NCBI RefSeq assembly: GCF_000337355.1
Contig: NZ_AOJH01000006.1
Span: forward strand, 58,183-122,182
Reading direction: 5' to 3'
Origin: Halorubrum kocurii JCM 14978
GTDB taxonomy: Archaea; Halobacteriota; Halobacteria; Halobacteriales; Haloferacaceae
Length of the DNA: 64,000 nt
Shown here: positions 1 through 64,000 of the stretch, piece by piece
Layout: each line of letters begins with the position of its first letter
How positions within the stretch are numbered: position 1 is the first letter of the stretch
Notes under the pieces: model-generated
Databases searched by the model: none
What the model was told of the DNA's origin: nothing
What the model saw: only the letters and a program-made list of their open reading frames with translations
Program-made: the position numbers and the translations under genes

Positions 1-25
1 CGCTCTTCGGAAGTAGATTGTTGGT
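1..25 (+). repeat. Left terminal inverted repeat of IS1595 element
   Basis: This is the 25-base inverted repeat partner of 979-1003. It may start slightly upstream of the window. Confidence 0.85.
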
Positions 26-63
26 CAGGTAGAGCTGTCGCTGTGGAAGCGTAGCGGGCAAGG

Positions 64-975
64 GTGACGCGAACGCGTCACCCGAATGCAATGTTCCCAT
101 TTGAATTGCTGAGTTCAGAGGCAAGCGCCGCGAACCTGCTGGAGCAGGTTCGCTGGCGCGAGGGCCTCTGTTGCCCGCGCTGCCGGTCTGAGTCGGTGAT
201 CAAACACGGCAGCTATCGAGAGTATCAACGGTATCTCTGTAAGGATTGCGACCGCACGTTCAACGATAAGACCGGCACGATCTTCGCGCACGCAAAGATC
301 GGTCTCGACAAGTTGTTGTTCGCGTTCTACTCGTTCCTCCGGTTCAACACGAGTATCCGCCAGTTAGACGCTGAAATTGATGTTTCGTATCGCTCGCTCC
401 GCCGGCGCGTCGAGCAGTTCGCCAGAACGCTCGACGCGCCAGCCATCTCTCTCGTTGGCCCGGCCGAGATCGACGAGTTCTACGTCTCTGCCGGGAAGAA
501 AGGCCGCGAGCGCGACTCTCGGTCGCGCTCTCGCGGCCTCTCTCGACGCGGACGGGGAACGTATGATCAAGACAAACCACCCGTGTTCGTCCTCGTGGAT
601 CGCGGCAGCGGTCAGCGATACGTCATTCCGGCGAAATCCGCCGACGAAGCGACGATGCGACTCCTTCTCGGCAACCACGAGAAGGAGTCGCTGACCGTGT
701 ATACTGACGGATTTCGGGCCTACGATCCACTTAACGATGACGAGAGCTTCCACCGAGAATCAGTAATTCACGGCGACGGCGAGTACGTTGATGGAGACGC
801 GCACGTGAACACGTGCGAGAGCCACGCGTCGCTGGCGCGACGGTGGCTCTCGCCGCATCGAGGCGTCTCAAAGGACAAACTGACAGCGTATCTCAGACCG
901 CTCCAGCTTCGGCGACGAATCCTCCGTAAACCGGGTCGAGAGGCGTTGAAAGAGATTGTCCAAGCAGTTCTCTGA
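64..975 (+). CDS. IS1595-family transposase (ISXO2-like)
   Basis: DDE transposase of 303 aa that would cut and insert its own element. The N-terminus carries a zinc ribbon (CCPRC at about 37-41 and CKDC at about 59-62), followed by a helix-turn-helix region that binds the ends. The ISXO2-type catalytic domain follows, with acidic residues in EIDEFYV and YTDGFRAYD and the family block HVNTCESHASLARRWLSPHR near the C-terminus. The frame is open over the full family length and both element ends are present, so it is probably functional. A low-complexity Arg/Ser/Gly stretch at about 150-165 is a haloarchaeal-style insertion in the catalytic domain. Confidence 0.9.
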   Translation: MTRTRHPNAMFPFELLSSEASAANLLEQVRWREGLCCPRCRSESVIKHGSYREYQRYLCKDCDRTFNDKTGTIFAHAKIGLDKLLFAFYSFLRFNTSIRQLDAEIDVSYRSLRRRVEQFARTLDAPAISLVGPAEIDEFYVSAGKKGRERDSRSRSRGLSRRGRGTYDQDKPPVFVLVDRGSGQRYVIPAKSADEATMRLLLGNHEKESLTVYTDGFRAYDPLNDDESFHRESVIHGDGEYVDGDAHVNTCESHASLARRWLSPHRGVSKDKLTAYLRPLQLRRRILRKPGREALKEIVQAVL

Positions 976-978
976 CTC

Positions 979-1003
979 ACCAACAATGTACTTCATAAGA
1001 GCG
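979..1003 (-). repeat. Right terminal inverted repeat of IS1595 element
   Basis: The reverse complement of this stretch matches bases 1-25. It begins 3 nt after the transposase stop codon. Confidence 0.85.
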
Positions 1004-1095
1004 AAACAAGTATCAGTACCTCACAAAACATCCTCGGCTAGCTGTTTCTGCGACCTGAGTTCTGTGTCGAGTTACGGACAGATCGATGGAGAGTT

Positions 1096-1133
1096 GTCGC
1101 TGTCGGCAGCGGCCAGCCGCCGCCGACAGCGAC
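1096..1133. repeat. GC-rich inverted repeat in a gene-free stretch
   Basis: A perfect 12-bp stem (gtcgctgtcggc at 1096-1107, its complement at 1122-1133) with a 14-nt loop lies in the 1004-1360 gap. Apart from this hairpin I see no gene in that gap. It could be a terminator-like structure or a relic of an IS end. Confidence 0.5.
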
Positions 1134-1360
1134 AGCGTTGCCACTCGCTCTGCTGGTTTGCTCGGTCGGTGGTTAGCGGTTGAATCGGTCGTCAGGTGGC
1201 CGATCCGCGGGGACGGCCCTCGCGACGCGCCGGGCTGTCCACGCAGCTCGTCAAACCATATTGACGAACTCCTTGTACGGCCACCAACAGAGGCGACGCC
1301 TCGCCGAGGCGGGCGTCGCCACATATTTGTGGTGAAGGTACCGTCAGACGTTCTGTGAAA

Positions 1361-2176
1361 AAAGACTCACCACGACGTACAGCAGCCGTACCGTTGGAAC
1401 TCGTGTTGTCGTTGTCGCTTGCTCAAACGACCGATAGCTTGACTCGATACCGAAGCGTTTCGAGTAGTGGTATCGAGCGTCCTGTAGTGAGTCGATGAAC
1501 GGCGGCGTAGCCGTGACGCGCCACGCCGTTCTCGTCGTACTTCCCGTTCAGGTACGTACAGTCGATGTAGACGGGAAACTCGACGGTCCAGCTGTGACCG
1601 TCGAGTTTCCCTGTCAGATCGTGCTGAATGACGCGACTCCATCGTTCCGAGAGCTCTTGCTGAATCATCTCACCCCACCGGATGATCGGGATCACGCACG
1701 CGTAATTGCGCGCCTGAAGCAGCGTGAGACACTTGCTGTCCTAGAATCCGCGATCAAGGTAGCCAGCCTTGACTATGGTGTCAAGGCCGTCGAGGACACC
1801 AAAGAACTCAGCGAGGACACTGCTGGCGGTATCGCCGTCTCCGAGACGGCGATACCGCCAGCGTGTAGTGTTTGTTCTTTACGCGCGCGTAGAGTGTGGC
1901 GTAGGCGTGGAACGCAGTAGTTCCACACTTTGCTACCGGGTGACAGAGGTCGTCTGTGTCGTCTTCGTCACCATAGTAGGGCCGCAGGTGGAAGTCTGCG
2001 CAGACCTCCGCCTGCTCAGAGAGCAGTTCATCGAGATCCTTTTCGAGGAGCGTATTAGCGACTCGTTCGATCGATACAAGATACACATCTGGCGGGCGTT
2101 GCTGCGCTGAAACGCGCAACAACACCCGCAATCTGGCCACTTCGCACTCGACAGCAGGTTCTTCAATCGGTTCCAC
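1361..2176 (-). pseudogene. Degenerate ISH3-family (ISH51-like) transposase
   Basis: Pieces of one protein occur on the minus strand in shifting frames. The N-terminal part (2176-1808) reads LRVLLRVSAQQRPPDVYL, then HLRPYYGDEDDTDDLCHPVAK and GTTAFHAYATLYARVKNK. The middle (1695-1423) reads MPIIRWGEMIQQELS-like sequence and DGHSWTVEFPVYIDCTYLNG. The end (about 1450-1365) reads RFGIESSYRSFEQ and VRLLYVVVS in yet another frame. These are conserved blocks of the haloarchaeal ISH3 family. Frameshifts, an internal CG-rich insertion near 1815-1860 and a lost C-terminus make it inactive. Confidence 0.85.
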
Positions 2177-2288
2177 GCTTCAGAGTACTATTGCCAGTGG
2201 AGAAAACAGAGAGTAAAGATCATCAAAGAGACAACATTAACCGGTACAGAGTCGCTGGCGGTACTAGACGTTCACTGCTGTATCAAGC

Positions 2289-2613
2289 GTGAGCATGACA
2301 CGAAGACTGGCCCGCGGGTCGTCCGCCGGAACGCGGACGACCTGTGGGCCGTTTGCCGACAATAGTTTTCAGGACTGGTACTCCGAATACGAGATTACCG
2401 CATTAGATGTTGAGTACCTCGTTCACGTGGATCAACTCCAAATCAGCCGCCAACACCGCGCTCATTCGAAAAAAAGGCTATACACAGCGATGGATGTCAA
2501 AAACTTCCTACTCAACAGTCAAGCGAACGCAGGACTTCGCCCTGCGTTCGCAGTTCTGGTACCGACAGTTCCGTGAGATCATCCTCTCGTTCACACGCTA
2601 CAACCTCAAGTAG
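2289..2613 (+). pseudogene. Remnant of an IS5-like DDE transposase C-terminus
   Basis: Two overlapping frames together resemble the end of a haloarchaeal IS5/ISH-type transposase. One (about 2350-2430) gives FADNSFQDWYSEYEITALDVEY. The other (to 2613) ends KRTQDFALRSQFWYRQFRE then IILSFTRYNLK, close to the familiar 'IKRT...ALRARxWYREFREIVL...YN(L/I)K' ending. A frameshift separates them and the N-terminal two thirds are missing. The family assignment rests on recalled motifs only. Confidence 0.6.
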
Positions 2614-2689
2614 CTCGTCAAAACACTATGATCTCGCTTCCTTACCGCATTTTCAATAGAGCACCCTAGTCAGCTATAATTAAATAGAA

Positions 2690-4027
2690 TTAAGATTGTG
2701 CGTGTTTATTAACAATTTCTACATTTTTTCTCGCCAATTTACGCAGTCTTTGTATTTTTTTCGTCATAGTTTGTAGATATTCTTGTTCATTCCTAATAAT
2801 GTTGTCAAGCATAATCTGCAGATCGTTTTTATTTGTTTTTTCGATTGGAATAACGTATTTATCTAAATTGACACGCTGCATTAAATCTATTGACTTAGGT
2901 AAGTATGCAATACTAATAGTTGGAACACCCATTTCCATTGAAAAGATCGTAGAATGCATCCGCGTTCCAACGAATAAGTCCATCTTACCTATTAAATGTT
3001 TTAGATTTCTGGGTGGGATATCAGATCTCAAATTAGTAATGTCGCTTTCACAACTGCTCATATCGATGATCCTTTCAGCCTCAGCAGAATCTTGCTCTGT
3101 ATGATTGAAAAAATAAATGTGATCGGCATATTCGGAGTTTATATAGTCTACAAATTTAGACAGCTGCTGACGGTAATTTTTTCTTTTTTTATTCGGATTC
3201 TTCGAATTGGGATAACGCCAATTTCTAACAGTTATTCCAACAGAGAAACCAGAATTATTAATATCGTTATTTATATCTTTGATATTGCTTGTGTATTCTG
3301 GCTCAAATAGAAATGCAGCATCGGCAGTTACCTCTATCTTTGGGGAAGTAACACCCATAGATTCTAGATTTTCTTTTGAAATATTGTCTCGAACAGTTAT
3401 ATAGTCAACATTTTGTAAAACAGACGCCGCTAATTCTCGAACCAGTTTGTTATCAAAAGGACCGATAGATTGCGCGTATATCACAACAGGGGTGTTACTG
3501 AGTGTTGCAATTTTTAATGAATACAAATGAACCAAGCTCTCAATTGATCCTAAGAGAAATCCACCGCCAACACTTACTATAACATCTGACTCCTGTAATT
3601 GGCTGATAAGCTCTTCTTCTTTGGAACTCAAGAAAATACTCTCGGAGAGAGGTCCATTGTTTGATTGTATAGAATTAATCAGGTAAGGTAACTTGGTCAC
3701 AGATTCCAACAGGTTTTCTGGGTACGGACTAAAATTTCCGAACTTCTCACAACGTCTTCCCTTCCAGAGACGATCAAACACTCTACAATTTTTATATATA
3801 TCTTGATCTAACTCAGGGTGCCAACTTTCGATAGCAATCTCTACATCACCCAGTTCCTTATTCAAAGCGTCTAACATACTCAAGACAATAGCAGAATCTC
3901 CTTTATTACTGTACCCAAAAACATTAGTTATGGTTATATTCACTGTATCATCATCAGTTACTGACGAATCTAGCTTTTTACCACACATTAGATTCTTCCA
4001 CATCCTACTCACAATTAAACCTAGCAT
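2690..4027 (-). CDS. Polysaccharide pyruvyl transferase family protein
   Basis: 445-aa protein of the PF04230 family, whose members add pyruvate ketals to sugars of surface polysaccharides in the cytoplasm. Supporting motifs are VSVGGGFLLGS (about 152-162), YAQSIGPF, and the C-terminal GTRMHSTIFSMEMGVPTIS block that marks this GT-B-like fold. It starts with ATG at 4027 and is followed on the same strand, upstream, by the flippase gene, consistent with an exopolysaccharide or S-layer glycan locus. Base composition is strikingly AT-rich compared with genes after 5.8 kb, which suggests recent acquisition. The actual acceptor sugar is unknown. Confidence 0.85.
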   Translation of the reverse strand: MLGLIVSRMWKNLMCGKKLDSSVTDDDTVNITITNVFGYSNKGDSAIVLSMLDALNKELGDVEIAIESWHPELDQDIYKNCRVFDRLWKGRRCEKFGNFSPYPENLLESVTKLPYLINSIQSNNGPLSESIFLSSKEEELISQLQESDVIVSVGGGFLLGSIESLVHLYSLKIATLSNTPVVIYAQSIGPFDNKLVRELAASVLQNVDYITVRDNISKENLESMGVTSPKIEVTADAAFLFEPEYTSNIKDINNDINNSGFSVGITVRNWRYPNSKNPNKKRKNYRQQLSKFVDYINSEYADHIYFFNHTEQDSAEAERIIDMSSCESDITNLRSDIPPRNLKHLIGKMDLFVGTRMHSTIFSMEMGVPTISIAYLPKSIDLMQRVNLDKYVIPIEKTNKNDLQIMLDNIIRNEQEYLQTMTKKIQRLRKLARKNVEIVNKHAQS

Positions 4028-4053
4028 AATAAAAGTATCTGTATTTGAGATGA

Positions 4054-5514
4054 CTACGACACAGATACTTTTGATGAGAACTTTCCAATAATTGGTTTAG
4101 TCATTTGCCAAATCGCTGTCCGAGTCGGACTGTATATCAATATTCCAATTACATATATAATTACCCCAAATAAAACTACAAAGATTAGGTCGGGGATTGT
4201 ATTAATTACTATTATTGATGAAGTAATATAAACCAGAAGCATCATTACGAGGGAAACAACTGCGCTCCAAGCTGCCTGAAATAGTGGAAGATCGATTTTT
4301 ATAAATTTGTTTAGATAGCGAGCATGTAGAATAGTATTTAAACCAAAAGATATCGTTGTAGCGGCGGCTGCACCAATAATACCAAATTCAAAGATCAATA
4401 CAATATTAAGTATTATGTTAACTATTATACTAGTGATTGTCGCATATGCAGACAGTTCTGGACGATCAATAGCCATCAGTGGTCGTGCAAAGACCCCATA
4501 CAGTGATTGGATAACCTTTTCTCCAGAGAAAATAATCAGGACCAACCACGCAACGGTGAATTCACTACCAAACAGCACGCGAAGGAGGTCTTTAGAAAGA
4601 ACGATAGTACCTGCAAATGCTGGAATTACAACAAGCAACGAGGGAAGAGCTGCCTTTGGGATAACCTCCTCAATACGATCGGTGGCGCCTTCAGCATCCC
4701 ATTGACTAAATTGAGGAAAGATAGTTGTTTCAATAGAACGGCTAATCATCAACGCGAGTAGAGATAGTCTCCAAGCATTCTCATAGGCCCCGATCTCACC
4801 ACGCGTAATATTTCCCACTTCAGTTAAAAATAGAGTCAAAATTAATATGTCGATCCAACTATATACTGTTCCGCCTATAGATGGTACCACACTATATTTA
4901 CCATAATCAAATAGCGATCGGCAAGCATTAATCGAGGGATAGCCAACATTTGTTTCGACTTTCCACCAAGATATTACAAGCGTAAGAATTGTACCAAAAA
5001 GGTGACCATATACAAGAGCAGAGACACCATATCCTTGGATATACAGATAATATCCTACAGTAAGCCAGCTTAACGGATGGATAGTTTGTATGAGAGCCGT
5101 CTCACCAACTCGGAGCTCACCACGGAGAACCCTCATACCAAGGCCAGCTCCTTGATCTATCACCAGTATTAATACTAGTATATAGCCGAGTTCTGCACCT
5201 AAGTATTGATTGATATAGTTATTTGCTAGCAATAATAACACACTAGGTACAATTATAATAACTGATTTTAGCAGGATAGCTGACGCAAGATACGTATCAC
5301 GATCCTTTCCTTCACTAATTCGTTTTTCAGCAGCACTTTCAATCCCAAGATCTGTTGGAATGCTCAGTATTCCAATGAAAGCTATAAAGCCATAGTATGT
5401 TCCCAAGGGTGATGCCCCTGCCTCTCTCGAAAAAATGATTACAGCTAGAAAACCTCCAATAGATTTTATAACTTTAGATATAAACATCTTGACACTTGCT
5501 CCAACTAAGTTCAT
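4054..5514 (-). CDS. Polysaccharide/oligosaccharide flippase (Wzx/RfbX-type)
   Basis: 486-aa integral membrane protein with about 12-14 hydrophobic helices spread over its whole length, as in the MATE-like polysaccharide flippases that turn lipid-linked sugars across the membrane. N-terminal MFISKVIKSIGGFLAVIIFSR, the early motif REAGASPLGTYYG and the Gly/Arg loop GMRVLRGELRVGET match that family. It lies 26 nt upstream of the pyruvyl transferase on the same strand, so the two are probably one operon that decorates and exports a surface glycan. It shares the high AT content of its neighbour. Confidence 0.85.
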   Translation of the reverse strand: MNLVGASVKMFISKVIKSIGGFLAVIIFSREAGASPLGTYYGFIAFIGILSIPTDLGIESAAEKRISEGKDRDTYLASAILLKSVIIIVPSVLLLLANNYINQYLGAELGYILVLILVIDQGAGLGMRVLRGELRVGETALIQTIHPLSWLTVGYYLYIQGYGVSALVYGHLFGTILTLVISWWKVETNVGYPSINACRSLFDYGKYSVVPSIGGTVYSWIDILILTLFLTEVGNITRGEIGAYENAWRLSLLALMISRSIETTIFPQFSQWDAEGATDRIEEVIPKAALPSLLVVIPAFAGTIVLSKDLLRVLFGSEFTVAWLVLIIFSGEKVIQSLYGVFARPLMAIDRPELSAYATITSIIVNIILNIVLIFEFGIIGAAAATTISFGLNTILHARYLNKFIKIDLPLFQAAWSAVVSLVMMLLVYITSSIIVINTIPDLIFVVLFGVIIYVIGILIYSPTRTAIWQMTKPIIGKFSSKVSVS

Positions 5515-5801
5515 GTTTACTATGCTATCAGCATCCAGTTATAAAAAAGTGGTTTCAGTATAAGTCTTTCATTACTTTATTAGATCTTTTAGTTCGCGTC
5601 ACATTCTCCGATAGATCGCATTCTGTGTCACCGAATCCTGCCTCAGTCGTCGGTTCCGTATGAGTAACTCTATCAGTCGAAGGCGATTCAGCACAGATCG
5701 TACCGTACGTCGCGCTTGTCGACCTCAACCCGTTTGATATGAAAAGTCTGCCACCGTAGCTGAACAGCTCAATTTCGCCTATCTCGTGCGATTTTACCAT
5801 T
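5515..5801. other. Gene-free junction between AT-rich and GC-rich DNA
   Basis: No convincing gene. Base composition changes here from the AT-rich polysaccharide genes to GC-rich DNA, and the homologous part of the next gene begins abruptly at about 5802. This looks like a recombination junction. Confidence 0.4.
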
Positions 5802-6476
5802 CCAGCCGAGATGATCAAGTACGCGAACAACGGGTTCCTCGCGACGAAGCTGAGTTTAATCAACGATCTCGGGAACATCTGCAAGGAACTGGGTGTCGAC
5901 GCGTACGAGGTCGCGGACGCGATCGGACTCGACGACCGGATCGGCGAGCGGTTCCTCCGGAGCGGGGTCGGCTGGGGCGGCTCGTGTTTCCCGAAGGACG
6001 TCGCCGCCATCATCGCCGCCGCCGAGGAGACGGGGTACGAACCGTCCCTGCTCAACGCCACCGTCGAGGTCAACGACCGCCAGCCGGAGCGCCTGATCGA
6101 CCTCACGGCCGACTACATCGATCTCGACGGCGCCACCGTCGCCGTGCTCGGACTCGCGTTCAAACCCGGGACTGACGACATGCGGAACTCCCGCGCCATC
6201 CCGGTCATCGAGCGGCTCCAGGATCGCGGCGCGACCGTCACCGCCTACGACCCGGTCGCAATCGAGAACGCGAAGGAATACCTCGACGACGTCGACTACG
6301 CCGACTCCGCGGAAGCCGCTCTCGACGGCGCCGACGGTGCGGTCGTGGTCACGGACTGGGACGAGTTCGCGACGCTCGACGAGGAGTTCGACGCGATGGC
6401 GGATCCGGTCGTCGTCGACGGGCGAAGAATCATCGAGCGCCGTGACGGAATCACGTACGAGGGACTGACGTGGTGA
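5802..6476 (+). pseudogene. UDP-glucose/GDP-mannose 6-dehydrogenase, C-terminal half only
   Basis: Residues from [16 protein letters not shown] onward match the central and C-terminal domains of nucleotide-sugar 6-dehydrogenases, including the catalytic Cys in [12 protein letters not shown] and the UDP-binding half ([26 protein letters not shown]). The N-terminal NAD-binding Rossmann domain of about 200 residues is absent: in-frame DNA before 5802 is unrelated. The remaining ATG at 5811 gives 221 aa against the usual 430 or so. Without the NAD site it cannot oxidise UDP-glucose, so I call a truncated pseudogene, although the C-terminal half is undamaged. Loss probably followed the rearrangement at 5.5-5.8 kb. 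Confidence 0.85.
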
Positions 6477-6950
6477 GGGGCAAAGGTCACGGAAAAGTCC
6501 CGAACGCTCAACCACCCGCACTGTGACCGACGAGTCGCTGTTCGAAGCCCGCTACAGCCACTAATCTGCTCGACTTAACATTCCACCTGCGAGCGGCCCG
6601 GTTGCGACGCCCTCCAACTCGCAGGTGTTCACGCCCTCGTCATCCTGTACAAGAAACGGAACCCGGACACCGGCCGAGTTCGGCGACGCCGAACACGACC
6701 GATAGGCGGCTCCCGCCCACTGGCGGAGCGTGTCGATCGGTCCCTTTCGTCGTGGCAGCCGAGCGGTGCGATCTACCCGCACCCGGAAGACAGAGCGGTG
6801 TGAGTGTCTCAGCAGTCGATTTTACGGACTGAACTACTCCCGCCGAGAACAGTTAATTTCGGGTATTCAAACACTACCACCGTCGAAAACTAGCCTCATA
6901 TTTGATAATCAGATCCGAGTAATTATACATTCAATATATTTTTATTTTAT
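6477..6950. other. Intergenic stretch without a recognisable gene
   Basis: Several short ORFs cross this stretch but none has a known motif, and codon use looks random. An AT-rich segment at about 6895-6948 (ttcaatatatttttatttta and flanks) directly precedes the next gene and is its likely promoter. Confidence 0.4.
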
Positions 6951-8039
6951 ATGTCAAAGAAAGAAACGACAACTGAGAAACAGAACGGTGGGCCAGTCCT
7001 GTCGCGTCGGTCGGTATTCAAAACGCTCGGCGCCGGTGCCGCCGTCGTCACCCTCGGGTCGGGGACCGCGACGGCCTCATCGGACGGGTACGGTGAAGGC
7101 GGATACGGCGTCGAGGGATACGGGGGTCCCACCGGAACGCTGACCGTCGCGACCGACGGAGCGACAGACGTCGGCGAGACGACAGCGACGCTCGACGGAT
7201 CGCTGACCGACCTCGGCGGCGCCTTGTCCGCGAACGTCGCCTTCGAGTACCGGAACGCCGGCGACGCCACCTGGACCGCCACCGCCGTACAGACGCTCTC
7301 GTCGACCGGCGGTTTCAGCGCGTCCCTCTCGGGACTGGGTGACGGCGACGAGTACGAGTTCAGGGCGGTAGCAACGGGAAGCGACGGCGAGTCGACGACC
7401 GGTTCGACGACCGCCTTCACGACCGTCGAACACCTGGTGAGCGTTTCGACCGACGGAGCGACGGACGTCGGCGAGACGAGCGCGACGTTCGAGGGCTCGC
7501 TGCCCGACCTCGGCAACGCCGATTCGGCCGAGGTCTCGTTCGAGTACCGCGACGCAGGGAGCAGCAGCTGGGACGCGACAGCAACACAGACGCTGACCGC
7601 GACAGGGAGTTTCAGCGAGACCGTAACCGGGTTGGCGAGCGACACGGACTACGAGTTCCGAGCGCTCGCCGCGACGAGCGATGGTGACTCCGCGACGGGA
7701 AGTTCGGCCGCGTTCACGACGATTACTGCGGAAAGGGATCCGGCAGTCGAGTCTTTCGAGGTTTCGGAGGCCGGCTCACCGAATCCGCACGCTGAGATCA
7801 GTGTCGATTGGATCGTTTCCGATACAGACGCAGACCTGCGTGCGATCTCTATCTGGGTCGACGGCGCTGACGGCACGACCGTGAGATCCAGCGAGACGGC
7901 AGTCGGCAGTAGTAACGCCTCAGGCTCCGAGTCGTATAGGATCAAAAAAGGGGGCGGTGAAATGTACAATGTCACGCTCAGCGTGGAAGACGACGCCGGC
8001 AACACTGTCAGCGAGACGAGATCGGTGATGAGCGGCTAA
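6951..8039 (+). CDS. Tat-exported surface protein with fibronectin-III-like repeats and YGxGGYG motif
   Basis: 362-aa secreted protein. A Tat leader occupies about 19-43 (RRSVFKTLGAGAAVVTLGSG, then ATA as probable cleavage site). The mature N-terminus is Gly/Tyr-rich (GYGEGGYGVEGYGG). Two tandem beta-sandwich repeats of about 95 aa follow, each built as TDGATDVGET(T/S)ATxxGSL...FEYR(N/D)AG...YEFRA(V/L)A..S.GxS.TGS..AFTT, resembling the Fn3-like modules seen in haloarchaeal exported proteins. A distinct C-terminal domain starts near 265 (DPAVESFEVSEAGSPNPHAE). There is no membrane anchor. The acidic surface suits export into high salt. Its role is unknown; adhesion or cell-surface matrix is an inference. 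Confidence 0.75.
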   Translation: MSKKETTTEKQNGGPVLSRRSVFKTLGAGAAVVTLGSGTATASSDGYGEGGYGVEGYGGPTGTLTVATDGATDVGETTATLDGSLTDLGGALSANVAFEYRNAGDATWTATAVQTLSSTGGFSASLSGLGDGDEYEFRAVATGSDGESTTGSTTAFTTVEHLVSVSTDGATDVGETSATFEGSLPDLGNADSAEVSFEYRDAGSSSWDATATQTLTATGSFSETVTGLASDTDYEFRALAATSDGDSATGSSAAFTTITAERDPAVESFEVSEAGSPNPHAEISVDWIVSDTDADLRAISIWVDGADGTTVRSSETAVGSSNASGSESYRIKKGGGEMYNVTLSVEDDAGNTVSETRSVMSG

Positions 8040-8119
8040 CCGCGGTCGCCCACGCGTTTACAGTGGACTGATCCTCCCACGAGCGCAAACAAGCGGTCAG
8101 ACGCACGCTTCCGGACGGG

Positions 8120-9508
8120 TCACGCGACACCTCCGTAGCCACCACTACCGTAGCCGACTGTTCCAAACTCTCCTTGTCTGGGCTCTGGGGGCTCATCGGT
8201 CGTGCCGTCGTCCCCGCCTGCCCCGCCGCCGCCACCGGTGTCACTGCCGCTCCCGGTGCTCCCTCCTCCACCGCCGTTCGTCGGTGGTGCTTCTGTCTCA
8301 CTGTCTTCGTCGGGTGCCGGCTCCGCGTCGGGAGCTAGATCCTCCCCGGTCTCGGTTGTGTTGCTGACGTTCTCGGGGGCCGTGGTGTTGCCAGTCTCCG
8401 TTTCGTTCCCGATCGGGTCCTCTTCAGTCCCCTCTGTTCCCGTCTCGTCCGTCGGTTCTGTTTGGGCGACCCCGGCCGTCGGGAGCGACCCCGCGTTCGT
8501 CGTGTTGTTCGTCGCGCTCGTCGCTCCCGATTCGGTCGACGAAACCGGCGTGCCGCCGTAGCCGAACGCCTCGATCTTCGGCGTCTCATGCGTGTTCAGT
8601 ATCCCTGCCGACACGCCGCCCACGGCGACCGTAAGCGCGGCTAGCGCGCCACGCCGTGTGATCGTGGGACCGTTGTCATCGTCCTCTGTCGGTCCTTCGG
8701 TAGACCCGTTTGCCTCCGCTGTCGAGTCGTCCGCGACTCCCTCAGAGTCGGTCCCACCGTCCGTGACCGCGGTCACAGTCGAATGAGCGCCATCAGCGCT
8801 GGCGGCCGACTTGGGCTCCCCGGCTTCATCGATCGAAGATGTGTCCGTATCACCAGACGCTCCGTCTGTGACGGCGGCCGCAACGAACAGATCCGACAGC
8901 TGTGGGAGCCAGGTCACGGTGTTCGAGACCGTCTCGTCGTTCTCATTTCGGAGGCGTCGGTACACGCCCTGAGCGAGTTCCCGGCAGCTCCCGGCAGCCG
9001 GGTCCGACAGTGCGTCGAGTACGGCTGTCGCCCCGACCGCGACCGCGTTCGACTCAGGAACCGTCGCGAGCAGCTCACAGTCCCAGTCCGTACTATCCGC
9101 ATTGCTCTCGACGCGAGTGATCGCGGTCCCGAGCGGCGGACGTCCGTGTTCCCGGAGCGACCCGTGAACTGCCGCCGCGTTCCGCCCCGCAGCGCCCCCC
9201 GACCTCGAGACAACGACAACGCCGTCCGCCGCGTCAGGCACACTGAATCGCTTACCTGGAACGACGGCTATCCCGGCCAGCCCAGTGTGGACCGCTTCGC
9301 GGACCGTCGCGCTCCCCGTGCACACGTCGTAGACCGTAGTCTCCGGGTCCCTAATGCCGATATCGACCGCGAGCGATGGGTTGGTGAAGTCACAGTCGAC
9401 GAGCAGGACGTCGGCGCCGGTTTCGGCGAACACGCCCCCGGGTATCGCGACCGATGTGGCCTTGCCCTCTCCCTGCGTTTCGCCTGTGACCGCCACCGTG
9501 TGGTTCAT
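8120..9508 (-). CDS. MinD/ParA-like protein fused to a membrane segment and exported Ser/Thr/Gly tail
   Basis: Start chosen at ATG 9508 (MNHTVAVTGETQGEG), because the longer reading adds an AT-rich, unlikely extension. Residues 1-170 resemble MinD/ParA ATPases: VTGETQGEGKATS at the Walker A position and VLLVDCDFTNPSLAVDIG as the switch/Walker A' region. The P-loop is off-consensus (GKA in place of GKT/GKS). After an acidic linker comes TRRGALAALTVAVGGVSAGIL, a Tat-like or transmembrane segment, then about 150 residues rich in Thr/Ser/Glu/Pro, a run of Gly, and a terminal GTVGYGSGGYGG. The topology implied is a cytoplasmic nucleotide-binding domain with an extracellular tail. The combination is unusual and I know no function for it. 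Confidence 0.65.
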   Translation of the reverse strand: MNHTVAVTGETQGEGKATSVAIPGGVFAETGADVLLVDCDFTNPSLAVDIGIRDPETTVYDVCTGSATVREAVHTGLAGIAVVPGKRFSVPDAADGVVVVSRSGGAAGRNAAAVHGSLREHGRPPLGTAITRVESNADSTDWDCELLATVPESNAVAVGATAVLDALSDPAAGSCRELAQGVYRRLRNENDETVSNTVTWLPQLSDLFVAAAVTDGASGDTDTSSIDEAGEPKSAASADGAHSTVTAVTDGGTDSEGVADDSTAEANGSTEGPTEDDDNGPTITRRGALAALTVAVGGVSAGILNTHETPKIEAFGYGGTPVSSTESGATSATNNTTNAGSLPTAGVAQTEPTDETGTEGTEEDPIGNETETGNTTAPENVSNTTETGEDLAPDAEPAPDEDSETEAPPTNGGGGGSTGSGSDTGGGGGAGGDDGTTDEPPEPRQGEFGTVGYGSGGYGGVA

Positions 9509-9701
9509 TTCTATCCGCTTCTCTTTGAACAGGACGAATAAATTCAGGGTCCAAATTATCAAAAATGAATTGAAAATGTTAGATGGTAAAAATTAGTATA
9601 GTAACCAATGTTACGAGAGAGCATCTCGTCTTGAATGGATGAGGAATCTCGAGTCGCCCGTAGACCTCGCGCGGACGCCGCGCAGGCTTTCCTAGGACCG
9701 G

Positions 9702-10043
9702 TCAGACGGATCCGGAGGCCGAGAGCACCACGAAGAAGTTCCAGAAAGTCACAAGAATACCGACAACCACCAGTCCGAGAGGGATGCCGATTCGATCCGG
9801 AGTGGGAGCCAGCCTCCAAGCGAGACGCGAGCAACCGACCACGACGAGTTTCAACGCCACCATCCCGGGGATCCCGTACCGGCTGACGATCGGCTCACCG
9901 AGCGGTCCGACCTCAGCGATCTGTCCCGAGGAAACACCGATACTCGTGGTGAGGAGGTCCCCGACAACGAAGAAGGCGACTGCGAGGGTCCAGAGCGCCT
10001 GCGGGGACCAATTCGGGATCAACCGGTCATCGATATCAGTCAT
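9702..10043 (-). CDS. Small multi-pass membrane protein (possibly DUF5658-like)
   Basis: 113 aa with three to four hydrophobic segments (about 16-38, 58-75, 85-108). GDLLTTSIGVSSGQIAEVGPLGEPI, beginning inside the first helix, resembles the 'D..TT...G..E.NP' signature of small haloarchaeal DUF5658-type membrane proteins. Function is unknown. It stands alone between the MinD-like gene and the RiPP cluster on the same strand, with gaps of 126 and 193 nt, so co-transcription with the lasso cluster is unlikely. Confidence 0.6.
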   Translation of the reverse strand: MTDIDDRLIPNWSPQALWTLAVAFFVVGDLLTTSIGVSSGQIAEVGPLGEPIVSRYGIPGMVALKLVVVGCSRLAWRLAPTPDRIGIPLGLVVVGILVTFWNFFVVLSASGSV

Positions 10044-10169
10044 TAGTCAGGGTGAAACGGAGTAGTTGGCTGTGTTCACCTCATCTGCGGCCGTGGGTGT
10101 TCGCTCTGTAGTAAACTGCACTGAGTAATGATAGTAGGCGATACAGTATAGATGGTTTCGGTAGATCAT

Positions 10170-11114
10170 TCACTCTAAGACGTCTTCTTCGATGGAACTC
10201 ACTACTTCCTGTAGTCTTTGTAGTGAACGGGGGCGAGAAAGAGTTCGGACGCTCATCGACCGAGCCAACTGACTACAGCGTTCGAAGTGAGCTCGCGCGG
10301 AGTCGGTGTCCGAATCGCGGTACAGTGCGTATGACTGACGTAAAATCTCTAAGACCGCATCATGTGCCGGGACCTCGTTAATAGCGATGCTTTCTGCGTC
10401 TTCGATCAGATACAGCACATCTATGGCTTGATACCTCGTCGAGTGTCTGGCTGAAGTATCTATCCGCACTTTCCGGTCAGTTTGTTTCGACTGAGGTGGT
10501 GATAGTTCCAGTGAGGGAACAACGTCTGCGTTGACTCGCAATCGAGGTGGCCCAGGGGGCGCACAAGAGGCTTCCCCACTTGACTGAGGGAAAACGGGTA
10601 CGAGATCGTCTGAATGATGTACGTGACCGCTGGCGTAACACGCTGCGGCGACCGTCGACTTCCCCCGTCCGGAGGGTCCGGTGAACGAGACGAGCGTGTC
10701 GTCGATGACTACTGCACTCGCGTGAAAGACCACTGCACCCCGAGCGACGAGAGCGAGCCTGAGCCCGAGGTTCGTAACCAGCCATTTGACACTGTCTTGG
10801 TCAGCAGCGGGATTGGGTGAGACCGTGATTTCGTTAGTCTCGACGACCAGAGACCCGACACCCTGATAAGATAGAAAGAATCCGCCTTGCAAGCGATAAA
10901 TCTGTACTCCTTCGGCGTTGTCAGAGTACACTTTGTTAGCACCGAAACCCAGATCCTCTGAACGCTGTGGCAGGAACCCGAGTTTGACTGTTAGATCGGT
11001 CTCAGATCTATCGGGACTATTCGGAACGTGAGAAAGAAATCCGGAGAGTGGAATAGTCGATTGAATGTCTATTCCGAAGGCAGTGTACTTGTATTGGTTG
11101 TCGTCAGTAAGCAC
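10170..11114 (-). CDS. HPr-kinase-like protein of the lasso-peptide cluster (K1)
   Basis: 314-aa protein with an HPr serine kinase-type fold. It has LHASAV-like sequence (FHASAV, about 130-135), Walker A GPSGRGKST (146-154), and an acidic pair in HHSDDLVPV (166-174) at the catalytic-base position of HprK. In paeninodin-type lasso clusters a homologue phosphorylates the C-terminal Ser of the precursor, so modification of the small peptide encoded just upstream (11118-11252) is the likely role. The GTG start at 11114 lies 3 nt after that ORF's stop, indicating translational coupling. Ordinary HPr is not encoded nearby, which argues against sugar-PTS regulation. The target is inferred, not shown. 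Confidence 0.75.
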   Translation of the reverse strand: MLTDDNQYKYTAFGIDIQSTIPLSGFLSHVPNSPDRSETDLTVKLGFLPQRSEDLGFGANKVYSDNAEGVQIYRLQGGFFLSYQGVGSLVVETNEITVSPNPAADQDSVKWLVTNLGLRLALVARGAVVFHASAVVIDDTLVSFTGPSGRGKSTVAAACYASGHVHHSDDLVPVFPQSSGEASCAPPGPPRLRVNADVVPSLELSPPQSKQTDRKVRIDTSARHSTRYQAIDVLYLIEDAESIAINEVPAHDAVLEILRQSYALYRDSDTDSARAHFERCSQLARSMSVRTLSRPRSLQRLQEVVSSIEEDVLE

Positions 11115-11117
11115 TCG

Positions 11118-11252
11118 TCAACAGTTGGGATTGTAGTCATCGCTTTTTCCCGCACGAGAAAAACACTGGGCATTGTCGTTCGTCCCTCCGCTTTCAGTTA
11201 TGTCCTCAACATCACCGATTCTGCTGATTTTGGGCTTTTTATACGAGTTCAT
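11118..11252 (-). CDS. Putative lasso-peptide precursor A1
   Basis: 44-aa ORF starting at ATG 11252. The leader reads YKKPKISRIGDVEDIT (residues 4-19). This fits the lasso leader consensus YxxPxLxxxGxxxxxT: Tyr4, Pro7, hydrophobic Ile9, Gly13 and Thr19, with the Gly-to-Thr spacing of six seen in actinobacterial precursors. The C-terminal part (20-44) is small, polar and Gly/Asn/Asp-rich (SGGTNDNAQC, then FSRAGKSDDYNPNC) and has two Cys, one at the very end. A TATA box lies 27-34 nt upstream of the start, and K1 follows 3 nt downstream. The weak point is the ring: with Thr19 at -2, the first acid (Asp26) would be core position 6, not 7-9. Confidence 0.75.
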   Translation of the reverse strand: MNSYKKPKISRIGDVEDITESGGTNDNAQCFSRAGKSDDYNPNC

Positions 11253-11278
11253 TTCCACATATCGTCATTGTACTAACA

Positions 11279-11286
11279 ATATATAA
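11279..11286 (-). promoter_or_regulatory. TATA box for A1-K1
   Basis: On the minus strand the sequence reads TTATATAT, 27-34 nt before the A1 start codon. That is the spacing expected for a leaderless archaeal transcript. A second AT-rich block (TTTAAAAA) lies at about 11296-11303. Confidence 0.55.
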
Positions 11287-11514
11287 GTTCTTGCCTTTTT
11301 AAATAGTAGTGTTTAGGTACGGATCAAAGGAAGGGTGGTGCGGTTTCAACGTGGTCTGTGCCCGTGAAACTCGTTCATGGACCCCACATCGTGAGTTCAA
11401 ATCGAGTTACGAAGCGCGGTACGCCTGATTGGCATTTTTATCTAAACGGCCGGTGCACAAACCACTTAGTATTAAATCGGATGAGCACAGTATTATAGAT
11501 AATCCATCAATCGT

Positions 11515-12429
11515 ATGTACACATACTCTGCGTATGATCTGCAGACTAGATCTGTGTTCGAATTACCAGAACTTCCGGTGGCCAATAGAACCGCTGTAGG
11601 TCCTGACATCGAGATTGAGCGGGGTACCGTCGAACCCGTTCCAGAATCTGTGGAAGGTAGGGGTGGCCGTCGGATCGTGGCCACCCCCGACGCCGTCAGA
11701 CTGACGTACGACTCGATTGGGTCGTTTCTCGTAGAAGACGGAACCCGAATCGTGTGCGATCCGATAGACGAGGCGGCAGAGCAACGGGAGTTCTTCCGGC
11801 GACTCATCGAGAACGAACTGCTCGGACTGGTGCTTCACCAACGCGATCACCTCGTGCTCCACGCCAGTGCGGTTTCGGTCGACGGCAAAGCGGTGACGTT
11901 TCTCGGTCCGAGAGGCGCTGGGAAGTCGACGACGGCCGCGGCGTTCGACGCAGCTGGGTATTCAGTGTTGGAAGACGACGTGGTCGCGATCCGACTCGAC
12001 GAGAACGGGCCGATGGTAGTTCCGGGAGTTCCACAGCTCCGCCTAGAGTCGGATGCCGCCACCACGCTCGGTCTCCAAGGCACGACGACGCCTTCTGAGG
12101 AATCGTGGTACAAAAAACAGATGCTTCCGATCGAAGAAGTGCCCGAGACCGTCCCGTTGACCCGCTGCTATGTCCTCACCGAGACCGACGAACTCGAAGT
12201 GCACCGGCTCCCCGGGTCCGAACAGTTGCTAAGCCTCGTCACGCAAAGATACGTACAGGGGCTCCTCTCAGAGTCCGATCAGCCCAATATTCACATTGAG
12301 CAGTGTTCTCGTGTCGTGGAACACGCAGGGGTCCGAGTGTTAGCTCGGCCGCTAAACCACAGCCTACTGCCCGAACTGGTCGAAACAGTCGTTAACGATA
12401 TCCGGCAAGGCACACCCGAAGCCGATTGA
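11515..12429 (+). CDS. HPr-kinase-like protein of the lasso-peptide cluster (K2)
   Basis: 304-aa paralogue of K1, oriented the opposite way. Shared features are LHASAVSVDG (115-124), Walker A GPRGAGKST (131-139) and EDDVVAI (153-159), with the same domain order. The N-terminal 100 residues resemble K1 only weakly. It is convergent with the second candidate precursor (12641-12793), 211 nt away. Having two kinases and two precursors in one cluster suggests each kinase serves one peptide. The ATG at 11515 is preceded by an AT-rich tattatagat at 11491-11500. Promoters for K2 and for A1-K1 lie back to back in 11253-11514, where I found no further gene. Confidence 0.75.
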   Translation: MYTYSAYDLQTRSVFELPELPVANRTAVGPDIEIERGTVEPVPESVEGRGGRRIVATPDAVRLTYDSIGSFLVEDGTRIVCDPIDEAAEQREFFRRLIENELLGLVLHQRDHLVLHASAVSVDGKAVTFLGPRGAGKSTTAAAFDAAGYSVLEDDVVAIRLDENGPMVVPGVPQLRLESDAATTLGLQGTTTPSEESWYKKQMLPIEEVPETVPLTRCYVLTETDELEVHRLPGSEQLLSLVTQRYVQGLLSESDQPNIHIEQCSRVVEHAGVRVLARPLNHSLLPELVETVVNDIRQGTPEAD

Positions 12430-12640
12430 GTAACACGGACCGACAGTAGACGAATGGTACGAAGTAGATGTCTACAGTATCATACAGGGGTGTACCGATC
12501 TTCTCGTATGAATAAGCTGTCTGCGACCGGTATCAGAACCTCCCTAGCGATCGAAGGGCCACGGGCGTGGACACTGCGCTTTTCGACGCACTGTGTATGG
12601 ACTTTGGACGCTTCAAATAAGTTGGTGAGAACGGATCTGA

Positions 12641-12793
12641 CTACTTGTAACCGACGGACCCTTTCAGATTGATGGCCGGTTCGTCAACGTCAGTACCGGG
12701 CTGTTTCTTGTTGCCAGTTTGCGTGATCGATTCTACCGCACCGTGCTTATTAACTTCCGGAGCTTCGTACCGACTTGAGCTATTTTTGCTCAT
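12641..12793 (-). CDS. Putative lasso-peptide precursor A2
   Basis: 50-aa ORF from ATG 12793, read downstream of the cyclase gene. The leader holds YEAPEVNKHGAVESIT (9-24): Tyr9, Pro12, Val14, Gly18, Thr24 match YxxPxLxxxGxxxxxT position by position, and Thr26 follows. The rest, from Gly27, reads GNKKQPGTDVDEPAI and ends NLKGSVGYK. If the core starts at Gly27, Asp35 is residue 9, giving a classical nine-residue Gly-Asp macrolactam ring with a 15-residue tail. If instead Thr24 is the usual -2 residue, the acid falls at position 10. A strong promoter (12822-12848) sits about 30 nt upstream, so this small gene can be expressed independently of the cyclase operon. Confidence 0.8.
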   Translation of the reverse strand: MSKNSSSRYEAPEVNKHGAVESITQTGNKKQPGTDVDEPAINLKGSVGYK

Positions 12794-12821
12794 ATCTACA
12801 TGTCCATAGTCTAACTTGATT

Positions 12822-12848
12822 CATATAAAATCTGTGTTTGATCACATA
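12822..12848 (-). promoter_or_regulatory. A2 promoter with a motif shared with the N/D intergenic region
   Basis: On the minus strand TATGTGATCAAACACAG is followed directly by TTTTATATG. The TATA box lies 29-37 nt before the A2 start. Nearly the same block recurs at 17004-17030 in the same orientation (about 23 of 27 positions with one indel each), including the TGATCA palindrome. It is a candidate operator for cluster-specific control. Confidence 0.55.
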
Positions 12849-12876
12849 CTATACCAGTCATAAGGAGCGCCGGTGG

Positions 12877-14751
12877 TCATCGATAGATGGTCTGTTCTTC
12901 CAACCAAGTGGCAAATGAAAGGGCGACCCACAGCGTATTCGGATCACGTGGTTTCGGATCGTTCTTGAATCGCTCGTATACTTCAGATAACGATTGCGGG
13001 TCGATGTACGGTCGAAGGATCTCTGGGTCCTCAACGAGAGATTGGACCTCGCCATCAGCGGCCGAGAGCGCGTGTGTGAACGCTTGGTTCATCATCGTTT
13101 TCCACGGTCTACATCGGATCTTATCCGGGAGCACGTCCGCTAACGCGCGACGGATTATCATTCGGGTCCATCCGTCTCGGAGCTGCTGTGTCGGTGGGAT
13201 TGCGAGGCTGAACTCAATTAGCCGTATATCCGTAAACGGGTATCTGGGTTCAATACCGAACGCCGCGTGTGTCACGTCGTTGGCTTCGAAGAACTCGGTC
13301 ATGCCCCCGCTCATCAACGAGCGGTACTGCCACCGACGGGCGCTACGCTTCAGCACTGAACCCTCGTCGTTCAAACGCATATATCGCTCTTGGAGTCCGG
13401 TCCGTTTCACGAACGACCGGTCAAGGGTCGGATTGAGTCGCTGTGTCCCCGTCGGCTTGCCTCGAAGCCGCCGGAAGATATCTTTTGCTCGACGCGGTAC
13501 CAGATTCGGGAGCACCTGTCCCACGAGTAGCCCCCTCGGCCGACGGTCGAGGACGTCTCCCATCGCGTCCAATTCCCTGTAGAGGTGCCTCCACCGACCG
13601 GTTCGCGCCAGCTGTGGGAGAAGACCCAGTCCGTAATCGACGGCACTGTCTCCGTGTGAGCCCTCTAGAATCACACCGATGCCGTCTTGGCTCGCTCGTT
13701 TCGCGATCTCCCATTTCAGGTAATGCATTGTATTTTTCACCGGCTCATCGTGGTACCGCAGAGCCTCGTCGATATGGCCCACGGCGCTCAGATCATCGAG
13801 AAAAAGGTAATTGGAGTCGATTCCGTCCCTCTCGACGAGCCTCTCGATATACTCTCGCTCGTCGGAGGCGCTGCTTTCATCGGACACTCCAGAGTACGTG
13901 GTCAGTGTGGTTTCGGGGGGAAGAATCTCCCGTGTGACGGCCGTGATTGACGACGAATCCAGTCCACCACTGAGGCTCGCACCGGTCGGCGTGTCGGTTC
14001 GGAGACGGGATGCTACTGCCTGATCGAACAGTTCTCTGAACCGGTTGGCGTACGCCTCGTCCGACTCAAGCGTGAGCGTTCGCGTCGGATCGAGATCCCA
14101 GTACTGCCAGGTCTGATCCATCCCCATTGAGACAGCCATGGCGTGAGCGGGAGCGAGACGTCGAACGGACTCGTAGAACGAGTTTGTTTTGTCTTCAAGC
14201 CGCCCGAGGAGGAAGTCACCGACTCGATATTCGTCCAGAGACGGTCTGACACTGGGCAACGCTATGAGCGACTTCGGTTCCGAGGCGACCGCAAACACGT
14301 CGTCAGTGGCGTGGTAGTACAGCGGCTTGACGCCGAGGTGGTCTCGGGCACAGAACAGTGTCTCTCTTGATGAGTCCCAGACGACGAAGGCAAACGCACC
14401 GATTAATTCGTCCACACAGGCGTCGCCCCACTGCCGGTACGCCTCCAAGAGGAGATGGCTATCGGGAATCTGTCGCGGTACGTCGGTAAGACCAAGCCGA
14501 TGTAGTAAATCCGCTCTGTTGTCCAGCCGCGCGTCGGACGCGACTACGAACCCGTCGTGGGCGTACGGTTGTTCGTCGACGTAGCCTTGTGGCGTCGTTA
14601 CAAGCTGCTGGTGTCCGATACCGACAACGTCGTTCAACCACTCTCCGTCGCCGTCTTGGCCCCGGTGTTCGATAGCAGCAAGCATTTGCTGCAGCCATTC
14701 GGGATTCAGACCGGTGCCCGTCCGATCGAACACGGCAGCGATACCGCTCAT
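12877..14751 (-). CDS. Asparagine-synthase-like lasso cyclase (C)
   Basis: 624 aa. In lasso pathways this family adenylates a core Asp/Glu side chain and closes the macrolactam with the new N-terminus. The N-terminal Ntn-type domain starts MSGIAAVFD: Ser replaces the Cys2 nucleophile of true asparagine synthetase B, so it cannot draw ammonia from glutamine, a hallmark of lasso cyclases. The ATP-pyrophosphatase loop ASLSGGLDSSSITAV is intact (about 258-272). Its ATG overlaps the B2 stop codon (ATGA), so it is coupled to the protease gene. Alternatives such as a generic AsnB paralogue are made unlikely by the B1, B2 and D neighbours. Confidence 0.85.
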   Translation of the reverse strand: MSGIAAVFDRTGTGLNPEWLQQMLAAIEHRGQDGDGEWLNDVVGIGHQQLVTTPQGYVDEQPYAHDGFVVASDARLDNRADLLHRLGLTDVPRQIPDSHLLLEAYRQWGDACVDELIGAFAFVVWDSSRETLFCARDHLGVKPLYYHATDDVFAVASEPKSLIALPSVRPSLDEYRVGDFLLGRLEDKTNSFYESVRRLAPAHAMAVSMGMDQTWQYWDLDPTRTLTLESDEAYANRFRELFDQAVASRLRTDTPTGASLSGGLDSSSITAVTREILPPETTLTTYSGVSDESSASDEREYIERLVERDGIDSNYLFLDDLSAVGHIDEALRYHDEPVKNTMHYLKWEIAKRASQDGIGVILEGSHGDSAVDYGLGLLPQLARTGRWRHLYRELDAMGDVLDRRPRGLLVGQVLPNLVPRRAKDIFRRLRGKPTGTQRLNPTLDRSFVKRTGLQERYMRLNDEGSVLKRSARRWQYRSLMSGGMTEFFEANDVTHAAFGIEPRYPFTDIRLIEFSLAIPPTQQLRDGWTRMIIRRALADVLPDKIRCRPWKTMMNQAFTHALSAADGEVQSLVEDPEILRPYIDPQSLSEVYERFKNDPKPRDPNTLWVALSFATWLEEQTIYR

Positions 14752-15206
14752 AACTCTTTGCCGGCGTCCATTGATGCGAGTGGTTCGTAACGGTCCAAAT
14801 CGTTGAGCTCTCCAATGAGCACTTCATTACGGTATTCAAGCCAGCTATGTGCCTCCATTGGTGTATCAGACTCGGTTGTGACACCGATCTGGTGGTCCGG
14901 TTCGAACGCGTACAGTCGTAACACCGTTTCGGCGGCTAACGACCGAACGAGACACGTTCGGCCGCCTGGGAGATAGTAATCTGCTATCTTTACCGCTGAA
15001 ACGACCCTGTGTGCCGTTGGATCTCCCGGAACGATCAGCGCTCCATAGTTGCTAATCCTCAACAACGATGCTCGCGTTCGAGACATGACCACGTTCGTGA
15101 GCACAAGCGGCAGTGATAACAAAAGTGCAACTGCCAGAAGGAATCGAATCGGATCGCCGGGAGACCATGAGACCGTCGCTGTCGAGTCGCCGACTGAGGT
15201 GGTCAT
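14748..15206 (-). CDS. Lasso-peptide leader protease (B2, transglutaminase-like)
   Basis: 152-aa cysteine protease of the Transglut_core3 family (PF13471), which removes the leader from lasso precursors. The catalytic Cys85 sits in GGRTCLVRSLAAE, His120 in MEAHSWLEY, and the third acid is Asp136 or Asp138 in GELNDLDRY. One membrane helix lies at about 21-41. I chose ATG 15206 because it overlaps the B1 stop (ATGA); the longer start at 15272 would overlap B1 by 70 nt with Arg-rich sequence. Order B1-B2-C on one strand with two ATGA overlaps is typical of a tight biosynthetic operon. Confidence 0.88.
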   Translation of the reverse strand: MTTSVGDSTATVSWSPGDPIRFLLAVALLLSLPLVLTNVVMSRTRASLLRISNYGALIVPGDPTAHRVVSAVKIADYYLPGGRTCLVRSLAAETVLRLYAFEPDHQIGVTTESDTPMEAHSWLEYRNEVLIGELNDLDRYEPLASMDAGKEL

Positions 15207-15496
15207 TCGTCGAGACGTACGAGGCCTTCGTCCACCATCTCGACCAGCATCTTTGAGACGTCGCGTTGACACCGCTCGTACGCCACGTCGTACTCCGAGA
15301 CGACTTTTTGTGAGACTTCGTCGAGCGTTTTGGGTTGCTGAATCATCTCCCAGACGAGCGTGCCGACTTCGTTCACACTGTAGTACACTCCGTCGTCTTG
15401 ATAAAGTATGACGGTTTCGCCGTCAACTGCCGTAGAGATGCAGTTCTCCGCCGCTACGACCGTCGTTGTCTCTGCGATTTTGTTAGCGTTTTCCAT
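15203..15496 (-). CDS. PqqD-like RiPP recognition element (B1)
   Basis: 97-aa free-standing PqqD-family protein, the leader-binding partner that hands the precursor to B2. Characteristic blocks are GETVILYQDDGVYYSVNEVG (about 26-45), the aromatic/Gly turn before TLVWEMIQQPKTLDEV, and the C-terminal helix MLVEMVDEGLV. It is the first gene of the B1-B2-C operon. An atattaatat TATA box at 15521-15530 lies 25-34 nt before its ATG. Leader residues Tyr and Pro in A1 and A2 are those that B1 proteins contact in studied lasso systems. Confidence 0.88.
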   Translation of the reverse strand: MENANKIAETTTVVAAENCISTAVDGETVILYQDDGVYYSVNEVGTLVWEMIQQPKTLDEVSQKVVSEYDVAYERCQRDVSKMLVEMVDEGLVRLDE

Positions 15497-15520
15497 GCGT
15501 TATCGGTATTCTGTTACTCT

Positions 15521-15530
15521 ATATTAATAT
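15521..15530 (-). promoter_or_regulatory. TATA box for the B1-B2-C operon
   Basis: The AT block atattaatat is centred about 30 nt before the B1 start codon. Between this and the N gene (15531-15745) I see no further ORF with a lasso leader. Confidence 0.55.
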
Positions 15531-15745
15531 TTCTTTGCCAACAGAAGAGTGTCGGCCTCGACATCACGCGAGAGCCCTAAAATAGCTCAAAAAGCTGCTA
15601 TCGAATTGTAGCACTGAGCGGATCACGAGTAAAATTTATACAGCGGTCTGTGTTTGATTTTGACTGACGAAATCGCGGCCTGTCAATACTGGCCCCCTAC
15701 AAAGTTAGCATAATAAATCGGCCACAAACAAATTCCGACCCGCGA

Positions 15746-16942
15746 TTACTTTTTAATCCACTCTACTAGTAACCGCAGAGGCCGAACAAAATAATACAGC
15801 GGGTAAAGCTTCGGCGGTAGCGATACCCACCGGTGGTCGACCGGCCACGGCGAGACTATCTTATTTACAGCCTCACGTATCGAATCTAGTGGAGTGTTAT
15901 TCAAAAATACAATTATCGTCAACGGGTCTAGGTCAAGCCGATCACCCGTCGGGTCTGATAAAAACAGCGCACAGAGAATCGATGACCCGATATTTGCGCG
16001 TGGATCCGCAGAAATCTGCTGGCGAACTCTGCTGGGTACATCGATCTCCGCCAACTCGGCTGCTACCGAAATTCCGAGTAATGCGGCGGTCTTCCAACCG
16101 TACTGGGCGGCACGATCGAGGATCTCATTCCACGCAGTATGTTCTTGAAGGAGCAGAGCAATATCACAGACCCACGAGAGACGACACCAACCGTGTTTAG
16201 TGCCGTGTGCAAGGAGAAGAACGACTCGATCTTCCGGTGACAATGCGGGAATCGGCTCGCCAGCCAGTGTAACTGACGTCCGACGTTCCCACAGTTCCAA
16301 GAACAGTCTTTCTGCCTCTCGATACTCACCCACGAACCTATGCCGGAGATCGATCGGTATCTCGTCTTCTTCGCTGAAGAAATGGAACTCACCTTCCCAT
16401 TGGAAAATCGAACCTTCGACGAGTTTCGAGGGAGAAACACCAGTGAAATCTGTCTGGTTGTATCCCTGCTGGCGGAGAACTTCGTGAGCATCAACCGGGT
16501 CCTCCTCCACGACGAGAAAGTCTAAGTCGCTGAACCACCGACGACTTACGCTTCCGTAGGCGATGTCCGCAACTACTGGACCCTTGTACGGGATCACTCG
16601 GATTTGGTTCTCCCGAAATGATTCGTTGAGATCGTGTAATCGTTCGATATACCGGATATTCTCTATCGCCTGACTGCGACACCGGCTCTGTACTGTTTGT
16701 ACGAACTCTTGAGGAACGGCATCCTCGATTTCACTGAGCGCTTCATTCAGCAGTGGCACGATGCCGTGGTCCGCTGCAAGACTAAGCACTTTGCTCCACT
16801 CGGGGTTGGTGTGTGCAATCTCCCGGATCCGTGTCTCAGCTTGGTCTGGATTCCCGATGTGACGGACGAGACTGAACACGAACTCGGCCTCGGGAGTTGT
16901 GGGCGTCAACATACGCTCAGGGTGGTCAGACGTCGGTACCAC
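15746..16942 (-). CDS. Nucleotidyltransferase family protein of the lasso cluster (N)
   Basis: 398-aa protein of the NTP_transf_5 family (PF14907). The marker is IPYKGPVVADIAYGS followed by RRWFSDLDFLVVEED (about 118-150), with the Asp-x-Asp metal site in SDLDFLV, and a C-terminal helical half. Homologues (PadeN-type) accompany the kinase in paeninodin-like lasso clusters, where their role is unsettled, perhaps further tailoring of the phosphorylated tail. The start is GTG 16942 or ATG 16912. The promoter-like block at 17004-17030 lies about 60 nt upstream of the GTG, and a 16-codon mini-ORF (16926-16976) intervenes. Confidence 0.75.
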   Translation of the reverse strand: MVPTSDHPERMLTPTTPEAEFVFSLVRHIGNPDQAETRIREIAHTNPEWSKVLSLAADHGIVPLLNEALSEIEDAVPQEFVQTVQSRCRSQAIENIRYIERLHDLNESFRENQIRVIPYKGPVVADIAYGSVSRRWFSDLDFLVVEEDPVDAHEVLRQQGYNQTDFTGVSPSKLVEGSIFQWEGEFHFFSEEDEIPIDLRHRFVGEYREAERLFLELWERRTSVTLAGEPIPALSPEDRVVLLLAHGTKHGWCRLSWVCDIALLLQEHTAWNEILDRAAQYGWKTAALLGISVAAELAEIDVPSRVRQQISADPRANIGSSILCALFLSDPTGDRLDLDPLTIIVFLNNTPLDSIREAVNKIVSPWPVDHRWVSLPPKLYPLYYFVRPLRLLVEWIKK

Positions 16943-17003
16943 TAAGAGGTGCAGTGGTTGGATACGTTTTGTTCATAGGATAGATGTTTTTACTGATTTG
17001 ACA

Positions 17004-17030
17004 CATATGAATTTGTGTGTTGATCACGTA
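17004..17030 (-). promoter_or_regulatory. Promoter-like block upstream of N, shared with A2
   Basis: On the minus strand TACGTGATCAACACACAA is followed by ATTCATATG. It matches the A2 promoter block at 12822-12848 in sequence, order and orientation. It lies between the divergent genes N and D, so it could act on either. Confidence 0.5.
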
Positions 17031-17110
17031 TTATGATCGACGAAATTAGATCAGGATAACACTTATTAATAGATTGTCCAATACGTTGATAACTATCCGA
17101 AAACAGTAAA

Positions 17111-18889
17111 ATGACAGTTGGTATCCGAAAGAAGCTCTCTGTGTTGTATGAAGCAGCGCTATTTCGCCCGCTGCTGGGCGTTGGGATTATCATATCAAGT
17201 CTTGCAACGGCGCTGCTTGAAGGAATCGGCTTGGGCTTTCTATTACCGATCGTCGAAATTTCTCAATCGTCGACGACACCCGAAGGGACTAATGGAATCT
17301 TAGGTGTCTTCGTGGATATCTACTCGTTCTTCGGTATCCCGTTCACGCTTGAGTATCTTGTTCTTGGCATCGCTAGCGTCATGTGCGTCCGGTTCGGACT
17401 CAGCTTTCTTACAGCCTGGATCCGTTCGGATCTCAGCATGAGTTACCAGCGATATCTCCGTCAAGAACTGTTCGACTCGCTCATGCTCGGCCCTGTCGAG
17501 TACATAGACCAGCACGGATCGGATGAACTGTTAAACAGCCTCATCACAGAGACGAATCGTTCGGCGAGTACCGTGATGGGGTTATACAATGTGATTGAAG
17601 TTGCACTCCGAGGCGTAATTTACCTCGCGATCGCCGCGGTGCTTGCACCGGTTCTCACTCTTATCGCTGCGGTCGCTCTCGGACTGAGCACGCTGTCGGT
17701 TCGCTACGTCCTCGAACCTGCGTACGCTGCAGGCGACGATGTCGCAAAGGTGAACGACCGTATCCAAACCATCTCTCAGACGGGGGTCCAAGGGACACGC
17801 GAGGTCCGGCTGTTCAACGTACGCGCCGATATCATCGGGCGGATGCAAAACACGCTGGACGAATACGTGCGAAACAGCGTCCGATTGCGACGCAATCGGG
17901 CGGCGCTCACGAACCTCAACAAGTTCACCAACGCTCTCGTCGTATTCGGTCTCGTCTACGCGGGAATCAGGTTTACTAACATTTCGCTGGCTGAACTGGG
18001 TGTGTTTCTGTTCGCCGTCTTCCGACTGTCGCCCGTCGTGAATCAGATCAACACGACTGTGTACCGGTTGGACGGACAGCTGCCGCACTTCATCCGCGTA
18101 CAGTCCCGAATACAGGACCTCCACGAGAGAGAGATCCCGGCCACCGACGGCAACACGTCGATCGACTCCGTCGACCAAGTCGTGTTCGACGACGTCTCGT
18201 TTGCCTACGACGACGAGCGGGTACTCGACGACGTCTCGTTCAGCGTGACAACCGGGGAGAAAGTCGCGCTCGTCGGCCCGTCGGGCGCCGGGAAGTCGAC
18301 CATCGTCTCGTTGCTTGGACGCCTCCAGAGGCCGGACTCGGGCCGGATCCTCGCCGATGGAACCCCAATCGACGAGCTCGATGTCAAAGAGTGGCGCGAG
18401 CGGATCGCAGTCGTTCGCCAAGCCCCGTTTTTGTTCGACGATACCCTCGTAGAAAACGTGAGGATCGGCAATCAAGATGCGACCCGTCGGGAAGTCAAAC
18501 GGGCGTGCGAAATCGCGCAGGTGACGGAGTTCCTCCCGGAGCTGCCTGACGGCTACGACACGGAGATCGGTGAGGACGGGACTCGTCTCTCCGGTGGCCA
18601 GAAACAGCGGGTTGCCATCGCCCGAGCCTTGCTCAAGGACGCCGACGTGCTCGTCCTCGACGAGGCGACGAGCGAGCTGGACTCGAACATCGAACGCGAC
18701 GTGTACGAGGGGATCAGAAACCGCGAGAGCGAGTACGCGACGATCAGTATCGCCCACGACCTGTCGACCATCGACGACGCCGACCGGATATACACGCTCG
18801 TCGACGGGAGTGTTACAGAAGACGGCACCCACGAGCAACTCCTCTCGGACGACGGGACGTACGCCGAGCTGTACGCCACACAAACGTGA
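17111..18889 (+). CDS. ABC exporter of the lasso-peptide cluster (D)
   Basis: 592-aa half-transporter with a fused permease and ATPase, the type that exports mature lasso peptides and often confers self-immunity. About 330 N-terminal residues contain six predicted helices (for example LLGVGIIISSLATALLEGIG and the pair near 170-200). The ATPase has Walker A LVGPSGAGKSTIV (about 389-401), signature LSGGQKQRVAIARALL (about 495-510), Walker B VLVLDEAT and the H-loop SIAHDLST. There is no peptidase C39 domain, as expected when B2 removes the leader. It is divergent from N, with a likely TATA (acttattaata) at about 17061-17071. Confidence 0.85.
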   Translation: MTVGIRKKLSVLYEAALFRPLLGVGIIISSLATALLEGIGLGFLLPIVEISQSSTTPEGTNGILGVFVDIYSFFGIPFTLEYLVLGIASVMCVRFGLSFLTAWIRSDLSMSYQRYLRQELFDSLMLGPVEYIDQHGSDELLNSLITETNRSASTVMGLYNVIEVALRGVIYLAIAAVLAPVLTLIAAVALGLSTLSVRYVLEPAYAAGDDVAKVNDRIQTISQTGVQGTREVRLFNVRADIIGRMQNTLDEYVRNSVRLRRNRAALTNLNKFTNALVVFGLVYAGIRFTNISLAELGVFLFAVFRLSPVVNQINTTVYRLDGQLPHFIRVQSRIQDLHEREIPATDGNTSIDSVDQVVFDDVSFAYDDERVLDDVSFSVTTGEKVALVGPSGAGKSTIVSLLGRLQRPDSGRILADGTPIDELDVKEWRERIAVVRQAPFLFDDTLVENVRIGNQDATRREVKRACEIAQVTEFLPELPDGYDTEIGEDGTRLSGGQKQRVAIARALLKDADVLVLDEATSELDSNIERDVYEGIRNRESEYATISIAHDLSTIDDADRIYTLVDGSVTEDGTHEQLLSDDGTYAELYATQT

Positions 18890-18992
18890 CGGCGGAATCG
18901 GAGGCGCACGTGAGTACCCAACGGCGGAAGACAGCGTGAATTGGGATCCGTTTATTCGGAACACTAATCGGACCATACTCTGAGTGGTGAGT

Positions 18993-20012
18993 ATGCCCGA
19001 GCTTAGCGCCGACCAGACAATCTCACTCAAGTCACTGCCCCTGCAGCCCCACAGTGTTCTCACGGCTGTCGATGAGGACGGCGTCATCCGATATACCAGT
19101 CCCTCGGTTGAACGCGTCCTCGAGTACACCCATACGGAGTTGCTCGGCGATCACGTCACCGACCACGTGCATCCAGACGACCGCGAGTTGGTGTCCGGGA
19201 TGTTGCAATCGCTGACCGGCGGTCAAACACAAGCCAGCGAATCCGTCGAGTATCGATATCAGCAGGCGGACGGCACGTACGTGTGGGTCAAATCCGTCGG
19301 GTCGCGGGAACCGACCGACGAGGGGTGGTACCTGATCAACACCGAAGAACTCGCGGGGCGAAACGTGACCGACGAGAGCCGGGATTTCGGCGAGTTCGCG
19401 AATGTCGTAAGCCACGACCTTCGAAACCCACTCAACGTCGCTTCGGGGCACGTAAAGTTACTGTACGAGGACCTGAAGGGGGAGAACACCGACTATCGCG
19501 AACGACTCGAGAAGGCAATGCACGCACACGATCGGATGGAGACGTTGATCCAGAATCTGTTAACCCTCGCTCAAAGCGGGGAAGACGTCGACGAGGTACG
19601 CTGGATCGAGTTCGCCTCGCTGTGTCAACGTTGTTGGCGAAACGTCTCCACTGGGGAGGCTCAGGTGACGATCGACTTCACCGGCGAGATCCGAGCGGAC
19701 GCGTCCCGACTCCAACAGCTGGTCGAAAACATCATTCGGAACGCTATCGAACACGGCGGCGAGGACGTAACGGTAACAATCGGAGAGACGGACGACGGTA
19801 ACGGGTTCTATATCGCCGACAACGGCCCCGGAATTCCCGACTCGATACGAGACCGAGTGTTCCGGAACGGGTTCTCGACAGCATCGGACGGCACTGGGTT
19901 CGGTCTCGCGATTGTAAGCGGGGTCGCTGACGCACACGGGTGGGAACTGGAGGCCACGGAGAGTCGAGACGGCGGTGCCAGGTTCCAGATCACCGGCGTC
20001 GATCGTCGATAG
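18993..20012 (+). CDS. PAS-domain sensor histidine kinase
   Basis: About 339 aa from ATG 18993 (GTG codons at 18984 and 18987 are alternatives). One PAS domain (about 20-125: LTAVDEDGVIRYTSPSVERV to TYVWVKSVGS) is followed by the dimerisation helix with phospho-acceptor His in FANVVSHDLRNPLNVASGH. The HATPase domain has N-box ENIIRNAIEHG, G1 box ADNGPGIPD and G2 box DGTGFGLAI. No membrane helices and no receiver are seen, so it is a cytoplasmic sensor of the haloarchaeal kind. It begins 100 nt after the exporter gene on the same strand. A link to lasso regulation is possible but unsupported. Confidence 0.88.
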   Translation: MPELSADQTISLKSLPLQPHSVLTAVDEDGVIRYTSPSVERVLEYTHTELLGDHVTDHVHPDDRELVSGMLQSLTGGQTQASESVEYRYQQADGTYVWVKSVGSREPTDEGWYLINTEELAGRNVTDESRDFGEFANVVSHDLRNPLNVASGHVKLLYEDLKGENTDYRERLEKAMHAHDRMETLIQNLLTLAQSGEDVDEVRWIEFASLCQRCWRNVSTGEAQVTIDFTGEIRADASRLQQLVENIIRNAIEHGGEDVTVTIGETDDGNGFYIADNGPGIPDSIRDRVFRNGFSTASDGTGFGLAIVSGVADAHGWELEATESRDGGARFQITGVDRR

Positions 20013-20098
20013 AACAACGAGTCACTCTCGGACCCGGGTGTGGAGTCTCAGCGGAGAAAGGAGCCTGGAGACGCATACCAAACACCGTGAGCTGCTCC

Positions 20099-21325
20099 TC
20101 ACGCGGCTGAAACACCGTCGTCGACGGCGCTGATGAAGAACGCGTTGAACACGGTCTGGACGCCGAGGATCATCACCGTGAGCGCGACGATGTGTCCGGG
20201 GGTCGCGGCGAAGAGGGGGACGCTGCCGGTGACCCACTGGATCGCCGCCCAGGTGAGGTACAGCGCACCGACAGCGAACGCGGTCAAGCCGACGGTCGAC
20301 AGCCGCTCAAGATTCATCCGGTTGATAACGGTCTCGGTGACGACGTCGTTCGGCCGTTGGATCGGGTCGCTCGCCAAAGTGGCGAACACCCCCATATTCG
20401 CGGCTTGATAGCCGACGAGCACGAGCAGGGATCCGGTGATCGCTGCAGTGGTGCCGAGCGAGAGACCACCGATCGTGACGCCGGTGGTACCGGAAAGCAA
20501 AAGCGACAGCCCGGCGATGCCGAGAATAGCGCCCGGCAGCGAGAACAGGTAGTTCGGCGCGTTCAACAGCATGAACCGGACGTGACGCCACCCGTCCCGG
20601 AAGCTCTCGAGCGTGGCCTCGCCTTCGCGTTCGTGGTACGTGATCGGGATTTCTTTGATCGTGAGGCCTCGAGCGCCCGCGTCCATGATCATTTCTGAGG
20701 CGAACTCCATGCCCGTCGTCTCGAGGTCGAGGTCATCGAGGACGTCGACGTGGAACGCCCGGAAGCCGGAGTGCGCGTCGCTCACGCCGGCGTCGTAGAA
20801 CGCGTTCAGGAACCTCGTCAGGAGCGGGTTCCCGATGTACTCGTGGAGCGCCGGCATCGCGCCGTCTTTAATCTCGCCTTCCAATCGGCTCCCCATGACC
20901 ATGTCAGCGTCCCCCTCCACGACCTGCTTAAGCAGCCGAGGGAACTGTTCGAAGTCGTACGTCGTATCTGCGTCGCCGATGATGATGTACTCCCCGCGGC
21001 AACGCTCGAACGCGTACCGATAAGCGTACCCGTACCCCGGTTCGTCGGGCTCGACGACGACTGCCCCCTCACCGCGTGCGATCTCGGGGGTCCGGTCCGT
21101 CGAATCGTCACTGATGACGACTTCCGTTCGGTACCCAGACCGTCGGACTGCGGCCTTGACGAGGTCGATGCATTCAGCGACGCCTTCCTCTTCGTTCATC
21201 GTCGGCATGACGACGCTGACCGTGGGGTCCACGTCGGCATCGGGCCCGACGAGAAGCGGCTCCGCCTCGTCGGGCTGCTGTACTGGGTTTACTGACTGCG
21301 TTCCTCGTGCGTCTGTCGACGTCAT
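20099..21325 (-). CDS. Family 2 glycosyltransferase with C-terminal membrane domain
   Basis: 408 aa. The cytoplasmic GT2 domain (about 34-260) resembles dolichyl-phosphate glucose/mannose synthases. It has TVSVVMPTMNEEEGV, VVISDDSTDRTPEIA and the metal-binding IIGDADTTYDFEQFP. About 150 C-terminal residues hold four hydrophobic helices (LPGAILGIAGLSLLLSG, AAITGSLLVLVGYQAAN, TVGLTAFAVGALYLTWAAI, IVALTVMILGVQTVFNAFF). Such enzymes charge a polyprenyl phosphate with a sugar for S-layer or archaellin N-glycosylation. Its neighbours (epimerase, sulfurylase-like protein) fit glycan biosynthesis. The sugar is not identifiable. Confidence 0.85.
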   Translation of the reverse strand: MTSTDARGTQSVNPVQQPDEAEPLLVGPDADVDPTVSVVMPTMNEEEGVAECIDLVKAAVRRSGYRTEVVISDDSTDRTPEIARGEGAVVVEPDEPGYGYAYRYAFERCRGEYIIIGDADTTYDFEQFPRLLKQVVEGDADMVMGSRLEGEIKDGAMPALHEYIGNPLLTRFLNAFYDAGVSDAHSGFRAFHVDVLDDLDLETTGMEFASEMIMDAGARGLTIKEIPITYHEREGEATLESFRDGWRHVRFMLLNAPNYLFSLPGAILGIAGLSLLLSGTTGVTIGGLSLGTTAAITGSLLVLVGYQAANMGVFATLASDPIQRPNDVVTETVINRMNLERLSTVGLTAFAVGALYLTWAAIQWVTGSVPLFAATPGHIVALTVMILGVQTVFNAFFISAVDDGVSAA

Positions 21326-21593
21326 TAGTTGATTTGGTGGCTTCTGCGTTCATGGCGGCATGGATGCGGTGAGGACGGCTCTCCGGCGTGGCGGTGAGGC
21401 GGTCCCGACGAGACCGTCTTTGCGGCGCTCCGGTGTCAGGCGGTCGGGCCCCGGTCCATGCGAATCTATCACTACTATGACTGCCCGGACTCGTATAAAA
21501 ACATTTGTAATAAACTGCTCTTTCTGGATTTATGTATCGATCAATCAACTCTTACGGAGATTATTTGGATGAACGTAGCCTACACCTCTCGTA

Positions 21594-21719
21594 ATGCGAC
21601 GACGTCAGGTATTGGCTGGTGTCGTCGTCGTCGCGATGTGCGGGAGCAAAGTAGAGGTCACGTACGTCGTCGGATACGGTGCCGGCGGCGGTTACGGCGA
21701 AGGCGGATACGGTGAGTGA
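21594..21719 (+). CDS. Small Tat/lipoprotein-like peptide ending in YGxGGYG repeats
   Basis: 41-codon ORF from ATG 21594. It opens with MRRRQVLAGVVVVAMCGS: a twin-arginine-like motif (RRRQVL), a hydrophobic stretch and a Cys that could be a lipobox (VAMC). The tail reads VVGYGAGGGYGEGGYGE. The same Gly/Tyr motif occurs in two other exported-looking proteins of this window (6951-8039 and the end of 8120-9508), which supports real coding despite the small size. It precedes the convergent epimerase gene by 76 nt. Function unknown; it could be a fragment of a longer exported protein. Confidence 0.5.
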   Translation: MRRRQVLAGVVVVAMCGSKVEVTYVVGYGAGGGYGEGGYGE

Positions 21720-21795
21720 CCTTGTAGACATCAGACGACCGCGACCGACCGGCAGTGAGCAGCGTCGTGGAGTGAGGGACAACGGAGAAGGGGGG

Positions 21796-22719
21796 CTACT
21801 GCGTGAGGAGATACGGTTCACAGACGCGTTGGACGCCTTCCTCGAACGGAATCTGCGGCTCCCAGCCTGTCGCCTCGCGGATCCGGGAAATATCGGCACA
21901 CGTGTCGTGGACGTAGTTGTTCAGCGGGATGGGCTCGTACTCGGGATCGACCGACGTGCCGAGTACGTCGTTGATCAGCTCGATCATCTCGTTGAACGAG
22001 TACGGATCGCCCGTGCCGAGGTTATACACGCCCGCGAGGTCGTGGTCCGCTGCCGCCTCAAGCCCCCGGACGATATCATCGACATGCGTGAAGTCACGCG
22101 TCTGTGACCCGTCTCCCCATAACACCGGTGACTCCCCGGCTGCGATTTTGTCGGCGAACTGCGAGACCGTGTTCGCGTACTCGCCTTTGTGCGCTTCATT
22201 ACCGCTGTACCCCTGGTATACGGAGAAGAACCGCATGCCGGCGAGCGAGAGCCCGTCGTAGAAGTTGTTGTAGTACTCCGCGTACCGCTCCCGGCCGAGC
22301 ATCGACGCATCATAGCCGGTCGCCGCGTCGAGATCCATATCCTCAGGGCTCGGTTCGGTTCGACTGCCGTACGCCGACGACGTGGATGCGTACACAATCG
22401 TGTCACAGCCGTCCGCAAACGCCTGTTCGACGACGTTCACGAATCCCTCAATGTTGACCCGGGCGCCCCGGAGCGGATTCTCTTCGAGCATCTGCCGTGA
22501 GGAAAGCGCGGCGAGATGGAAGACGGCATCCACGTCCGTCGGAAGTGTCTCATCGAGCACGTCCCCCTCAACGTACTCGACGCCGCCGTCGAGATTCTCC
22601 GGCGTTCCGAGGTAGCCGTTATCGAGGGCGATGACGTCGTTATCGAGGGCGAGGGTGTTTGCGAGATTCGAACCGATGAATCCTGCTCCTCCGGTTACGA
22701 GGACGCGTTGGTTTTCCAT
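21796..22719 (-). CDS. NAD-dependent sugar-nucleotide epimerase/dehydratase
   Basis: 307 aa from ATG 22719 (MENQRVLVTGGAGFIGSN); the start at 22740 adds seven unconserved residues. Extended SDR fold: GGAGFIG NAD loop, FHLAALSSRQ, catalytic Ser/Thr in STSSAYGS. The usual YxxxK is YDASM here (about 140-144), so the Lys is replaced by Met. The following RERYAEYY and MRFFSVYQGYSG, then GDGSQTRDFTHVDDIVRG, are typical of UDP-sugar epimerases in haloarchaeal glycosylation loci. The missing Lys could mean an altered mechanism or a binding-only role. It probably supplies a sugar for the adjacent GT2. Confidence 0.82.
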   Translation of the reverse strand: MENQRVLVTGGAGFIGSNLANTLALDNDVIALDNGYLGTPENLDGGVEYVEGDVLDETLPTDVDAVFHLAALSSRQMLEENPLRGARVNIEGFVNVVEQAFADGCDTIVYASTSSAYGSRTEPSPEDMDLDAATGYDASMLGRERYAEYYNNFYDGLSLAGMRFFSVYQGYSGNEAHKGEYANTVSQFADKIAAGESPVLWGDGSQTRDFTHVDDIVRGLEAAADHDLAGVYNLGTGDPYSFNEMIELINDVLGTSVDPEYEPIPLNNYVHDTCADISRIREATGWEPQIPFEEGVQRVCEPYLLTQ

Positions 22720-23282
22720 GCAGGTAACGCAGTATTCCACCGGCTACAAAAATCTAGTGTGCACGGCGACTCCCACCGGCTCTCCCGGCAGTCTCCATGC
22801 CGTAGGCCCCCGTTACGCTCCAAACGGCGTACACACATGGACCGGTCGAATCCGCGATCCCGCGAACACGCGGCGTGTCGAGCCCGTCTCGCCCTACTTC
22901 CCGTTCCCCACGTGTCGTGATAGATGTTAGATAGAACCGAACGTACAAAACAAACAACCATTACAGACATACCTACGTAAACTATTGAGGCGCGTTAGCA
23001 TCCGACTGATATTCAATTGACGTATAACTATTACGCTTGTATTGGTGTAAATGTATGTCCGTAAACCGAACTGTCCATGCAGTATGACGTTTACTTCGGC
23101 CACTCTCGTTCGTCGAGGGTAAATATCGGACCAACACTGGGATCGAGATGCGGCTCCGGGTGGAGCAACAGTCCCCTACAAAAGAGGATCAAGAAGTTTC
23201 ACATCGTCGTCAGTCAGTTTACGATTCCGATTCGACGGCCGTCGCCAAGAGCGCTTGTTACCCGTTGCTGGCAGTCGCCGCA
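22720..23282. other. Gene-free intergenic stretch
   Basis: Reading both strands I find no ORF with a recognisable domain. AT-rich segments near 22930-23050 may hold promoters. The downstream half (23077-23282) has no structure I can interpret. Confidence 0.35.
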
Positions 23283-24254
23283 CTACATATATCCGAGATC
23301 CCGTAGCCGCTCCATCAGGTCCTCCTTGTCTTGAGCACGACCGGCGCGTTCCGTCGTGTTCTGTAAATCCTGCTTCCACGCCGGGACGCTTTCCGTCTTT
23401 TCAGTGCTGACTTCGCTTCCGAGCGACCGGAACCCGGCGAAGTACTTCGGCGAGATGGGAATCTCGTCTTGGCTGACGCCAGTTGGCAGGTCGTCATCGG
23501 TGTCCGGGACGTAGCCGTCGTCAGGGAACACCGTGACCGTATCGGGGACGACGTAGTTCCAAAACACGTCCCAGACGTCCGCTTCATCGAACTGGAGGAT
23601 CGGTTGGATCCGATCGTGAGGCGGGTAGATTTCCGGATCATGTCGCGGCGAAAAGAACGTCTCATCGGCCCGAGCGTCCTGTTCGTCCCACCGAATGCCC
23701 GAAATGACGCCGTCAATATCGTACTCCTCAAGAGCGTCATTCAGGGCGACGGTCTTGAGAAGGTGGTTGCCGACATACGTATCGAGTAGGAACGGGAACG
23801 TGCCCTCTTCGTATTCGAGGATGTCCCGAACGTGGCGTGTATTATGATCTGACAGAGCTGACACGGGGATTTCGTCGCCGGGAGTGAGCCCGTGTTCTTC
23901 GGCGTACGAGCCGACGTCCTCGTTGCGCGCGAACACGAGGTCGATATCCCACTCGGCAGCCCAGTGTTCAACGAAGTCGATGATCTCATCGAAGTGCTGG
24001 TAGTGATCGATGAAAACGGCAGTGGGCTTCTCGTACCCGTACTTCTCGGCGACTTGGTTGATGAAGTAGAGCGTTAGCGTCGAGTCCTTCCCGCCCGTCC
24101 ACATCACCGCTGGATTTTCGTACTCCTCGAGGCCCGCTTTGGTAACCTCGATCGCCTTCTCGATTTTGTGCTGGAGCGACGGGTAATCGGCCGGGTCCTC
24201 GCCCTCACCGTCGGTGTACGATACATCAACGTCCGTTGGAGTGTCGGCTGCCAT
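23283..24254 (-). CDS. PAPS-reductase/CysD-like ATP-pyrophosphatase (putative sulfate adenylyltransferase small subunit)
   Basis: 323 aa. The PP-loop is NPAVMWTGGKDSTLTLYF (about 46-63). The C-terminal pattern SPRHDPEIYPP, IQPILQFDEADVWDVFW, GFRSLGSEVSTEKTES and ERAGRAQDKEDLMERLRDLGYM follows the layout of CysD, which makes adenylyl sulfate from ATP and sulfate. The Cys pair for an Fe-S cluster found in true APS reductases is absent. It is divergent, 97 nt apart, from a PiT-type transporter, which in such contexts can be a sulfate permease. The two may supply activated sulfate for glycan sulfation. Confidence 0.78.
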   Translation of the reverse strand: MAADTPTDVDVSYTDGEGEDPADYPSLQHKIEKAIEVTKAGLEEYENPAVMWTGGKDSTLTLYFINQVAEKYGYEKPTAVFIDHYQHFDEIIDFVEHWAAEWDIDLVFARNEDVGSYAEEHGLTPGDEIPVSALSDHNTRHVRDILEYEEGTFPFLLDTYVGNHLLKTVALNDALEEYDIDGVISGIRWDEQDARADETFFSPRHDPEIYPPHDRIQPILQFDEADVWDVFWNYVVPDTVTVFPDDGYVPDTDDDLPTGVSQDEIPISPKYFAGFRSLGSEVSTEKTESVPAWKQDLQNTTERAGRAQDKEDLMERLRDLGYM

Positions 24255-24351
24255 ACGGCCGGTGATTTCACTGAAATAAAAAGAGTCTTTTCGTGTTTAC
24301 CCCACACGGTGACCCGCAGTTTTACACGCTCGGACGAAAGACGCGGAGGTG

Positions 24352-25473
24352 ATGGAGAATTTGTTGATCGCTGGTGTGTTTCTCGCAACGTTTGTTGGTA
24401 TAAACATCGGTGGATCATCGACCGGCGTCGCGTTCGGCCCGGCGATCGGCGCGAACGCGATCACGCGAGTCGGCGCCGGCGTCTTGATGAGCATCAGCGC
24501 AATCATCGGTGGATGGACTGTCGGTCGAGACGTCGTGTTGACCGTCGGGAACGACATCGTCGCGGCCCCCGCATTTAGTCTCTCGGCCGGGTTCGTCGTG
24601 CTGGCGAGTATCGGTCTGACCGTGCTCGTCGCGAACCTCCTTGGTATCCCCACCTCGACGTCGATGGTCGCGGTCGGCGCCATGGTGGGGATGGGAGTCG
24701 GTAGCGCGGGCGTCAAGTGGGATGTGCTCGTTCGGATCGCTCGGTGGTGGGTCGTCGCGCCGGTCCTCGCGTTCGGCACGGCCGCGGCGATCGGTCGGTG
24801 GACGTACGACGAAATCGCTGCTCACGTCGGGGTCACCGAACCGGCAACGAGCCCGCTCAGGATACGCTGGGCTGAGGGGAAACCGAGCCTGCAAATCGCT
24901 GACACCGCCTCGCGCTCCGATCTCGTATCGACGTTTCTCCTCCTGTTGATCGCATGTTATATGGGGTTCTCCGCCGGAGCGAGCAACGTTGCGAACGCCG
25001 TGGCACCGCTCGTGGGAAGTGGGACGGTCTCGATCGATGCCGCGATCCTCGTCGCAGTCGGGGCAATCTCGTTCGGTGCCTTCACGATCGCCCGCCGAAC
25101 AATGGCGACCGTCGGGAGCGACCTCACTGCCCTCCCGACGACGGCCGCGGTCCTCGTGGCGACGATCGGTGCGACGATCACGACCGGATTATCCTACCTC
25201 GGCATTCCAGCCAGCCTGGCTCTCTCGACGATCACGGCGATAATCGGACTGGGGTGGGGACGAGCGAAACGAGGCAGAAATCGAGCTGCACCGTCGCCCC
25301 CGGCCACCCGCGAGGAGACGGTCCGCTGTGAGAAACCTCCTTCCTTCGCCGTCCACCCCACCGCGGTGACCCTTTTCCGGGGGTCGATGGTCGCACGGAT
25401 CATTGCTGTGTGGATGGTCGCTCCGGTCGCGGCCGCTGGCGCTGCGCTCACTGCGACTATCTCGCTGGTGTAG
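24352..25473 (+). CDS. PiT-family anion transporter (phosphate or sulfate permease)
   Basis: About 373 aa, with ten or more membrane helices. The duplicated PiT signature appears as GxNIGGSSTGVAFGPAIGANAIT (about 18-40) and again as GFSAGASNVANAVAPLVGSG (about 203-222), both with the conserved GAxN/AN ends of the family. A strong Shine-Dalgarno-like ggaggtg overlaps the start. ATG 24352 and GTG 24349 are both possible. The second repeat has the canonical 'GANDVANA' as GASNVANA. Because the divergent neighbour is CysD-like, sulfate is as plausible a substrate as phosphate. Confidence 0.85.
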   Translation: MENLLIAGVFLATFVGINIGGSSTGVAFGPAIGANAITRVGAGVLMSISAIIGGWTVGRDVVLTVGNDIVAAPAFSLSAGFVVLASIGLTVLVANLLGIPTSTSMVAVGAMVGMGVGSAGVKWDVLVRIARWWVVAPVLAFGTAAAIGRWTYDEIAAHVGVTEPATSPLRIRWAEGKPSLQIADTASRSDLVSTFLLLLIACYMGFSAGASNVANAVAPLVGSGTVSIDAAILVAVGAISFGAFTIARRTMATVGSDLTALPTTAAVLVATIGATITTGLSYLGIPASLALSTITAIIGLGWGRAKRGRNRAAPSPPATREETVRCEKPPSFAVHPTAVTLFRGSMVARIIAVWMVAPVAAAGAALTATISLV

Positions 25474-25553
25474 CCACGTGCGGTCCGGGAGTAGATCCTC
25501 TAAACAGTGATATGTACACAAGACTATTTATCGAGGAGTCTGTGGTTCTCCAT

Positions 25554-26900
25554 ATGGGACTTTTCGATAAACTCGGTGGCGACTCGGGCGGTCGGGTCGT
25601 CTTTCTCGGAATCGATGGAGTGCCGTATGGACTTATTGAGGACCACCCTGAGGTCTTTCCGAACCTCACAGAGATCGCTGCGTCCGGAAGCGCCGGTCAA
25701 ATTTCGAGTATCGTTCCGCCCGAATCGAGCGCCTGTTGGCCGGCGTTGACCACGGGAACGAACCCCGGAAAGACTGGTGTGTACGGGTTTCAAGACCGCG
25801 AATCGGAGAGCTATGAGACCTACGTGCCGATGGGGAGCCACGTCGACGGGCCCCGCGTGTGGGATATGGTAACAGACGCTGGCCGCGACGCGTCTGTGTT
25901 CAACGTCCCAGTGACGTTCCCGCCCTCAACACGAATCCAGCGACACGTGTCGGGCTTTCTGTCTCCCTCGATCGGCGAAGCGTCGAGTGGTGCAGATGTG
26001 CAACGCGCTATCGAGGGATTTGGGTATCAGATTGATGTGAACGCGAAGTTGGGACACAGAGATGACAAATCTGCGTTTATTAACGACGCAGAGGAGACAG
26101 TCGCAGCCCGCCACAAGACCTTCCGGCATTACCTACAGAAAGACGACTGGGACCTCTTCTTCGGAGTGTATATGACGACTGACCGGGTGAATCACTTCCT
26201 CTTCGGTGATTACGAGACCGACGGGGAGTACGCCGATGAGTTCCTCGTGTTTTACCGGACGCTCGACGCGTATATCGGAGAGATTCGACAGTTGCTAGAC
26301 GCCGAGACGACGCTGATTGTCGCCTCCGACCACGGGTTCACCCACCTGACGCACGAAGTGTACCTCAACAAGTGGCTCGAGGAGGAAGGGTGGCTCGAGT
26401 ACGCGACTAAAGCCCACGACGAACTCGGCGACATCGCCGACAGCACCCGAGCGTATTCGCTGATTCCTGGTCGCGTCTTCCTCAACGTGGAGGGCCGGGA
26501 GCCGAACGGGACGGTCTCGAAAGCCGAGTACGAGTCCGTTCGAGACGAACTCATCGCTGACCTCGAAGCGTTAACGGGACCTGATGGTCGTCCGGTCTGC
26601 AGAAAGATCGTTCGCGGCGAGAACGCGTTCAGTGGCGACGACACGACGATCGCCCCGGATCTGGTCGTCATCCCGGCAGACGGGTACGATCTCAAGGCCG
26701 GGTTCACCGATAAGGAGACGGTGTTTGCTACGGGGCCCAGAAACGGGATGCACAAGTTCGAGAATGCGTGTCTGTTCTCTACGAGTTCTGACCTGGACCT
26801 GACAGACGTCGACCTGCTCGACATCGCACCGACGATCCTGGAACTGATGGATATCGAGGTCGACACCGCCCGATTAGACGGGACATCGCTGCTCGTGTGA
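25554..26900 (+). CDS. Alkaline-phosphatase-superfamily phosphodiesterase/nucleotide pyrophosphatase-like protein
   Basis: 448 aa from ATG 25554 (MGLFDKLGGDSGGRVVFLGIDG). The longer frame starting inside the previous gene is unlikely. Type I phosphodiesterase motifs are present: GRVVFLGIDGVPYGLI with metal Asp, PPESSACWPALTTGTNPGKTGVYGF carrying the nucleophile Ser/Thr, LIVASDHGFTHL with Asp-His, and a late His (NGMHKFENACL). No signal peptide or membrane helix, so cytoplasmic. Such proteins occur in haloarchaeal glycan loci as hydrolases or transferases of phosphate or sulfate esters. The substrate is unknown. Confidence 0.82.
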   Translation: MGLFDKLGGDSGGRVVFLGIDGVPYGLIEDHPEVFPNLTEIAASGSAGQISSIVPPESSACWPALTTGTNPGKTGVYGFQDRESESYETYVPMGSHVDGPRVWDMVTDAGRDASVFNVPVTFPPSTRIQRHVSGFLSPSIGEASSGADVQRAIEGFGYQIDVNAKLGHRDDKSAFINDAEETVAARHKTFRHYLQKDDWDLFFGVYMTTDRVNHFLFGDYETDGEYADEFLVFYRTLDAYIGEIRQLLDAETTLIVASDHGFTHLTHEVYLNKWLEEEGWLEYATKAHDELGDIADSTRAYSLIPGRVFLNVEGREPNGTVSKAEYESVRDELIADLEALTGPDGRPVCRKIVRGENAFSGDDTTIAPDLVVIPADGYDLKAGFTDKETVFATGPRNGMHKFENACLFSTSSDLDLTDVDLLDIAPTILELMDIEVDTARLDGTSLLV

Positions 26901-27029
26901 CGCGCCGAAAAGATCACGCGGCCGAGATACACACACCGGACGACACGCGTACTCGCGTGAAACGAACAAATTGAACGATCGACCAATCACTGTAGAAGTT
27001 GCAGTAGCGGTGCTAAATCAGGCAAAAGT

Positions 27030-27039
27030 ACTATATACG
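27030..27039 (+). promoter_or_regulatory. TATA box before the small zinc-ribbon gene
   Basis: The sequence actatatacg lies 22-31 nt before ATG 27061, supporting that start over the longer frame beginning at 26971. Confidence 0.5.
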
Positions 27040-27060
27040 AGCAAGAAAAAGGCTAGAAGT

Positions 27061-27174
27061 ATGGCAGAGCAGCCAACGGTTCCGCGTTGTAAGTGCGGCA
27101 AGGTATTAGGGCGGGGGCTCTCAGCTCGGAGCCTTTGTTCAGACTGTCGGTCAAAAAAGAAGGCGTCTCAGTAA
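27061..27174 (+). CDS. Small zinc-ribbon protein
   Basis: 37-aa basic protein with two Cys pairs, CKCGK (13-17) and CSDCR (about 27-31), forming a treble-clef or ribbon-type zinc site, and a Lys-rich tail (KKKASQ). Haloarchaea encode many such tiny zinc-finger proteins, some shown elsewhere to affect motility or biofilms; no such role is shown here. The start is set by the TATA box at 27030-27039. It stands alone on the plus strand. Confidence 0.7.
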   Translation: MAEQPTVPRCKCGKVLGRGLSARSLCSDCRSKKKASQ

Positions 27175-27358
27175 CGGATGCGTCACCTCCTGGGTGAGGG
27201 CAGTCCCGACTACCTTCCTCCGCACTGTATCAAAACGGAACGCCCCGAGCAACCGCCCTACCGGTCTCGGCTGACGCAGACTCGCCTTTCTGCCGTACTC
27301 TCCAGTTTCTGTATCATAACCAAAATATTCTCATGGCGCCTCGAGAGTTGCTACTCAA

Positions 27359-28129
27359 ATGAGTGACGACGGCGCCGAAAAGCAACTGGGGACCCTTGCT
27401 TCGCTAACTGCAGCTATCGAAGCGACACAGACGGAGATCAAGGGTGTACATATTCACACCAGCGGCGAGACCTACGAGGCACAGGTACGGCTCTCGATAC
27501 CGGTACCGCGAGTACACGGCCTTGACCGGGTTCGAGTCCAGGCGGATCACACCGAGATCGTTGACAACAACCTGCAGTTCGATCTGACGGTCGAGGTCGA
27601 CAGCGTCGATCTAAACAGTCCGGATACCTCTCGGTCAGCCTCTCAAGATCGGACCGGGGCAGGGAGCCGTTCGGAGTATGAACGCGAACCCACAGCCCAA
27701 ACACCCGCGCATTCACGTCCGGTCACAGAGCCGGACGGTGCTGCGAGTCAGGGCGATGGCGAAGCAAATGAGACGCCGTCAGCGTCAGATCCCCGACCTG
27801 AACGAGCTGAGACTGAGCCGGATGCCCGCCCGATGACCGAAAGCGATAACCAAGAGGAGCTCCCCGAATATCAGGACCCCGAGCAGCTGGCGGCCGTATA
27901 TGAGGCAACTGCGACATTCGAAGAAATGCGACAGGAACTCGACGTGGACGTGACAGCACAAACGGTCCGTAAGTACATGATTAAGCACGGAATTCACGAG
28001 CCAGAACCCCGTCCGGACCGATTGCTCGAGACGATCCGTGCCTCTGAACTCGAACTCATGAACAGCGAGGAAGACCATCGCTCAGATAATAACGACCGTT
28101 CGACTGACGCAGATACCAATTCACCGTGA
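27359..28129 (+). CDS. Hypothetical acidic protein with C-terminal helix-turn-helix-like segment
   Basis: 256 aa that I do not recognise as a named family. Residues 1-85 form a compact beta-rich domain (TLASLTAAIEATQTEIKGVH, TYEAQVRLSIPV). A long polar linker rich in Thr/Glu/Ser/Arg (90-175) leads to a helical C-terminus. There, PEQLAAVYEATATFEEMRQE and VDVTAQTVRKYMIKHGIHEP look like a homeodomain-style helix-turn-helix that chooses between related sequences. It may be a DNA-binding regulator. There is no operon partner; the next gene is convergent. Confidence 0.6.
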   Translation: MSDDGAEKQLGTLASLTAAIEATQTEIKGVHIHTSGETYEAQVRLSIPVPRVHGLDRVRVQADHTEIVDNNLQFDLTVEVDSVDLNSPDTSRSASQDRTGAGSRSEYEREPTAQTPAHSRPVTEPDGAASQGDGEANETPSASDPRPERAETEPDARPMTESDNQEELPEYQDPEQLAAVYEATATFEEMRQELDVDVTAQTVRKYMIKHGIHEPEPRPDRLLETIRASELELMNSEEDHRSDNNDRSTDADTNSP

Positions 28130-28237
28130 CCCGGCCGGAATCTCTCAGGTTGATGTTGACATGATTCTCGAACGTCAGCTTCAGCGGTCCCTGTGAATCG
28201 ACGGTACTCACCGATCACACAGAGCATAGGAGTGTGC

Positions 28238-28570
28238 CTACTCTTCAGACTGGTGAACCGTCGCCTCGGGGAGTGACTCGAGGAGCGATTCAAGAAGTTC
28301 ATCACCATTGTACTGGACTGTTTCGGAGCGGGAATCGTAATCGAACGCATCGATTGCATCGAGTTTGGGTAGATGGTTATGTCGCAGGGCCACCGTGAGC
28401 CTGCTTCGCTCGTCTGGAGTCTGAACCTGGTTTTGCAGGTGACGGACCACATCACTAACCGGTGTGTGATCTGTCTCGGTCTCTCGCAGGAAACGAGCGA
28501 TAGACCGTCGCTCGTACCGGTCTAACAGTTCGAGTCGTTCATCTATTTCCTCAGTAGTATACTCTCTCAT
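28238..28570 (-). CDS. Haloarchaeal winged-helix domain protein (DUF7344-like)
   Basis: 110 aa from ATG 28570 (MREYTTEEIDERLELLDRYE). The longer start at 28630 adds a Cys-containing AT-rich extension. Pattern LELLDRYERRSIARFLRETE, DVVRHLQNQV, LTVALRHNHLPKLDAIDAFDYD, then TVQYNGDELLESLL follows the widespread haloarchaeal HTH domain in which a winged helix ends with 'H.HLPKL...G..xYD'. Probably a transcription regulator of unknown target. Confidence 0.72.
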   Translation of the reverse strand: MREYTTEEIDERLELLDRYERRSIARFLRETETDHTPVSDVVRHLQNQVQTPDERSRLTVALRHNHLPKLDAIDAFDYDSRSETVQYNGDELLESLLESLPEATVHQSEE

Positions 28571-29212
28571 GAACTCATCTCTGTTACCTGCTTCACATTT
28601 ACCGCGATATGTGTTTGTTATTGTTAACATTACTGAAAAATCGGACTGGAGCTGCTCCGTATCCGCCGAGACCGTCGAGCACCGGTTCGCATCGAGTATA
28701 ACACCTGAGGATGTGGTTCTCTCTTTGTGATATCGGATAGTTTAGCGCTCATTACGACCTCTACCCGGACCACTTACGCATGGATGGCCCAACACCGAAC
28801 CTCGACACCTGACTAGCTTAGAGTAACCGCGATTTGGTCTCAGTGCGATACCAACAATTGATCGTAACAGCGATCCCCATCTCAACGAGGTGTAGACAAG
28901 AGTCCGTATGATTAGTCCGTTACTCGACGACTGAGCTCTTTTACACCTATATCGCAGGTATATGTGGTTCTAAAAACCGAATTTACTAGTAATACACAGG
29001 AAACGATACCGTATGCCAAGCGAGCTGTTCAAACCGATATTTCTGTTACTAGTCGGTGCAATCCTCGGAACCACGCTATTGAACCTCCTCGGAACACAGT
29101 CGGAACCAATCGCCAGCTGGTGTCTCATACTCACCGTCCACAGAAGTGCTGGATAAAGTCGAACCGGACGCACCGGGTCGCACTGTTCTCGCCGACAGGC
29201 CAGCGAAATGCG
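28571..29212. other. Largely gene-free stretch with one possible small membrane ORF
   Basis: Apart from the small ORF at 29013-29156 I see no coding signal. The stretch has several AT-rich promoter-like segments (near 28610, 28730 and 28960). Confidence 0.35.
29013..29156 (+). CDS. Possible small single-helix membrane protein
   Basis: 47-codon ORF from ATG 29013. PIFLLLVGAILGTTLLNLLG forms one clear hydrophobic helix near residues 8-27, followed by a short polar end. There is no good ribosome site and no recognised family, and it ends only 57 nt before the convergent epimerase. It could equally be the N-terminal scrap of a larger membrane protein. Confidence 0.35.
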   Translation: MPSELFKPIFLLLVGAILGTTLLNLLGTQSEPIASWCLILTVHRSAG

Positions 29213-30145
29213 TTAGGACATTTCTGAGACGAGTTCTCGAGTCGCGCGGCGCACTGCTGCATGGCTCGATAGCGCTGGTTCCCAGCCGAGGCCTGAGAGC
29301 TTTTCAATCGAGAGTCGCATCTTCGGGACGTCACCCGTCCATCCGCGGTCGCCGCCCGTGTATGCGTACGTTGGATCCAAGCCTAACTCCTCGGTGACGA
29401 TGTCTGCGATCTCAGTGACAGAAGTCGTTGTTCGGGTTCCGAGATTGTACGTGTTAAGATCGGCAGTTGTCGTCTCGATAATGTGCTGAATCGCGTCGAC
29501 ACACTCTGTAACATGCAGATACGATTTCTTTTGCCGGCCGTTACCCAATATTGTGAGTTCGGACGGATCGTCTCTAAGCTTTTGAATGAAATCCGGGATC
29601 ACCGTCCCGCGTTGGTGGGGACCGACGATGTTCGCAAAGCGAAAGACCCAGACGGTGAAATCGTACGAATGTGCGTACGTCGAGAGTATCGCTTCGTCAG
29701 CCAGTTTCGATGATCCGTAAATCGAGATGGGTTCCAGCGGTGCGTAGTCCTCCGGCGTTGGACGTGGCGCCTCACCGTACACCGTTGATGATGAAGTAAA
29801 CGCAATATTCGAGACACCAACTTCATTCATGCGTTCAAGAACGTTGTACGTCATCGCAGTGTTCTCTTCGAACAGCTTCCGGTCTTCATCGTAGTTCGTG
29901 TCTGTGTACGCAGCGAGGTGAAACACGATATCAACGTTTTCGGTCAAAACTTCAGTGACTGCCCGAGGATCCGTGAGATCCGCCTGGACAAACTCCGCAG
30001 CGGCCGGAACCCTTGCTTGATCTCCTTTCGAGAGGTCATCGACGATCCGCACAGACGATCCGCTCTTCACGAGTTCGGTCGCTAGGTGACTTCCAATAAG
30101 TCCTGCACCACCCGTAACAAGCACATTCGCGTCTGCTAATTCCAT
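29213..30145 (-). CDS. NAD-dependent epimerase/dehydratase (UDP-glucose 4-epimerase-like)
   Basis: 310-aa extended SDR enzyme. NAD loop VLVTGGAGLIGSHLATELV (8-26), FHLAAYTDTNYDEDR, catalytic SSSTVYGEA and the complete YxxxK as IYGSSKLADEAI (about 148-159), then WVFRFANIVGPHQRGTV and the C-terminal substrate segment. It would interconvert or dehydrate nucleotide sugars for surface glycans. Unlike its homologue at 21796-22719 it keeps the catalytic Lys. The AT-rich region upstream of 30145 (agcatgtacttataaataaa) is a plausible promoter. Confidence 0.87.
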   Translation of the reverse strand: MELADANVLVTGGAGLIGSHLATELVKSGSSVRIVDDLSKGDQARVPAAAEFVQADLTDPRAVTEVLTENVDIVFHLAAYTDTNYDEDRKLFEENTAMTYNVLERMNEVGVSNIAFTSSSTVYGEAPRPTPEDYAPLEPISIYGSSKLADEAILSTYAHSYDFTVWVFRFANIVGPHQRGTVIPDFIQKLRDDPSELTILGNGRQKKSYLHVTECVDAIQHIIETTTADLNTYNLGTRTTTSVTEIADIVTEELGLDPTYAYTGGDRGWTGDVPKMRLSIEKLSGLGWEPALSSHAAVRRATRELVSEMS

Positions 30146-30245
30146 ATCACTGATTTAGCATGTACTTATAAATAAATTTGGAGGTTGTCAATAACGGGTA
30201 TCGGCGTGGTTGGTAATACGTGACAGATTTATATCACTAGCCGAG

Positions 30246-30668
30246 TTAGATGTCCAATACGGGTTTCGTCGTCACACCTTCACACGAAAGTTGGACCGCC
30301 TTAGCCTGCGCCGCTGAGAGTTTGTACGCTGCTTCGGACGAGTTGACCCACATAAAATTCGTGTGCTCTTCGCTCAATCTGACCTCCGTCTGCTGGGTAC
30401 TCGACATGTAGTACACCCCGAGTCGATCGCTATTCCTGTCGTTAACCCACGAATTAGCGAGCAGAATGTCCTCGATGTCGACTGAGAGTGAGGTTTCTTC
30501 ACGGATCTCGCGGTGTAATCCCTCTGAAACACCCTCGTATGAACTGAGTCGACCACCCGGAAGTTCCCATTCTTTGTCTGATGTACGCTGTAGTATGAGA
30601 GTGTTGTTAGAAGGCCCGAATATAACACTACGAACACTTACGCTAGGTCTTAAAAGTTGGTCAGTCAT
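30246..30668 (-). CDS. NUDIX hydrolase
   Basis: 140 aa. The Nudix box runs from GGRLSSYEGVSEG through LHREIREETSLSV (about 36-61), matching Gx5Ex7REUxEExGU except that Ser replaces the penultimate Gly. Such enzymes hydrolyse nucleoside diphosphates linked to another group, often NDP-sugars or damaged nucleotides. It is the first gene upstream of the epimerase on the same strand (100 nt gap), so an NDP-sugar role is reasonable. Confidence 0.83.
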   Translation of the reverse strand: MTDQLLRPSVSVRSVIFGPSNNTLILQRTSDKEWELPGGRLSSYEGVSEGLHREIREETSLSVDIEDILLANSWVNDRNSDRLGVYYMSSTQQTEVRLSEEHTNFMWVNSSEAAYKLSAAQAKAVQLSCEGVTTKPVLDI

Positions 30669-30917
30669 ATACTTCGATGGCCACAGACATACATAAAGAT
30701 TGTTGTTGTATGAATCTTTTTACCAAGACACTCGTCAGTAAACAATTTCTGACGGGTACTTAGTAATAATGTCACTGGTGACGGGCTCACACCGCAGTTA
30801 ATTCACTGCTTGAGACGGCTGCGAGTGAACTAGAACTCGAGTAGCGATCCAATTTCGGCCGGTTTGCCCAGACGCTTACGGGACAATCGAAGAAAAAGCA
30901 TCGCGTTCAGCGTGGTC

Positions 30918-32156
30918 TCAAGAGCTGACAGAATCGATCTCGTTGAGGGCCTCTGTAGCGACATCCCCTAACTCACCGGCCTCGATGTGTGAGTACCGCT
31001 CTCGGACCATCTCCTCGGAATTATCCAGATATCGAGCTGCGACCGTGTACCCAAAGGCCCGAACGAGGACCTCACCCATCCCGCGTCGACCGCCGTGGGG
31101 TGCGAGATAGTCGTGTTTCGGATGGTCGATATCGATCGCGGCGGCCTCTGAGAGCCGTTGAAGAATCGATCGTGCGCCGGCCGTCGTAATCGACGGCGGG
31201 CGAATATCCTCATCGAGCGCCAGCAGTATGTCGCGAGCGTACTCCTCACGGTGTTCAGTAATCGCTTCTGGGCGGTCTCCTCGCTCCGATAGCTCTTCCT
31301 CGACGAGCTCTGCGAGCGTCCGTTGGTCGAACGTCGGGAACACCGACCATCGCTCTGTCGGCGGGTCCATCAGCTGACGGTAGCTGCGTAGCGGCGAGAT
31401 CACCGGATCAGGAACGCTAGCGGCGTCCCACTGCTGTTTCTTCCGGTAGACGTCCATACTCCCGTCCTCAAGCGAGAGGTCCTCCCAACGGACCCCGCGC
31501 CGGCGGGGGTCGTTCGGATCGCGGAGGAGTTCACCGACGCGAACGGCCGTGTACGCCAGGACGAACACCAGCGCTCGGTCACGAGCCGCTTTCAGCGCCG
31601 CGTAGCGCGCTCCCTGTTTGTCGAGCGGGTCGGTATCCTCCGGGAGTGTCGTATACGTCTCGACGGCGTCGCGGGCTCGGCCGTCAACGTACCGGGTGAG
31701 CGCGTGGCGCTGTTCTGACGTCCAAGCCTGCTGATCGCCGGGCTTGCGGCCGTCGTCATCGGGGAGTGGTGCCATCGCACTGGCCCGTTGCGCGTAGTGC
31801 GCCTCGAGATACCCCTCGTTGACACACCAGCCGCACCACGCAGAGATATAGCGGTAATAGGTTTGTACAGTGTTTTGTTTGAGTCCCCGATCGCCACTGA
31901 GATGCCGAGCGTACTCCCGGAAAACGCGTTCGTCGAGGTCTCCGAAGATGGGATCGCGGTCACCGTCTTCGGGGACGATCCCGGTCCAGCTGTCGCTACC
32001 ACGGTCGCCGGCGGCCCACTCGGCGAACCGCTCGAGCTCGCGGGCTGCGTTCCGTCGATAGTTCCCGCCGTCGCCCCCGCGGCCTTTCCCCTTGTCCTGG
32101 AGGTAGCGCTCGAAGGAACTCGTGAGTGACTGATCAGCGCGTTCTCGGGGTGTCAT
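30918..32156 (-). CDS. Tyrosine recombinase/integrase (XerC-like)
   Basis: 412 aa. An N-terminal SAM-like DNA-binding domain (about 10-130) precedes the catalytic domain with Arg in AYTAVRVGELLRDPND, a second Arg/His block in LAPHGGRRGMGEVLVRAFG and the nucleophile Tyr in ERYSHIEAGELGD. Archaeal integrases of this size mediate integration of plasmids or viruses. It overlaps the upstream ORF by 4 nt and forms a three-gene module with it and a regulator. I found no tRNA gene or obvious att repeats in the flanks (30669-30917 holds no gene). Confidence 0.87.
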   Translation of the reverse strand: MTPRERADQSLTSSFERYLQDKGKGRGGDGGNYRRNAARELERFAEWAAGDRGSDSWTGIVPEDGDRDPIFGDLDERVFREYARHLSGDRGLKQNTVQTYYRYISAWCGWCVNEGYLEAHYAQRASAMAPLPDDDGRKPGDQQAWTSEQRHALTRYVDGRARDAVETYTTLPEDTDPLDKQGARYAALKAARDRALVFVLAYTAVRVGELLRDPNDPRRRGVRWEDLSLEDGSMDVYRKKQQWDAASVPDPVISPLRSYRQLMDPPTERWSVFPTFDQRTLAELVEEELSERGDRPEAITEHREEYARDILLALDEDIRPPSITTAGARSILQRLSEAAAIDIDHPKHDYLAPHGGRRGMGEVLVRAFGYTVAARYLDNSEEMVRERYSHIEAGELGDVATEALNEIDSVSS

Positions 32157-32611
32157 GGTCCCTCGTTCGCGTACTGGTAGGTCGGACGGACGTCCTCAAG
32201 GAGCTCTTCGACGATTTCCCAGAGGACCAGGGAAGGGGTCTCGTGTTGGAATGTAATCCCCCAGCGGTCCTCCGTATCGGCAACTGAGTACTGGAAATGC
32301 GCCCGTCCGAGATCGGGATGGTCCTCATCCTGGTGCCAGCCGGGATGAAATCCCGTATTTGGGTCGGTGTAATTGATACGGAACCAATCGTGTGGGTCCT
32401 GTCGATACCACTTGACGGTCAGTTCCGGCGAATTAGGACCTCTCGGGGGATCCAGGCGGGCCGGATCGAAAATCGCCCGCAGCTGGGTGGCCTCGATATC
32501 GTCAGGAACGTACTCGACAGCCGTGATCTGGGGAACACAGTCGAGGACGTCCCGCTTCAATTGGGCGTAGAGGTTTGCGTTCGGGTCACCACCTGGATGC
32601 GGGACCGACAT
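32153..32611 (-). CDS. Conserved haloarchaeal hypothetical protein linked to integrase
   Basis: 152 aa, acidic, without membrane segments. Features are a central WYRQDPHDWFRINYTDPNTG and GWHQDEDHPDLGRAHFQYS, then WGITFQHETPSLVLWEIVEE. I recognise it only as a protein that commonly sits between a DUF7342-type regulator and an integrase in haloarchaeal mobile DNA. The 4-nt overlap with the integrase gene points to co-translation. It may modulate recombination or act as a toxin-like partner; nothing in the sequence decides. Confidence 0.7.
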   Translation of the reverse strand: MSVPHPGGDPNANLYAQLKRDVLDCVPQITAVEYVPDDIEATQLRAIFDPARLDPPRGPNSPELTVKWYRQDPHDWFRINYTDPNTGFHPGWHQDEDHPDLGRAHFQYSVADTEDRWGITFQHETPSLVLWEIVEELLEDVRPTYQYANEGP

Positions 32612-32614
32612 CGG

Positions 32615-33154
32615 TTAGCTGCTGGCCTCGGCAGACTCTGTCGTCGGAGCCAGGAAGTCCCATTCGCGGATGGCGAAGCCGACGATCTGGATACGCCGCT
32701 GAAGGTGGTCCCACTCGCGGGCCATCTCACGGCGACGTTCTTCCTCCTCAGCGTCAAGAGACTCGTCAGCGAGCGTCCCGCGAAGCTGGTTCGGTGATTC
32801 GACCTCGAATTCATTCTCCCAGTCGCGAATCTGCGCCTTCATATCGCCGAGACGGTCAGTGAGATCCTCGACAGTGTGCCCGCTGTCTCGAAGCCGCATA
32901 GCCTCCTGCATCGCTTGGCGACGGTAATCAGGATAATATGTGGTGTGAGTCCCGCTTTCGTCACGGTGGAGGATGCCATCGTCGACGAGCCGATCGAGGA
33001 CGCGTTTGGTCGGCTCGTGTGACCAGCCCGCTTCCGAGGCGATCCAGTTGGCTGTTCGCGGCTCCGACAACTGCCGGACGGTCATCCTCACGCGGTCCTC
33101 ACCCGTGGTCTGGCGTTCCATCAGGCCCTCGGAGTTCGATTCGTCTTCGGACAT
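32615..33154 (-). CDS. Winged-helix regulator (DUF7342-like)
   Basis: 179 aa from ATG 33154; the start at 33196 would add a Cys-rich stretch. A winged helix lies at about 25-80 (MTVRQLSEPRTANWIASEAG, then WSHEPTKRVLDRLVDDGILH), followed by a long charged coiled-coil (LRDSGHTVEDLTDRLGDMKA onward). It lies 3 nt before the 152-aa gene, so the three genes form one operon, and as first gene it probably autoregulates. Its role could be antitoxin or integration control. Confidence 0.78.
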   Translation of the reverse strand: MSEDESNSEGLMERQTTGEDRVRMTVRQLSEPRTANWIASEAGWSHEPTKRVLDRLVDDGILHRDESGTHTTYYPDYRRQAMQEAMRLRDSGHTVEDLTDRLGDMKAQIRDWENEFEVESPNQLRGTLADESLDAEEEERRREMAREWDHLQRRIQIVGFAIREWDFLAPTTESAEASS

Positions 33155-33676
33155 ACAACACCGTTCGCACTTTGTCTTAATATAGGTTGAGGTCATTAGT
33201 TCTATATCGAATATATTATTTCGCCATCGCCTCGACCTCGGCTGAGGAGAGTCAGAGAAATCTCGAACCCCGTCCTTGGGGGTTCTACCCCACGGGAAGC
33301 GCCGTCGTGAGGCGGTTGCAGCATTCGTGCTTCACCGACGGCGTCGGGGTACTTCAAAGTGGTCGTGATTATCCAAGTAATCACACCCAATCCGATTGTC
33401 GGTAGATTCGTCTGTTGAGTGGAAGCACGGGTGTTCTACGCCTCGTTTTCGGCAATAGGGCAGAGGGGTAAACTATATGTCGCTATATAGAACTGGGGGC
33501 CCGGGAGTTACACAACCTCGGAGGTTGGGGTTGATGCGTGCCTTCTATTCGATTCACCCGTCCTGAACCAAAAATCGAGATTGAACTCCCCTTGGCGGCT
33601 TTGCGCTGGTTACGCTTCCGGAATCTCTTGAATGTCGAGTTCTCCGTCTGGCAAAACGTACGCCCCGAGGTGAGTA
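33155..33676. other. Intergenic stretch between mobile module and HTH gene
   Basis: No gene with a recognisable motif. The text 33470-33530 has a TATA-like aaactatatgtcgctatata near GC-rich inverted sequences (gggggcccggg). I looked for tRNA and attachment-site signatures and found none. Confidence 0.35.
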
Positions 33677-34108
33677 TCAGTTCCGTCTGTTCGGACGGTC
33701 GACGTCTTCGGCGGCCTTGATTTCGTCTGTTTTCTCAACTTCGGCGAATAGCTCTCGATATGCGTCGGGCTCGAAGAGGTTGTTCCGGTCGAACAGCTCG
33801 CGGGCGGCGTCGGTGAGCTGAAAGAACCGGTACGGCTGGCCCCGTTCGAGCCCCTCACGATCTCGTTCGATGGCCTCGATTAGTCCCACCTCCTCCAGTC
33901 GTATGAGGTGGTCGGTGAGCGTCGACGCTGCGATACTCGGATTGTAGTATTCGAGTTCTTTCTTCGAGGGCGCACCTTTCGGGTGACCGACAATCGTCCC
34001 GATGATATTCGCGCGGGTCGTGTCGTCGAGGACACTCAACGCTGCGATCGGATCGAGGCCGGCTGCGTTCTCGGCTGGCGTGAGCGGGGTGGCGTCAGGC
34101 CGGGACAT
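33677..34108 (-). CDS. ArsR-like winged-helix regulator
   Basis: 143 aa from ATG 34108 (MSRPDATPLTPAENAAGLDP). PIAALSVLDDTTRANIIGTI, SKKELEYYNPSIAASTLTDH and LIRLEEVGLIEAIERDREG form the winged helix; FFQLTDAARELFDRNNLFEP is the wing and following helix. It is divergent from the 191-aa gene at 34241 with 132 nt between, which suggests it represses that gene and itself. Confidence 0.75.
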   Translation of the reverse strand: MSRPDATPLTPAENAAGLDPIAALSVLDDTTRANIIGTIVGHPKGAPSKKELEYYNPSIAASTLTDHLIRLEEVGLIEAIERDREGLERGQPYRFFQLTDAARELFDRNNLFEPDAYRELFAEVEKTDEIKAAEDVDRPNRRN

Positions 34109-34240
34109 TGTGTATGGGTGTTTGTCTCCCGGTCGGATAACCATTTTGGTGAAATTCGAAGTGGTAGTCAGAGTGCTTGCGTATTCCACTTCCGGTCGGA
34201 TTTCCGTACCATTAGGTGGCGGTAGTGAATCCTACCAAGT

Positions 34241-34816
34241 ATGACTAACGACGACGCTACCCGTGCCGTCATCGACAAATTGGGTGATCAGCCGGGCGAG
34301 ACGCTCACACCCGAACGGGTTGAGGCGATCCAAACCGCGATGCACGAGGACCTCGGACGGTTCATCAACAACACGTCCTATTTCGTTCTCGGTTCCTACG
34401 ATGAGGAGGAGCGGCCACGATTGAAAGCTGTTCGCGACCAACTCGCGAGCGATGCCGCAGCCTCGAACTCCGATGACGGGGTCGACGCGTTCCTGATGGA
34501 CGATATTCTGGACGTCTCGGAGTTCTTCACATCGAAATTCAAGCTGCTGGTCAGCTACGCGGATCATATCGTGGGGGTGTACGAACACTCCCAGGGCGGG
34601 CATGCGTGGGAAGCAGGCTACATCGATCAGCCGAACTATCGGGATCGGACGCGAGCGTTTTATCGAACTTACGAGACTGAGGAGGAACAGTACGCGGCCT
34701 ACGACGGGATGTTCGCACATTATCTCCTCTCGATGGAGCGCGTGGATCGTGCGTACAAGTGGACAACACCCGAGGAACTTCGTGACTGTGTGGCTGATGC
34801 CTACGCGCCCGACTGA
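34241..34816 (+). CDS. Hypothetical haloarchaeal protein, nucleoside-deoxyribosyltransferase-like features
   Basis: 191 aa, acidic, no membrane segments. I do not know a named function. NTSYFVLGSYDEEERPRLKA looks like the first strand of a nucleotide-handling Rossmann-like fold. KLLVSYADHIVGVYEHSQGG then HAWEAGYI resembles the 'G...E.G' pocket of nucleoside 2-deoxyribosyltransferase/TIR-related domains. A helical C-terminus follows (EEEQYAAYDGMFAHYLLSME). It is divergent from an ArsR-like regulator inside a mobile region, a layout also used by defence or stress effectors. Assignment is weak. Confidence 0.6.
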   Translation: MTNDDATRAVIDKLGDQPGETLTPERVEAIQTAMHEDLGRFINNTSYFVLGSYDEEERPRLKAVRDQLASDAAASNSDDGVDAFLMDDILDVSEFFTSKFKLLVSYADHIVGVYEHSQGGHAWEAGYIDQPNYRDRTRAFYRTYETEEEQYAAYDGMFAHYLLSMERVDRAYKWTTPEELRDCVADAYAPD

Positions 34817-34862
34817 CGACGTGAGGAACGACTATTTGCGTCGGACGTTGACCTCTCTTGTG

Positions 34863-35101
34863 ATGGTCGAAATCCCTGACAACCTTTGCTAGGTATTCAG
34901 TGCGACTGTTGGGTCTGACGACGGAAGCTACACACTCAAGCTTCCAGCGAGCGAGGTACGCCACGACGCCATCCAGTCCGGTGAGACGTATCGAATCGTC
35001 GTTCTCGAACCCGGGCATACACCACTGCGATCCGATACCCAGTCCTCGGACACGTCGTCAGAGACGGCTGTGACCCCTCAAGAAACCGGTCCTCCCAAGC
35101 C
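34863..35101 (+). pseudogene. Truncated TRAM-domain-type protein gene
   Basis: The frame reads MVEIPDNLC, a TAG stop, then continues VFSATVGSDDGSYTLKLPAS and ETYRIVVLEPG, the familiar start of haloarchaeal TRAM-domain RNA-binding proteins. The gene breaks off in its Thr/Ser/Pro linker at the IS6 left end (35102), before the TRAM domain. It carries two lesions, a nonsense codon and an insertion. Confidence 0.72.
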
Positions 35102-35794
35102 GGGTCGCGTAAAGTTAGAGGATGAGGCGTTCGACTTCAGAGTGCTTATGGCCGAAATCGAACGCCTCAGCGAAGGTATTGCGTGGATCAACTTGTCGTT
35201 TGTGGAGCGAGATCGAACTCCACGATGGGCGATTGAAATAGGGATCCGCTGTCACTTAGCCGGTATGTCACTGCGTGAGGTAAGTAAACATCTCGAAAGG
35301 TTTGGAATCGATCGGAGTCACGTCGCTGTTCATAACTGGGTTCATAAAGCCGATCTACAGCCGATCTCGACCGTCTCAGAGGATCAACTCGCGGTTGACG
35401 AAAAGATGATCCGCCTCCATGGTCAGAAATTCTGGCTGTACGGCGCGGTTGATCCGTATACGAACGAGATCCTCCATCTGAGCCTCTATCCGACCACAAA
35501 TAAACAGACGACGCGATGGTTTCTGACCGAGCTACACCGGCGCTATCAGCTCAATAACGTTGAATTTCTCGTCGATGACGCAGACTATCTCGGATCAGTT
35601 CTCGCTGAAGACGGCTATCGATTTCAAGTCATTCAACACGGAAATCGGAATGCTATCGAACGTGTCTTTTGGGAAATAGAACGACGAACATCATCGTTTG
35701 CGAATGGTTTCAGCAATGTCGCGCTCGAGACAGCTCAAGATTGGCTCGAAGCCGTCGCCGTCTACCACAATTCACGCCAAACTTAACGCGACCC
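35102..35794 (+). mobile_element. IS6-family insertion sequence
   Basis: Terminal inverted repeats of 15 bp with one mismatch: gggtcgcgtaaagtt at 35102-35116 and the complement of gggtcgcgttaagtt at 35780-35794. One transposase gene fills the 693-bp element. The flanking 8 bases differ (cccaagcc versus ctgtgggc), so no target duplication is visible; a deletion or replicative rearrangement next to the element is likely. Confidence 0.8.
35148..35786 (+). CDS. IS6-family transposase
   Basis: 212 aa from ATG 35148; reading upstream would fuse it to the TRAM relic. Typical blocks are INLSFVERDRTPRWAIEIGI, VAVHNWVHKADLQP, the first catalytic Asp in LAVDEKMIRLHGQKFWLYGA with the following AVDPYTNEIL, a second Asp in FLVDDADYL, and the Glu helix in HGNRNAIERVFWEIERRTSS. 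It ends 8 nt before the outer end of the right repeat, as usual for this family. The open frame and both ends suggest activity. Confidence 0.88.
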   Translation: MAEIERLSEGIAWINLSFVERDRTPRWAIEIGIRCHLAGMSLREVSKHLERFGIDRSHVAVHNWVHKADLQPISTVSEDQLAVDEKMIRLHGQKFWLYGAVDPYTNEILHLSLYPTTNKQTTRWFLTELHRRYQLNNVEFLVDDADYLGSVLAEDGYRFQVIQHGNRNAIERVFWEIERRTSSFANGFSNVALETAQDWLEAVAVYHNSRQT

Positions 35795-35814
35795 CTGTGG
35801 GCCGGTCGTTGTAG

Positions 35815-35985
35815 AGTGTCTGTGAGACGATGACGGCGTGGACGAATCGCGGAGCGATTCGTTCGCACACCAGAAATCTGCGATTTCTGGGGACGCTGTA
35901 TCCCCGCCCTACTGCGCTACTCGGTCGCTGCGCTCCCTGCGTTGCTCCTTGAGGACGGGGCCTTAGCGCCTGAATTTTAGGTAAA
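35815..35985. mobile_element. Probable right-end remnant of an IS200/IS605 (IS1341-type) element
   Basis: Two perfect hairpins (stems 35843-35850/35854-35861 and 35871-35878/35882-35889) are followed by the imperfectly paired cccgccctactgcgc ... gaggacggggccttagcg segment. That is the pattern I associate with right ends of haloarchaeal TnpB elements, including the reRNA region. No TnpB remains. It abuts the broken toxin gene. Confidence 0.45.
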
Positions 35986-36106
35986 ACGGCCGTCCCTTGT
36001 GGTTCGAGAGAATGAGCCAGGGTCGAGCGTCCTCGTCACCTTTGAACGGATCATCGCCGTAGACGACGTCTCCACGCTCGAAAATCGGAGCGCCTCCGTC
36101 CGTCAC
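35963..36106 (-). pseudogene. PemK/MazF-like toxin, 3' truncated
   Basis: 47 codons from GTG 36106, overlapping the antitoxin stop by 4 nt (GTGA). The text GDVVYGDDPFKGDEDARPW then LILSNHKGRPF is the start of haloarchaeal MazF/PemK endoribonucleases. After Phe the homology stops and YLKFRR leads to a stop, exactly where the IS200/605-like remnant begins. The remaining two thirds, including catalytic residues, are lost, so the toxin is dead. Confidence 0.7.
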
Positions 36107-36474
36107 TGTTCGTCCTCGACGTTGGGGTGCGGCTCGCTGGGCGCGTGTTCCCGCCAAGACTCCTCGTCTTCTGTACCGAGTTGCTCGTTGAACAGTGTGG
36201 TCGCGCGTTCGTAACCACTGTATCCGTCGAGCCGCTCAGCATCGTCGGTTATCGCCCAGTACGTTGCTTTGTGTTCGACGAGGTCGCGATCCTTCAGTCG
36301 GGAGAGCGCTGTACTAACTGCGCCCTCGTCGACGGCGATCTGGGAGGCGATTTCGCGGGCCTTGAATGCGCGATCATCGTTAGCAGCGAGAAACCCGAGG
36401 ACTTGCTCAGGCACGGAGAGTTCTTCAAGCTCGTCCTCACTTGTATTCTCAAAGGTATCTCGGTCGATCGACAT
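36103..36474 (-). CDS. Winged-helix antitoxin-like protein (partner of MazF-like toxin)
   Basis: 123 aa. A MarR/winged-helix domain (ELSVPEQVLGFLAANDDRAF, AREIASQIAVDEGAVSTALS, RLKDRDLVEHKATYWAITDD) precedes an acidic C-terminus (TEDEESWREHAPSEPHPNVE) that would cap a toxin. The 4-nt overlap with the toxin remnant and its position upstream are typical of haloarchaeal MazF partner genes. It is intact although the toxin is broken, and may survive as a simple repressor. Confidence 0.75.
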   Translation of the reverse strand: MSIDRDTFENTSEDELEELSVPEQVLGFLAANDDRAFKAREIASQIAVDEGAVSTALSRLKDRDLVEHKATYWAITDDAERLDGYSGYERATTLFNEQLGTEDEESWREHAPSEPHPNVEDEQ

Positions 36475-36588
36475 CGCTGAATAGAGATACGGTATTCTCT
36501 GTAAAAAGTGTTAGAAGTGAAAGCTACGAAAGCGCCGAAGGAAACGATTCGTCCATAGCCACGAAGCAGTTCAAGAACCGTATGCATT

Positions 36589-36960
36589 GTGACGGCCAGT
36601 CTCAACTTCTCGCTCAACAACTCCTTCTTCGGACTGGACGACAGCAACGTCGAGGAGCTGACCGAGAACGTGGCACCGTTCATCGGGAACACAACCTTCC
36701 GGCGGACGGACGGGTGGCACACCTACCGGCACTACACCATGTACGAGGCCTTCGAGAAAGTCTCGGCGGTCTTCCAGCACCGAGGAGCGGTTCGACCTCT
36801 GCGGCGGCGGCCGTGGTCGACGGCGGCGTGGCCGGTCTCTCAGCCGCGGTGTTCACTGCCCTTCGGGCTGGACACGCTCGTCGTCAACGCGGGCGGGTCC
36901 ATCCTCCGGCGTCATTGTGTGCAGCGTTACGGATATTCGAGGGGAAGGCCCGCGTGTGGG
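36589..36960 (+). pseudogene. Mosaic of gene fragments including an FAD/NAD(P) oxidoreductase scrap
   Basis: An ORF beginning MTASLNFSLNNSFFGLDDSN gives about 64 unrecognised residues, ending AFEKVSAVF near 36780. Then a different piece begins: GGVAGLSAAVFTALRAG in one frame and GLDTLVVNAGGSILRR in the next. Together they resemble the FAD-binding start of thioredoxin-reductase-like proteins with a frameshift. The whole is a patchwork of short remnants in the 36475-36972 gap. Confidence 0.45.
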
Positions 36961-36972
36961 GCGGGGAGAACG

Positions 36973-37389
36973 TCAATCCTCGCCGAGTTCTGAAAGGCGA
37001 GCCTGAATTTCCTCAGCATCCGCATCAGAGAGCGCCTCAACACCGAACTGGACAAGTAGTGGGTAGAAGTGGCGATTCTTTTTAAATTCGTCCTGGCCCG
37101 CCTTCCGGAGCTTTAGCTGGGACTCGAGGTAAGTATCCTCCATCTCGGAGAGGACAGCATCGGGGATGTAGATGGTCCGCCCGTTCCACTCGTCTTTGAT
37201 GTTCGTCTTCGTTTTGCTCGTTTTACTCGTTTCGGTCGTTTCACTCGTTGAAGACGATGACGTCGTTTCGGTCGATGAACCGGTTTTCACCGATTCGCTC
37301 GCCTCACTCGTTTCGCCGGAATCGGCCTCATCGTCCTCGTCTTCGTAGTTACCCTCGATGCCGGACGCATCGCCCCAGCCGTCGGTCAT
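36973..37389 (-). CDS. ParA-partner protein with repetitive Ser/Thr linker
   Basis: 138 aa encoded directly after parA with a 4-nt overlap. The N-terminal half is acidic and then a tripeptide-like repeat (TSETTETSKTSKTKT, about 48-62). The C-terminal half (EWNGRTIYIPDAVLSEMED through HFYPLLVQFGVEALSD) looks like a ribbon-helix-helix or short helical DNA-binding unit. Such proteins serve as centromere binders beside haloarchaeal ParA. The repeat is encoded by DNA with the same 9-bp TCGTT period as the array upstream of parA, so the gene may itself carry binding sites. Confidence 0.7.
   Translation of the reverse strand: MTDGWGDASGIEGNYEDEDDEADSGETSEASESVKTGSSTETTSSSSTSETTETSKTSKTKTNIKDEWNGRTIYIPDAVLSEMEDTYLESQLKLRKAGQDEFKKNRHFYPLLVQFGVEALSDADAEEIQARLSELGED
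37209..37316. repeat. 9-bp TCGTT repeats inside the partner gene
   Basis: TCGTT starts at 37209, 37218, 37227, 37236, 37245, 37263 and 37308, with variants TCGAT at 37272 and TCGCC at 37299, all in one 9-bp phase. Three codons per repeat makes the match possible within coding DNA. Confidence 0.75.
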
Positions 37390-38204
37390 GCTTCCACCTT
37401 CTCGGGCGCGGTCTTCTCGAACGTCTCGTCGAACAGATCGGCGAGCTCGTTGAACAGTTCGCGTGCATCCTCGACGCGCTGGTTCTCCTTCCCGAACCCG
37501 AAGACCGACACCCCTTCGCCAATCGACTGGGAGAGATCGGTCCGCTTCGGGATCTCGAACACCGGGAGAGAGTACGCCGATCTGATCTCCTCGATGGTCT
37601 CTCGGTGTTCGCTGTTCTGTTCGACCCGATTACAAACGATCGCGAGCCGATTGATGTCGCCGTATGCCGGTTCGAGGGAGCTCAGCTGCTTCGCGAAAAT
37701 CTGGAGGCTGTTGGCGTTGAGCTTCTCGGGAATGACGGGGATGACGACGTTGCCAGTCGCGACAAGGGCGTTGTCGGTGAGGACGTTCAGAGACGGCGGC
37801 GTGTCGACGATGACGTAGTCGTAGTCCTTATTGAGTTCGTCGAGAGCCATCTCCAGTCGCTCTCGGCTCTTCGGCGCCTCGAGCAACGTCTGGATGTTCT
37901 TGTTGTTCGCGAGCTTCTCGCTCGCGGGGAGGATGTCGAACTCCTCGTGTTCGACGACGATGTCGTTCACCGACTCCATCTGGTCGAAGTCGAGGACGTC
38001 GAACAGCGTCGTGCGGTCGGTGTCGTAGTACAGATCGTTGTAGCCAAGCGAACAGGTGAGTCCCCCGTGGTAGTCGATATCGACCAGGAGGACGTCGTGG
38101 CCGCGGGCGGAGAGTGCGCCGCCGGCATGAATGACGTCAGTCGTCTTCCCCGCGCCTCCCTTCTGATTCGCCACCGTGATTCGTGCTGTGTTGGTGTCAG
38201 CCAT
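37386..38204 (-). CDS. ParA-family partition ATPase
   Basis: 272 aa. Deviant Walker A VANQKGGAGKTTDVIHAGGA (about 11-30), Walker A' VLLVDIDYHGGLTCSLG, Walker B YDYVIVDTPPSLNVLTDNAL, plus the ParA-specific PVIPEKLNANSL. It drives plasmid or chromosome segregation together with the following small protein. The repeat array begins 5 nt upstream of its start, so expression may be repressed by the partition complex. No rep gene is visible here, so the replicon type cannot be told. Confidence 0.88.
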   Translation of the reverse strand: MADTNTARITVANQKGGAGKTTDVIHAGGALSARGHDVLLVDIDYHGGLTCSLGYNDLYYDTDRTTLFDVLDFDQMESVNDIVVEHEEFDILPASEKLANNKNIQTLLEAPKSRERLEMALDELNKDYDYVIVDTPPSLNVLTDNALVATGNVVIPVIPEKLNANSLQIFAKQLSSLEPAYGDINRLAIVCNRVEQNSEHRETIEEIRSAYSLPVFEIPKRTDLSQSIGEGVSVFGFGKENQRVEDARELFNELADLFDETFEKTAPEKVEA

Positions 38205-38208
38205 TGTT

Positions 38209-38535
38209 TCGTTTCTCTCGTTGTATTCGTTTCGTTCGTTTTGATCGTTCGGTTCGTTAGGTTCGGTGAGGGAGTTTCACTCGGGTGGAGGAACACGACC
38301 ATATTAAAACCAACTGCTCGTTACACTCGTTGAACCGAACACACTCGTTTCCATCAACCCACTCATTCAGTTCGTTTAATTCGTTTCTTTCGTTTTATTC
38401 GTGTTTCTCATTCTTTTCATCGAATAGAAGGCACCCAGTTCAGGCTCAACCAGTTCGTTTTCCAGAACGCGTTCAATATTTTCGTTTACTTCGTTCTATT
38501 CATTTTGTTCGTTATGCTCGTTATGCTCGTTTAGG
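38209..38535. repeat. Phased 9-bp repeat array, candidate centromere (parS)
   Basis: Three blocks of TCGTT at exact 9-bp steps. Block 1: 38209, 38218, 38227, 38236, 38245, 38254. Block 2: 38318, 38327, 38345, 38372, 38381, 38390, with variants (TCATT, TCAAC, TCGTG, TCATC) filling 38354-38417. Block 3: 38455, 38482, 38491, 38509, 38518, 38527, with variants at 38446, 38473 and 38500. It lies directly upstream of parA and holds no gene. Confidence 0.8.
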
Positions 38536-38684
38536 GAGTTTTAGGGGGTTAAGCTTCTCTCGGAGAGAACCGAAAGAGTGTGTTCGTTCTGGACCAACCG
38601 TCTCGATACCGGTCAATAGCGCTCTATCGCCGTATACCGGGCTCATAGTTCGTTTTATGCTCGTACCGTGAGTGTCCCGAGTCG

Positions 38685-38993
38685 ATGGGAGCAACTGAGA
38701 ATGTTCGGCGGCGCTGTCGAGTCGTAGCGGAACCGAACCGCGATATGGCCGTGACGCTGTGCGGTGTCAACGGGCGGACGTATCAAGTTATCGACGCTGC
38801 TGAGGCGGTCCGCGAACGATTAAAACAACTGGGTCCCGGCGACACCGTCAGGGTCGTCCTTCAACCGGTCCGGTGTCGTGGCGACGGCTGGCGGATCACT
38901 CGGCTAGACGAAACGACTCCACGGAGGCCCCTGCTTAAGAGACCGGTCTGCGACTCGGAACGGCAATTTGCCACGAAACGGACATCCCGGTAG
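38685..38993 (+). CDS. Small hypothetical protein
   Basis: 102 aa, basic, starting ATG 38685. Core AVTLCGVNGRTYQVIDAAEA and QLGPGDTVRVVLQPVRCRGD then GWRITRLDE suggests a small beta-barrel as in haloarchaeal hypothetical proteins with alternating hydrophobic strands. The last 25 residues are Arg-rich and may extend beyond the conserved part. No partner is visible; convergence or operon links cannot be argued. Confidence 0.5.
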   Translation: MGATENVRRRCRVVAEPNRDMAVTLCGVNGRTYQVIDAAEAVRERLKQLGPGDTVRVVLQPVRCRGDGWRITRLDETTPRRPLLKRPVCDSERQFATKRTSR

Positions 38994-39126
38994 ACGCTTC
39001 GGTTCCCGCGGTTCACCACAGTTCGCAGCTGCGGTTTGCCCGCTGTATTCACTACCACTCTCTCGTCACCCTGCAAGCCAAGGAAACGGGAAAGTTTCAA
39101 ATGGTTTCCCAGCACTAATCAGTTAA

Positions 39127-40383
39127 ATGACCGACGAAGAGTACGTGATCCCGCCAGGCGGGGGAGTTCCTTGGCGGGACCTGACGATGGACGAGGCCAA
39201 TCGCCCGACAGAGCGTGAACTGGAGATCACTGCTATCGAGACGATGGCTCTCCAAGGGAATTTCACTTGGGGGCTTATAAAAATCGAGACAGACACCGAC
39301 CACTACGGCATCGGTGAGGTGTTCGTCGGTCAGGAGGCGTTGGATATCGTTGAGCGTGACGCGCACCTCCTCGTCGGCGAGAATCCACTTGACGTCGATA
39401 GGCTGAGCGAACACTTAGAACAGAACCGCACGGCGACGGGGACGATGGGGCAGGCGGCATTCAGCGCCGTCCAGACGGCCCTCCTCGATCTCAAAGGAAA
39501 GGTTGCCGACCTCCCCGTGTACGAACTTCTTGGTGGGAAGTACCGCGACGAAGTCAGGGTGTACTGTGACACCCACGGCGGTGAGTCGCTGGGAGAGGCC
39601 CAGAAGCGAGACCCCCGTGATGTCTACACTCCGGAGTCGTACGCCGAGGCGGCCCGCGGCGTGGTCGACGAGGGGTTTGATATCCTGAAGTTCGACCTCG
39701 ACGTGCCGACGCACCGTTCGGCGGATACCGCTTCCCGTCGCCTCGACAACGAGGCCATCGAACACAAGGTCTCACTGATCGAAGCGGTGCGGGACGAGAT
39801 CGGATACGATATCGATTTGGGTGTCGATCTTCACTGGAACTTCACAGCCGAGACAGCGATGCGTCTCGTCGACAAACTCGAACCATACGACCTTGCGTGG
39901 GTCGAGGATCCAGTCCCCCCCAAGCGCATCGAAGCCCACCGTCGGGTCACTGAGCAGTCAACGACGCCGATACTGACCGGCGAGAACGTGGTCACCGTCG
40001 ACGGGTTCAACGATCTCGTGACCCAGGACGCGCTCGACATCGCGGCACCGGACGTCAACCGGTGTGGCGGCCTGTGGGAGCTTCGAAAGATTGCGACGAT
40101 CTGCGATATGTACGGCGTCCCGCTTGCGCCGCACAACATCGCGAGTCCGGTCGGCACGATGGGCGGTGTCCACGCGATGGCCGCGATACCGAACGTGATC
40201 GCCTTGGAGTACCACGCCCGGGACGTCCCGTGGTGGGACGACCTCATCACTCGAACCGGTGAGTCCGGCCCGGTCATCGAGGACGGAACCGTCGACCTCC
40301 CGGAGGGACCGGGTCTCGGCATCGAAATCGACCGCGATGTCGCAGCGGAGTACCTCACCGAGGACAGCGAACTGTTCTTTTAG
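39127..40383 (+). CDS. Enolase-superfamily sugar-acid dehydratase (MR/MLE family)
   Basis: 418 aa. Catalytic positions follow the mandelate-racemase subgroup: Lys in ILKFDLDVPTH, an Asp-x-His in LGVDLHWNF as in galactonate/xylonate-type dehydratases, Glu in WVEDPVPP, Glu in ILTGENVVT, and the base His in LAPHNIASPVG, ending with ALEYH. It should dehydrate an aldonic acid to a 2-keto-3-deoxy acid. The position near a GH31 xylosidase, FAH-family enzyme and xylose-dehydrogenase-like gene favours D-xylonate or a related acid. It converges on the GH31 gene with a 4-nt overlap at 40380-40383. Confidence 0.83.
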   Translation: MTDEEYVIPPGGGVPWRDLTMDEANRPTERELEITAIETMALQGNFTWGLIKIETDTDHYGIGEVFVGQEALDIVERDAHLLVGENPLDVDRLSEHLEQNRTATGTMGQAAFSAVQTALLDLKGKVADLPVYELLGGKYRDEVRVYCDTHGGESLGEAQKRDPRDVYTPESYAEAARGVVDEGFDILKFDLDVPTHRSADTASRRLDNEAIEHKVSLIEAVRDEIGYDIDLGVDLHWNFTAETAMRLVDKLEPYDLAWVEDPVPPKRIEAHRRVTEQSTTPILTGENVVTVDGFNDLVTQDALDIAAPDVNRCGGLWELRKIATICDMYGVPLAPHNIASPVGTMGGVHAMAAIPNVIALEYHARDVPWWDDLITRTGESGPVIEDGTVDLPEGPGLGIEIDRDVAAEYLTEDSELFF

Positions 40384-42782
40384 AACTCGACGGCGAGTGT
40401 TTCGTCCTCGGTCACGGCCCACTCACCCGCGTCTGGGTTCCGGTCAACCCTTTCGAGTGTCTCGGGGGCGCTCGTCTCCTCGGTCTCGATCGTCACGGTC
40501 GCCGGAATCCGTTCGACCCCCTCGACGGTAGCGCTGAACCGGGTTTCCGAGAGTGACCCGTCAGCTGCTGGTTCGAATCTGAACGCGAGTGATTCGTGTG
40601 TCTCGTTCGCTTCGAGCCGTATTGTCCCGGCAACATCACCATCGGCGTACTCGAAGGCTGCGTCGTTCCGGCCGCGGTCGAGTGGGATCTGAAGCGTCAC
40701 GGCTTCGAAGGCGGCGTCCGGCACCGACTCAGTCGGTTCCATCGTCGGCGTGATGGTGCCGGCCCGGAGAAACACCGGCATGTCGTCGAGGTCGACTTCC
40801 CGAGAGATGGTCTGTCCGCCCTCGTACCGCTTACCCGTCCAGTAGTCGACCCAGGTCCCGTCCGGGAGGTAGATGTCGACGTACCCGTCACGTGTCAACA
40901 CCGGCGCGAGCAGGAGGTTCTCACCGATCATGAACTGGTCGCCAATGCCCTGGACGCCACGGTCGTTCTGGAATTCGAGTACGAGCGGCCGCATCACGGG
41001 GAGGCCCGTCTCGGGAGCGCGCTCAGCGTACGAGAAGAGGTACGGTAACAGTCGGTACCGCTCCCGCGCGTAGTCACGGACGATGTCGAGCGCACGGTCG
41101 CCGAACTCCCACGGTTCTCTCGGGGTCGTCCCGTGGAACCGGGCGTGGCTGTTACCGAGTAAGCCGAACTGCGCCCACCTGACGTACAGTTCGGTCGATG
41201 GTTCACCGTGGAACCCGCCGATGTCCGCGCCCCAGAATGCGTAGCCCGAGAGGATGAGACTCAACCCACCGCGGAGGGACGCCGCCATCGCCTCAAAGGT
41301 GGTGTTGGGGTCGCCGCCCCAGTGGATGGGATACTGCTGGCCACCGGCCCACCCTGGACGTGCCCATAGAATCGGTCGACGGTCGGGTCTGGCTTCGGCC
41401 ATCGCCTCGTAGACGGTCTCCGTATAGCGGTGTGCCTGCCGATTCCGACTGACTTTACCGCTCGTCATATCGTGACAGATAGCGTCTTCGGGCAGATATT
41501 CGCCGAAGTCCGTTTTGAAGGCGTCAACACCCATGTCCAAGAGGTGTGCGTGACGGTCCTTCCACCACTCGACGGCCTCGGGGTTCGAGAAGTCGACGAT
41601 ACTACTGCGGGTGGGTGACCAGTTCAGCCGCGACAACATGTACGGCTTCCCCCCTGGGTCGGACACCAGATAGCCGTTCTCCCTGGCCTCATCGAATGCC
41701 TCCGTCGATGTCGACAGATACGGATTCTCCCACAGGGAGAGTTTGAATCCTTCGTCGTGTAGCTGTTCGATCATTCCCTCGGGGTCGGGGAAATCCTCGC
41801 GGTCCCACAAGAGGTCACACAACTGGTCGTCCTTGAGCCACGGCGGATCCAGATGCAACACGTCGCTGGGGATCTCCTCCGATCGGAGCCGGGTTGCGAC
41901 CGACTCTAACTCCTCTCGATTCTGGTATGCCAGCCGTGACATCCAGATCCCGAGGCTCCACTTCGGAATCGAACCGGGCCGTCCGCTCAACGCCGTGTAG
42001 TTCTCAATGATGTCTTTAAATGAGGGACCGTAAAAGAAGACAAACTGGAAGTTATCGTCGTGAACGGCAACCTCGTTCGACACCGTCGACTCGCTCCCGA
42101 TGTCGAAATCCACCTTCCGGTAGGTGTCCGCGAGGAATCCGTACCCCTTCGACGAGAGGAAGAACGGGACGTTCTTGTAGGAATGAGTCGTGTCGGTGCC
42201 GTGCGGTTGCGTGACCCAAGACTCGACGTGTTGGCCGCGCTTTTCGAATTCGGTGAACTTCTCGCCGAGCCCGAAGATGCGCTCGTCTCCCTGGAGTTTA
42301 AACGCGGCACCGGTCTCCGTGGTCCGAAGCGGCCATCGGTTCGTCTCTTCCGCGGTGAATCCGAGTGGCCGTGATCGAGCACCGCCCTTGGCGACGGCGT
42401 CGTCCCGCTGTTCTGATAGTAACCACCGGCCGTCCACGGTCTCGACCCGAAAGGACCACTCCGTCAGCTCAACTGTGACACACAAATCGGTGGTCTCGAT
42501 CACGAGGGTTCCGTCGTTTTGCTGGATGTCGAGTTGGTTGGGACCGTCCCAGACGCTCTCGTTGAGCGGCAGCGTCTCGGTCCCGTCCCGCACTTCAGGT
42601 GTCGCGTAGAACTCGAAGCGGAACACGCTGTCGTTGTAAAACCGGATTTCGACCGGATAGCCAGTTTTCGGGAGCGAAAAGTTTCCGACTTCACCGCCGT
42701 CGTACTCGACCTCGCAGTCCAGAACCACCCCGTCGTCACGCTCTGCTAACACCGTCGCTTCTGCGACCGTTGCACGCGGCAT
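40380..42782 (-). CDS. GH31 glycosidase (alpha-xylosidase/alpha-glucosidase)
   Basis: 800 aa from ATG 42782, placed by a TATA box (gatatatt at about 42808-42815); the longer frame to 43238 overlaps the divergent FAH gene. Domains: N-terminal beta-sandwich, GH31 barrel from about 240, C-terminal beta domains. The nucleophile Asp lies in DAFKTDFGEYLPED, the form seen in YicI-type alpha-xylosidases (KTDFGE), and the acid/base Asp in IHWGGDPNTTFEAMAASLRG. No signal peptide, so it cleaves imported oligosaccharides such as isoprimeverose. It connects the ABC importer with pentose oxidation. Confidence 0.85.
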   Translation of the reverse strand: MPRATVAEATVLAERDDGVVLDCEVEYDGGEVGNFSLPKTGYPVEIRFYNDSVFRFEFYATPEVRDGTETLPLNESVWDGPNQLDIQQNDGTLVIETTDLCVTVELTEWSFRVETVDGRWLLSEQRDDAVAKGGARSRPLGFTAEETNRWPLRTTETGAAFKLQGDERIFGLGEKFTEFEKRGQHVESWVTQPHGTDTTHSYKNVPFFLSSKGYGFLADTYRKVDFDIGSESTVSNEVAVHDDNFQFVFFYGPSFKDIIENYTALSGRPGSIPKWSLGIWMSRLAYQNREELESVATRLRSEEIPSDVLHLDPPWLKDDQLCDLLWDREDFPDPEGMIEQLHDEGFKLSLWENPYLSTSTEAFDEARENGYLVSDPGGKPYMLSRLNWSPTRSSIVDFSNPEAVEWWKDRHAHLLDMGVDAFKTDFGEYLPEDAICHDMTSGKVSRNRQAHRYTETVYEAMAEARPDRRPILWARPGWAGGQQYPIHWGGDPNTTFEAMAASLRGGLSLILSGYAFWGADIGGFHGEPSTELYVRWAQFGLLGNSHARFHGTTPREPWEFGDRALDIVRDYARERYRLLPYLFSYAERAPETGLPVMRPLVLEFQNDRGVQGIGDQFMIGENLLLAPVLTRDGYVDIYLPDGTWVDYWTGKRYEGGQTISREVDLDDMPVFLRAGTITPTMEPTESVPDAAFEAVTLQIPLDRGRNDAAFEYADGDVAGTIRLEANETHESLAFRFEPAADGSLSETRFSATVEGVERIPATVTIETEETSAPETLERVDRNPDAGEWAVTEDETLAVEF

Positions 42783-42807
42783 ACTAACACCCTCCACATC
42801 CAACCCT

Positions 42808-42815
42808 AATATATC
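42808..42815 (-). promoter_or_regulatory. TATA box for the GH31 gene
   Basis: On the minus strand gatatatt lies 26-33 nt before ATG 42782 and decides the start codon. The divergent FAH gene has its own gttatatg at 42925-42932, the same distance from ATG 42958. Confidence 0.5.
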
Positions 42816-42957
42816 ATTCCCCGGGTGTGTGCTCGAACTCTGGCGAACGGGTGAACGCAGTGCTCGGGTGCGGCCTCCGCCTCCCAGACGGCTATCTCCC
42901 GGCGATCCATGCCAGGGTGATCCGGTTATATGACCCGGGCGCTCGTGAGCTATCAGT

Positions 42958-43845
42958 ATGCGGCTGATAAGGTTCGCGACGGACGGTGCCACTGCGAGTC
43001 TCGGCGTCCACAAGCCCGATAGCGGCGTGGTGGTCGACCTCGAAACGATCGGCGATGAACTCGATGTCGGGCTCTCGGAAACCATGCCGGAACTGCTGGC
43101 CGAGCCACGGTGGCGCGAGAAGCTCGATCTGCTCGTGACCCACGCGGCGGAAACCGGGGCAGGCGAACGCGACGCGGAAACCGTTGAGCTGCTGGCACCC
43201 ATCGAGTCCCCTGGAAAAATCATCTGTGTGGGTCTCAACTACATTGAACACGTCGAGGAGGGCGGGCAGGAGCGCCCGGAGAACCCGATCCTGTTCTCGA
43301 AGTTCACGAACGCCATCACCGGCCCGGACTCGGAGATTGCGTGGGACCCGGAGTTAACAGCGGAGGTCGATTACGAGGCAGAGCTCGCCCTCGTCGTGGG
43401 CGACCGCACGCGCAGAGTGGCCCCGGAGGAGGCGACGGATCACCTCGCGGGCTACACCGTCGCGAACGACGTCTCCGCGAGGGATCTACAGTTCGCCGAC
43501 GACCAGTGGGTCCGTGGTAAAAGCCTCGACGGGTTCTGTCCGCTCGGCCCCTCCATCGTCACCGAAGACGAACTCGACGACCCCGAGGCCTGCTCGATCT
43601 GGACGGAAGTAAACGGCGAGCGACTCCAAGACTCGTCGACATCGAACCTCATCTTCGACATTGACACCCTCGTTTCGTTCTGTAGCGACGCGTTCACGCT
43701 CGAGCCGGGGGACGTGATCCTCACTGGGACGCCACCGGGCGTGGGTGCGTTCCGGGAGCCGCCAATTTATTTGCAGGACAGTGACACCGTCGAGGTCGGA
43801 ATCGAGGGCATCGGCACATTGACCAACCACTGCGGCCACGACTGA
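42958..43845 (+). CDS. Fumarylacetoacetate-hydrolase-family enzyme (2-keto-3-deoxy acid pathway)
   Basis: 295 aa. The FAH fold is clear: IICVGLNYIEHVEEGG, PILFSKFTNAITGPDSEI, metal ligands in VDYEAELALVVG and the later YTVANDVSARDLQF, then GKSLDGFCPLGPSIV and GDVILTGTPPGVGAF. Members include 2-keto-3-deoxy-pentonate dehydratases (XacE-type in Haloferax) and acylpyruvate hydrolases. In this context dehydration of 2-keto-3-deoxyxylonate is the best guess. It is divergent from the GH31 gene and close to a kinase-like gene downstream. Confidence 0.82.
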   Translation: MRLIRFATDGATASLGVHKPDSGVVVDLETIGDELDVGLSETMPELLAEPRWREKLDLLVTHAAETGAGERDAETVELLAPIESPGKIICVGLNYIEHVEEGGQERPENPILFSKFTNAITGPDSEIAWDPELTAEVDYEAELALVVGDRTRRVAPEEATDHLAGYTVANDVSARDLQFADDQWVRGKSLDGFCPLGPSIVTEDELDDPEACSIWTEVNGERLQDSSTSNLIFDIDTLVSFCSDAFTLEPGDVILTGTPPGVGAFREPPIYLQDSDTVEVGIEGIGTLTNHCGHD

Positions 43846-43925
43846 TTCGCACGGACAGATCACTCCGGACCACGCCGACTTTGACAGGCAAAGGAGTCAT
43901 AACGAACTGATTCTTAGGATAGGTA

Positions 43926-44876
43926 ATGCCTGAGAGTAGGAGCCTGATTGCGTCGGTTTTCCCCGATCGTGCCGTCGAGTCGGCATCCGCCTCGACCGCC
44001 GGGAACTCTAAGCGGACGGTCGCCGTGTGGTTCGAGGAGGAGGATCCTGTGGTGTTACAGTACTCCACCGACTCGTCACTGCGGACCGAGGGCGAATTGG
44101 CGCGCGCAATCCGCACCCGAACGGCCGTTCCAGTCCCGCGGGTTGTCGAAATCGGGTCCCATGGAGCGAGCAGCTACATCGTCAGCGAGCTGGCTCCGGG
44201 GAAGAACCTGCACAGCCGGTTCGCCGGTCTCGACCGTGAACCGCAGCAGCGGATCGCTCGGCAGTTCGGCCACTACCTCGCCGAGATTCACGACGCGTTC
44301 AGCTTTGAGGGAGTGGGTCAAGTCAACAGTTCGATGGGACCGGACGGCCTGCAGTTCCACGCCGCTGAGTCTGATGACTTCGAGGGCTGGTTTCGCCGAT
44401 ACGCGAGGGAGGGAATCGAAGCGTTGCCCGACCCGTTCGACCCGGTTCGTGGTCGGCTCGAAGACGCGGTTCTGTCGTGGGGATACGACAGCGACTGGGA
44501 CCCGCGTCTCTTTCCGTGGGACCTCCGTCCGGGGAACGCGCTTGCCATGGACGGCGAACTGTCCGCAGTCCTGGACTGGGGCGACCCGCTCGCGGCCCCA
44601 CCGGGGCTTGCCGTCGCAAAAGCGCAACACCTTATCGCGGACTGGTACGTCGAAGACACCGCGCCGGTCCGGTCGGCGTTCCGCGACGGGTACGAGTCGG
44701 TCCGTCCGTACCCAACGGTACCGACGGTCTTCTCCCTCGTGGCAGTCCTCCGATCGGCAGTCGACTCACACGGGGTCGTCACCCGACCGCGATACCCGGA
44801 ATGGACCGGCGAGAAGGCGGTCGCGTTCCACCTCGATCGACTGCACGACATCTTGGCGGAGGCCGACGAGGACTGA
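43926..44876 (+). CDS. Aminoglycoside-phosphotransferase-fold kinase
   Basis: 316 aa of the APH/choline-kinase superfamily. VAVWFEEEDPVVLQYSTDSS provides the N-lobe, ELAPGKNLHSRFAGLD the hinge, HYLAEIHDAFSFEG the helix, and the catalytic loop is degenerate (LFPWDLRPGNALAMD with D..P.N, then AVLDWGDPLAAPPGLAVA carrying the DxG-like metal site). It probably phosphorylates a small hydroxyl compound, possibly a sugar. It follows the FAH gene by 80 nt on the same strand, so both may be one unit. Confidence 0.78.
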   Translation: MPESRSLIASVFPDRAVESASASTAGNSKRTVAVWFEEEDPVVLQYSTDSSLRTEGELARAIRTRTAVPVPRVVEIGSHGASSYIVSELAPGKNLHSRFAGLDREPQQRIARQFGHYLAEIHDAFSFEGVGQVNSSMGPDGLQFHAAESDDFEGWFRRYAREGIEALPDPFDPVRGRLEDAVLSWGYDSDWDPRLFPWDLRPGNALAMDGELSAVLDWGDPLAAPPGLAVAKAQHLIADWYVEDTAPVRSAFRDGYESVRPYPTVPTVFSLVAVLRSAVDSHGVVTRPRYPEWTGEKAVAFHLDRLHDILAEADED

Positions 44877-45001
44877 TCCGGGTCGTTGTCGTCTTCGGCG
44901 GCGATCGACGGTACGAATCGGCGACCACTGACCACCGGCGAAGTGAATCGTCCGGCGGGAACACCTCGATTCGGCGGGCTAACACCGAACAGGCAGCACA
45001 C

Positions 45002-45013
45002 GATATATATACC
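45002..45013 (+). promoter_or_regulatory. TATA box of the histidine-phosphatase gene
   Basis: The sequence gatatatatacc lies 22-33 nt before ATG 45035 and supports that start over longer upstream readings. Confidence 0.5.
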
Positions 45014-45034
45014 AGGGGTGAATTAATTATTCCG

Positions 45035-45661
45035 ATGGGCAAGATACTACTACTCCGACACGGGGAGACCGAATGGAACCGAGTCGACCGGATCCAGGGG
45101 TGGCGAGACATCTCACTCAACGACCGTGGTCGGAGCCAGTCTAGGGCAGCGTCGCAGTTTCTCGCGGAGCAGTATCCGGATCTCAACCGCATAGTCGCCT
45201 CTGACCTGTCGCGAGCCGCGGAGACGGCCGAAACCGTCGTTTCAGCCCCCACGTTCGATGACCTCAACGTCGAGTACGACACGCGGTGGCGCGAGCGAGA
45301 CTTCGGCATCTACGAAGGAGACCGGGGAGACACGTTCTTCCAAGAGAACCCCGAGTTTGCAGTCATCGACGGGCTAGAAGGGGCGAAGCAGAACGTGCCA
45401 GAAGACGGGGAGAGCTACATCCAGTTTAGAGATCGCATCTTGGACGGATGGTCGGAGCTGCGGACCACCGACGAGACGGTCCTCTTGGTCACCCACAGCG
45501 GGGCTATCAGGACTATTATCGCCGCGGTAGAGGACATTACCATCGACCGCGCGCTTCTGGACTACAAGATTGCCAATGGCAGCATCACCGAAGTGGTCGT
45601 CGAAGACGAGGTGTGGCTCGACATCGTCAACCGGATCGAACACCTCTCGCCGTCACTGTGA
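45035..45661 (+). CDS. Histidine phosphatase / phosphoglycerate-mutase-like protein
   Basis: 208 aa. The phospho-His motif is ILLLRHGETEWNRVDRIQGW (5-24), with Arg in VASDLSRAAETAETV and the second catalytic His in VLLVTHSGAIRTII. ATG 45035 follows a TATA box at 45002-45013. Family members dephosphorylate phosphosugars, cobalamin precursors and others. Placement between an APH-like kinase and an aldose dehydrogenase-like gene hints at sugar phosphates. Confidence 0.85.
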   Translation: MGKILLLRHGETEWNRVDRIQGWRDISLNDRGRSQSRAASQFLAEQYPDLNRIVASDLSRAAETAETVVSAPTFDDLNVEYDTRWRERDFGIYEGDRGDTFFQENPEFAVIDGLEGAKQNVPEDGESYIQFRDRILDGWSELRTTDETVLLVTHSGAIRTIIAAVEDITIDRALLDYKIANGSITEVVVEDEVWLDIVNRIEHLSPSL

Positions 45662-45736
45662 GACGGGGGTGGTTCACCGATATCCGTGCCGCGAGGGACG
45701 CGTAACTGTTTTGGTCGATTCGTCCGTCAGGTCCGT

Positions 45737-46795
45737 ATGGAGACCGTTCCGTCGCTCGAACGCTTTCGTCGTCGAGACTGGCTGAAGACCGAACCCGAGG
45801 GCAGTGTTCGGTTCGCACTCGTCGGACTCGGGTCATTCACGCGCGAGTGGATCATTCCTGCCTTGGAGCGGTCGACGTACAACGAGGCGACCTGTCTTGT
45901 CAGTGGGGACGCGGAGAAAGCCGACCGAATCGCCGAGGAACACGGCGTCGGGTCGGCCGTCACGTACGAGGGGTTCCTCGACGGCACGGCTGACGACAGC
46001 TACGACGCGGTGTACATCGCGACGCCGAACGCCCTGCACCTGCCCTACGCCGAACACGCCGCAGCCAACGGGAAGCACGTCCTCTGTGAAAAGCCGATGG
46101 AGGCCACGGCCGACCGCGCTCGAGAGATGGTCGAGACGTGTGAGGCCGCGGGTGTAACACTGATGGTAGCGTATCGACTCCAGTTTAACCCGACCGTCCG
46201 CTGGGTGCGGAGCCTCCTCCGTGAAGGGACCCTCGGGATGCCGGTCCACGTCAGGGGCGCCATGTCCCAGGACATCTTCGAGGCAATCTCGCCCGACCCG
46301 AATCAATGGCGTCTGGATCCGGAGCTCTCCGGCGGGGCCGCACTGGCCGACCTCGGGTTGTACCCGCTGAACACCAGCCGATTCCTCCTAGATGCCGACC
46401 CGACCGAGGTCACCGCGCAGGTGAGCAACCGCCACGACGCGTTCGAGGGCGTGGACGAATCGATCGCGTTCACTGTCAGCTACGACGACGGAACGGTGGG
46501 AGCCTACACGGCAAGCCAGCGATCCGACGTGACGAGCCACCTCCACGTCACCGGGACGGCGGGGACCGTCAGACTCGAACCGACCTTCTTCGGTGAAGTC
46601 GAGGCCACCCTCCAGACCGACGAAGGGACTCTAACCGTCGAACCGGGCGAAGAAAACGAGATGATCGAGGAGTTCGACTACTTCGCGAGCCGCGTCCTCA
46701 CCGACGTAGACGTAGCCCCTGACGGCCGACACGGCCTCGAGGACATGCGGACCATCGAACGACTGTACCGAGACGCGGGGCTCGACCTCGGCTGA
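45737..46795 (+). CDS. Gfo/Idh/MocA oxidoreductase, D-xylose-dehydrogenase-like
   Basis: 352 aa from ATG 45737 (METVPSLERFRRRDWLKTEP). NAD(P) loop VRFALVGLGSFTREWIIPAL, YDAVYIATPNALHLPYAEHA and the catalytic Lys in VLCEKPMEAT, then a C-terminal substrate barrel with Asp/His near GGAALADLGLYPLN. The N-terminal 'FxRRDW' tail and overall pattern recall haloarchaeal D-xylose 1-dehydrogenase (XacA), the first oxidative step of pentose breakdown. The alternative is a general aldose dehydrogenase. It converges on the ABC importer operon. Confidence 0.82.
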   Translation: METVPSLERFRRRDWLKTEPEGSVRFALVGLGSFTREWIIPALERSTYNEATCLVSGDAEKADRIAEEHGVGSAVTYEGFLDGTADDSYDAVYIATPNALHLPYAEHAAANGKHVLCEKPMEATADRAREMVETCEAAGVTLMVAYRLQFNPTVRWVRSLLREGTLGMPVHVRGAMSQDIFEAISPDPNQWRLDPELSGGAALADLGLYPLNTSRFLLDADPTEVTAQVSNRHDAFEGVDESIAFTVSYDDGTVGAYTASQRSDVTSHLHVTGTAGTVRLEPTFFGEVEATLQTDEGTLTVEPGEENEMIEEFDYFASRVLTDVDVAPDGRHGLEDMRTIERLYRDAGLDLG

Positions 46796-46952
46796 CCGGC
46801 GGCGATCGGTCCGGGGATGCCTCCTACCCGGAACCGGCGGACGAACAGACATGGCCGACAACGGGCGTGGCCAAAGGGAGACAGTTGGCGGAATACCGGA
46901 CAGAGAACACCTCGAAAGCAGCCCCTGAGAACGGGGCACTGTCGTCTGAAGG

Positions 46953-48053
46953 CTACTGAACCGCCTGATTCTTCAGGCTGATCGCCTCGCCGCTGTCCGC
47001 ATCGAACAAGTAGACATTGGCCCGGTCGATGCCTGCCGTAACCAAATCCCCGGGTGAGGGGCGGACTGACGCTGGCGCCCTCACCGTCATATCCGTGTTC
47101 TCGACGCTCAGGAACAAGAAGTTACCGTCGCCTTGGTACTCTACCTCAGTCACTGACGCGGTGGCCGAGAGGTCCCTCGATTCGCCGACGACGATATCCT
47201 CGGGTCGGAGGCCGAACACGACATTCCGGACCCTGCCGTCGGCGCCCGTCGAGTCAATCGTACCCAGTTCCTGACCGAATAGGCTGACAGTCTCCCCGTC
47301 GACACTGCGTTCGACGGTGTTCATCGACGGACTGCCGAGGAACTCACCGACGAATCGGTTCGCAGGCTGGGTGTACGCCTCCTCCGGGCTTGCGGCTTGC
47401 TGCAGCCGTCCGTCATTCAGGATGGCGATCCGGTCGGACATCGTCATCGCCTCCTTTTGATCGTGAGTGACGTATATTGTAGTGATGTCGAGGTCCCGGT
47501 GGATGCGCTGTAGTTCGCGGCGCATTTCCGACCGAAGTTTGGCGTCGAGGTTCGAGAGGGGTTCATCGAGGAGGAACACGTCCGGTTCGCGGACGATCGC
47601 ACGACCCAGCGCGACCCGCTGTTTCTGACCGCCAGACATCTCGTCAGGCGTGTCATCGAGAATGTCCGTGATCTCAAGCAGTTCGGCCATCTCGGTGACG
47701 TGCTCGTCGCGCTCGTCCTTCGACATGCCTCCGGCGTGTTTCAGCCCGTAGGCCATGTTCTCCCGGCCAGTCATGCTGGGATACAGAGCGTAGTTCTGGA
47801 ACACCATGGCAACGTTACGCTCGGCCGGTGCCAAGTCCTGCACTTCTCGGTCGCCGATATTGATCGTCCCCTCCGTGACCGTCTCGAGGCCCGCAATCAT
47901 TCGTAGGGTCGTCGTCTTCCCGCAGCCGGAGGGGCCGACGATGACGGCGAACTGTCCATCGCCGATGGTCATGTTCAGGTCGTCGACCGCTCGCTCGGTC
48001 CCCTGTGCGTCGTTGTACACCTTCGAGACGCCTTCGAGCGTAACGCGAGTCAT
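46953..48053 (-). CDS. Carbohydrate ABC importer ATP-binding subunit (second copy)
   Basis: 366 aa of the UgpC/MalK family. Walker A VGPSGCGKTTTLRMIAGLE (about 38-56), Q-loop MVFQNYALYPSMT, signature EMSGGQKQRVALGRAIV, Walker B DVFLLDEPLSNLDAKLRSEM and H-loop YVTHDQKEAMTM. A C-terminal regulatory TOBE region ends VYLFDADSGEAISL. The first base overlaps the end of the other ATPase gene, so both are co-translated. Two unequal ATPases in one importer are characteristic of the haloarchaeal xac transporter. Confidence 0.9.
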   Translation of the reverse strand: MTRVTLEGVSKVYNDAQGTERAVDDLNMTIGDGQFAVIVGPSGCGKTTTLRMIAGLETVTEGTINIGDREVQDLAPAERNVAMVFQNYALYPSMTGRENMAYGLKHAGGMSKDERDEHVTEMAELLEITDILDDTPDEMSGGQKQRVALGRAIVREPDVFLLDEPLSNLDAKLRSEMRRELQRIHRDLDITTIYVTHDQKEAMTMSDRIAILNDGRLQQAASPEEAYTQPANRFVGEFLGSPSMNTVERSVDGETVSLFGQELGTIDSTGADGRVRNVVFGLRPEDIVVGESRDLSATASVTEVEYQGDGNFLFLSVENTDMTVRAPASVRPSPGDLVTAGIDRANVYLFDADSGEAISLKNQAVQ

Positions 48054-49165
48054 TAGAGCCGCCTCCCCGCGCTGTCGAACGCGACGATCTGATCCACGTC
48101 GAACTGCACTTGGACCGAGTCACCTGGTGCACCGGTCAGGTTTGGAGACTGGATCGAAAACAGCCGGTCGTTGCGTTTGAGCGTCGCCTCGTAGGTGTGG
48201 CCCAGCGGTTCGATCACGTCGAGCTCGAACGTCACTGGATCCGTGAATCGACCTTCGGTGGAGCCGCCCTTCACGATCGCGTCCTCCGGGCGAACGCCGA
48301 TACGGGCCGTCTCGGGGGGCGCGTCAATCCCGATCTCGGTCATCAGCACCTCGCCGTTGAACAGTCCGCCGTCGGTGACGTCGATGAGGTTTATTGCGGG
48401 GTCGCCGAGGAACGTTGCCACGAACTCGTTGATCGGCTGTTTGTAGACCTCTTTTGGAGTGCCGACCTGTTCGATTTCCCCATTGTTCATGATGACGACT
48501 CTGTCGGCGATCGATAGGGCCTCTTCTTGATCGTGGGTGACGTACACCGTGGTAGTGCCGAGATGACGCTGAAGAGAGTGCAACTCGGCGCGGGTCTGGA
48601 CGCGGAGCTTGGCGTCGAGGTTCGAGAGCGGCTCGTCGAGAAGGAAGACCCGCGGTTCGCGGATGATTGTCCGACCGACTGCTACCCGCTGTCGCTGGCC
48701 GCCCGATAGCTGGTCGGGATCCTTTTCGAGGAGTTCGGTGATCTCGAGCATTTCGGCGACCTCTTCGATCTTTTGCTGCTTGGCGTCGCCCTCCAAGTCT
48801 GTCTTCCCGAGCGGAAATGCGAGGTTACCGCGGACCGTCTTGTGTGGATACAGCGCGTAGCTCTGGAACACCATCGACACGTCCCGGTTCTGGGGCAGGG
48901 TCTCTGTAACGTCCTCAGAACCGATACGGATCTGACCCCCCGTAACCGTCTCTAGGCCTGCGATCATCCGCAGGGTAGTCGTTTTCCCACATCCGGAGGG
49001 ACCGAGGAGGACGAGCAACTCGCCTGGCTGAACCTCAAGCGAGATGCCGTCGACCGCGACAGTGTCCTCGAAGTGTTTCGTCACCGATTCGAGTGTGATT
49101 CGGTAGCCTGTCGAGCCGTCGATTCCCGACTCACCGTCGTCCGTGTGGGTGTCTATCTGTGACAT
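48053..49165 (-). CDS. Carbohydrate ABC importer ATP-binding subunit (first copy)
   Basis: 370 aa. Walker A LLGPSGCGKTTTLRMIAGLE, Q-loop MVFQSYALYPHKTVRGNLAF, signature QLSGGQRQRVAVGRTII, Walker B RVFLLDEPLSNLDAKLR, H-loop YVTHDQEEALSIAD, C-terminal TOBE domain ending DQIVAFDSAGRRL. N-terminal 18 residues (MSQIDTHTDDGESGIDGSTG) are an extension absent from the other copy. The gene begins 1 nt after the permease stop and overlaps the second ATPase by one base. Confidence 0.9.
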   Translation of the reverse strand: MSQIDTHTDDGESGIDGSTGYRITLESVTKHFEDTVAVDGISLEVQPGELLVLLGPSGCGKTTTLRMIAGLETVTGGQIRIGSEDVTETLPQNRDVSMVFQSYALYPHKTVRGNLAFPLGKTDLEGDAKQQKIEEVAEMLEITELLEKDPDQLSGGQRQRVAVGRTIIREPRVFLLDEPLSNLDAKLRVQTRAELHSLQRHLGTTTVYVTHDQEEALSIADRVVIMNNGEIEQVGTPKEVYKQPINEFVATFLGDPAINLIDVTDGGLFNGEVLMTEIGIDAPPETARIGVRPEDAIVKGGSTEGRFTDPVTFELDVIEPLGHTYEATLKRNDRLFSIQSPNLTGAPGDSVQVQFDVDQIVAFDSAGRRL

Positions 49166-49166
49166 G

Positions 49167-50078
49167 TTAGTCCATGTTGCCGAAGCTGAGTCCCTCGACG
49201 AGGTACTTCTGGAGGTACAGGAAAATAATCAACACCGGGATCGTCGTCACGACCGATGCCGCCATGACGTCCCCCCAGACGTTCTCGAAGGCGTACTGGA
49301 GCTGTTCGATGCCAATCGGGAGCGTGTAGAGCCCCTGGTCACGCAGGATGACGCTCGCGTACAGGTACTCGTTCCAAGACAGGAGGAACGCGTACATGTA
49401 CGTGGCGACGATCGCGGGTTTGCTCATCGGGATGGTGATCCGCGCGATCACTTCGATTCGAGAGTAGCCGTCCATCAACCCCGCTTCCTCGATCTCTTTC
49501 GGGATCGACCGGAAGTAGTTACCCAGCAGATACAGCCCCAGGGGGATCACGAAGATGAAGTGGGTCACGATGATGCCCAGTCGGTTGTTGACCAACCCGA
49601 GCGTGACGAGAATTTGGAAAATCGGGATAACGAGCAGGATTCCTGCAAACATGTAGTTGACGAGAACCCCCCGGGAGAAGATCCACCGGCCGGGGTACTC
49701 CAGACGCGCGAAGCTGTACGCGCCGAAAATCGCGAAGGCGAGCCCGAGTGCCGCCGACACTGTACCAATGAACAGACTATTCAAGAAGTACTGCACGAAC
49801 GGGACCGTTTCAGCACCGAATAGCGTTTGATAGTTGGTGAGCGACAGGTCTGACACGGCGGGAACTAGCTGAGGCGTCCGCTGGTACAGCCACGCCTCGT
49901 CGACGAAGCTCGTGACGCCCATCCAGTAGAACGGAAACACCGACACGAACCCGACGAGACCGAGCGTGAGGAAGAACCCGACTCGTTCCCACAACGGTGC
50001 CTCTATCGATTGGCGCCGCAGCCGTCGGCTCATGCTACTGACCGCCTGCGACGTCTTTGTGATGATTTTCGTGAACAT
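49167..50078 (-). CDS. Carbohydrate ABC importer permease (MalG type)
   Basis: 303 aa from ATG 50078 (MFTKIITKTSQAVSSM), immediately after the upstream permease; the longer start is inside that gene. Six helices. The ATPase-contact EAA loop reads KEIEEAGLMDGYSRIEVIAR followed by ITIPMSKPAIVATYMYAF. Family 1 inner-membrane permeases of this size pair with MalF-type partners. Confidence 0.87.
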   Translation of the reverse strand: MFTKIITKTSQAVSSMSRRLRRQSIEAPLWERVGFFLTLGLVGFVSVFPFYWMGVTSFVDEAWLYQRTPQLVPAVSDLSLTNYQTLFGAETVPFVQYFLNSLFIGTVSAALGLAFAIFGAYSFARLEYPGRWIFSRGVLVNYMFAGILLVIPIFQILVTLGLVNNRLGIIVTHFIFVIPLGLYLLGNYFRSIPKEIEEAGLMDGYSRIEVIARITIPMSKPAIVATYMYAFLLSWNEYLYASVILRDQGLYTLPIGIEQLQYAFENVWGDVMAASVVTTIPVLIIFLYLQKYLVEGLSFGNMD

Positions 50079-50079
50079 G

Positions 50080-50994
50080 TTACCAGTCCAAGAAGTATTT
50101 GACGTAGCCGATGACCATGACAAACAGCCCAATGACCATCAAGTTTGCCACGGCTGCTGCGTATCCCTGGTTCGGTGGGATCGTGTTGAACCCCCGCACA
50201 TAGACGAACGTGCCGAGGATTGGAACGTTGTTGCCGACGAACAGCCACACGTCGGAGAACACGTTGAAGTTCCAGATCCATCGCAGCAGAAACACCGCTG
50301 CGAGCACGAATTTTAGTTCCGGGAGCGTGATATCTTTGAATCGAGCCACTCGCCCGGCTCCATCTATTTTTGCCGCCTCGTAGAGCTCGTTGGGGATCGA
50401 GCGAACCCGTGCCAGGATCAGCAGAAAGGCGAACGGAAAGTACCGCCAAGTGTCGAATAGGATCACCATTCCCAGCGTCTCGCGGATATTCGTGCCCGAC
50501 GGGTACAGTTCGAGCACGTCCTGCAGCAGGTGAGGAACGATTCCATAGGTCGGCTGCAACAGCCATCTCCACGTGAACGCGATGGCGATCAGCGGGGCGA
50601 TGTACGGCAGCAGGACGAGCCCACGCATGATCCCGTCACCGCGGAACTTGTTTCGGAAGAGCAGGGCTACGCCCAGTCCGAGAGCCGTCGCACCCACGTC
50701 GCTGAAAAAGGTGAAGATGAGCGTGTTTTGGACGGCCTCCCAGAACTCCGGATCGGACACTAACGCCTGGTAGTTGGCCAGGCCGACCCACTCGGGGGAC
50801 TGAGTTGGGTCGACGGGAATTTCAGTGAAACTGAGATAGATGTTGTACGCCACCGGATACACCAGCGACGCCCCAACGAGTAGCACAGAGGGCAGAATGA
50901 GGACGTACCCCAGCAGCATCTCTTTCTGCTTGATGGTCATGTCTCGGTCGAACACCGACCGCCCAGCGATCCAATCTCGGAAGGATGTTGACAT
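50080..50994 (-). CDS. Carbohydrate ABC importer permease (MalF type)
   Basis: 304 aa, six helices starting LLGYVLILPSVLLVGASLVY. The EAA loop is PNELYEAAKIDGAGRVARFK with ITLPELKFVLAAVFLLRWIW. It follows the binding-protein gene and precedes the MalG-type gene with a 1-nt gap. Confidence 0.88.
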   Translation of the reverse strand: MSTSFRDWIAGRSVFDRDMTIKQKEMLLGYVLILPSVLLVGASLVYPVAYNIYLSFTEIPVDPTQSPEWVGLANYQALVSDPEFWEAVQNTLIFTFFSDVGATALGLGVALLFRNKFRGDGIMRGLVLLPYIAPLIAIAFTWRWLLQPTYGIVPHLLQDVLELYPSGTNIRETLGMVILFDTWRYFPFAFLLILARVRSIPNELYEAAKIDGAGRVARFKDITLPELKFVLAAVFLLRWIWNFNVFSDVWLFVGNNVPILGTFVYVRGFNTIPPNQGYAAAVANLMVIGLFVMVIGYVKYFLDW

Positions 50995-51043
50995 TTGTTG
51001 TGTTGTCTTAGTTTTAGTTATTTATTTTTGCAATCAGGCCAGA

Positions 51044-52474
51044 TCATTCGATCAGATCGCGCATCTCGTCAGCTGTCTCGCTCGCGACCGTTTCTGGGTC
51101 ATCACCGTCGATGACAGACCGGACGGCGTCGGTGATGAGGAAGTTGCCGGTGATATCTCCGATCTCGGGGAACACCTCTTCGCCTCGGCGACCGAACCGT
51201 TCCATGTTCTCGATCGCGTTGGGAATGACCTCGTCGATCCACTCGTCGCGGAACCGCTGGATGATCTCTTGGTCACGGAACGCATCGCTCTCCATGATAT
51301 CCGGCCGCGGTGGGTTGAACAACGCGGGCTGGAGGTGCAGGAACGAAATGTACGGACTCTCGACCCCGCCTTCGGTGCTTTGGAAGTGCTCTTGGAACGA
51401 CCGCGAGGCCCGGCGTGTCCCGGCATCCACGTTGAAAGTCGTCGTGGAGACCACTTCGCCGAAGGTCGTCTCCTTCTCCGGACCGTCAAGCAGCGCGGCG
51501 AAGTCGTAGTAGTCTAGGTCCTCAGTCGTCTCAGCTTGGAACGCGGTTTCGAAGTAGATACTGATGATGTTACTGCTGTAGAGGTACACCTGCCGGTCGT
51601 TCCAGATAGGGCCGACGTCCCCCGCCCCCATATCGCCCGGCGGGTTGTAGTCCCGGCACATCCGCCCGTAGAACTCCAAGGCCTCGACCATCGCGTCGTC
51701 GTCGAAAACGATGTTGCCGTCCGTGTCGAAGACGTGCGCGTCGTTCGAGAGCGCGAACATCTGGAACGTCTGCGTGGTGAACTGGCTCTGGTCGGATGCC
51801 AGCAGGCAGCCGTACTGGTTGTTGTCGGGGTCGTTAGCCGCCTCCGCGAACGTCTCGAACCCCTCCCAGGTGTTGGGGACCGGCAGATCGTTCTCCTGTC
51901 GGTAGTCCTCGCTGTACGGGATCGTCTGCGTCCAGACGTACAGCGGCACGCCGAGGTAGTTGCCCTGACCATCGTTGACGAACTGGAGCGCCCGGTCGTA
52001 GAAGGCGTCCTCCCCGATACTCTGGACCACTTGCGTCGGGTCTTCCCTCGAGACGACACCTCGACCACTGAACAGCGCCCGGTTCGACAGTTCCGCGGTT
52101 CCCGGAAGCGTCCCGGCGGCGGCAGAGCTGCCGATCTCGGTTGGCAGGTCTGCTTCCGCGATGGCACGCTGGTTCAACTCGACGCCCGTCTCCTCCTCCC
52201 ACGGTTCAGCGATCTCGGTGATCGCGTCCCGCCGGTCTTGGTTTGTCTCGAAGTGGAGAAGCGTCATCTGGTCAGGGAAATCCGGTTCCGAAGTGGACCC
52301 GTCGTCGCCGTCGCCGCCGTCGTCACCGTCGCTGCCATCACTGCCATCACTGCCATCCGAGGTGTCGCCGTTGTCCCCGCCGCATCCTGCCAACCCCGCC
52401 AGCGCGAGCGTGCTGCCTTGAACTATTCTACGGCGCGTTACCGGGTTGACACTTTTCTTGTTATTGTCTCCCAT
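51044..52474 (-). CDS. Carbohydrate ABC importer solute-binding lipoprotein
   Basis: 476 aa from ATG 52474 (MGDNNKKSVNPVTRRRIV). Tat leader with twin arginines, hydrophobic LALAGLAGC with the lipid-anchored Cys, then an acidic Gly/Ser/Asp linker (DGSDGSDGSDGDDGGDGDDG). The binding domain has LTLLHFETNQ-like start and typical extracellular sugar-binding blocks such as YLGVPLYVWTQTIPYSEDYR, LPVPNTWEGFETFAEAAND. First gene of the importer operon and divergent from the enolase-family gene at 52823. Sugar specificity cannot be read from sequence; xylose or an oligosaccharide fits the neighbours. Confidence 0.88.
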   Translation of the reverse strand: MGDNNKKSVNPVTRRRIVQGSTLALAGLAGCGGDNGDTSDGSDGSDGSDGDDGGDGDDGSTSEPDFPDQMTLLHFETNQDRRDAITEIAEPWEEETGVELNQRAIAEADLPTEIGSSAAAGTLPGTAELSNRALFSGRGVVSREDPTQVVQSIGEDAFYDRALQFVNDGQGNYLGVPLYVWTQTIPYSEDYRQENDLPVPNTWEGFETFAEAANDPDNNQYGCLLASDQSQFTTQTFQMFALSNDAHVFDTDGNIVFDDDAMVEALEFYGRMCRDYNPPGDMGAGDVGPIWNDRQVYLYSSNIISIYFETAFQAETTEDLDYYDFAALLDGPEKETTFGEVVSTTTFNVDAGTRRASRSFQEHFQSTEGGVESPYISFLHLQPALFNPPRPDIMESDAFRDQEIIQRFRDEWIDEVIPNAIENMERFGRRGEEVFPEIGDITGNFLITDAVRSVIDGDDPETVASETADEMRDLIE

Positions 52475-52822
52475 ATAGCACGAAATCCCGACCACACACA
52501 TAAATCTTGCTCAACTGGCCAACTATGTGATTAATGATAACTGAATTAATGTAGTAGACTGGAAACCAGCTTATAATCGGACGTATTCCAATATTTTAGC
52601 GTCGTAAATTCATTATTATCGGTTGAGCGGAGCAACAACCGTCGGCTGGTTGGGAAGTACTCAGGGCAATCAGCCGACCGACTGATGGCGGATCGCTAGC
52701 GGATCTAACGACGGATGGACCGACCGGTAGCGGGCTGCCGTATAGATACCACCGCCGATAGCTGTTCAGCCGCCCTCCTCGCGAGATTGCTGACGAGCAA
52801 GGGCGTTTCACCCCCTGAATTT
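52475..52822. other. Divergent promoter region of the importer operon and the 52823 gene
   Basis: AT-rich around 52500-52620 (for example ttaatgataactgaattaat), likely holding promoters for both directions and operator sites. I found no ORF of note. Confidence 0.4.
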
Positions 52823-53974
52823 ATGTTACGCGCCGTCAGATTCTGTGCCACTGTGGAAATCACTGGTATCACCCAGCACAGGCTACAGCACGAACTCCCC
52901 GCCCCATTCGACGCTTCGTGGGTCCCGGGCGGACAGCAGACAGAGCTAGCCGTTGATCTCTTCGAGGTACACACCGACGAAGGAATCACCGGCGTGACGG
53001 CGATGCCGTCCTTCCCAGGAGGGCTCGACCTCGAACCGGTTTTCGAGAGCCAGTTGGTGGGCGAGAACCCCCACCACGTCGAGCGGATACTCGACTTCCT
53101 CGACACGGTCGAGTTCTTGGGAGCGGACGCCCGCTACATCGAGGTGGCTCTGTGGGACATCATCGGGAAAGACGCCGGAAAGCCGATCTACGAACTGCTC
53201 GGGGGTGATGACGAGCCGATCGCCGCGTACGCGAGTACCGGCGCCATAAAACCCGCCGAGGAGCGGCTCGACTACGTAGCAGATCGCGTGGCGGAGGGGT
53301 TCGAGGCGGTCAAACTCCGGTTCGGATCGCCTGACGTCGAGACAGACCTCGACGTGGCCCGTACGATACGCGAGGAGTTTCCGGATCTGACGCTCATGGT
53401 CGATGCTAACAACGGTTGGAGTATGCGCCTAGCCGGCGAAGTCGGTCACGAGTGGTCCCTCGCCGAGGCCAAGCAGGTGGCGGCCGGACTGGAGGCGATC
53501 GGTGATGTCGCGTGGCTAGAGGAGCCGCTCCCACAGCGCAATTACCAACGACTCGCTGAACTCCGAGACAGCACGTCGATTGCGATCGCAGGCGGCGAGT
53601 CGACCGGCGGCCTCGCCTCATTCCGGGAGTACATCGACCACCGTTCGTTGGACGTGCTGCAGCCCGATGCCATCTTCGCGACTGGGATCCTCGACGGAAA
53701 AAAAGTCGCTGGGATGGCCGAGGCCTTCGGCTTCGAGTTCGCCCCGCATACGTGGTCGAACGGCATCGGCCTCGCCGCGAACCTTCACCTGCTGGCCGCG
53801 ACACAGGCTCAGTGGTGTGAGTACCCCCACGAACCGCCGGGATTCCTTCCGGAGGAGCGGGATTTCATGCTCAAAGAGACGATTGTCACCGAGGACGGGT
53901 ACGTGACGCCGCCTGACGACCCCGGCTTAGGGGTGGATATTGACTGGGACGTCGTCGAGGCGACCGAGGTGTAG
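52823..53974 (+). CDS. Enolase-superfamily dehydratase/racemase (MR/MLE family)
   Basis: 383 aa from ATG 52823 (MLRAVRFCATVEITGITQHR). Active site: Lys-x-Arg in FEAVKLRFGSPD, metal ligands Asp in LMVDANNGWSM, Glu in WLEEPLPQ, Glu in IAGGESTGGL, and base His in FAPHTWSNGIGLAANLHL. The K-x-R pattern and His base fit the mandelate-racemase subgroup, as in sugar-acid dehydratases. It shares little but the fold with the enzyme at 39127. It is divergent from the sugar importer, so it probably acts on an acid derived from the imported sugar. Confidence 0.83.
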   Translation: MLRAVRFCATVEITGITQHRLQHELPAPFDASWVPGGQQTELAVDLFEVHTDEGITGVTAMPSFPGGLDLEPVFESQLVGENPHHVERILDFLDTVEFLGADARYIEVALWDIIGKDAGKPIYELLGGDDEPIAAYASTGAIKPAEERLDYVADRVAEGFEAVKLRFGSPDVETDLDVARTIREEFPDLTLMVDANNGWSMRLAGEVGHEWSLAEAKQVAAGLEAIGDVAWLEEPLPQRNYQRLAELRDSTSIAIAGGESTGGLASFREYIDHRSLDVLQPDAIFATGILDGKKVAGMAEAFGFEFAPHTWSNGIGLAANLHLLAATQAQWCEYPHEPPGFLPEERDFMLKETIVTEDGYVTPPDDPGLGVDIDWDVVEATEV

Positions 53975-54130
53975 TTCCTCTCGACTCTCGCAGCTTCGAG
54001 CTCGCGACCCTATTCTCTCAGTGGGCCACTTCGCTATCAACTCGGCCGGGCCTCCCGTAGCCGTCTCGTTTATTTTCGTACTTTCTTACCTTCGTCCACT
54101 CTTGTCGTCGCTGTTCGCTCCGAAGTCGGC

Positions 54131-54991
54131 TCATTTGTCGAGCCAATCCCTGCGCCAGGACTCCGTTGTCCGCGTTTGATTAAATGTGTAAAGTCTGAGC
54201 CGCCTGATATTGTAGTGCGGATCCTCCAACGAAGGAGCGATGACGGGCAGCATATCGTCGGGTTTGTAATGGCCTCCCGACCCAATGAGCATGCGGAGGA
54301 AAGTGAACACGCCCGCAGTCTTTCTAGCGAAACTGAGCGGACCAGCGACTCCCCACCGACGAGCCAGTGTCATCAGTTGCCGATACTCCATTACGCCAGG
54401 GATCCCAGTCTCGACCGGCAGTTCAATGCCCCGGTCCCGGACACCGTCGATCCAGTCAACGATGGCTTCGGCGTCGAAACACATCTGCGTGACGAGGTAG
54501 GTCGCGTGCGGAGCCTTGCGCTGCATGGCCTCGTCCAGTATCTCCGCGGCTATCTCGCTGTGGCCGGTGGGATACCCTCCGATACCCACCTCCTCGAACT
54601 CGTATCCCAGCCGTTCGAGTTCGAGGAGGACATCGAGTGCGGACTCAAACTCCCCGATCGGTTCGTCCCGGTCGCCGCCGGGAACGAAGATGTCGGTGAC
54701 ACCGGCTTGCTTGAGCCGGCCAGCGATCCGGTCGAGTTCGTCGGCGTCCTCGACGAATCGAGCGGCTACGTGCGGAACCACCTCGTAGCCGTGTTCCCGT
54801 GCTAGTTCGGTCTTTTCCACCGTCTGTTCCATTCCCAGATTGGGCGTCAGCACGACGGCTAGACGCGCGCCCTCCGGCAGGTGTGATATCGCCTCGCCGA
54901 ACCCTTCGCCCGGTAGTGTATCGAACGTAACATCTGAAAGATACTTCTGGATGGCTGACCGGTCAATACCGGCTGCGGTCTTTTGAGACAT
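54131..54991 (-). CDS. Methylenetetrahydrofolate-reductase-like protein
   Basis: 286 aa from ATG 54991 (MSQKTAAGIDRSAIQ; the ATG at 54997 is two codons longer). TIM-barrel features of MetF-type flavoproteins: LAVVLTPNLGMEQTVEKTEL, TDIFVPGGDRDEPIGEFESA, GIGGYPTGHSEIAAEI and YLVTQMCFDAEAIVDWIDGV, then ETGIPGVMEYRQLMTLARRW. Such relatives reduce folate- or pterin-bound one-carbon units or take part in demethylation. Its place in a sugar island suggests release of methyl groups or a one-carbon by-product, but that is inference. Confidence 0.78.
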   Translation of the reverse strand: MSQKTAAGIDRSAIQKYLSDVTFDTLPGEGFGEAISHLPEGARLAVVLTPNLGMEQTVEKTELAREHGYEVVPHVAARFVEDADELDRIAGRLKQAGVTDIFVPGGDRDEPIGEFESALDVLLELERLGYEFEEVGIGGYPTGHSEIAAEILDEAMQRKAPHATYLVTQMCFDAEAIVDWIDGVRDRGIELPVETGIPGVMEYRQLMTLARRWGVAGPLSFARKTAGVFTFLRMLIGSGGHYKPDDMLPVIAPSLEDPHYNIRRLRLYTFNQTRTTESWRRDWLDK

Positions 54992-55200
54992 ATGCATGTG
55001 AATGACAACCAAGAATAAAAACTGAGGGGCTGTAAGGGAGTGTCACCACACCTCGGCCGGCGGTCTGTAGGGACGTACATCTACCCTATCCGAGAGTTTC
55101 CGGAGTTGTCGGGCTGCAAGCTGCGGTCGGTGTCCAGTGCAGATGTCGGGACGGTCGGGGACGCGATACTATTTTAATGGGTGGCTGGCAATGGCGTTGT

Positions 55201-56283
55201 ATGAGTCTACAAGCTGGTATTATAGGCACCGGTGGCGTTGCCGGTATGGGGCTGCTCGGCGTCCACGACGAAGGTGACATCGGGACGAAACCCGTTCAGG
55301 CAAGTCACGCAGGTGGATATGCGAAGAGCGACTCGGTCGAGCTCGTCGCAGTTGCGGATATCAACGAAGAAAAGCTCAATCGGTTCGGTGAGGTCTGGGA
55401 CATCCCAGAATCCGGACGATACATCGGACACGAGGCGATGTTAGAGACCGAGGACCTCGATGTTGTCTCGGTCGCGACACCGACCTTCCTACACCACGAC
55501 CACGTCGTCGATGCCGTTCAGCTCGCCGACCCAGACGCGATTTGGTGTGAGAAACCGATCGCATCGAACGTATCGGACGCACGGAACATGGTGGATGTCT
55601 GTTCTGAGGCGAAAACGGAGCTCGTTGTGAATCACACGTCCAGGTTCACGGATAATATGCGGACGCTCCACGAGCACATCAGGGACGGACTCATCGGCGA
55701 TATTCGCTCGATGACTGGACTGTTCCGCAGAGAGCTGCTCAGGAACTCAACACACGTCCTCGACACGATGACCTTGATGACTGACTCCCGCGGGCAGCGC
55801 GTGAGCGGGTATCTGAATGGGGAAAACGACGCAGTCGACGCGCTCGGCGCGGACGAGTCGGTCGACGATTCGGGCGGTGGCGGTCACATCATCTTCGAAG
55901 ACGGGACCTTCGCCACGGTCGACTGTACCGTCTCCCGCGACGAGTCGACGTACGCCTATCATTTCCTCGGCACGGACGGGCGTGTTGAAGTCAACATCGT
56001 CGAGGGCTCCTGGCGGTACTGGGATCTCGTCGATGGCGCTCACGTCGAAAAGGAGTTGCCAGACTTGGAGCCAGATCCGGACGGCTACGCGAAGGGGTTC
56101 GCGAACGCTGTCGAACACATCGAGTCAGTCATTACTGGGGCGGAGTCGAACCGCTCCAGCGGCGAGGATGCGATCCGATCGCTGGAGATTATTATCGCCC
56201 TCTACATCTCAGACTTCACCGGCGGACACGTCTCGCTTCCGCTCAACCGCCCCCTCGAAAACGTGGATGTCACGTCCTGGTAG
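55201..56283 (+). CDS. Gfo/Idh/MocA family oxidoreductase
   Basis: 360 aa from ATG 55201. NAD loop LQAGIIGTGGVAGMGLLGVH, then VVSVATPTFLHHDHVVDA and the EKP motif IWCEKPIASNVSDARNM with catalytic Lys. The C-terminal barrel contains VDCTVSRDESTYAYHFLG and a long substrate loop. Different from the 45737 copy (only about the fold in common); members act on inositols, glucose-fructose, glycosides. It is followed by the IclR regulator on the same strand. Confidence 0.82.
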   Translation: MSLQAGIIGTGGVAGMGLLGVHDEGDIGTKPVQASHAGGYAKSDSVELVAVADINEEKLNRFGEVWDIPESGRYIGHEAMLETEDLDVVSVATPTFLHHDHVVDAVQLADPDAIWCEKPIASNVSDARNMVDVCSEAKTELVVNHTSRFTDNMRTLHEHIRDGLIGDIRSMTGLFRRELLRNSTHVLDTMTLMTDSRGQRVSGYLNGENDAVDALGADESVDDSGGGGHIIFEDGTFATVDCTVSRDESTYAYHFLGTDGRVEVNIVEGSWRYWDLVDGAHVEKELPDLEPDPDGYAKGFANAVEHIESVITGAESNRSSGEDAIRSLEIIIALYISDFTGGHVSLPLNRPLENVDVTSW

Positions 56284-56482
56284 CGTCTCGACGACCGGTT
56301 GCTGACAGCGGCCGGCGAATCGGAGCGGGTGTCCCGGCACGCCGCAGTGGGTAAACAGGTCAGTCGGGTATTTGATAGTGACCGGAGGCCCCCACCGTCG
56401 AGGGTATTCCAGCCGGCCGATCAGGCCCAGAAACCCGTTTATTAGGAGTAAACGTTAATTCGGCGCAGCCTGATTAGCCCGT

Positions 56483-57229
56483 ATGGACTCAGATCCGAAC
56501 CATATCGACGCGGTCAAAACGAGTGTGCGGGTTGTTAACGCGCTCTACGATCGGGAGTCTTGTGGGGTGACAGAACTGGGGAACGAGCTCGGACTTCCGA
56601 AGAGTACCGTCTACACGCACCTGTCGACACTAGTCGATCAGGACCTCGTCATAAAGTCGGGAGACCAGTACCGGCTCTCCTTGCGGTACCTCGAGATCGG
56701 TGGCCAAGTGCGCTCCAGGACGATCTTCGACCAAGCCAAAGAGGCGGTCGACGCTGTCGCGGACGACCTGAACGAACTGGTGAACCTCATGATCGAGGAA
56801 GACGGCATCGGAGTGTACCTCTACTCGGTGCAAGGCGACGAGGCAATCGACCTCAGGACGACCCCCGGGAGACATAAGCCGCTCAACACGACGGCGCTCG
56901 GCAAAGCGATCATGTCCCAGATGGGTCCGGATCGGGTAGAAGAGATAATCGAGCGCCACGGGCTCCCCGCGGTAACTGAGCGCACGATCACCGACCGAGA
57001 CGAGTTACTGGACCAACTTGACGTCATCCGTGAAAGGGGGTACGCGCGCGACAAGGAGGAGAACCTTCGGGGGGTATCGTGCATCGCCGTACCGATCGTC
57101 GTCGATCAAAATGTGTACGGTGCGCTGAGCGTTTCCGCCACAGTCAGCCGGATGGAGTCCCCGGAGCCGATCTACGAGCGACTCCGAAGCGCGGCAAATC
57201 GCATCGAAGTCACTGTCGAGTACGGGTAG
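56483..57229 (+). CDS. IclR-family transcription regulator
   Basis: 248 aa. N-terminal winged helix CGVTELGNELGLPKSTVYTH then LSTLVDQDLVIKSGDQYRLS; C-terminal effector domain GAF-like with RHGLPAVTERTITDRDELLD and DKEENLRGVSCIAVPIVVD. IclR regulators control pentose genes in haloarchaea (XacR-type). As the only typical regulator in the island it is the obvious candidate to control the importer and enzymes here. A short aggagtaaacgttaattcgg element at about 56443-56462 precedes it. Confidence 0.87.
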   Translation: MDSDPNHIDAVKTSVRVVNALYDRESCGVTELGNELGLPKSTVYTHLSTLVDQDLVIKSGDQYRLSLRYLEIGGQVRSRTIFDQAKEAVDAVADDLNELVNLMIEEDGIGVYLYSVQGDEAIDLRTTPGRHKPLNTTALGKAIMSQMGPDRVEEIIERHGLPAVTERTITDRDELLDQLDVIRERGYARDKEENLRGVSCIAVPIVVDQNVYGALSVSATVSRMESPEPIYERLRSAANRIEVTVEYG

Positions 57230-58270
57230 TCCGCCAGCACCACCTCGCGGGACCGGCTCTTCGAGTCCGACTGTCGGGGGTCAGACAAAATCGGTTCACG
57301 GTGTTATTACGACAAAAGCCGTATGTTTAGGTTAGTCACAGTTATTTTACACGGCGAATAATTTATAATCTGGGGTGGAATATTCCGTTTACTAAGATTA
57401 AACAAAACAAGATCGTGATATTCGTGTTAACGCTTGGCATAACACCGGGCCGGAACGACTGTAGCTGAGTTCGACTCTCTTATCGACTGATTTCGACCGA
57501 TAGAGGATTAACTGAGGCAGATACCCTCGACAAATTGCCGGACTGTCGGTATCGTGTCGGCTCTGTCGACAGCCTGTGAAGCGCGATACCGTTCGTACCA
57601 ATTGAACAAAACGTTTTCAATGACACGTTCCTTACAGTTGTGTGAAATATCTGGCAAATAATGTGCCATGTAATCAAGAGTAGTCGCGAACTGCTGAGAA
57701 AACTCTCTATATTTCCAACTTCTAAGAGGTCGTGTGGAAACGACGAAGAGGATTCCGTGACGGCCTCACGCGACGATCGGTCCTCGTTGCGACAGAATAT
57801 CGCTGTAATCAGGGCTACAATTACACTAGTACGACTGTAATTTTCTGTTGGTGCACCCATCCCACTCCGGGTGCGGCGGGCGACGGACAGCTGTGAGCTA
57901 TTTGTTTACTCTCATTGAACGAATTCTCACGTGTCCATCCACGCTCCATTCCGGGTGCAAGCGGCGGATCCACTGACTATTCTCGGGCCGGACAGGGTGA
58001 CTTGAGAAAGATAGGAGCGCGAATTGGAGAGGCGGACCCAACGTGTCGAGTGACGCAACCGCGAGTGACACTGTGGTCACAGCATCTCGTCAGGTGCTTT
58101 TCAACAGGAGTCCCGGTCGGGCGGAGGGTCACCGTCGCGGTGTTCCGCTGACCGCGGACCGTACCGTCGTCCGCGATGAGCGCTGACGGCGGCCGCTATC
58201 GGCGGGCAGAGAAGGGTTCGCGAGACCACGAACCCGCTAATCGGTAACAGGCTGGCCTGGCGCGGGGTAG
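57230..58270. other. Long gene-poor stretch with a decayed ORF
   Basis: A terminator-like or promoter-like AT-rich zone (57310-57420) is followed by the degenerate fragment at 57505-57765 and then GC-rich DNA without a readable gene. Compared with flanking operons this looks like old junk, possibly a former insertion site. Confidence 0.4.
57505..57765 (-). pseudogene. Unidentified protein fragment without a start codon
   Basis: About 86 open codons on the minus strand: GILFVVSTRPLRSWKYREFS, then QQFATTLDYMAHYLPDISHN, KERVIENVLFNWYERYR and VRQFVEGICLS before a stop. Amino acid content looks protein-like, but no ATG or GTG begins it. It may be the tail of a lost gene. I cannot assign a family. 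Confidence 0.35.
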
Positions 58271-59701
58271 TTAGTCGTAAAGCGTCGTCGTCGTGGGGAC
58301 CTCGTCGGAGAGACCGGAGTTTTCGGCCGTCCGGATCGCGTGCTTGCGTGCTTGCTCTTTTATTTCTGCCTCGTCCATTGTCGTGACTTCCCGGTCTTCC
58401 ATGACGATGTCGCCGTCGATAACGGAGTGGTGGACGTTGTGGGAGTTCGCCGAGTAGACGAGCGTCTGGACCGGCCGGTGGAATGGTGTCCACTCCAGTT
58501 CGTCGAGGTCGAGCATGATGAGGTCGGCCCGCTTACCGACCTCCACCGATCCGATTTCGTCGTCCCAGAGCAGCGAACGGGCCCCGTCGATCGTCGCCAT
58601 CCGGACGGCCTTCCTCGCGGGCACCAGTTCGGGATCCATCCGAGCGTCTTTGAAGAGGCCCGCAGTAATGTACATCTGCTTGAACATGTCGGCCGACCCG
58701 GCCGCCGAGTTCCCGTCACACCCGAGCGAGACGGTGACGCCAGCGTCGAGCATTTCTGGGTACTTGCCGATGTTCGCCGCGCCCTTTGCGAGTTTAAACG
58801 AGGTCCCCGGGTTGAAGGCGACCTTCGTGTCGTGTTTTGCGAGGAGATCGATTTCGTGGTCCTTGAGTGCGACCACGTGAGCCAGCACCACGTTCGGGCC
58901 GAGCGCATCGATGTCCGCGAGACGGCTTACGGGCCACTTGCCGTACTTCTCCTGGCTTCCTTCAGCCTCTTCGATCGACGACGCGATGTGATAGGTCGTC
59001 CCGACGCCGAGCTCCTCGGCTAGCTCGCTCGCCCCGCGGTGGAGTTCGGCACTGCACGGCTCTTTGCCTTCGATGTTTGCCCAGCAGCGAATCCTCCCGT
59101 CGGCGTAGTTGTTCCACTCCTCGACGCTTTCCCTGAGGGCAGCCAGCGCCTCGTCGGCATCGTCGAAGAAGTGGTGGTCGACCATCTCTTCGGACCAGTA
59201 CGGCGGGATCTCGTCGGGCATGACGTCTGCAGCGTGGCGCCCGGTAACACCACGCATTCCGGTCTCGGCGGCCGCTTTGACGCTGATGCCGGCGTCGGTC
59301 TGGGAACCCATATCGAGGAAACAGGTCGTGCCGGTCTTGATCATCTCCAGACAGGCCATCCGGATGCTCCACGGTTCGGCCACCTCATCAACCGACGCGT
59401 AGTACGGTTTCGCCCAGTTGAATACCCACGGTCGCGTGGACATATTGTCCGGGAACAGCCCCCGACTCAGGTGTTCCGAGAGGTGGAAGTGCGAATCCAC
59501 AAGTCCGGGCATGAGGAGCATGCCGCTTCCGTCAAGGACGCGGTCGAAATCCGGTTCGCGATACTTCTCACCAATCTCGTCAGCAGGACCGATATCCTCG
59601 ATCGTACTTCCCTCAACGACGATCGATGTGTCCTCGAGCACACTGTCGCTGGAGTCAACGGTAATGACGATGTCGACGTCTTTTATTAGTAGATTTTCCA
59701 T
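58271..59701 (-). CDS. Amidohydrolase-family deaminase (SsnA/TrzN/atrazine-chlorohydrolase-like)
   Basis: 476 aa. Metal site His-x-His in LVDSHFHLSEHLSRG (about 67-81), a third ligand in LAHVVALKDHEIDLLAKHD, and Asp in VTVSLGCDGNSAAGSADMFK. Short N- and C-terminal beta-sandwiches flank the TIM barrel, as in cytosine-deaminase-like enzymes that hydrolyse amine, chloride or thioether-linked groups on rings. It heads a convergent island with VOC and 4-oxalocrotonate-type genes, which would be consistent with N-heterocycle or aromatic amine catabolism. No transport gene is visible nearby. Confidence 0.84.
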   Translation of the reverse strand: MENLLIKDVDIVITVDSSDSVLEDTSIVVEGSTIEDIGPADEIGEKYREPDFDRVLDGSGMLLMPGLVDSHFHLSEHLSRGLFPDNMSTRPWVFNWAKPYYASVDEVAEPWSIRMACLEMIKTGTTCFLDMGSQTDAGISVKAAAETGMRGVTGRHAADVMPDEIPPYWSEEMVDHHFFDDADEALAALRESVEEWNNYADGRIRCWANIEGKEPCSAELHRGASELAEELGVGTTYHIASSIEEAEGSQEKYGKWPVSRLADIDALGPNVVLAHVVALKDHEIDLLAKHDTKVAFNPGTSFKLAKGAANIGKYPEMLDAGVTVSLGCDGNSAAGSADMFKQMYITAGLFKDARMDPELVPARKAVRMATIDGARSLLWDDEIGSVEVGKRADLIMLDLDELEWTPFHRPVQTLVYSANSHNVHHSVIDGDIVMEDREVTTMDEAEIKEQARKHAIRTAENSGLSDEVPTTTTLYD

Positions 59702-59860
59702 CTTGTGGATACTCCATTTGCGTCGTCAGATCAGTTCTGTAGCATCTGTAATGATACTGTCGGCGCGATGGGCGATCGCGTCTTGGTGCAGTGTGAGGAG
59801 TACGACACCGTCAGGTGGGGTCATCTGGGGACCGTCGTCATCGGTCCCTCCCGAGCCCGG

Positions 59861-60220
59861 TCAGTCGTGACACTCGATCCGGTTTCCATCCGGATCAAAA
59901 AAGTAGACCGACGTTCCGTAGCTGGTCGCCTTTGGGCCATCGTCGATGGTGACATCGTTGGCCTCAAGCGACTCCACCAAGGCGTCGAACTCCGGAACCT
60001 GGAACGCCACATGTTCCACCGCTTGTCCTGCCTCGGCGCGATCGGCCGGAAGTTCGGTCAGCCCCATCCGCTCTTCGAAGATGACGAGCGGGCGGCCGTC
60101 GCCAAAGTCGGTTCGTTCCTTGATGTGGAACCCGACGACATCGGTATAAAACTCAACTGACCGTTCCAAATCGACCGCCTGGATGAGCAGGTGCGAGATC
60201 GTTCCCACGTTTTCGACCAT
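59861..60220 (-). CDS. VOC (glyoxalase/dioxygenase fold) protein
   Basis: 119 aa single-domain VOC protein: ISHLLIQAVDLERSVEFYTD with a metal His, GFHIKERTDFGD, HVAFQVPEFDALVESLEAND and GTSVYFFDPDGNRIECHD with the terminal Glu. Family members are glyoxalases, ring-cleavage dioxygenases or antibiotic-binding proteins. Next to a tautomerase gene (2-nt spacing) a catabolic role is likely. Confidence 0.83.
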   Translation of the reverse strand: MVENVGTISHLLIQAVDLERSVEFYTDVVGFHIKERTDFGDGRPLVIFEERMGLTELPADRAEAGQAVEHVAFQVPEFDALVESLEANDVTIDDGPKATSYGTSVYFFDPDGNRIECHD

Positions 60221-60222
60221 AG

Positions 60223-60414
60223 TCAGTCCTCTCGATGGATGCCGAGCTTGCCGTTTCGACCCCAGCTCTCCTTCGGTACGTCGTTGATTATGACATGGAG
60301 ATGCTCGGGTGATGCGTCGGCGTGGTCGACCATCGCCTCGGTGATACTCTCGACGAGTTGCTGCTTCCGTTCGGTCGTCCGACCCTCGTACATATCGATA
60401 GTGACAACGGGCAT
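60223..60414 (-). CDS. 4-oxalocrotonate-tautomerase-family protein
   Basis: 63 aa from ATG 60414. After Met removal Pro1 is the catalytic base (PVVTIDMYEGRTTERK), followed by the helix QQLVESITEAMVDHA, HVIINDVPKESWGRNGKLG. The alternative start at 60606 would bury Pro1 and cannot be right. The enzyme shifts a double bond in 2-hydroxymuconate-type compounds. It lies 2 nt before the VOC gene, in one operon with it. Confidence 0.86.
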   Translation of the reverse strand: MPVVTIDMYEGRTTERKQQLVESITEAMVDHADASPEHLHVIINDVPKESWGRNGKLGIHRED

Positions 60415-60579
60415 GCTTGTGTCCCTCGGTATGAGAGAAGCATTCCCAACCGAGAAAAGCTTACCGCCGCGATCGGTGAGGCGACCCTCGCCGGACTCAA
60501 CGTCCTGTGCCTGTCGAACGGTCAAGTCGATGGAGGCATCCGACAATTTATATTCAGTCCGTTGGAGAGTCCATGTGAC

Positions 60580-61758
60580 ATGATGCCAACCGACTGGATC
60601 GAGCACGCACTCGACGAGAGTAAGTTCGACCTTCTTGTTGCGTCGTCGCTCGAAAACGTGTTCTATACCTCGGGGACCTACAGCGTCGCCACGAAGGGTC
60701 TCGGCGAAGCGTCGTTCTGCCTCTGGTCGGCCGACGCTGGCGGGCCGTACCTCGTGATGCCAGCGCGGGAGGGGAGCAGCCTCGTCGACAACGGAGTCGA
60801 CCCGGCGGGCGTGTATCCGTTCGGATCGTCGAACATCTATCGTGGGGATTCGCTGTCGTCGACCGACCGTCGCGTGCTAGACGTCCAGGAGGCTGGCGAG
60901 TTCGACGATCCCATCGATGCGCTCTCGGCTGCCATCGAGGACCTCGCTGGGGAGTCGACGGTAGCCGTCGAGCGCGAGGGGTTCGATCCCGACAGCTACG
61001 CTCGGCTCTCCGGCGCGCTTGAGGGGTACACCCTCGAACCGGCGGCCGACGTGCTTCACGACCTTCGACGGGTCAAGACCGAAGAGGAAAGACGGCGTCT
61101 GCGCCGCTCCGCTGAGATCACCGAGACATCGATGGAAGAGGCCATGGCGGAGCTCGAACCGGGGATGACCGAACAGGATCTGGCAAACGAGTTTCGGGCG
61201 CGAGTCTGTCGAAAGGGCGGCGAGCCTCTGTTTCTCACTGTCGGGTTCGGGGAGCGGACCGCATACACTCATCCCCTCCCCGGAGACCGTGAAATTCAGA
61301 CCGGCGATCTCGTCCGGTGGGACGGTGGGTGTACGTACGAGAACTACTGTTCGGACATTGGGCGAACCTACGCGTTCGGGTCGGCCGACCGCGCGGCCGA
61401 GCAAACGTACGAAGCCCTCTACGCGGGTCTCGACGCCGCTCTCGGGCGAATCCGCGACGGGGTGAACACCGGCGAAGTCTACGAGGCGGGCGTCACGGCC
61501 GTCCGCGAGTTCGGCGTCGACGCCGTCGCGAAGTTCGATCCGTTCCACCTCGGTCACGGGATCGGCGTCGAGATTTACGACCCGCCGACGATCGTCCCGG
61601 GTGCCGGCGAGCTCACCGAGGGAATGGTCATGTGTGTCGAGCCGCCGTACAACGAACTGGGCACAGGCGGGTTCCTGATCGAGGACGAAGTGGTTGTCAC
61701 CGAAGACGGCGTCGAAACGCTCACCGAGGCCGCGGAGTCACTCCCGGTCTTCGGATGA
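60580..61758 (+). CDS. M24 family metallohydrolase (Xaa-Pro peptidase/creatinase-like)
   Basis: 392 aa; ATG 60580 or 60583, with tttatattc at 60547-60555 as TATA and a near-leaderless start. N-terminal creatinase-type domain (1-150) and the pita-bread fold. The five metal ligands are Asp in LVRWDGGCTYENYCSDIGRT (two), His in HLGHGIGVEIYDPP, Glu in MCVEPPYNELG and Glu in FLIEDEVVVTEDG. Context of amidohydrolase and muconate-type enzymes leaves open a peptidase or a C-N hydrolase. It is divergent from the tautomerase gene. Confidence 0.85.
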   Translation: MMPTDWIEHALDESKFDLLVASSLENVFYTSGTYSVATKGLGEASFCLWSADAGGPYLVMPAREGSSLVDNGVDPAGVYPFGSSNIYRGDSLSSTDRRVLDVQEAGEFDDPIDALSAAIEDLAGESTVAVEREGFDPDSYARLSGALEGYTLEPAADVLHDLRRVKTEEERRRLRRSAEITETSMEEAMAELEPGMTEQDLANEFRARVCRKGGEPLFLTVGFGERTAYTHPLPGDREIQTGDLVRWDGGCTYENYCSDIGRTYAFGSADRAAEQTYEALYAGLDAALGRIRDGVNTGEVYEAGVTAVREFGVDAVAKFDPFHLGHGIGVEIYDPPTIVPGAGELTEGMVMCVEPPYNELGTGGFLIEDEVVVTEDGVETLTEAAESLPVFG

Positions 61759-61805
61759 CAAACCGGCGCCTCGAACCGTATCCCTGACGGCTGGTCACAC
61801 GACGG

Positions 61806-62744
61806 TCAGTCCTGGCGATCGAGTTCCTCGAGCAACATGCGTCGGAGCCCCATCCACTGATATCGGCCAGCGGTCTTCGGCGCGCGGCCACCCAGACCGG
61901 GTGCGAGCACGGCGTCGATCCCCAGTTCCTCGGCGGCGTCGAAGTCGGTCCCGCCGGGGGTGCTCGCCAGGTCGAGCACGAAACTGTCTCGGGGCATCTC
62001 TTCGAGCGCGTCCCGAGTCAGTACCTCCGCCGGTATCGTGTTGAAAACCATGTCTGCCTCGCTGACGACCGCGGTCAGCTCGTCGAGGTGTACCGGGCGG
62101 GCGCCGAGTTCGCGAGCGCGGGCGAGTTGCGCCCCATCGCGGGCGACAACCGTCGTGTGAGCGCCTAGCGCCTCCAACGTGCGGGTCATAGAGAAACCCA
62201 TGCGTCCGAATCCCAACACGATCGACTCGGAGTCGTGGATCGAGACGTCCGTGTGATCGATAGTGATCCCGAGCACGCCCTCGATGATGGTGGGTGCCCG
62301 AAGGTACATGAGCTCGTCGTCGTCCCCGTACTCGACGACGTCGAAGCCGTTCTCCTCGGCATAGCCGTCAATTTCGGGTGTACTCGTCCCGATGAAAAGG
62401 GTGCTTCCGGCGTCGATATGCGAGAAGGCGGTCTGGTAGATGTCACCGTCCCACTCTGGAGTGTACAGTTCACCCTCTTCAGTGATGTGGACGACGGTGG
62501 TGAACACGGCGTCCGCCCCGTCGACGGCGTCCTCGGGTGTCTCAGTCTGTGGGTGACCCATAACCTCCTCGGCCGCCGGCGGCAGGCCGCACGCACGGAC
62601 CTCGGCACCGCTCGCTTGGAGTCCCCTGAGGTACTCGACTTCCCGGCCGTCGCCACCGACGACGGCCGCCGTGACGCCTGCGAGGGAGTCACCGCTTTGG
62701 GACGCGTCCGATTCGTACATCTGCTTGGCGTCGTCCGTGTACAT
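61806..62744 (-). CDS. Dipicolinate-synthase-subunit-A-like NAD(P)-binding protein
   Basis: 312 aa from ATG 62744. N-terminal VTAAVVGGDGREVEYLRGLQ and PPAAEEV, then the NAD domain IVLGFGRMGFSMTRTLEALG and TTVVARDGAQLARARELG, DMVFNTIPAEVL, SFVLDLASTPGGTDFDAAEE and APGLGGRAPKTAGRY. These are the DpaA (SpoVFA) signatures. In Bacillus DpaA oxidises a dihydropicolinate intermediate; in a non-sporulating archaeon another imine or hydroxy acid is likely. It is convergent with the M24 gene, 47 nt apart. Confidence 0.8.
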   Translation of the reverse strand: MYTDDAKQMYESDASQSGDSLAGVTAAVVGGDGREVEYLRGLQASGAEVRACGLPPAAEEVMGHPQTETPEDAVDGADAVFTTVVHITEEGELYTPEWDGDIYQTAFSHIDAGSTLFIGTSTPEIDGYAEENGFDVVEYGDDDELMYLRAPTIIEGVLGITIDHTDVSIHDSESIVLGFGRMGFSMTRTLEALGAHTTVVARDGAQLARARELGARPVHLDELTAVVSEADMVFNTIPAEVLTRDALEEMPRDSFVLDLASTPGGTDFDAAEELGIDAVLAPGLGGRAPKTAGRYQWMGLRRMLLEELDRQD

Positions 62745-62966
62745 GCATACCAAAGACGGGGTGAGCGTTACTTAATCGTAGGGGTGCCGACCACCTGGTC
62801 GCTCCGCCCCGACGACACGGCACCCACCGGTGACAGCGCGGATCCGAAGCCACCGGTCACTCGGGAGTACCACCGGAACCGGGCACGCAGGTCGCTGCCG
62901 AATTGTTGCGGGCCGTGATGCAGACCGATGCGTACAATTAAGTTATCCCGTGTGGCTATCGTGAAC

Positions 62967-64000
62967 ATGGAGATCACCGGCCTGCAGTGTTACTACGTGA
63001 AGCTGCCGCCGCGGCGAACGCACAACTGGGCGAGCAAGATGGACACACCCATCGGCTCTCACCTAGTCGTGCGTCTGGAGACCGACGAGGGAGCTGTCGG
63101 GTGGGGAGAAACCCCGGCCATCGCCACTTGGGGCGGTCCGCACATGGAGTACTACGGCGAGACTGCAAAGACCGCCCGCCACATCGTCACCGACTACCTC
63201 TTCCCCCAACTGGAGGGAGAATCGCCGCTTGACATCGGTCCGCTCCACCACGCGATGGACAAGGCCGTTAAGGGCCATCCCTACGCGAAGGCGGCGCTGG
63301 ACATCGCGTTGCACGACCTCGCGGGAAAGGAACTGGGCGTGCCGGTCTCCAAACTGCTCGGCGGCCAGCACCGCAACCGCATGCCCATCGCCCATAGCCT
63401 CGGCATCATGGAGACCGACAAAGCCGTCTCGGAAGCCGAAGAGGCCGTCGAGGAGGGAGTCGAGACGATCAAGGTCAAGGCTGGGCTCGACCCGGAACGG
63501 GACGTCGACCTCATTCGCCGACTGCGGGAGGCGCTCGGTCCGGACGTGACCATCCGCGTCGACGCCAACGAGGGCTATGACCTCCCGAGCGAGGCCGCTC
63601 GCGTCATCAAGGAGATGAACGAGTACGACATCGCATACATGGAACAGCCGGTGTCCGATGTCGAGGACATGGCCCAGGTGGCGCGGGACGTCTCCGTCCC
63701 GCTCATGGCCGACGAAGGCGCGTGGACGCGACAGAATATTCTCTCTCTGCGAGAACACCGCGCGGCGGAGCTGTTCGCGCTGTACGTCACCAAGCCCGGC
63801 GGACTGTACCGCGCCCGGCAGGTCGGCGTCGTGGCCGAGGCGGCGGGGATGCAGTGCGACATCGGCGGCTCGATCGAGATGGGAATCGGAAACGCGGCGA
63901 ATCTCCACCTAGGCGCGGCCGTCCCGATCGCGGAACTCGCCAGCGTCACCCCGGTGAATCGACCGGCCGAGGCCTACGACGACCAGATCGCTAGCGTCTA
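62967..64000 (+). CDS. Muconate-cycloisomerase-like enolase-superfamily enzyme (3' end beyond window)
   Basis: Open to the window edge, at least 344 aa, from ATG 62967 (MEITGLQCYYVKLPPRRTHN). Lys-x-Lys in ETIKVKAGLDPE, Asp in IRVDANEGYDLPS, Glu in AYMEQPVSDV, Asp/Glu in LMADEGAWTRQN and the opposite Lys in LYVTKPGGLYRAR define the MLE subgroup (cycloisomerase, o-succinylbenzoate synthase, dipeptide epimerase types). The tryptophan-rich start differs from the two MR-type paralogues here. The missing C-terminus is short. A lactonising step fits the tautomerase and VOC partners. Confidence 0.84.
   Translation, partial: MEITGLQCYYVKLPPRRTHNWASKMDTPIGSHLVVRLETDEGAVGWGETPAIATWGGPHMEYYGETAKTARHIVTDYLFPQLEGESPLDIGPLHHAMDKAVKGHPYAKAALDIALHDLAGKELGVPVSKLLGGQHRNRMPIAHSLGIMETDKAVSEAEEAVEEGVETIKVKAGLDPERDVDLIRRLREALGPDVTIRVDANEGYDLPSEAARVIKEMNEYDIAYMEQPVSDVEDMAQVARDVSVPLMADEGAWTRQNILSLREHRAAELFALYVTKPGGLYRARQVGVVAEAAGMQCDIGGSIEMGIGNAANLHLGAAVPIAELASVTPVNRPAEAYDDQIASV

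Follow-up and report, generated by a model that had tools for sequence, protein, structure and literature searches.

A lasso-type gene cluster in Halorubrum kocurii with two precursor genes and two kinase lineages

Does a gene island in a haloarchaeon encode a phosphorylated peptide of the lasso family, and do its precursors obey the leader-cleavage and ring-size rules known from bacteria? The island lies in a 64,000-nucleotide stretch of contig NZ_AOJH01000006.1 from Halorubrum kocurii JCM 14978, referred to here as the window. A sequence-only reading had assigned seven genes in it, K1, K2, C, B2, B1, N, and D, to a phosphorylating lasso cluster. A check of the open reading frames found all seven in place (Table 1), and the assignment to the phosphorylating type is borne out by curated profiles, a cyclase tree that separates from AsnB-like proteins, and the presence of precursor genes. 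The gene list was correct as far as it went, but it missed two precursors, A1 and A2, inside the same interval. We put at about 0.83 the probability that A1 is matured into a modified lasso-family peptide and exported by the products of the island, and that A2 and K1 are the remainder of a second cassette. Since A1 and A2, divided by the bacterial cleavage rule, lack Asp or Glu at core positions 7 to 9, the claim is for a lasso-type cluster and not for a proven lasso peptide.

Gene content and surroundings of the island

Table 1. Genes of the island, with positions in the window. Leader and core sequences are divided according to the bacterial cleavage rule.
Gene	Assignment	Coordinates	Strand	Basis
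K1	HprK-like kinase, lineage tied to A2/A'	10170..11114	-	HprK_rel (weak), motifs, clade (100/92), model fold
A2	Second precursor-like peptide; leader MEMNSYKKPKISRIGDVEDITE, core SGGTNDNAQCFSRAGKSDDYNPNC	11118..11258	-	Leader motif; no Asp/Glu at 7-9
K2	HprK-like kinase of main lasso lineage	11515..12429	+	TIGR04352 E 4e-9; 23-row clade (100/99)
A1	Lasso precursor; leader MSKNSSSRYEAPEVNKHGAVESITQ, core TGNKKQPGTDVDEPAINLKGSVGYK	12641..12793	-	Leader motif YxxPxVxxxGx5T, 30 homologous precursors
C	Lasso macrolactam cyclase	12877..14751	-	NF033535 595 bits, tree, Ser2, SGGLDSS
B2	Leader peptidase	14748..15209	-	NF033537 89 bits; Cys + His invariant
B1	Stand-alone PqqD-like recognition domain (RRE)	15203..15496	-	PqqD 66 bits; 9x90 alignment
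N	NTP_transf_5 nucleotidyltransferase/sugar-adding enzyme	15746..16942	-	PF14907 196 bits; DxD
D	ABC exporter	17111..18889	+	ABC_tran 121 bits, ABC_membrane 45 bits

The cyclase, C, matches two models. It scores 595 bits with the lasso cyclase model NF033535 (cut-off, 525) and also narrowly exceeds the asparagine synthase model TIGR01536 (267.4 versus 267.1 bits), which favors reading it as an asparagine-synthetase-like enzyme of some other metabolism in a fortuitous gene set. We find that reading barely credible. Besides the lasso model score, C carries Ser at residue 2 in place of the glutaminase Cys, as had been noted from the sequence, with SLSGGLDSS intact; B2 adjoins it, and precursors are kept beside it. 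A tree of 33 haloarchaeal cyclases with 21 AsnB-like proteins and 18 lasso cyclases from bacteria unites the haloarchaeal enzymes in a single group (92/92) next to the bacterial lasso set, and C sits with the B1/B2-adjacent bacterial lasso cyclases, apart from 20 of the 21 sampled non-lasso AsnB-like proteins, the remaining one being a very long basal branch. Profile, tree, and neighbors lead us to reject a primary-metabolism AsnB, which was part of the outcome that the sequence-only reading had named as speaking against a lasso cluster.

In a search against family models, as had been suggested as a check, C, B2, B1 (as PqqD), and N (as PF14907) came out above their cut-offs. For B2 the NF033537 cut-off is 33 bits; the reading frame opens at 15272, and the ATG at 15209 yields the numbering in which the proposed catalytic pair is Cys85 and His120, aligned and invariant in 42 of 42 haloarchaeal B2 proteins. 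B1 is the stand-alone PqqD domain that it had been said to be (cut-off, 23 bits), and with the lasso-specific model NF033536 it reaches 68.9 bits, under the cut-off of 80, which counts against our explanation. It aligns to PbaB1 (9x90) without gaps (E 2e-11) and with a Tyr-type pocket, and its Asp79 falls at the position of LppB Asp70, which hydrogen-bonds the leader Tyr (PMC13381572). Such a pocket would fit the two Tyr-type leaders of A1 and A2. N is well above the PF14907 cut-off of 31 bits and has an invariant DxD (D139, D141), and D combines the two ABC domains listed in Table 1.

The precursors were located with the leader pattern [YW]xxPx[LVIFAM]xxx[GH]x5T, searched over the whole 64-kb window, where A1 and A2 are the only two matching reading frames and 0.075 would be expected from dinucleotide shuffles. 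A1 is placed 84 bp behind C and has a TATA-like box upstream; A2 ends 4 bp before K1. Both leaders keep the bacterial register, with Tyr at -17, Pro at -14, Gly at -8, and Thr at -2. Counting from that Thr, the acceptor expected at core positions 7 to 9 is found in neither peptide: the Asp of A1 is residue 10, becoming residue 9 only if the cut falls one residue later, and A2 has none.

Polysaccharide genes surround the island (a pyruvyl transferase, a flippase, part of a UDP-sugar dehydrogenase, a glycosyltransferase, and epimerases), as they do the Halopiger cluster discussed below, and such a neighborhood is common to many paeninodin and LPP clusters of Bacilli (PMC13381572). Among 51 other genus members searched, the left flank was found in none and the right-hand glycosyltransferase in only 7, so the surroundings are accessory; with the flanking genes as insertion marks, no empty site could be defined in those 51. 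No riboswitch or other RNA element was matched in Rfam, and scans for sigma-70 promoters and terminators gave counts no higher than shuffles, sigma-70 patterns being uninformative for archaea. An element seemingly shared upstream of A1 and N (about 66% alike by eye) gave no second copy under strict patterns and did not recur ahead of the relatives' precursors, and we do not claim it.

Two kinases and the second precursor

K1 and K2 both retain the His, GxxGxGKS, and Asp-Asp residues described for lasso kinases (PMC10368454). Their matches to HprK profiles are weak (K1, E 3e-5 with HprK_rel; K2, E 4e-9 with TIGR04352) and lie far under the model cut-offs, which we count against our explanation. 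The predicted model of K1 (pLDDT 92) matches HprK/P (E ~ 2e-6) and PEPCK (E ~ 5e-8) structures and supports an HprK/PEPCK-type kinase fold.

The sequence-only reading had described the kinase as duplicated. A recent duplication is ruled out, since the two kinases fall in separate supported clades. That of K2 (100/99) holds 23 rows, all kinases from cyclase-containing loci; that of K1 (100/92) takes in the K1 proteins of four haloarchaeal loci (L035, L039, L153, and L158) in which K1 immediately follows a precursor, A', and a second cyclase, C', is nearby (C' clade, 100/100). K1 and A' are always adjacent, and the four relatives have a C' of their own. The A' core is of the classical Gly1-Asp8 form, G-x-HFS-x-VD, and A2 occupies the position that A' has in these loci. 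The two kinases are old lineages with different precursors, K2 with A1 and K1 with A2/A'.

No second cyclase accompanies A2: tblastn of the window with the four C' proteins matched only C, the genome has one NF033535 match only, and B2 is likewise present in one copy. Because C' is absent and A2 lacks an acceptor at the usual place, we read A2-K1 as the remainder of a second C'-A'-K1 cassette, possibly yielding a linear phosphopeptide. The A2 leader does not contain the LPP motif FETxxS, and no signal-peptidase-like leader protease of the LPP type is among the genes of the island. Elsewhere in the haloarchaea, 16 loci have B1-B2-K-N and lack a cyclase, a gene content pointing to putative linear phosphopeptides.

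Precursor spacing, ring size, and a possible pathway

Thirty precursors beside haloarchaeal cyclases make up the A1 family, the duplicate loci L065 and L156 being counted once. Most have TATA-like boxes. Their order is the leader Thr plus one residue, a variable spacer, in most members an [N/D/E]K-x-G-x3-D block, and GS near the C terminus. The internal spacing of the block is constant, and the stretch between it and the leader Thr differs by 1 to 5 residues; spacers longer than 1 are scattered over several branches of the cyclase tree. Under the bacterial rule, a cut one residue after the leader Thr (L154 and L155 were assigned by eye), the acceptor Asp is residue 9 in 13 of the 30 and residues 10 to 13 in the other 17: residue 10 in seven, A1 included, 11 in three, 12 in five, and 13 in two. 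Natural lasso rings have 7 to 9 residues (PMC8498205), and lasso production usually fails when the ring gains or loses a single residue (PMC13352647). Either cleavage slides, then, or the rings are larger, or closure differs. The confidence that we attach to each of these is a share of this ring question; they are not rivals to the identity of the cluster.

A sliding border, to which we give somewhat less than even odds, would have B2 or a trimming protease cut just before the [N/D/E]-K-x-G-x3-D block, leaving a constant 8-residue ring with Asn, Asp, or Glu as residue 1 and a product of ordinary lasso size, or else a 9-residue ring begun one residue earlier (Gly1-Asp9 in A1). The fixed block at a varying distance of 1 to 5 residues from the leader Thr argues for it, as does the poor tolerance of lasso production to one-residue changes in the ring (PMC13352647), and metanodin has been shown to have Asn as residue 1 (PMC12670498). 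It has to contend with a leader Thr that holds the bacterial register to YxxP and Gly, with a B2 cut normally one residue past that Thr, and with the loci L035, L039, and L153, where the same B1 and B2 would also have to process A' at the standard site, after T-x and before G1...D8. The conserved Thr(-2) register speaks instead for standard cleavage, after which the rings closed by haloarchaeal cyclases would have 9 to 13 residues, a size beyond all natural lasso rings in the literature searched, and some products might be unthreaded lariats. Residue 1 would then often be G, A, S, T, N, or Q, spacers above 1 are not confined to one branch of the cyclase tree, and FusC can be brought to close a ten-residue ring in vitro (PMC8498205); against this stand the natural range of 7 to 9 residues (PMC8498205) and the general intolerance of lasso enzymes to a changed ring size (PMC13352647), and we consider such rings unlikely. 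Closure from the side chain of the invariant Lys to the invariant Asp, with a free N terminus of variable length, would suit the constant Lys-Asp spacing and variable N-terminal part of the A1 family. The precursors of the nearest cyclases, which are cyanobacterial, lack this Lys and are compatible with closure at the N terminus, however, and the K1-linked haloarchaeal precursors fit Gly1-Asp8; we know of no case in which a lasso cyclase uses Lys, and this third reading is very improbable.

For the island as a whole, the gene families, motifs, conservation, and trees described above form the basis of a pathway whose chemical steps, order, and threading are modeled on bacterial homologues. B1 would bind the YxxP leader of A1, and K2 would phosphorylate a Ser near its C terminus, in the GSV motif. 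Of the 30 A1-family precursors, 28 conserve GS among their final 14 residues, and this Ser is the likely phosphorylation site; that it is not the terminal residue in A1 (GSVGYK) counts against our explanation. B2 would take off the leader, after which C would adenylate the Asp and join it to the new N terminus as a macrolactam; N may extend the phosphate with a sugar or nucleotide, and D would export the product. In bacteria, PadeK phosphorylates the C-terminal Ser of its precursor and PsmN attaches hexoses to the phosphate (PMC9266682); N activity could not be demonstrated in the related LPP system (PMC13381572), a further point against us. A2, if used, would pass through the same B1 and B2 and end as a linear phosphopeptide, its cyclase C' being absent. 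Quite tentatively, and well short of an even chance, we suggest that haloarchaea have a lasso branch free of the fixed leader-to-ring spacing, in which natural macrolactams have 9 to 13 residues or the B2 site slides, and that B1 and B2 also serve the acceptor-less A2 with K1, so that one locus would yield both a cyclic and a linear phosphopeptide.

Distribution and comparison with known systems

Of 391 haloarchaeal genomes, 31 have a B2 above its cut-off. NF033535 was matched in 5/170, 11/125, 9/146, and 0/26 genomes of four haloarchaeal families and in no other members of the genus. The sequence-only reading thought the whole set unexpected in an archaeon, but it is not without precedent: genome mining had earlier predicted lassopeptide clusters as one of the abundant archaeal RiPP classes (PMC12144867), Euryarchaeota are named as a lasso source by Tietz 2017, as cited in PMC7533575, B1 and B2 with a kinase have been described in a haloarchaeon (PMC10093198), and RefSeq already labels the Halopiger B2. 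The open-licence papers searched yielded no archaeal lasso peptide product, nor did we see in them any reference to the anomalous A1 spacing, to a C'-A'-K1 cassette, or, as a group, to the haloarchaeal loci that lack a cyclase. The cluster offers a complete set of named parts (precursors, peptidase, cyclase, and two kinases) for expression in Haloferax. The A1 family tests whether the ring-size and leader-cleavage rules drawn from bacteria hold everywhere, and A2-K1 with its cyclase-less relatives bears on how a cyclic phosphopeptide pathway may turn linear.

The gene kit had been likened to that of Firmicutes, and the HprK-like kinase and the PF14907 gene are indeed present; the cyclase points elsewhere. 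Among the best 80 loci the nearest bacterial cyclases are cyanobacterial (33-38% identity), and a profile of the haloarchaeal cyclases scores a Paenibacillus paeninodin-type cyclase at 331 bits, compared to 628-717 for cyanobacterial ones; a closer bacterial relative could exist beyond those 80 loci. With the paeninodin/pseudomycoidin-type clusters of Bacillota the island shares the split B1/B2, C, an HprK-like kinase, NTP_transf_5, an ABC exporter, a Y/WxxP leader, and a penultimate Thr. It differs in being archaeal, in its distant cyclase, in a conserved Ser that is subterminal, in an acceptor Asp at 10 by rule, and in a second kinase and second precursor.

The nearest cyanobacterial clusters among the 80 are arranged B1-B2-C-A-K, mostly with D and N. 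Those of Pleurocapsa, Oculatellaceae, Scytonematopsis, and Calothrix (L066-L072, L078, and L079) have the same gene set as the island and the Thr-x border in the leader, but their acceptor Asp is at 8 or 9 and they lack the [N/D]KxGxxxD block. The Bsf cluster of Bradymonas sediminis shares A, B1, B2, C, D, K, and N, and its kinase residues H, G, G, G, K, S, D, and D are also conserved in the island kinases; Bsf has Ile at -2 and is phosphorylated at core Ser3, whereas in the island position -2 is Thr and the conserved Ser lies near the C terminus (PMC10368454). The LPP system has in common with the island an RRE, an HprK-like kinase, an NTP transferase, an exporter, a YxxP leader, and a polysaccharide neighborhood. 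Its phosphopeptide is made without a cyclase, a case to be compared with A2-K1 and the cyclase-less haloarchaeal loci, and its leader is cut by a signal-peptidase-like enzyme rather than B2, while the island does have a cyclase (PMC13381572). The cluster on plasmid pHALXA01 of Halopiger xanaduensis SH-6 (NC_015658.1) has a single kinase and is without A2-K1; it shares D, B1, B2, C, K, and N with the island, its C is 51% identical to that described here, and its locus (L038) contains an A1-type precursor.

Relative loci without a cyclase

Ten haloarchaeal relatives of the lasso cluster (L040, L041, L043, L044, L047-L049 and L051-L053) have the gene set B1-B2-D-K-N (PqqD-like RRE, leader peptidase, ABC exporter, HprK-like kinase and NTP_transf_5) without a cyclase. 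Their 32-aa precursor reads MKEYETPSVETYGTVEEKTN before and WWDHDDGYGKWS after the leader/core border placed by the bacterial cleavage rule, except that in L051 the final residue is D, and it is almost unchanged across the ten loci, with 115 synonymous versus 20 non-synonymous pairwise differences. B2 retains both Cys and His in this group, and the product appears to be a phosphopeptide that is short and linear and carries Ser at its C-terminus. The cores differ in four further cyclase-less loci (L032, L033, L046 and L050), and include GEYYGSEPTY, WGRRRRWGGGWKYNRS, Gly-rich runs and DEHYGHDEEY. In the kinase tree, a single clade (support, 100/99) holds 15 of the 16 kinases of cyclase-less loci.

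Surroundings and upstream stretches in the window

Polysaccharide genes flank the island on both sides (2690-6476 and 20099-22740); the dehydrogenase ORF among them looks truncated, and positions ~2000-6000 are low in G+C (37-42%). The upstream stretches of A1, the main lasso precursor, and of N resemble each other around GTGATCAA and a TATA-like box and may mark a common regulatory site. The histidine kinase gene next to D may encode a regulator.

Coordinates of individual features
Feature	Position	Strand	Remark
UDP-glucose/GDP-mannose dehydrogenase ORF	window 5811-6476	+	central and C-terminal domains only
A1 upstream stretch	window 12815-12856		~66% like N upstream stretch
N upstream stretch	window 17000-17037		~66% like A1 upstream stretch
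PAS-histidine kinase gene	window 18984-20012	+	directly 3' of exporter gene D
Example 32-aa precursor, cyclase-less group	L040:9597-9695	-	

Cassettes with a second cyclase

L035, L039, L153 and L158 contain C'-A'-K1 cassettes (second cyclase, precursor and adjacent kinase), which constitute a second haloarchaeal lasso subfamily. The A' core is conserved among them, with T-x preceding the border and G[RNQ]HFS[RA]VDGNSGTTGN following it, and is of the classical Gly1-Asp8 type.
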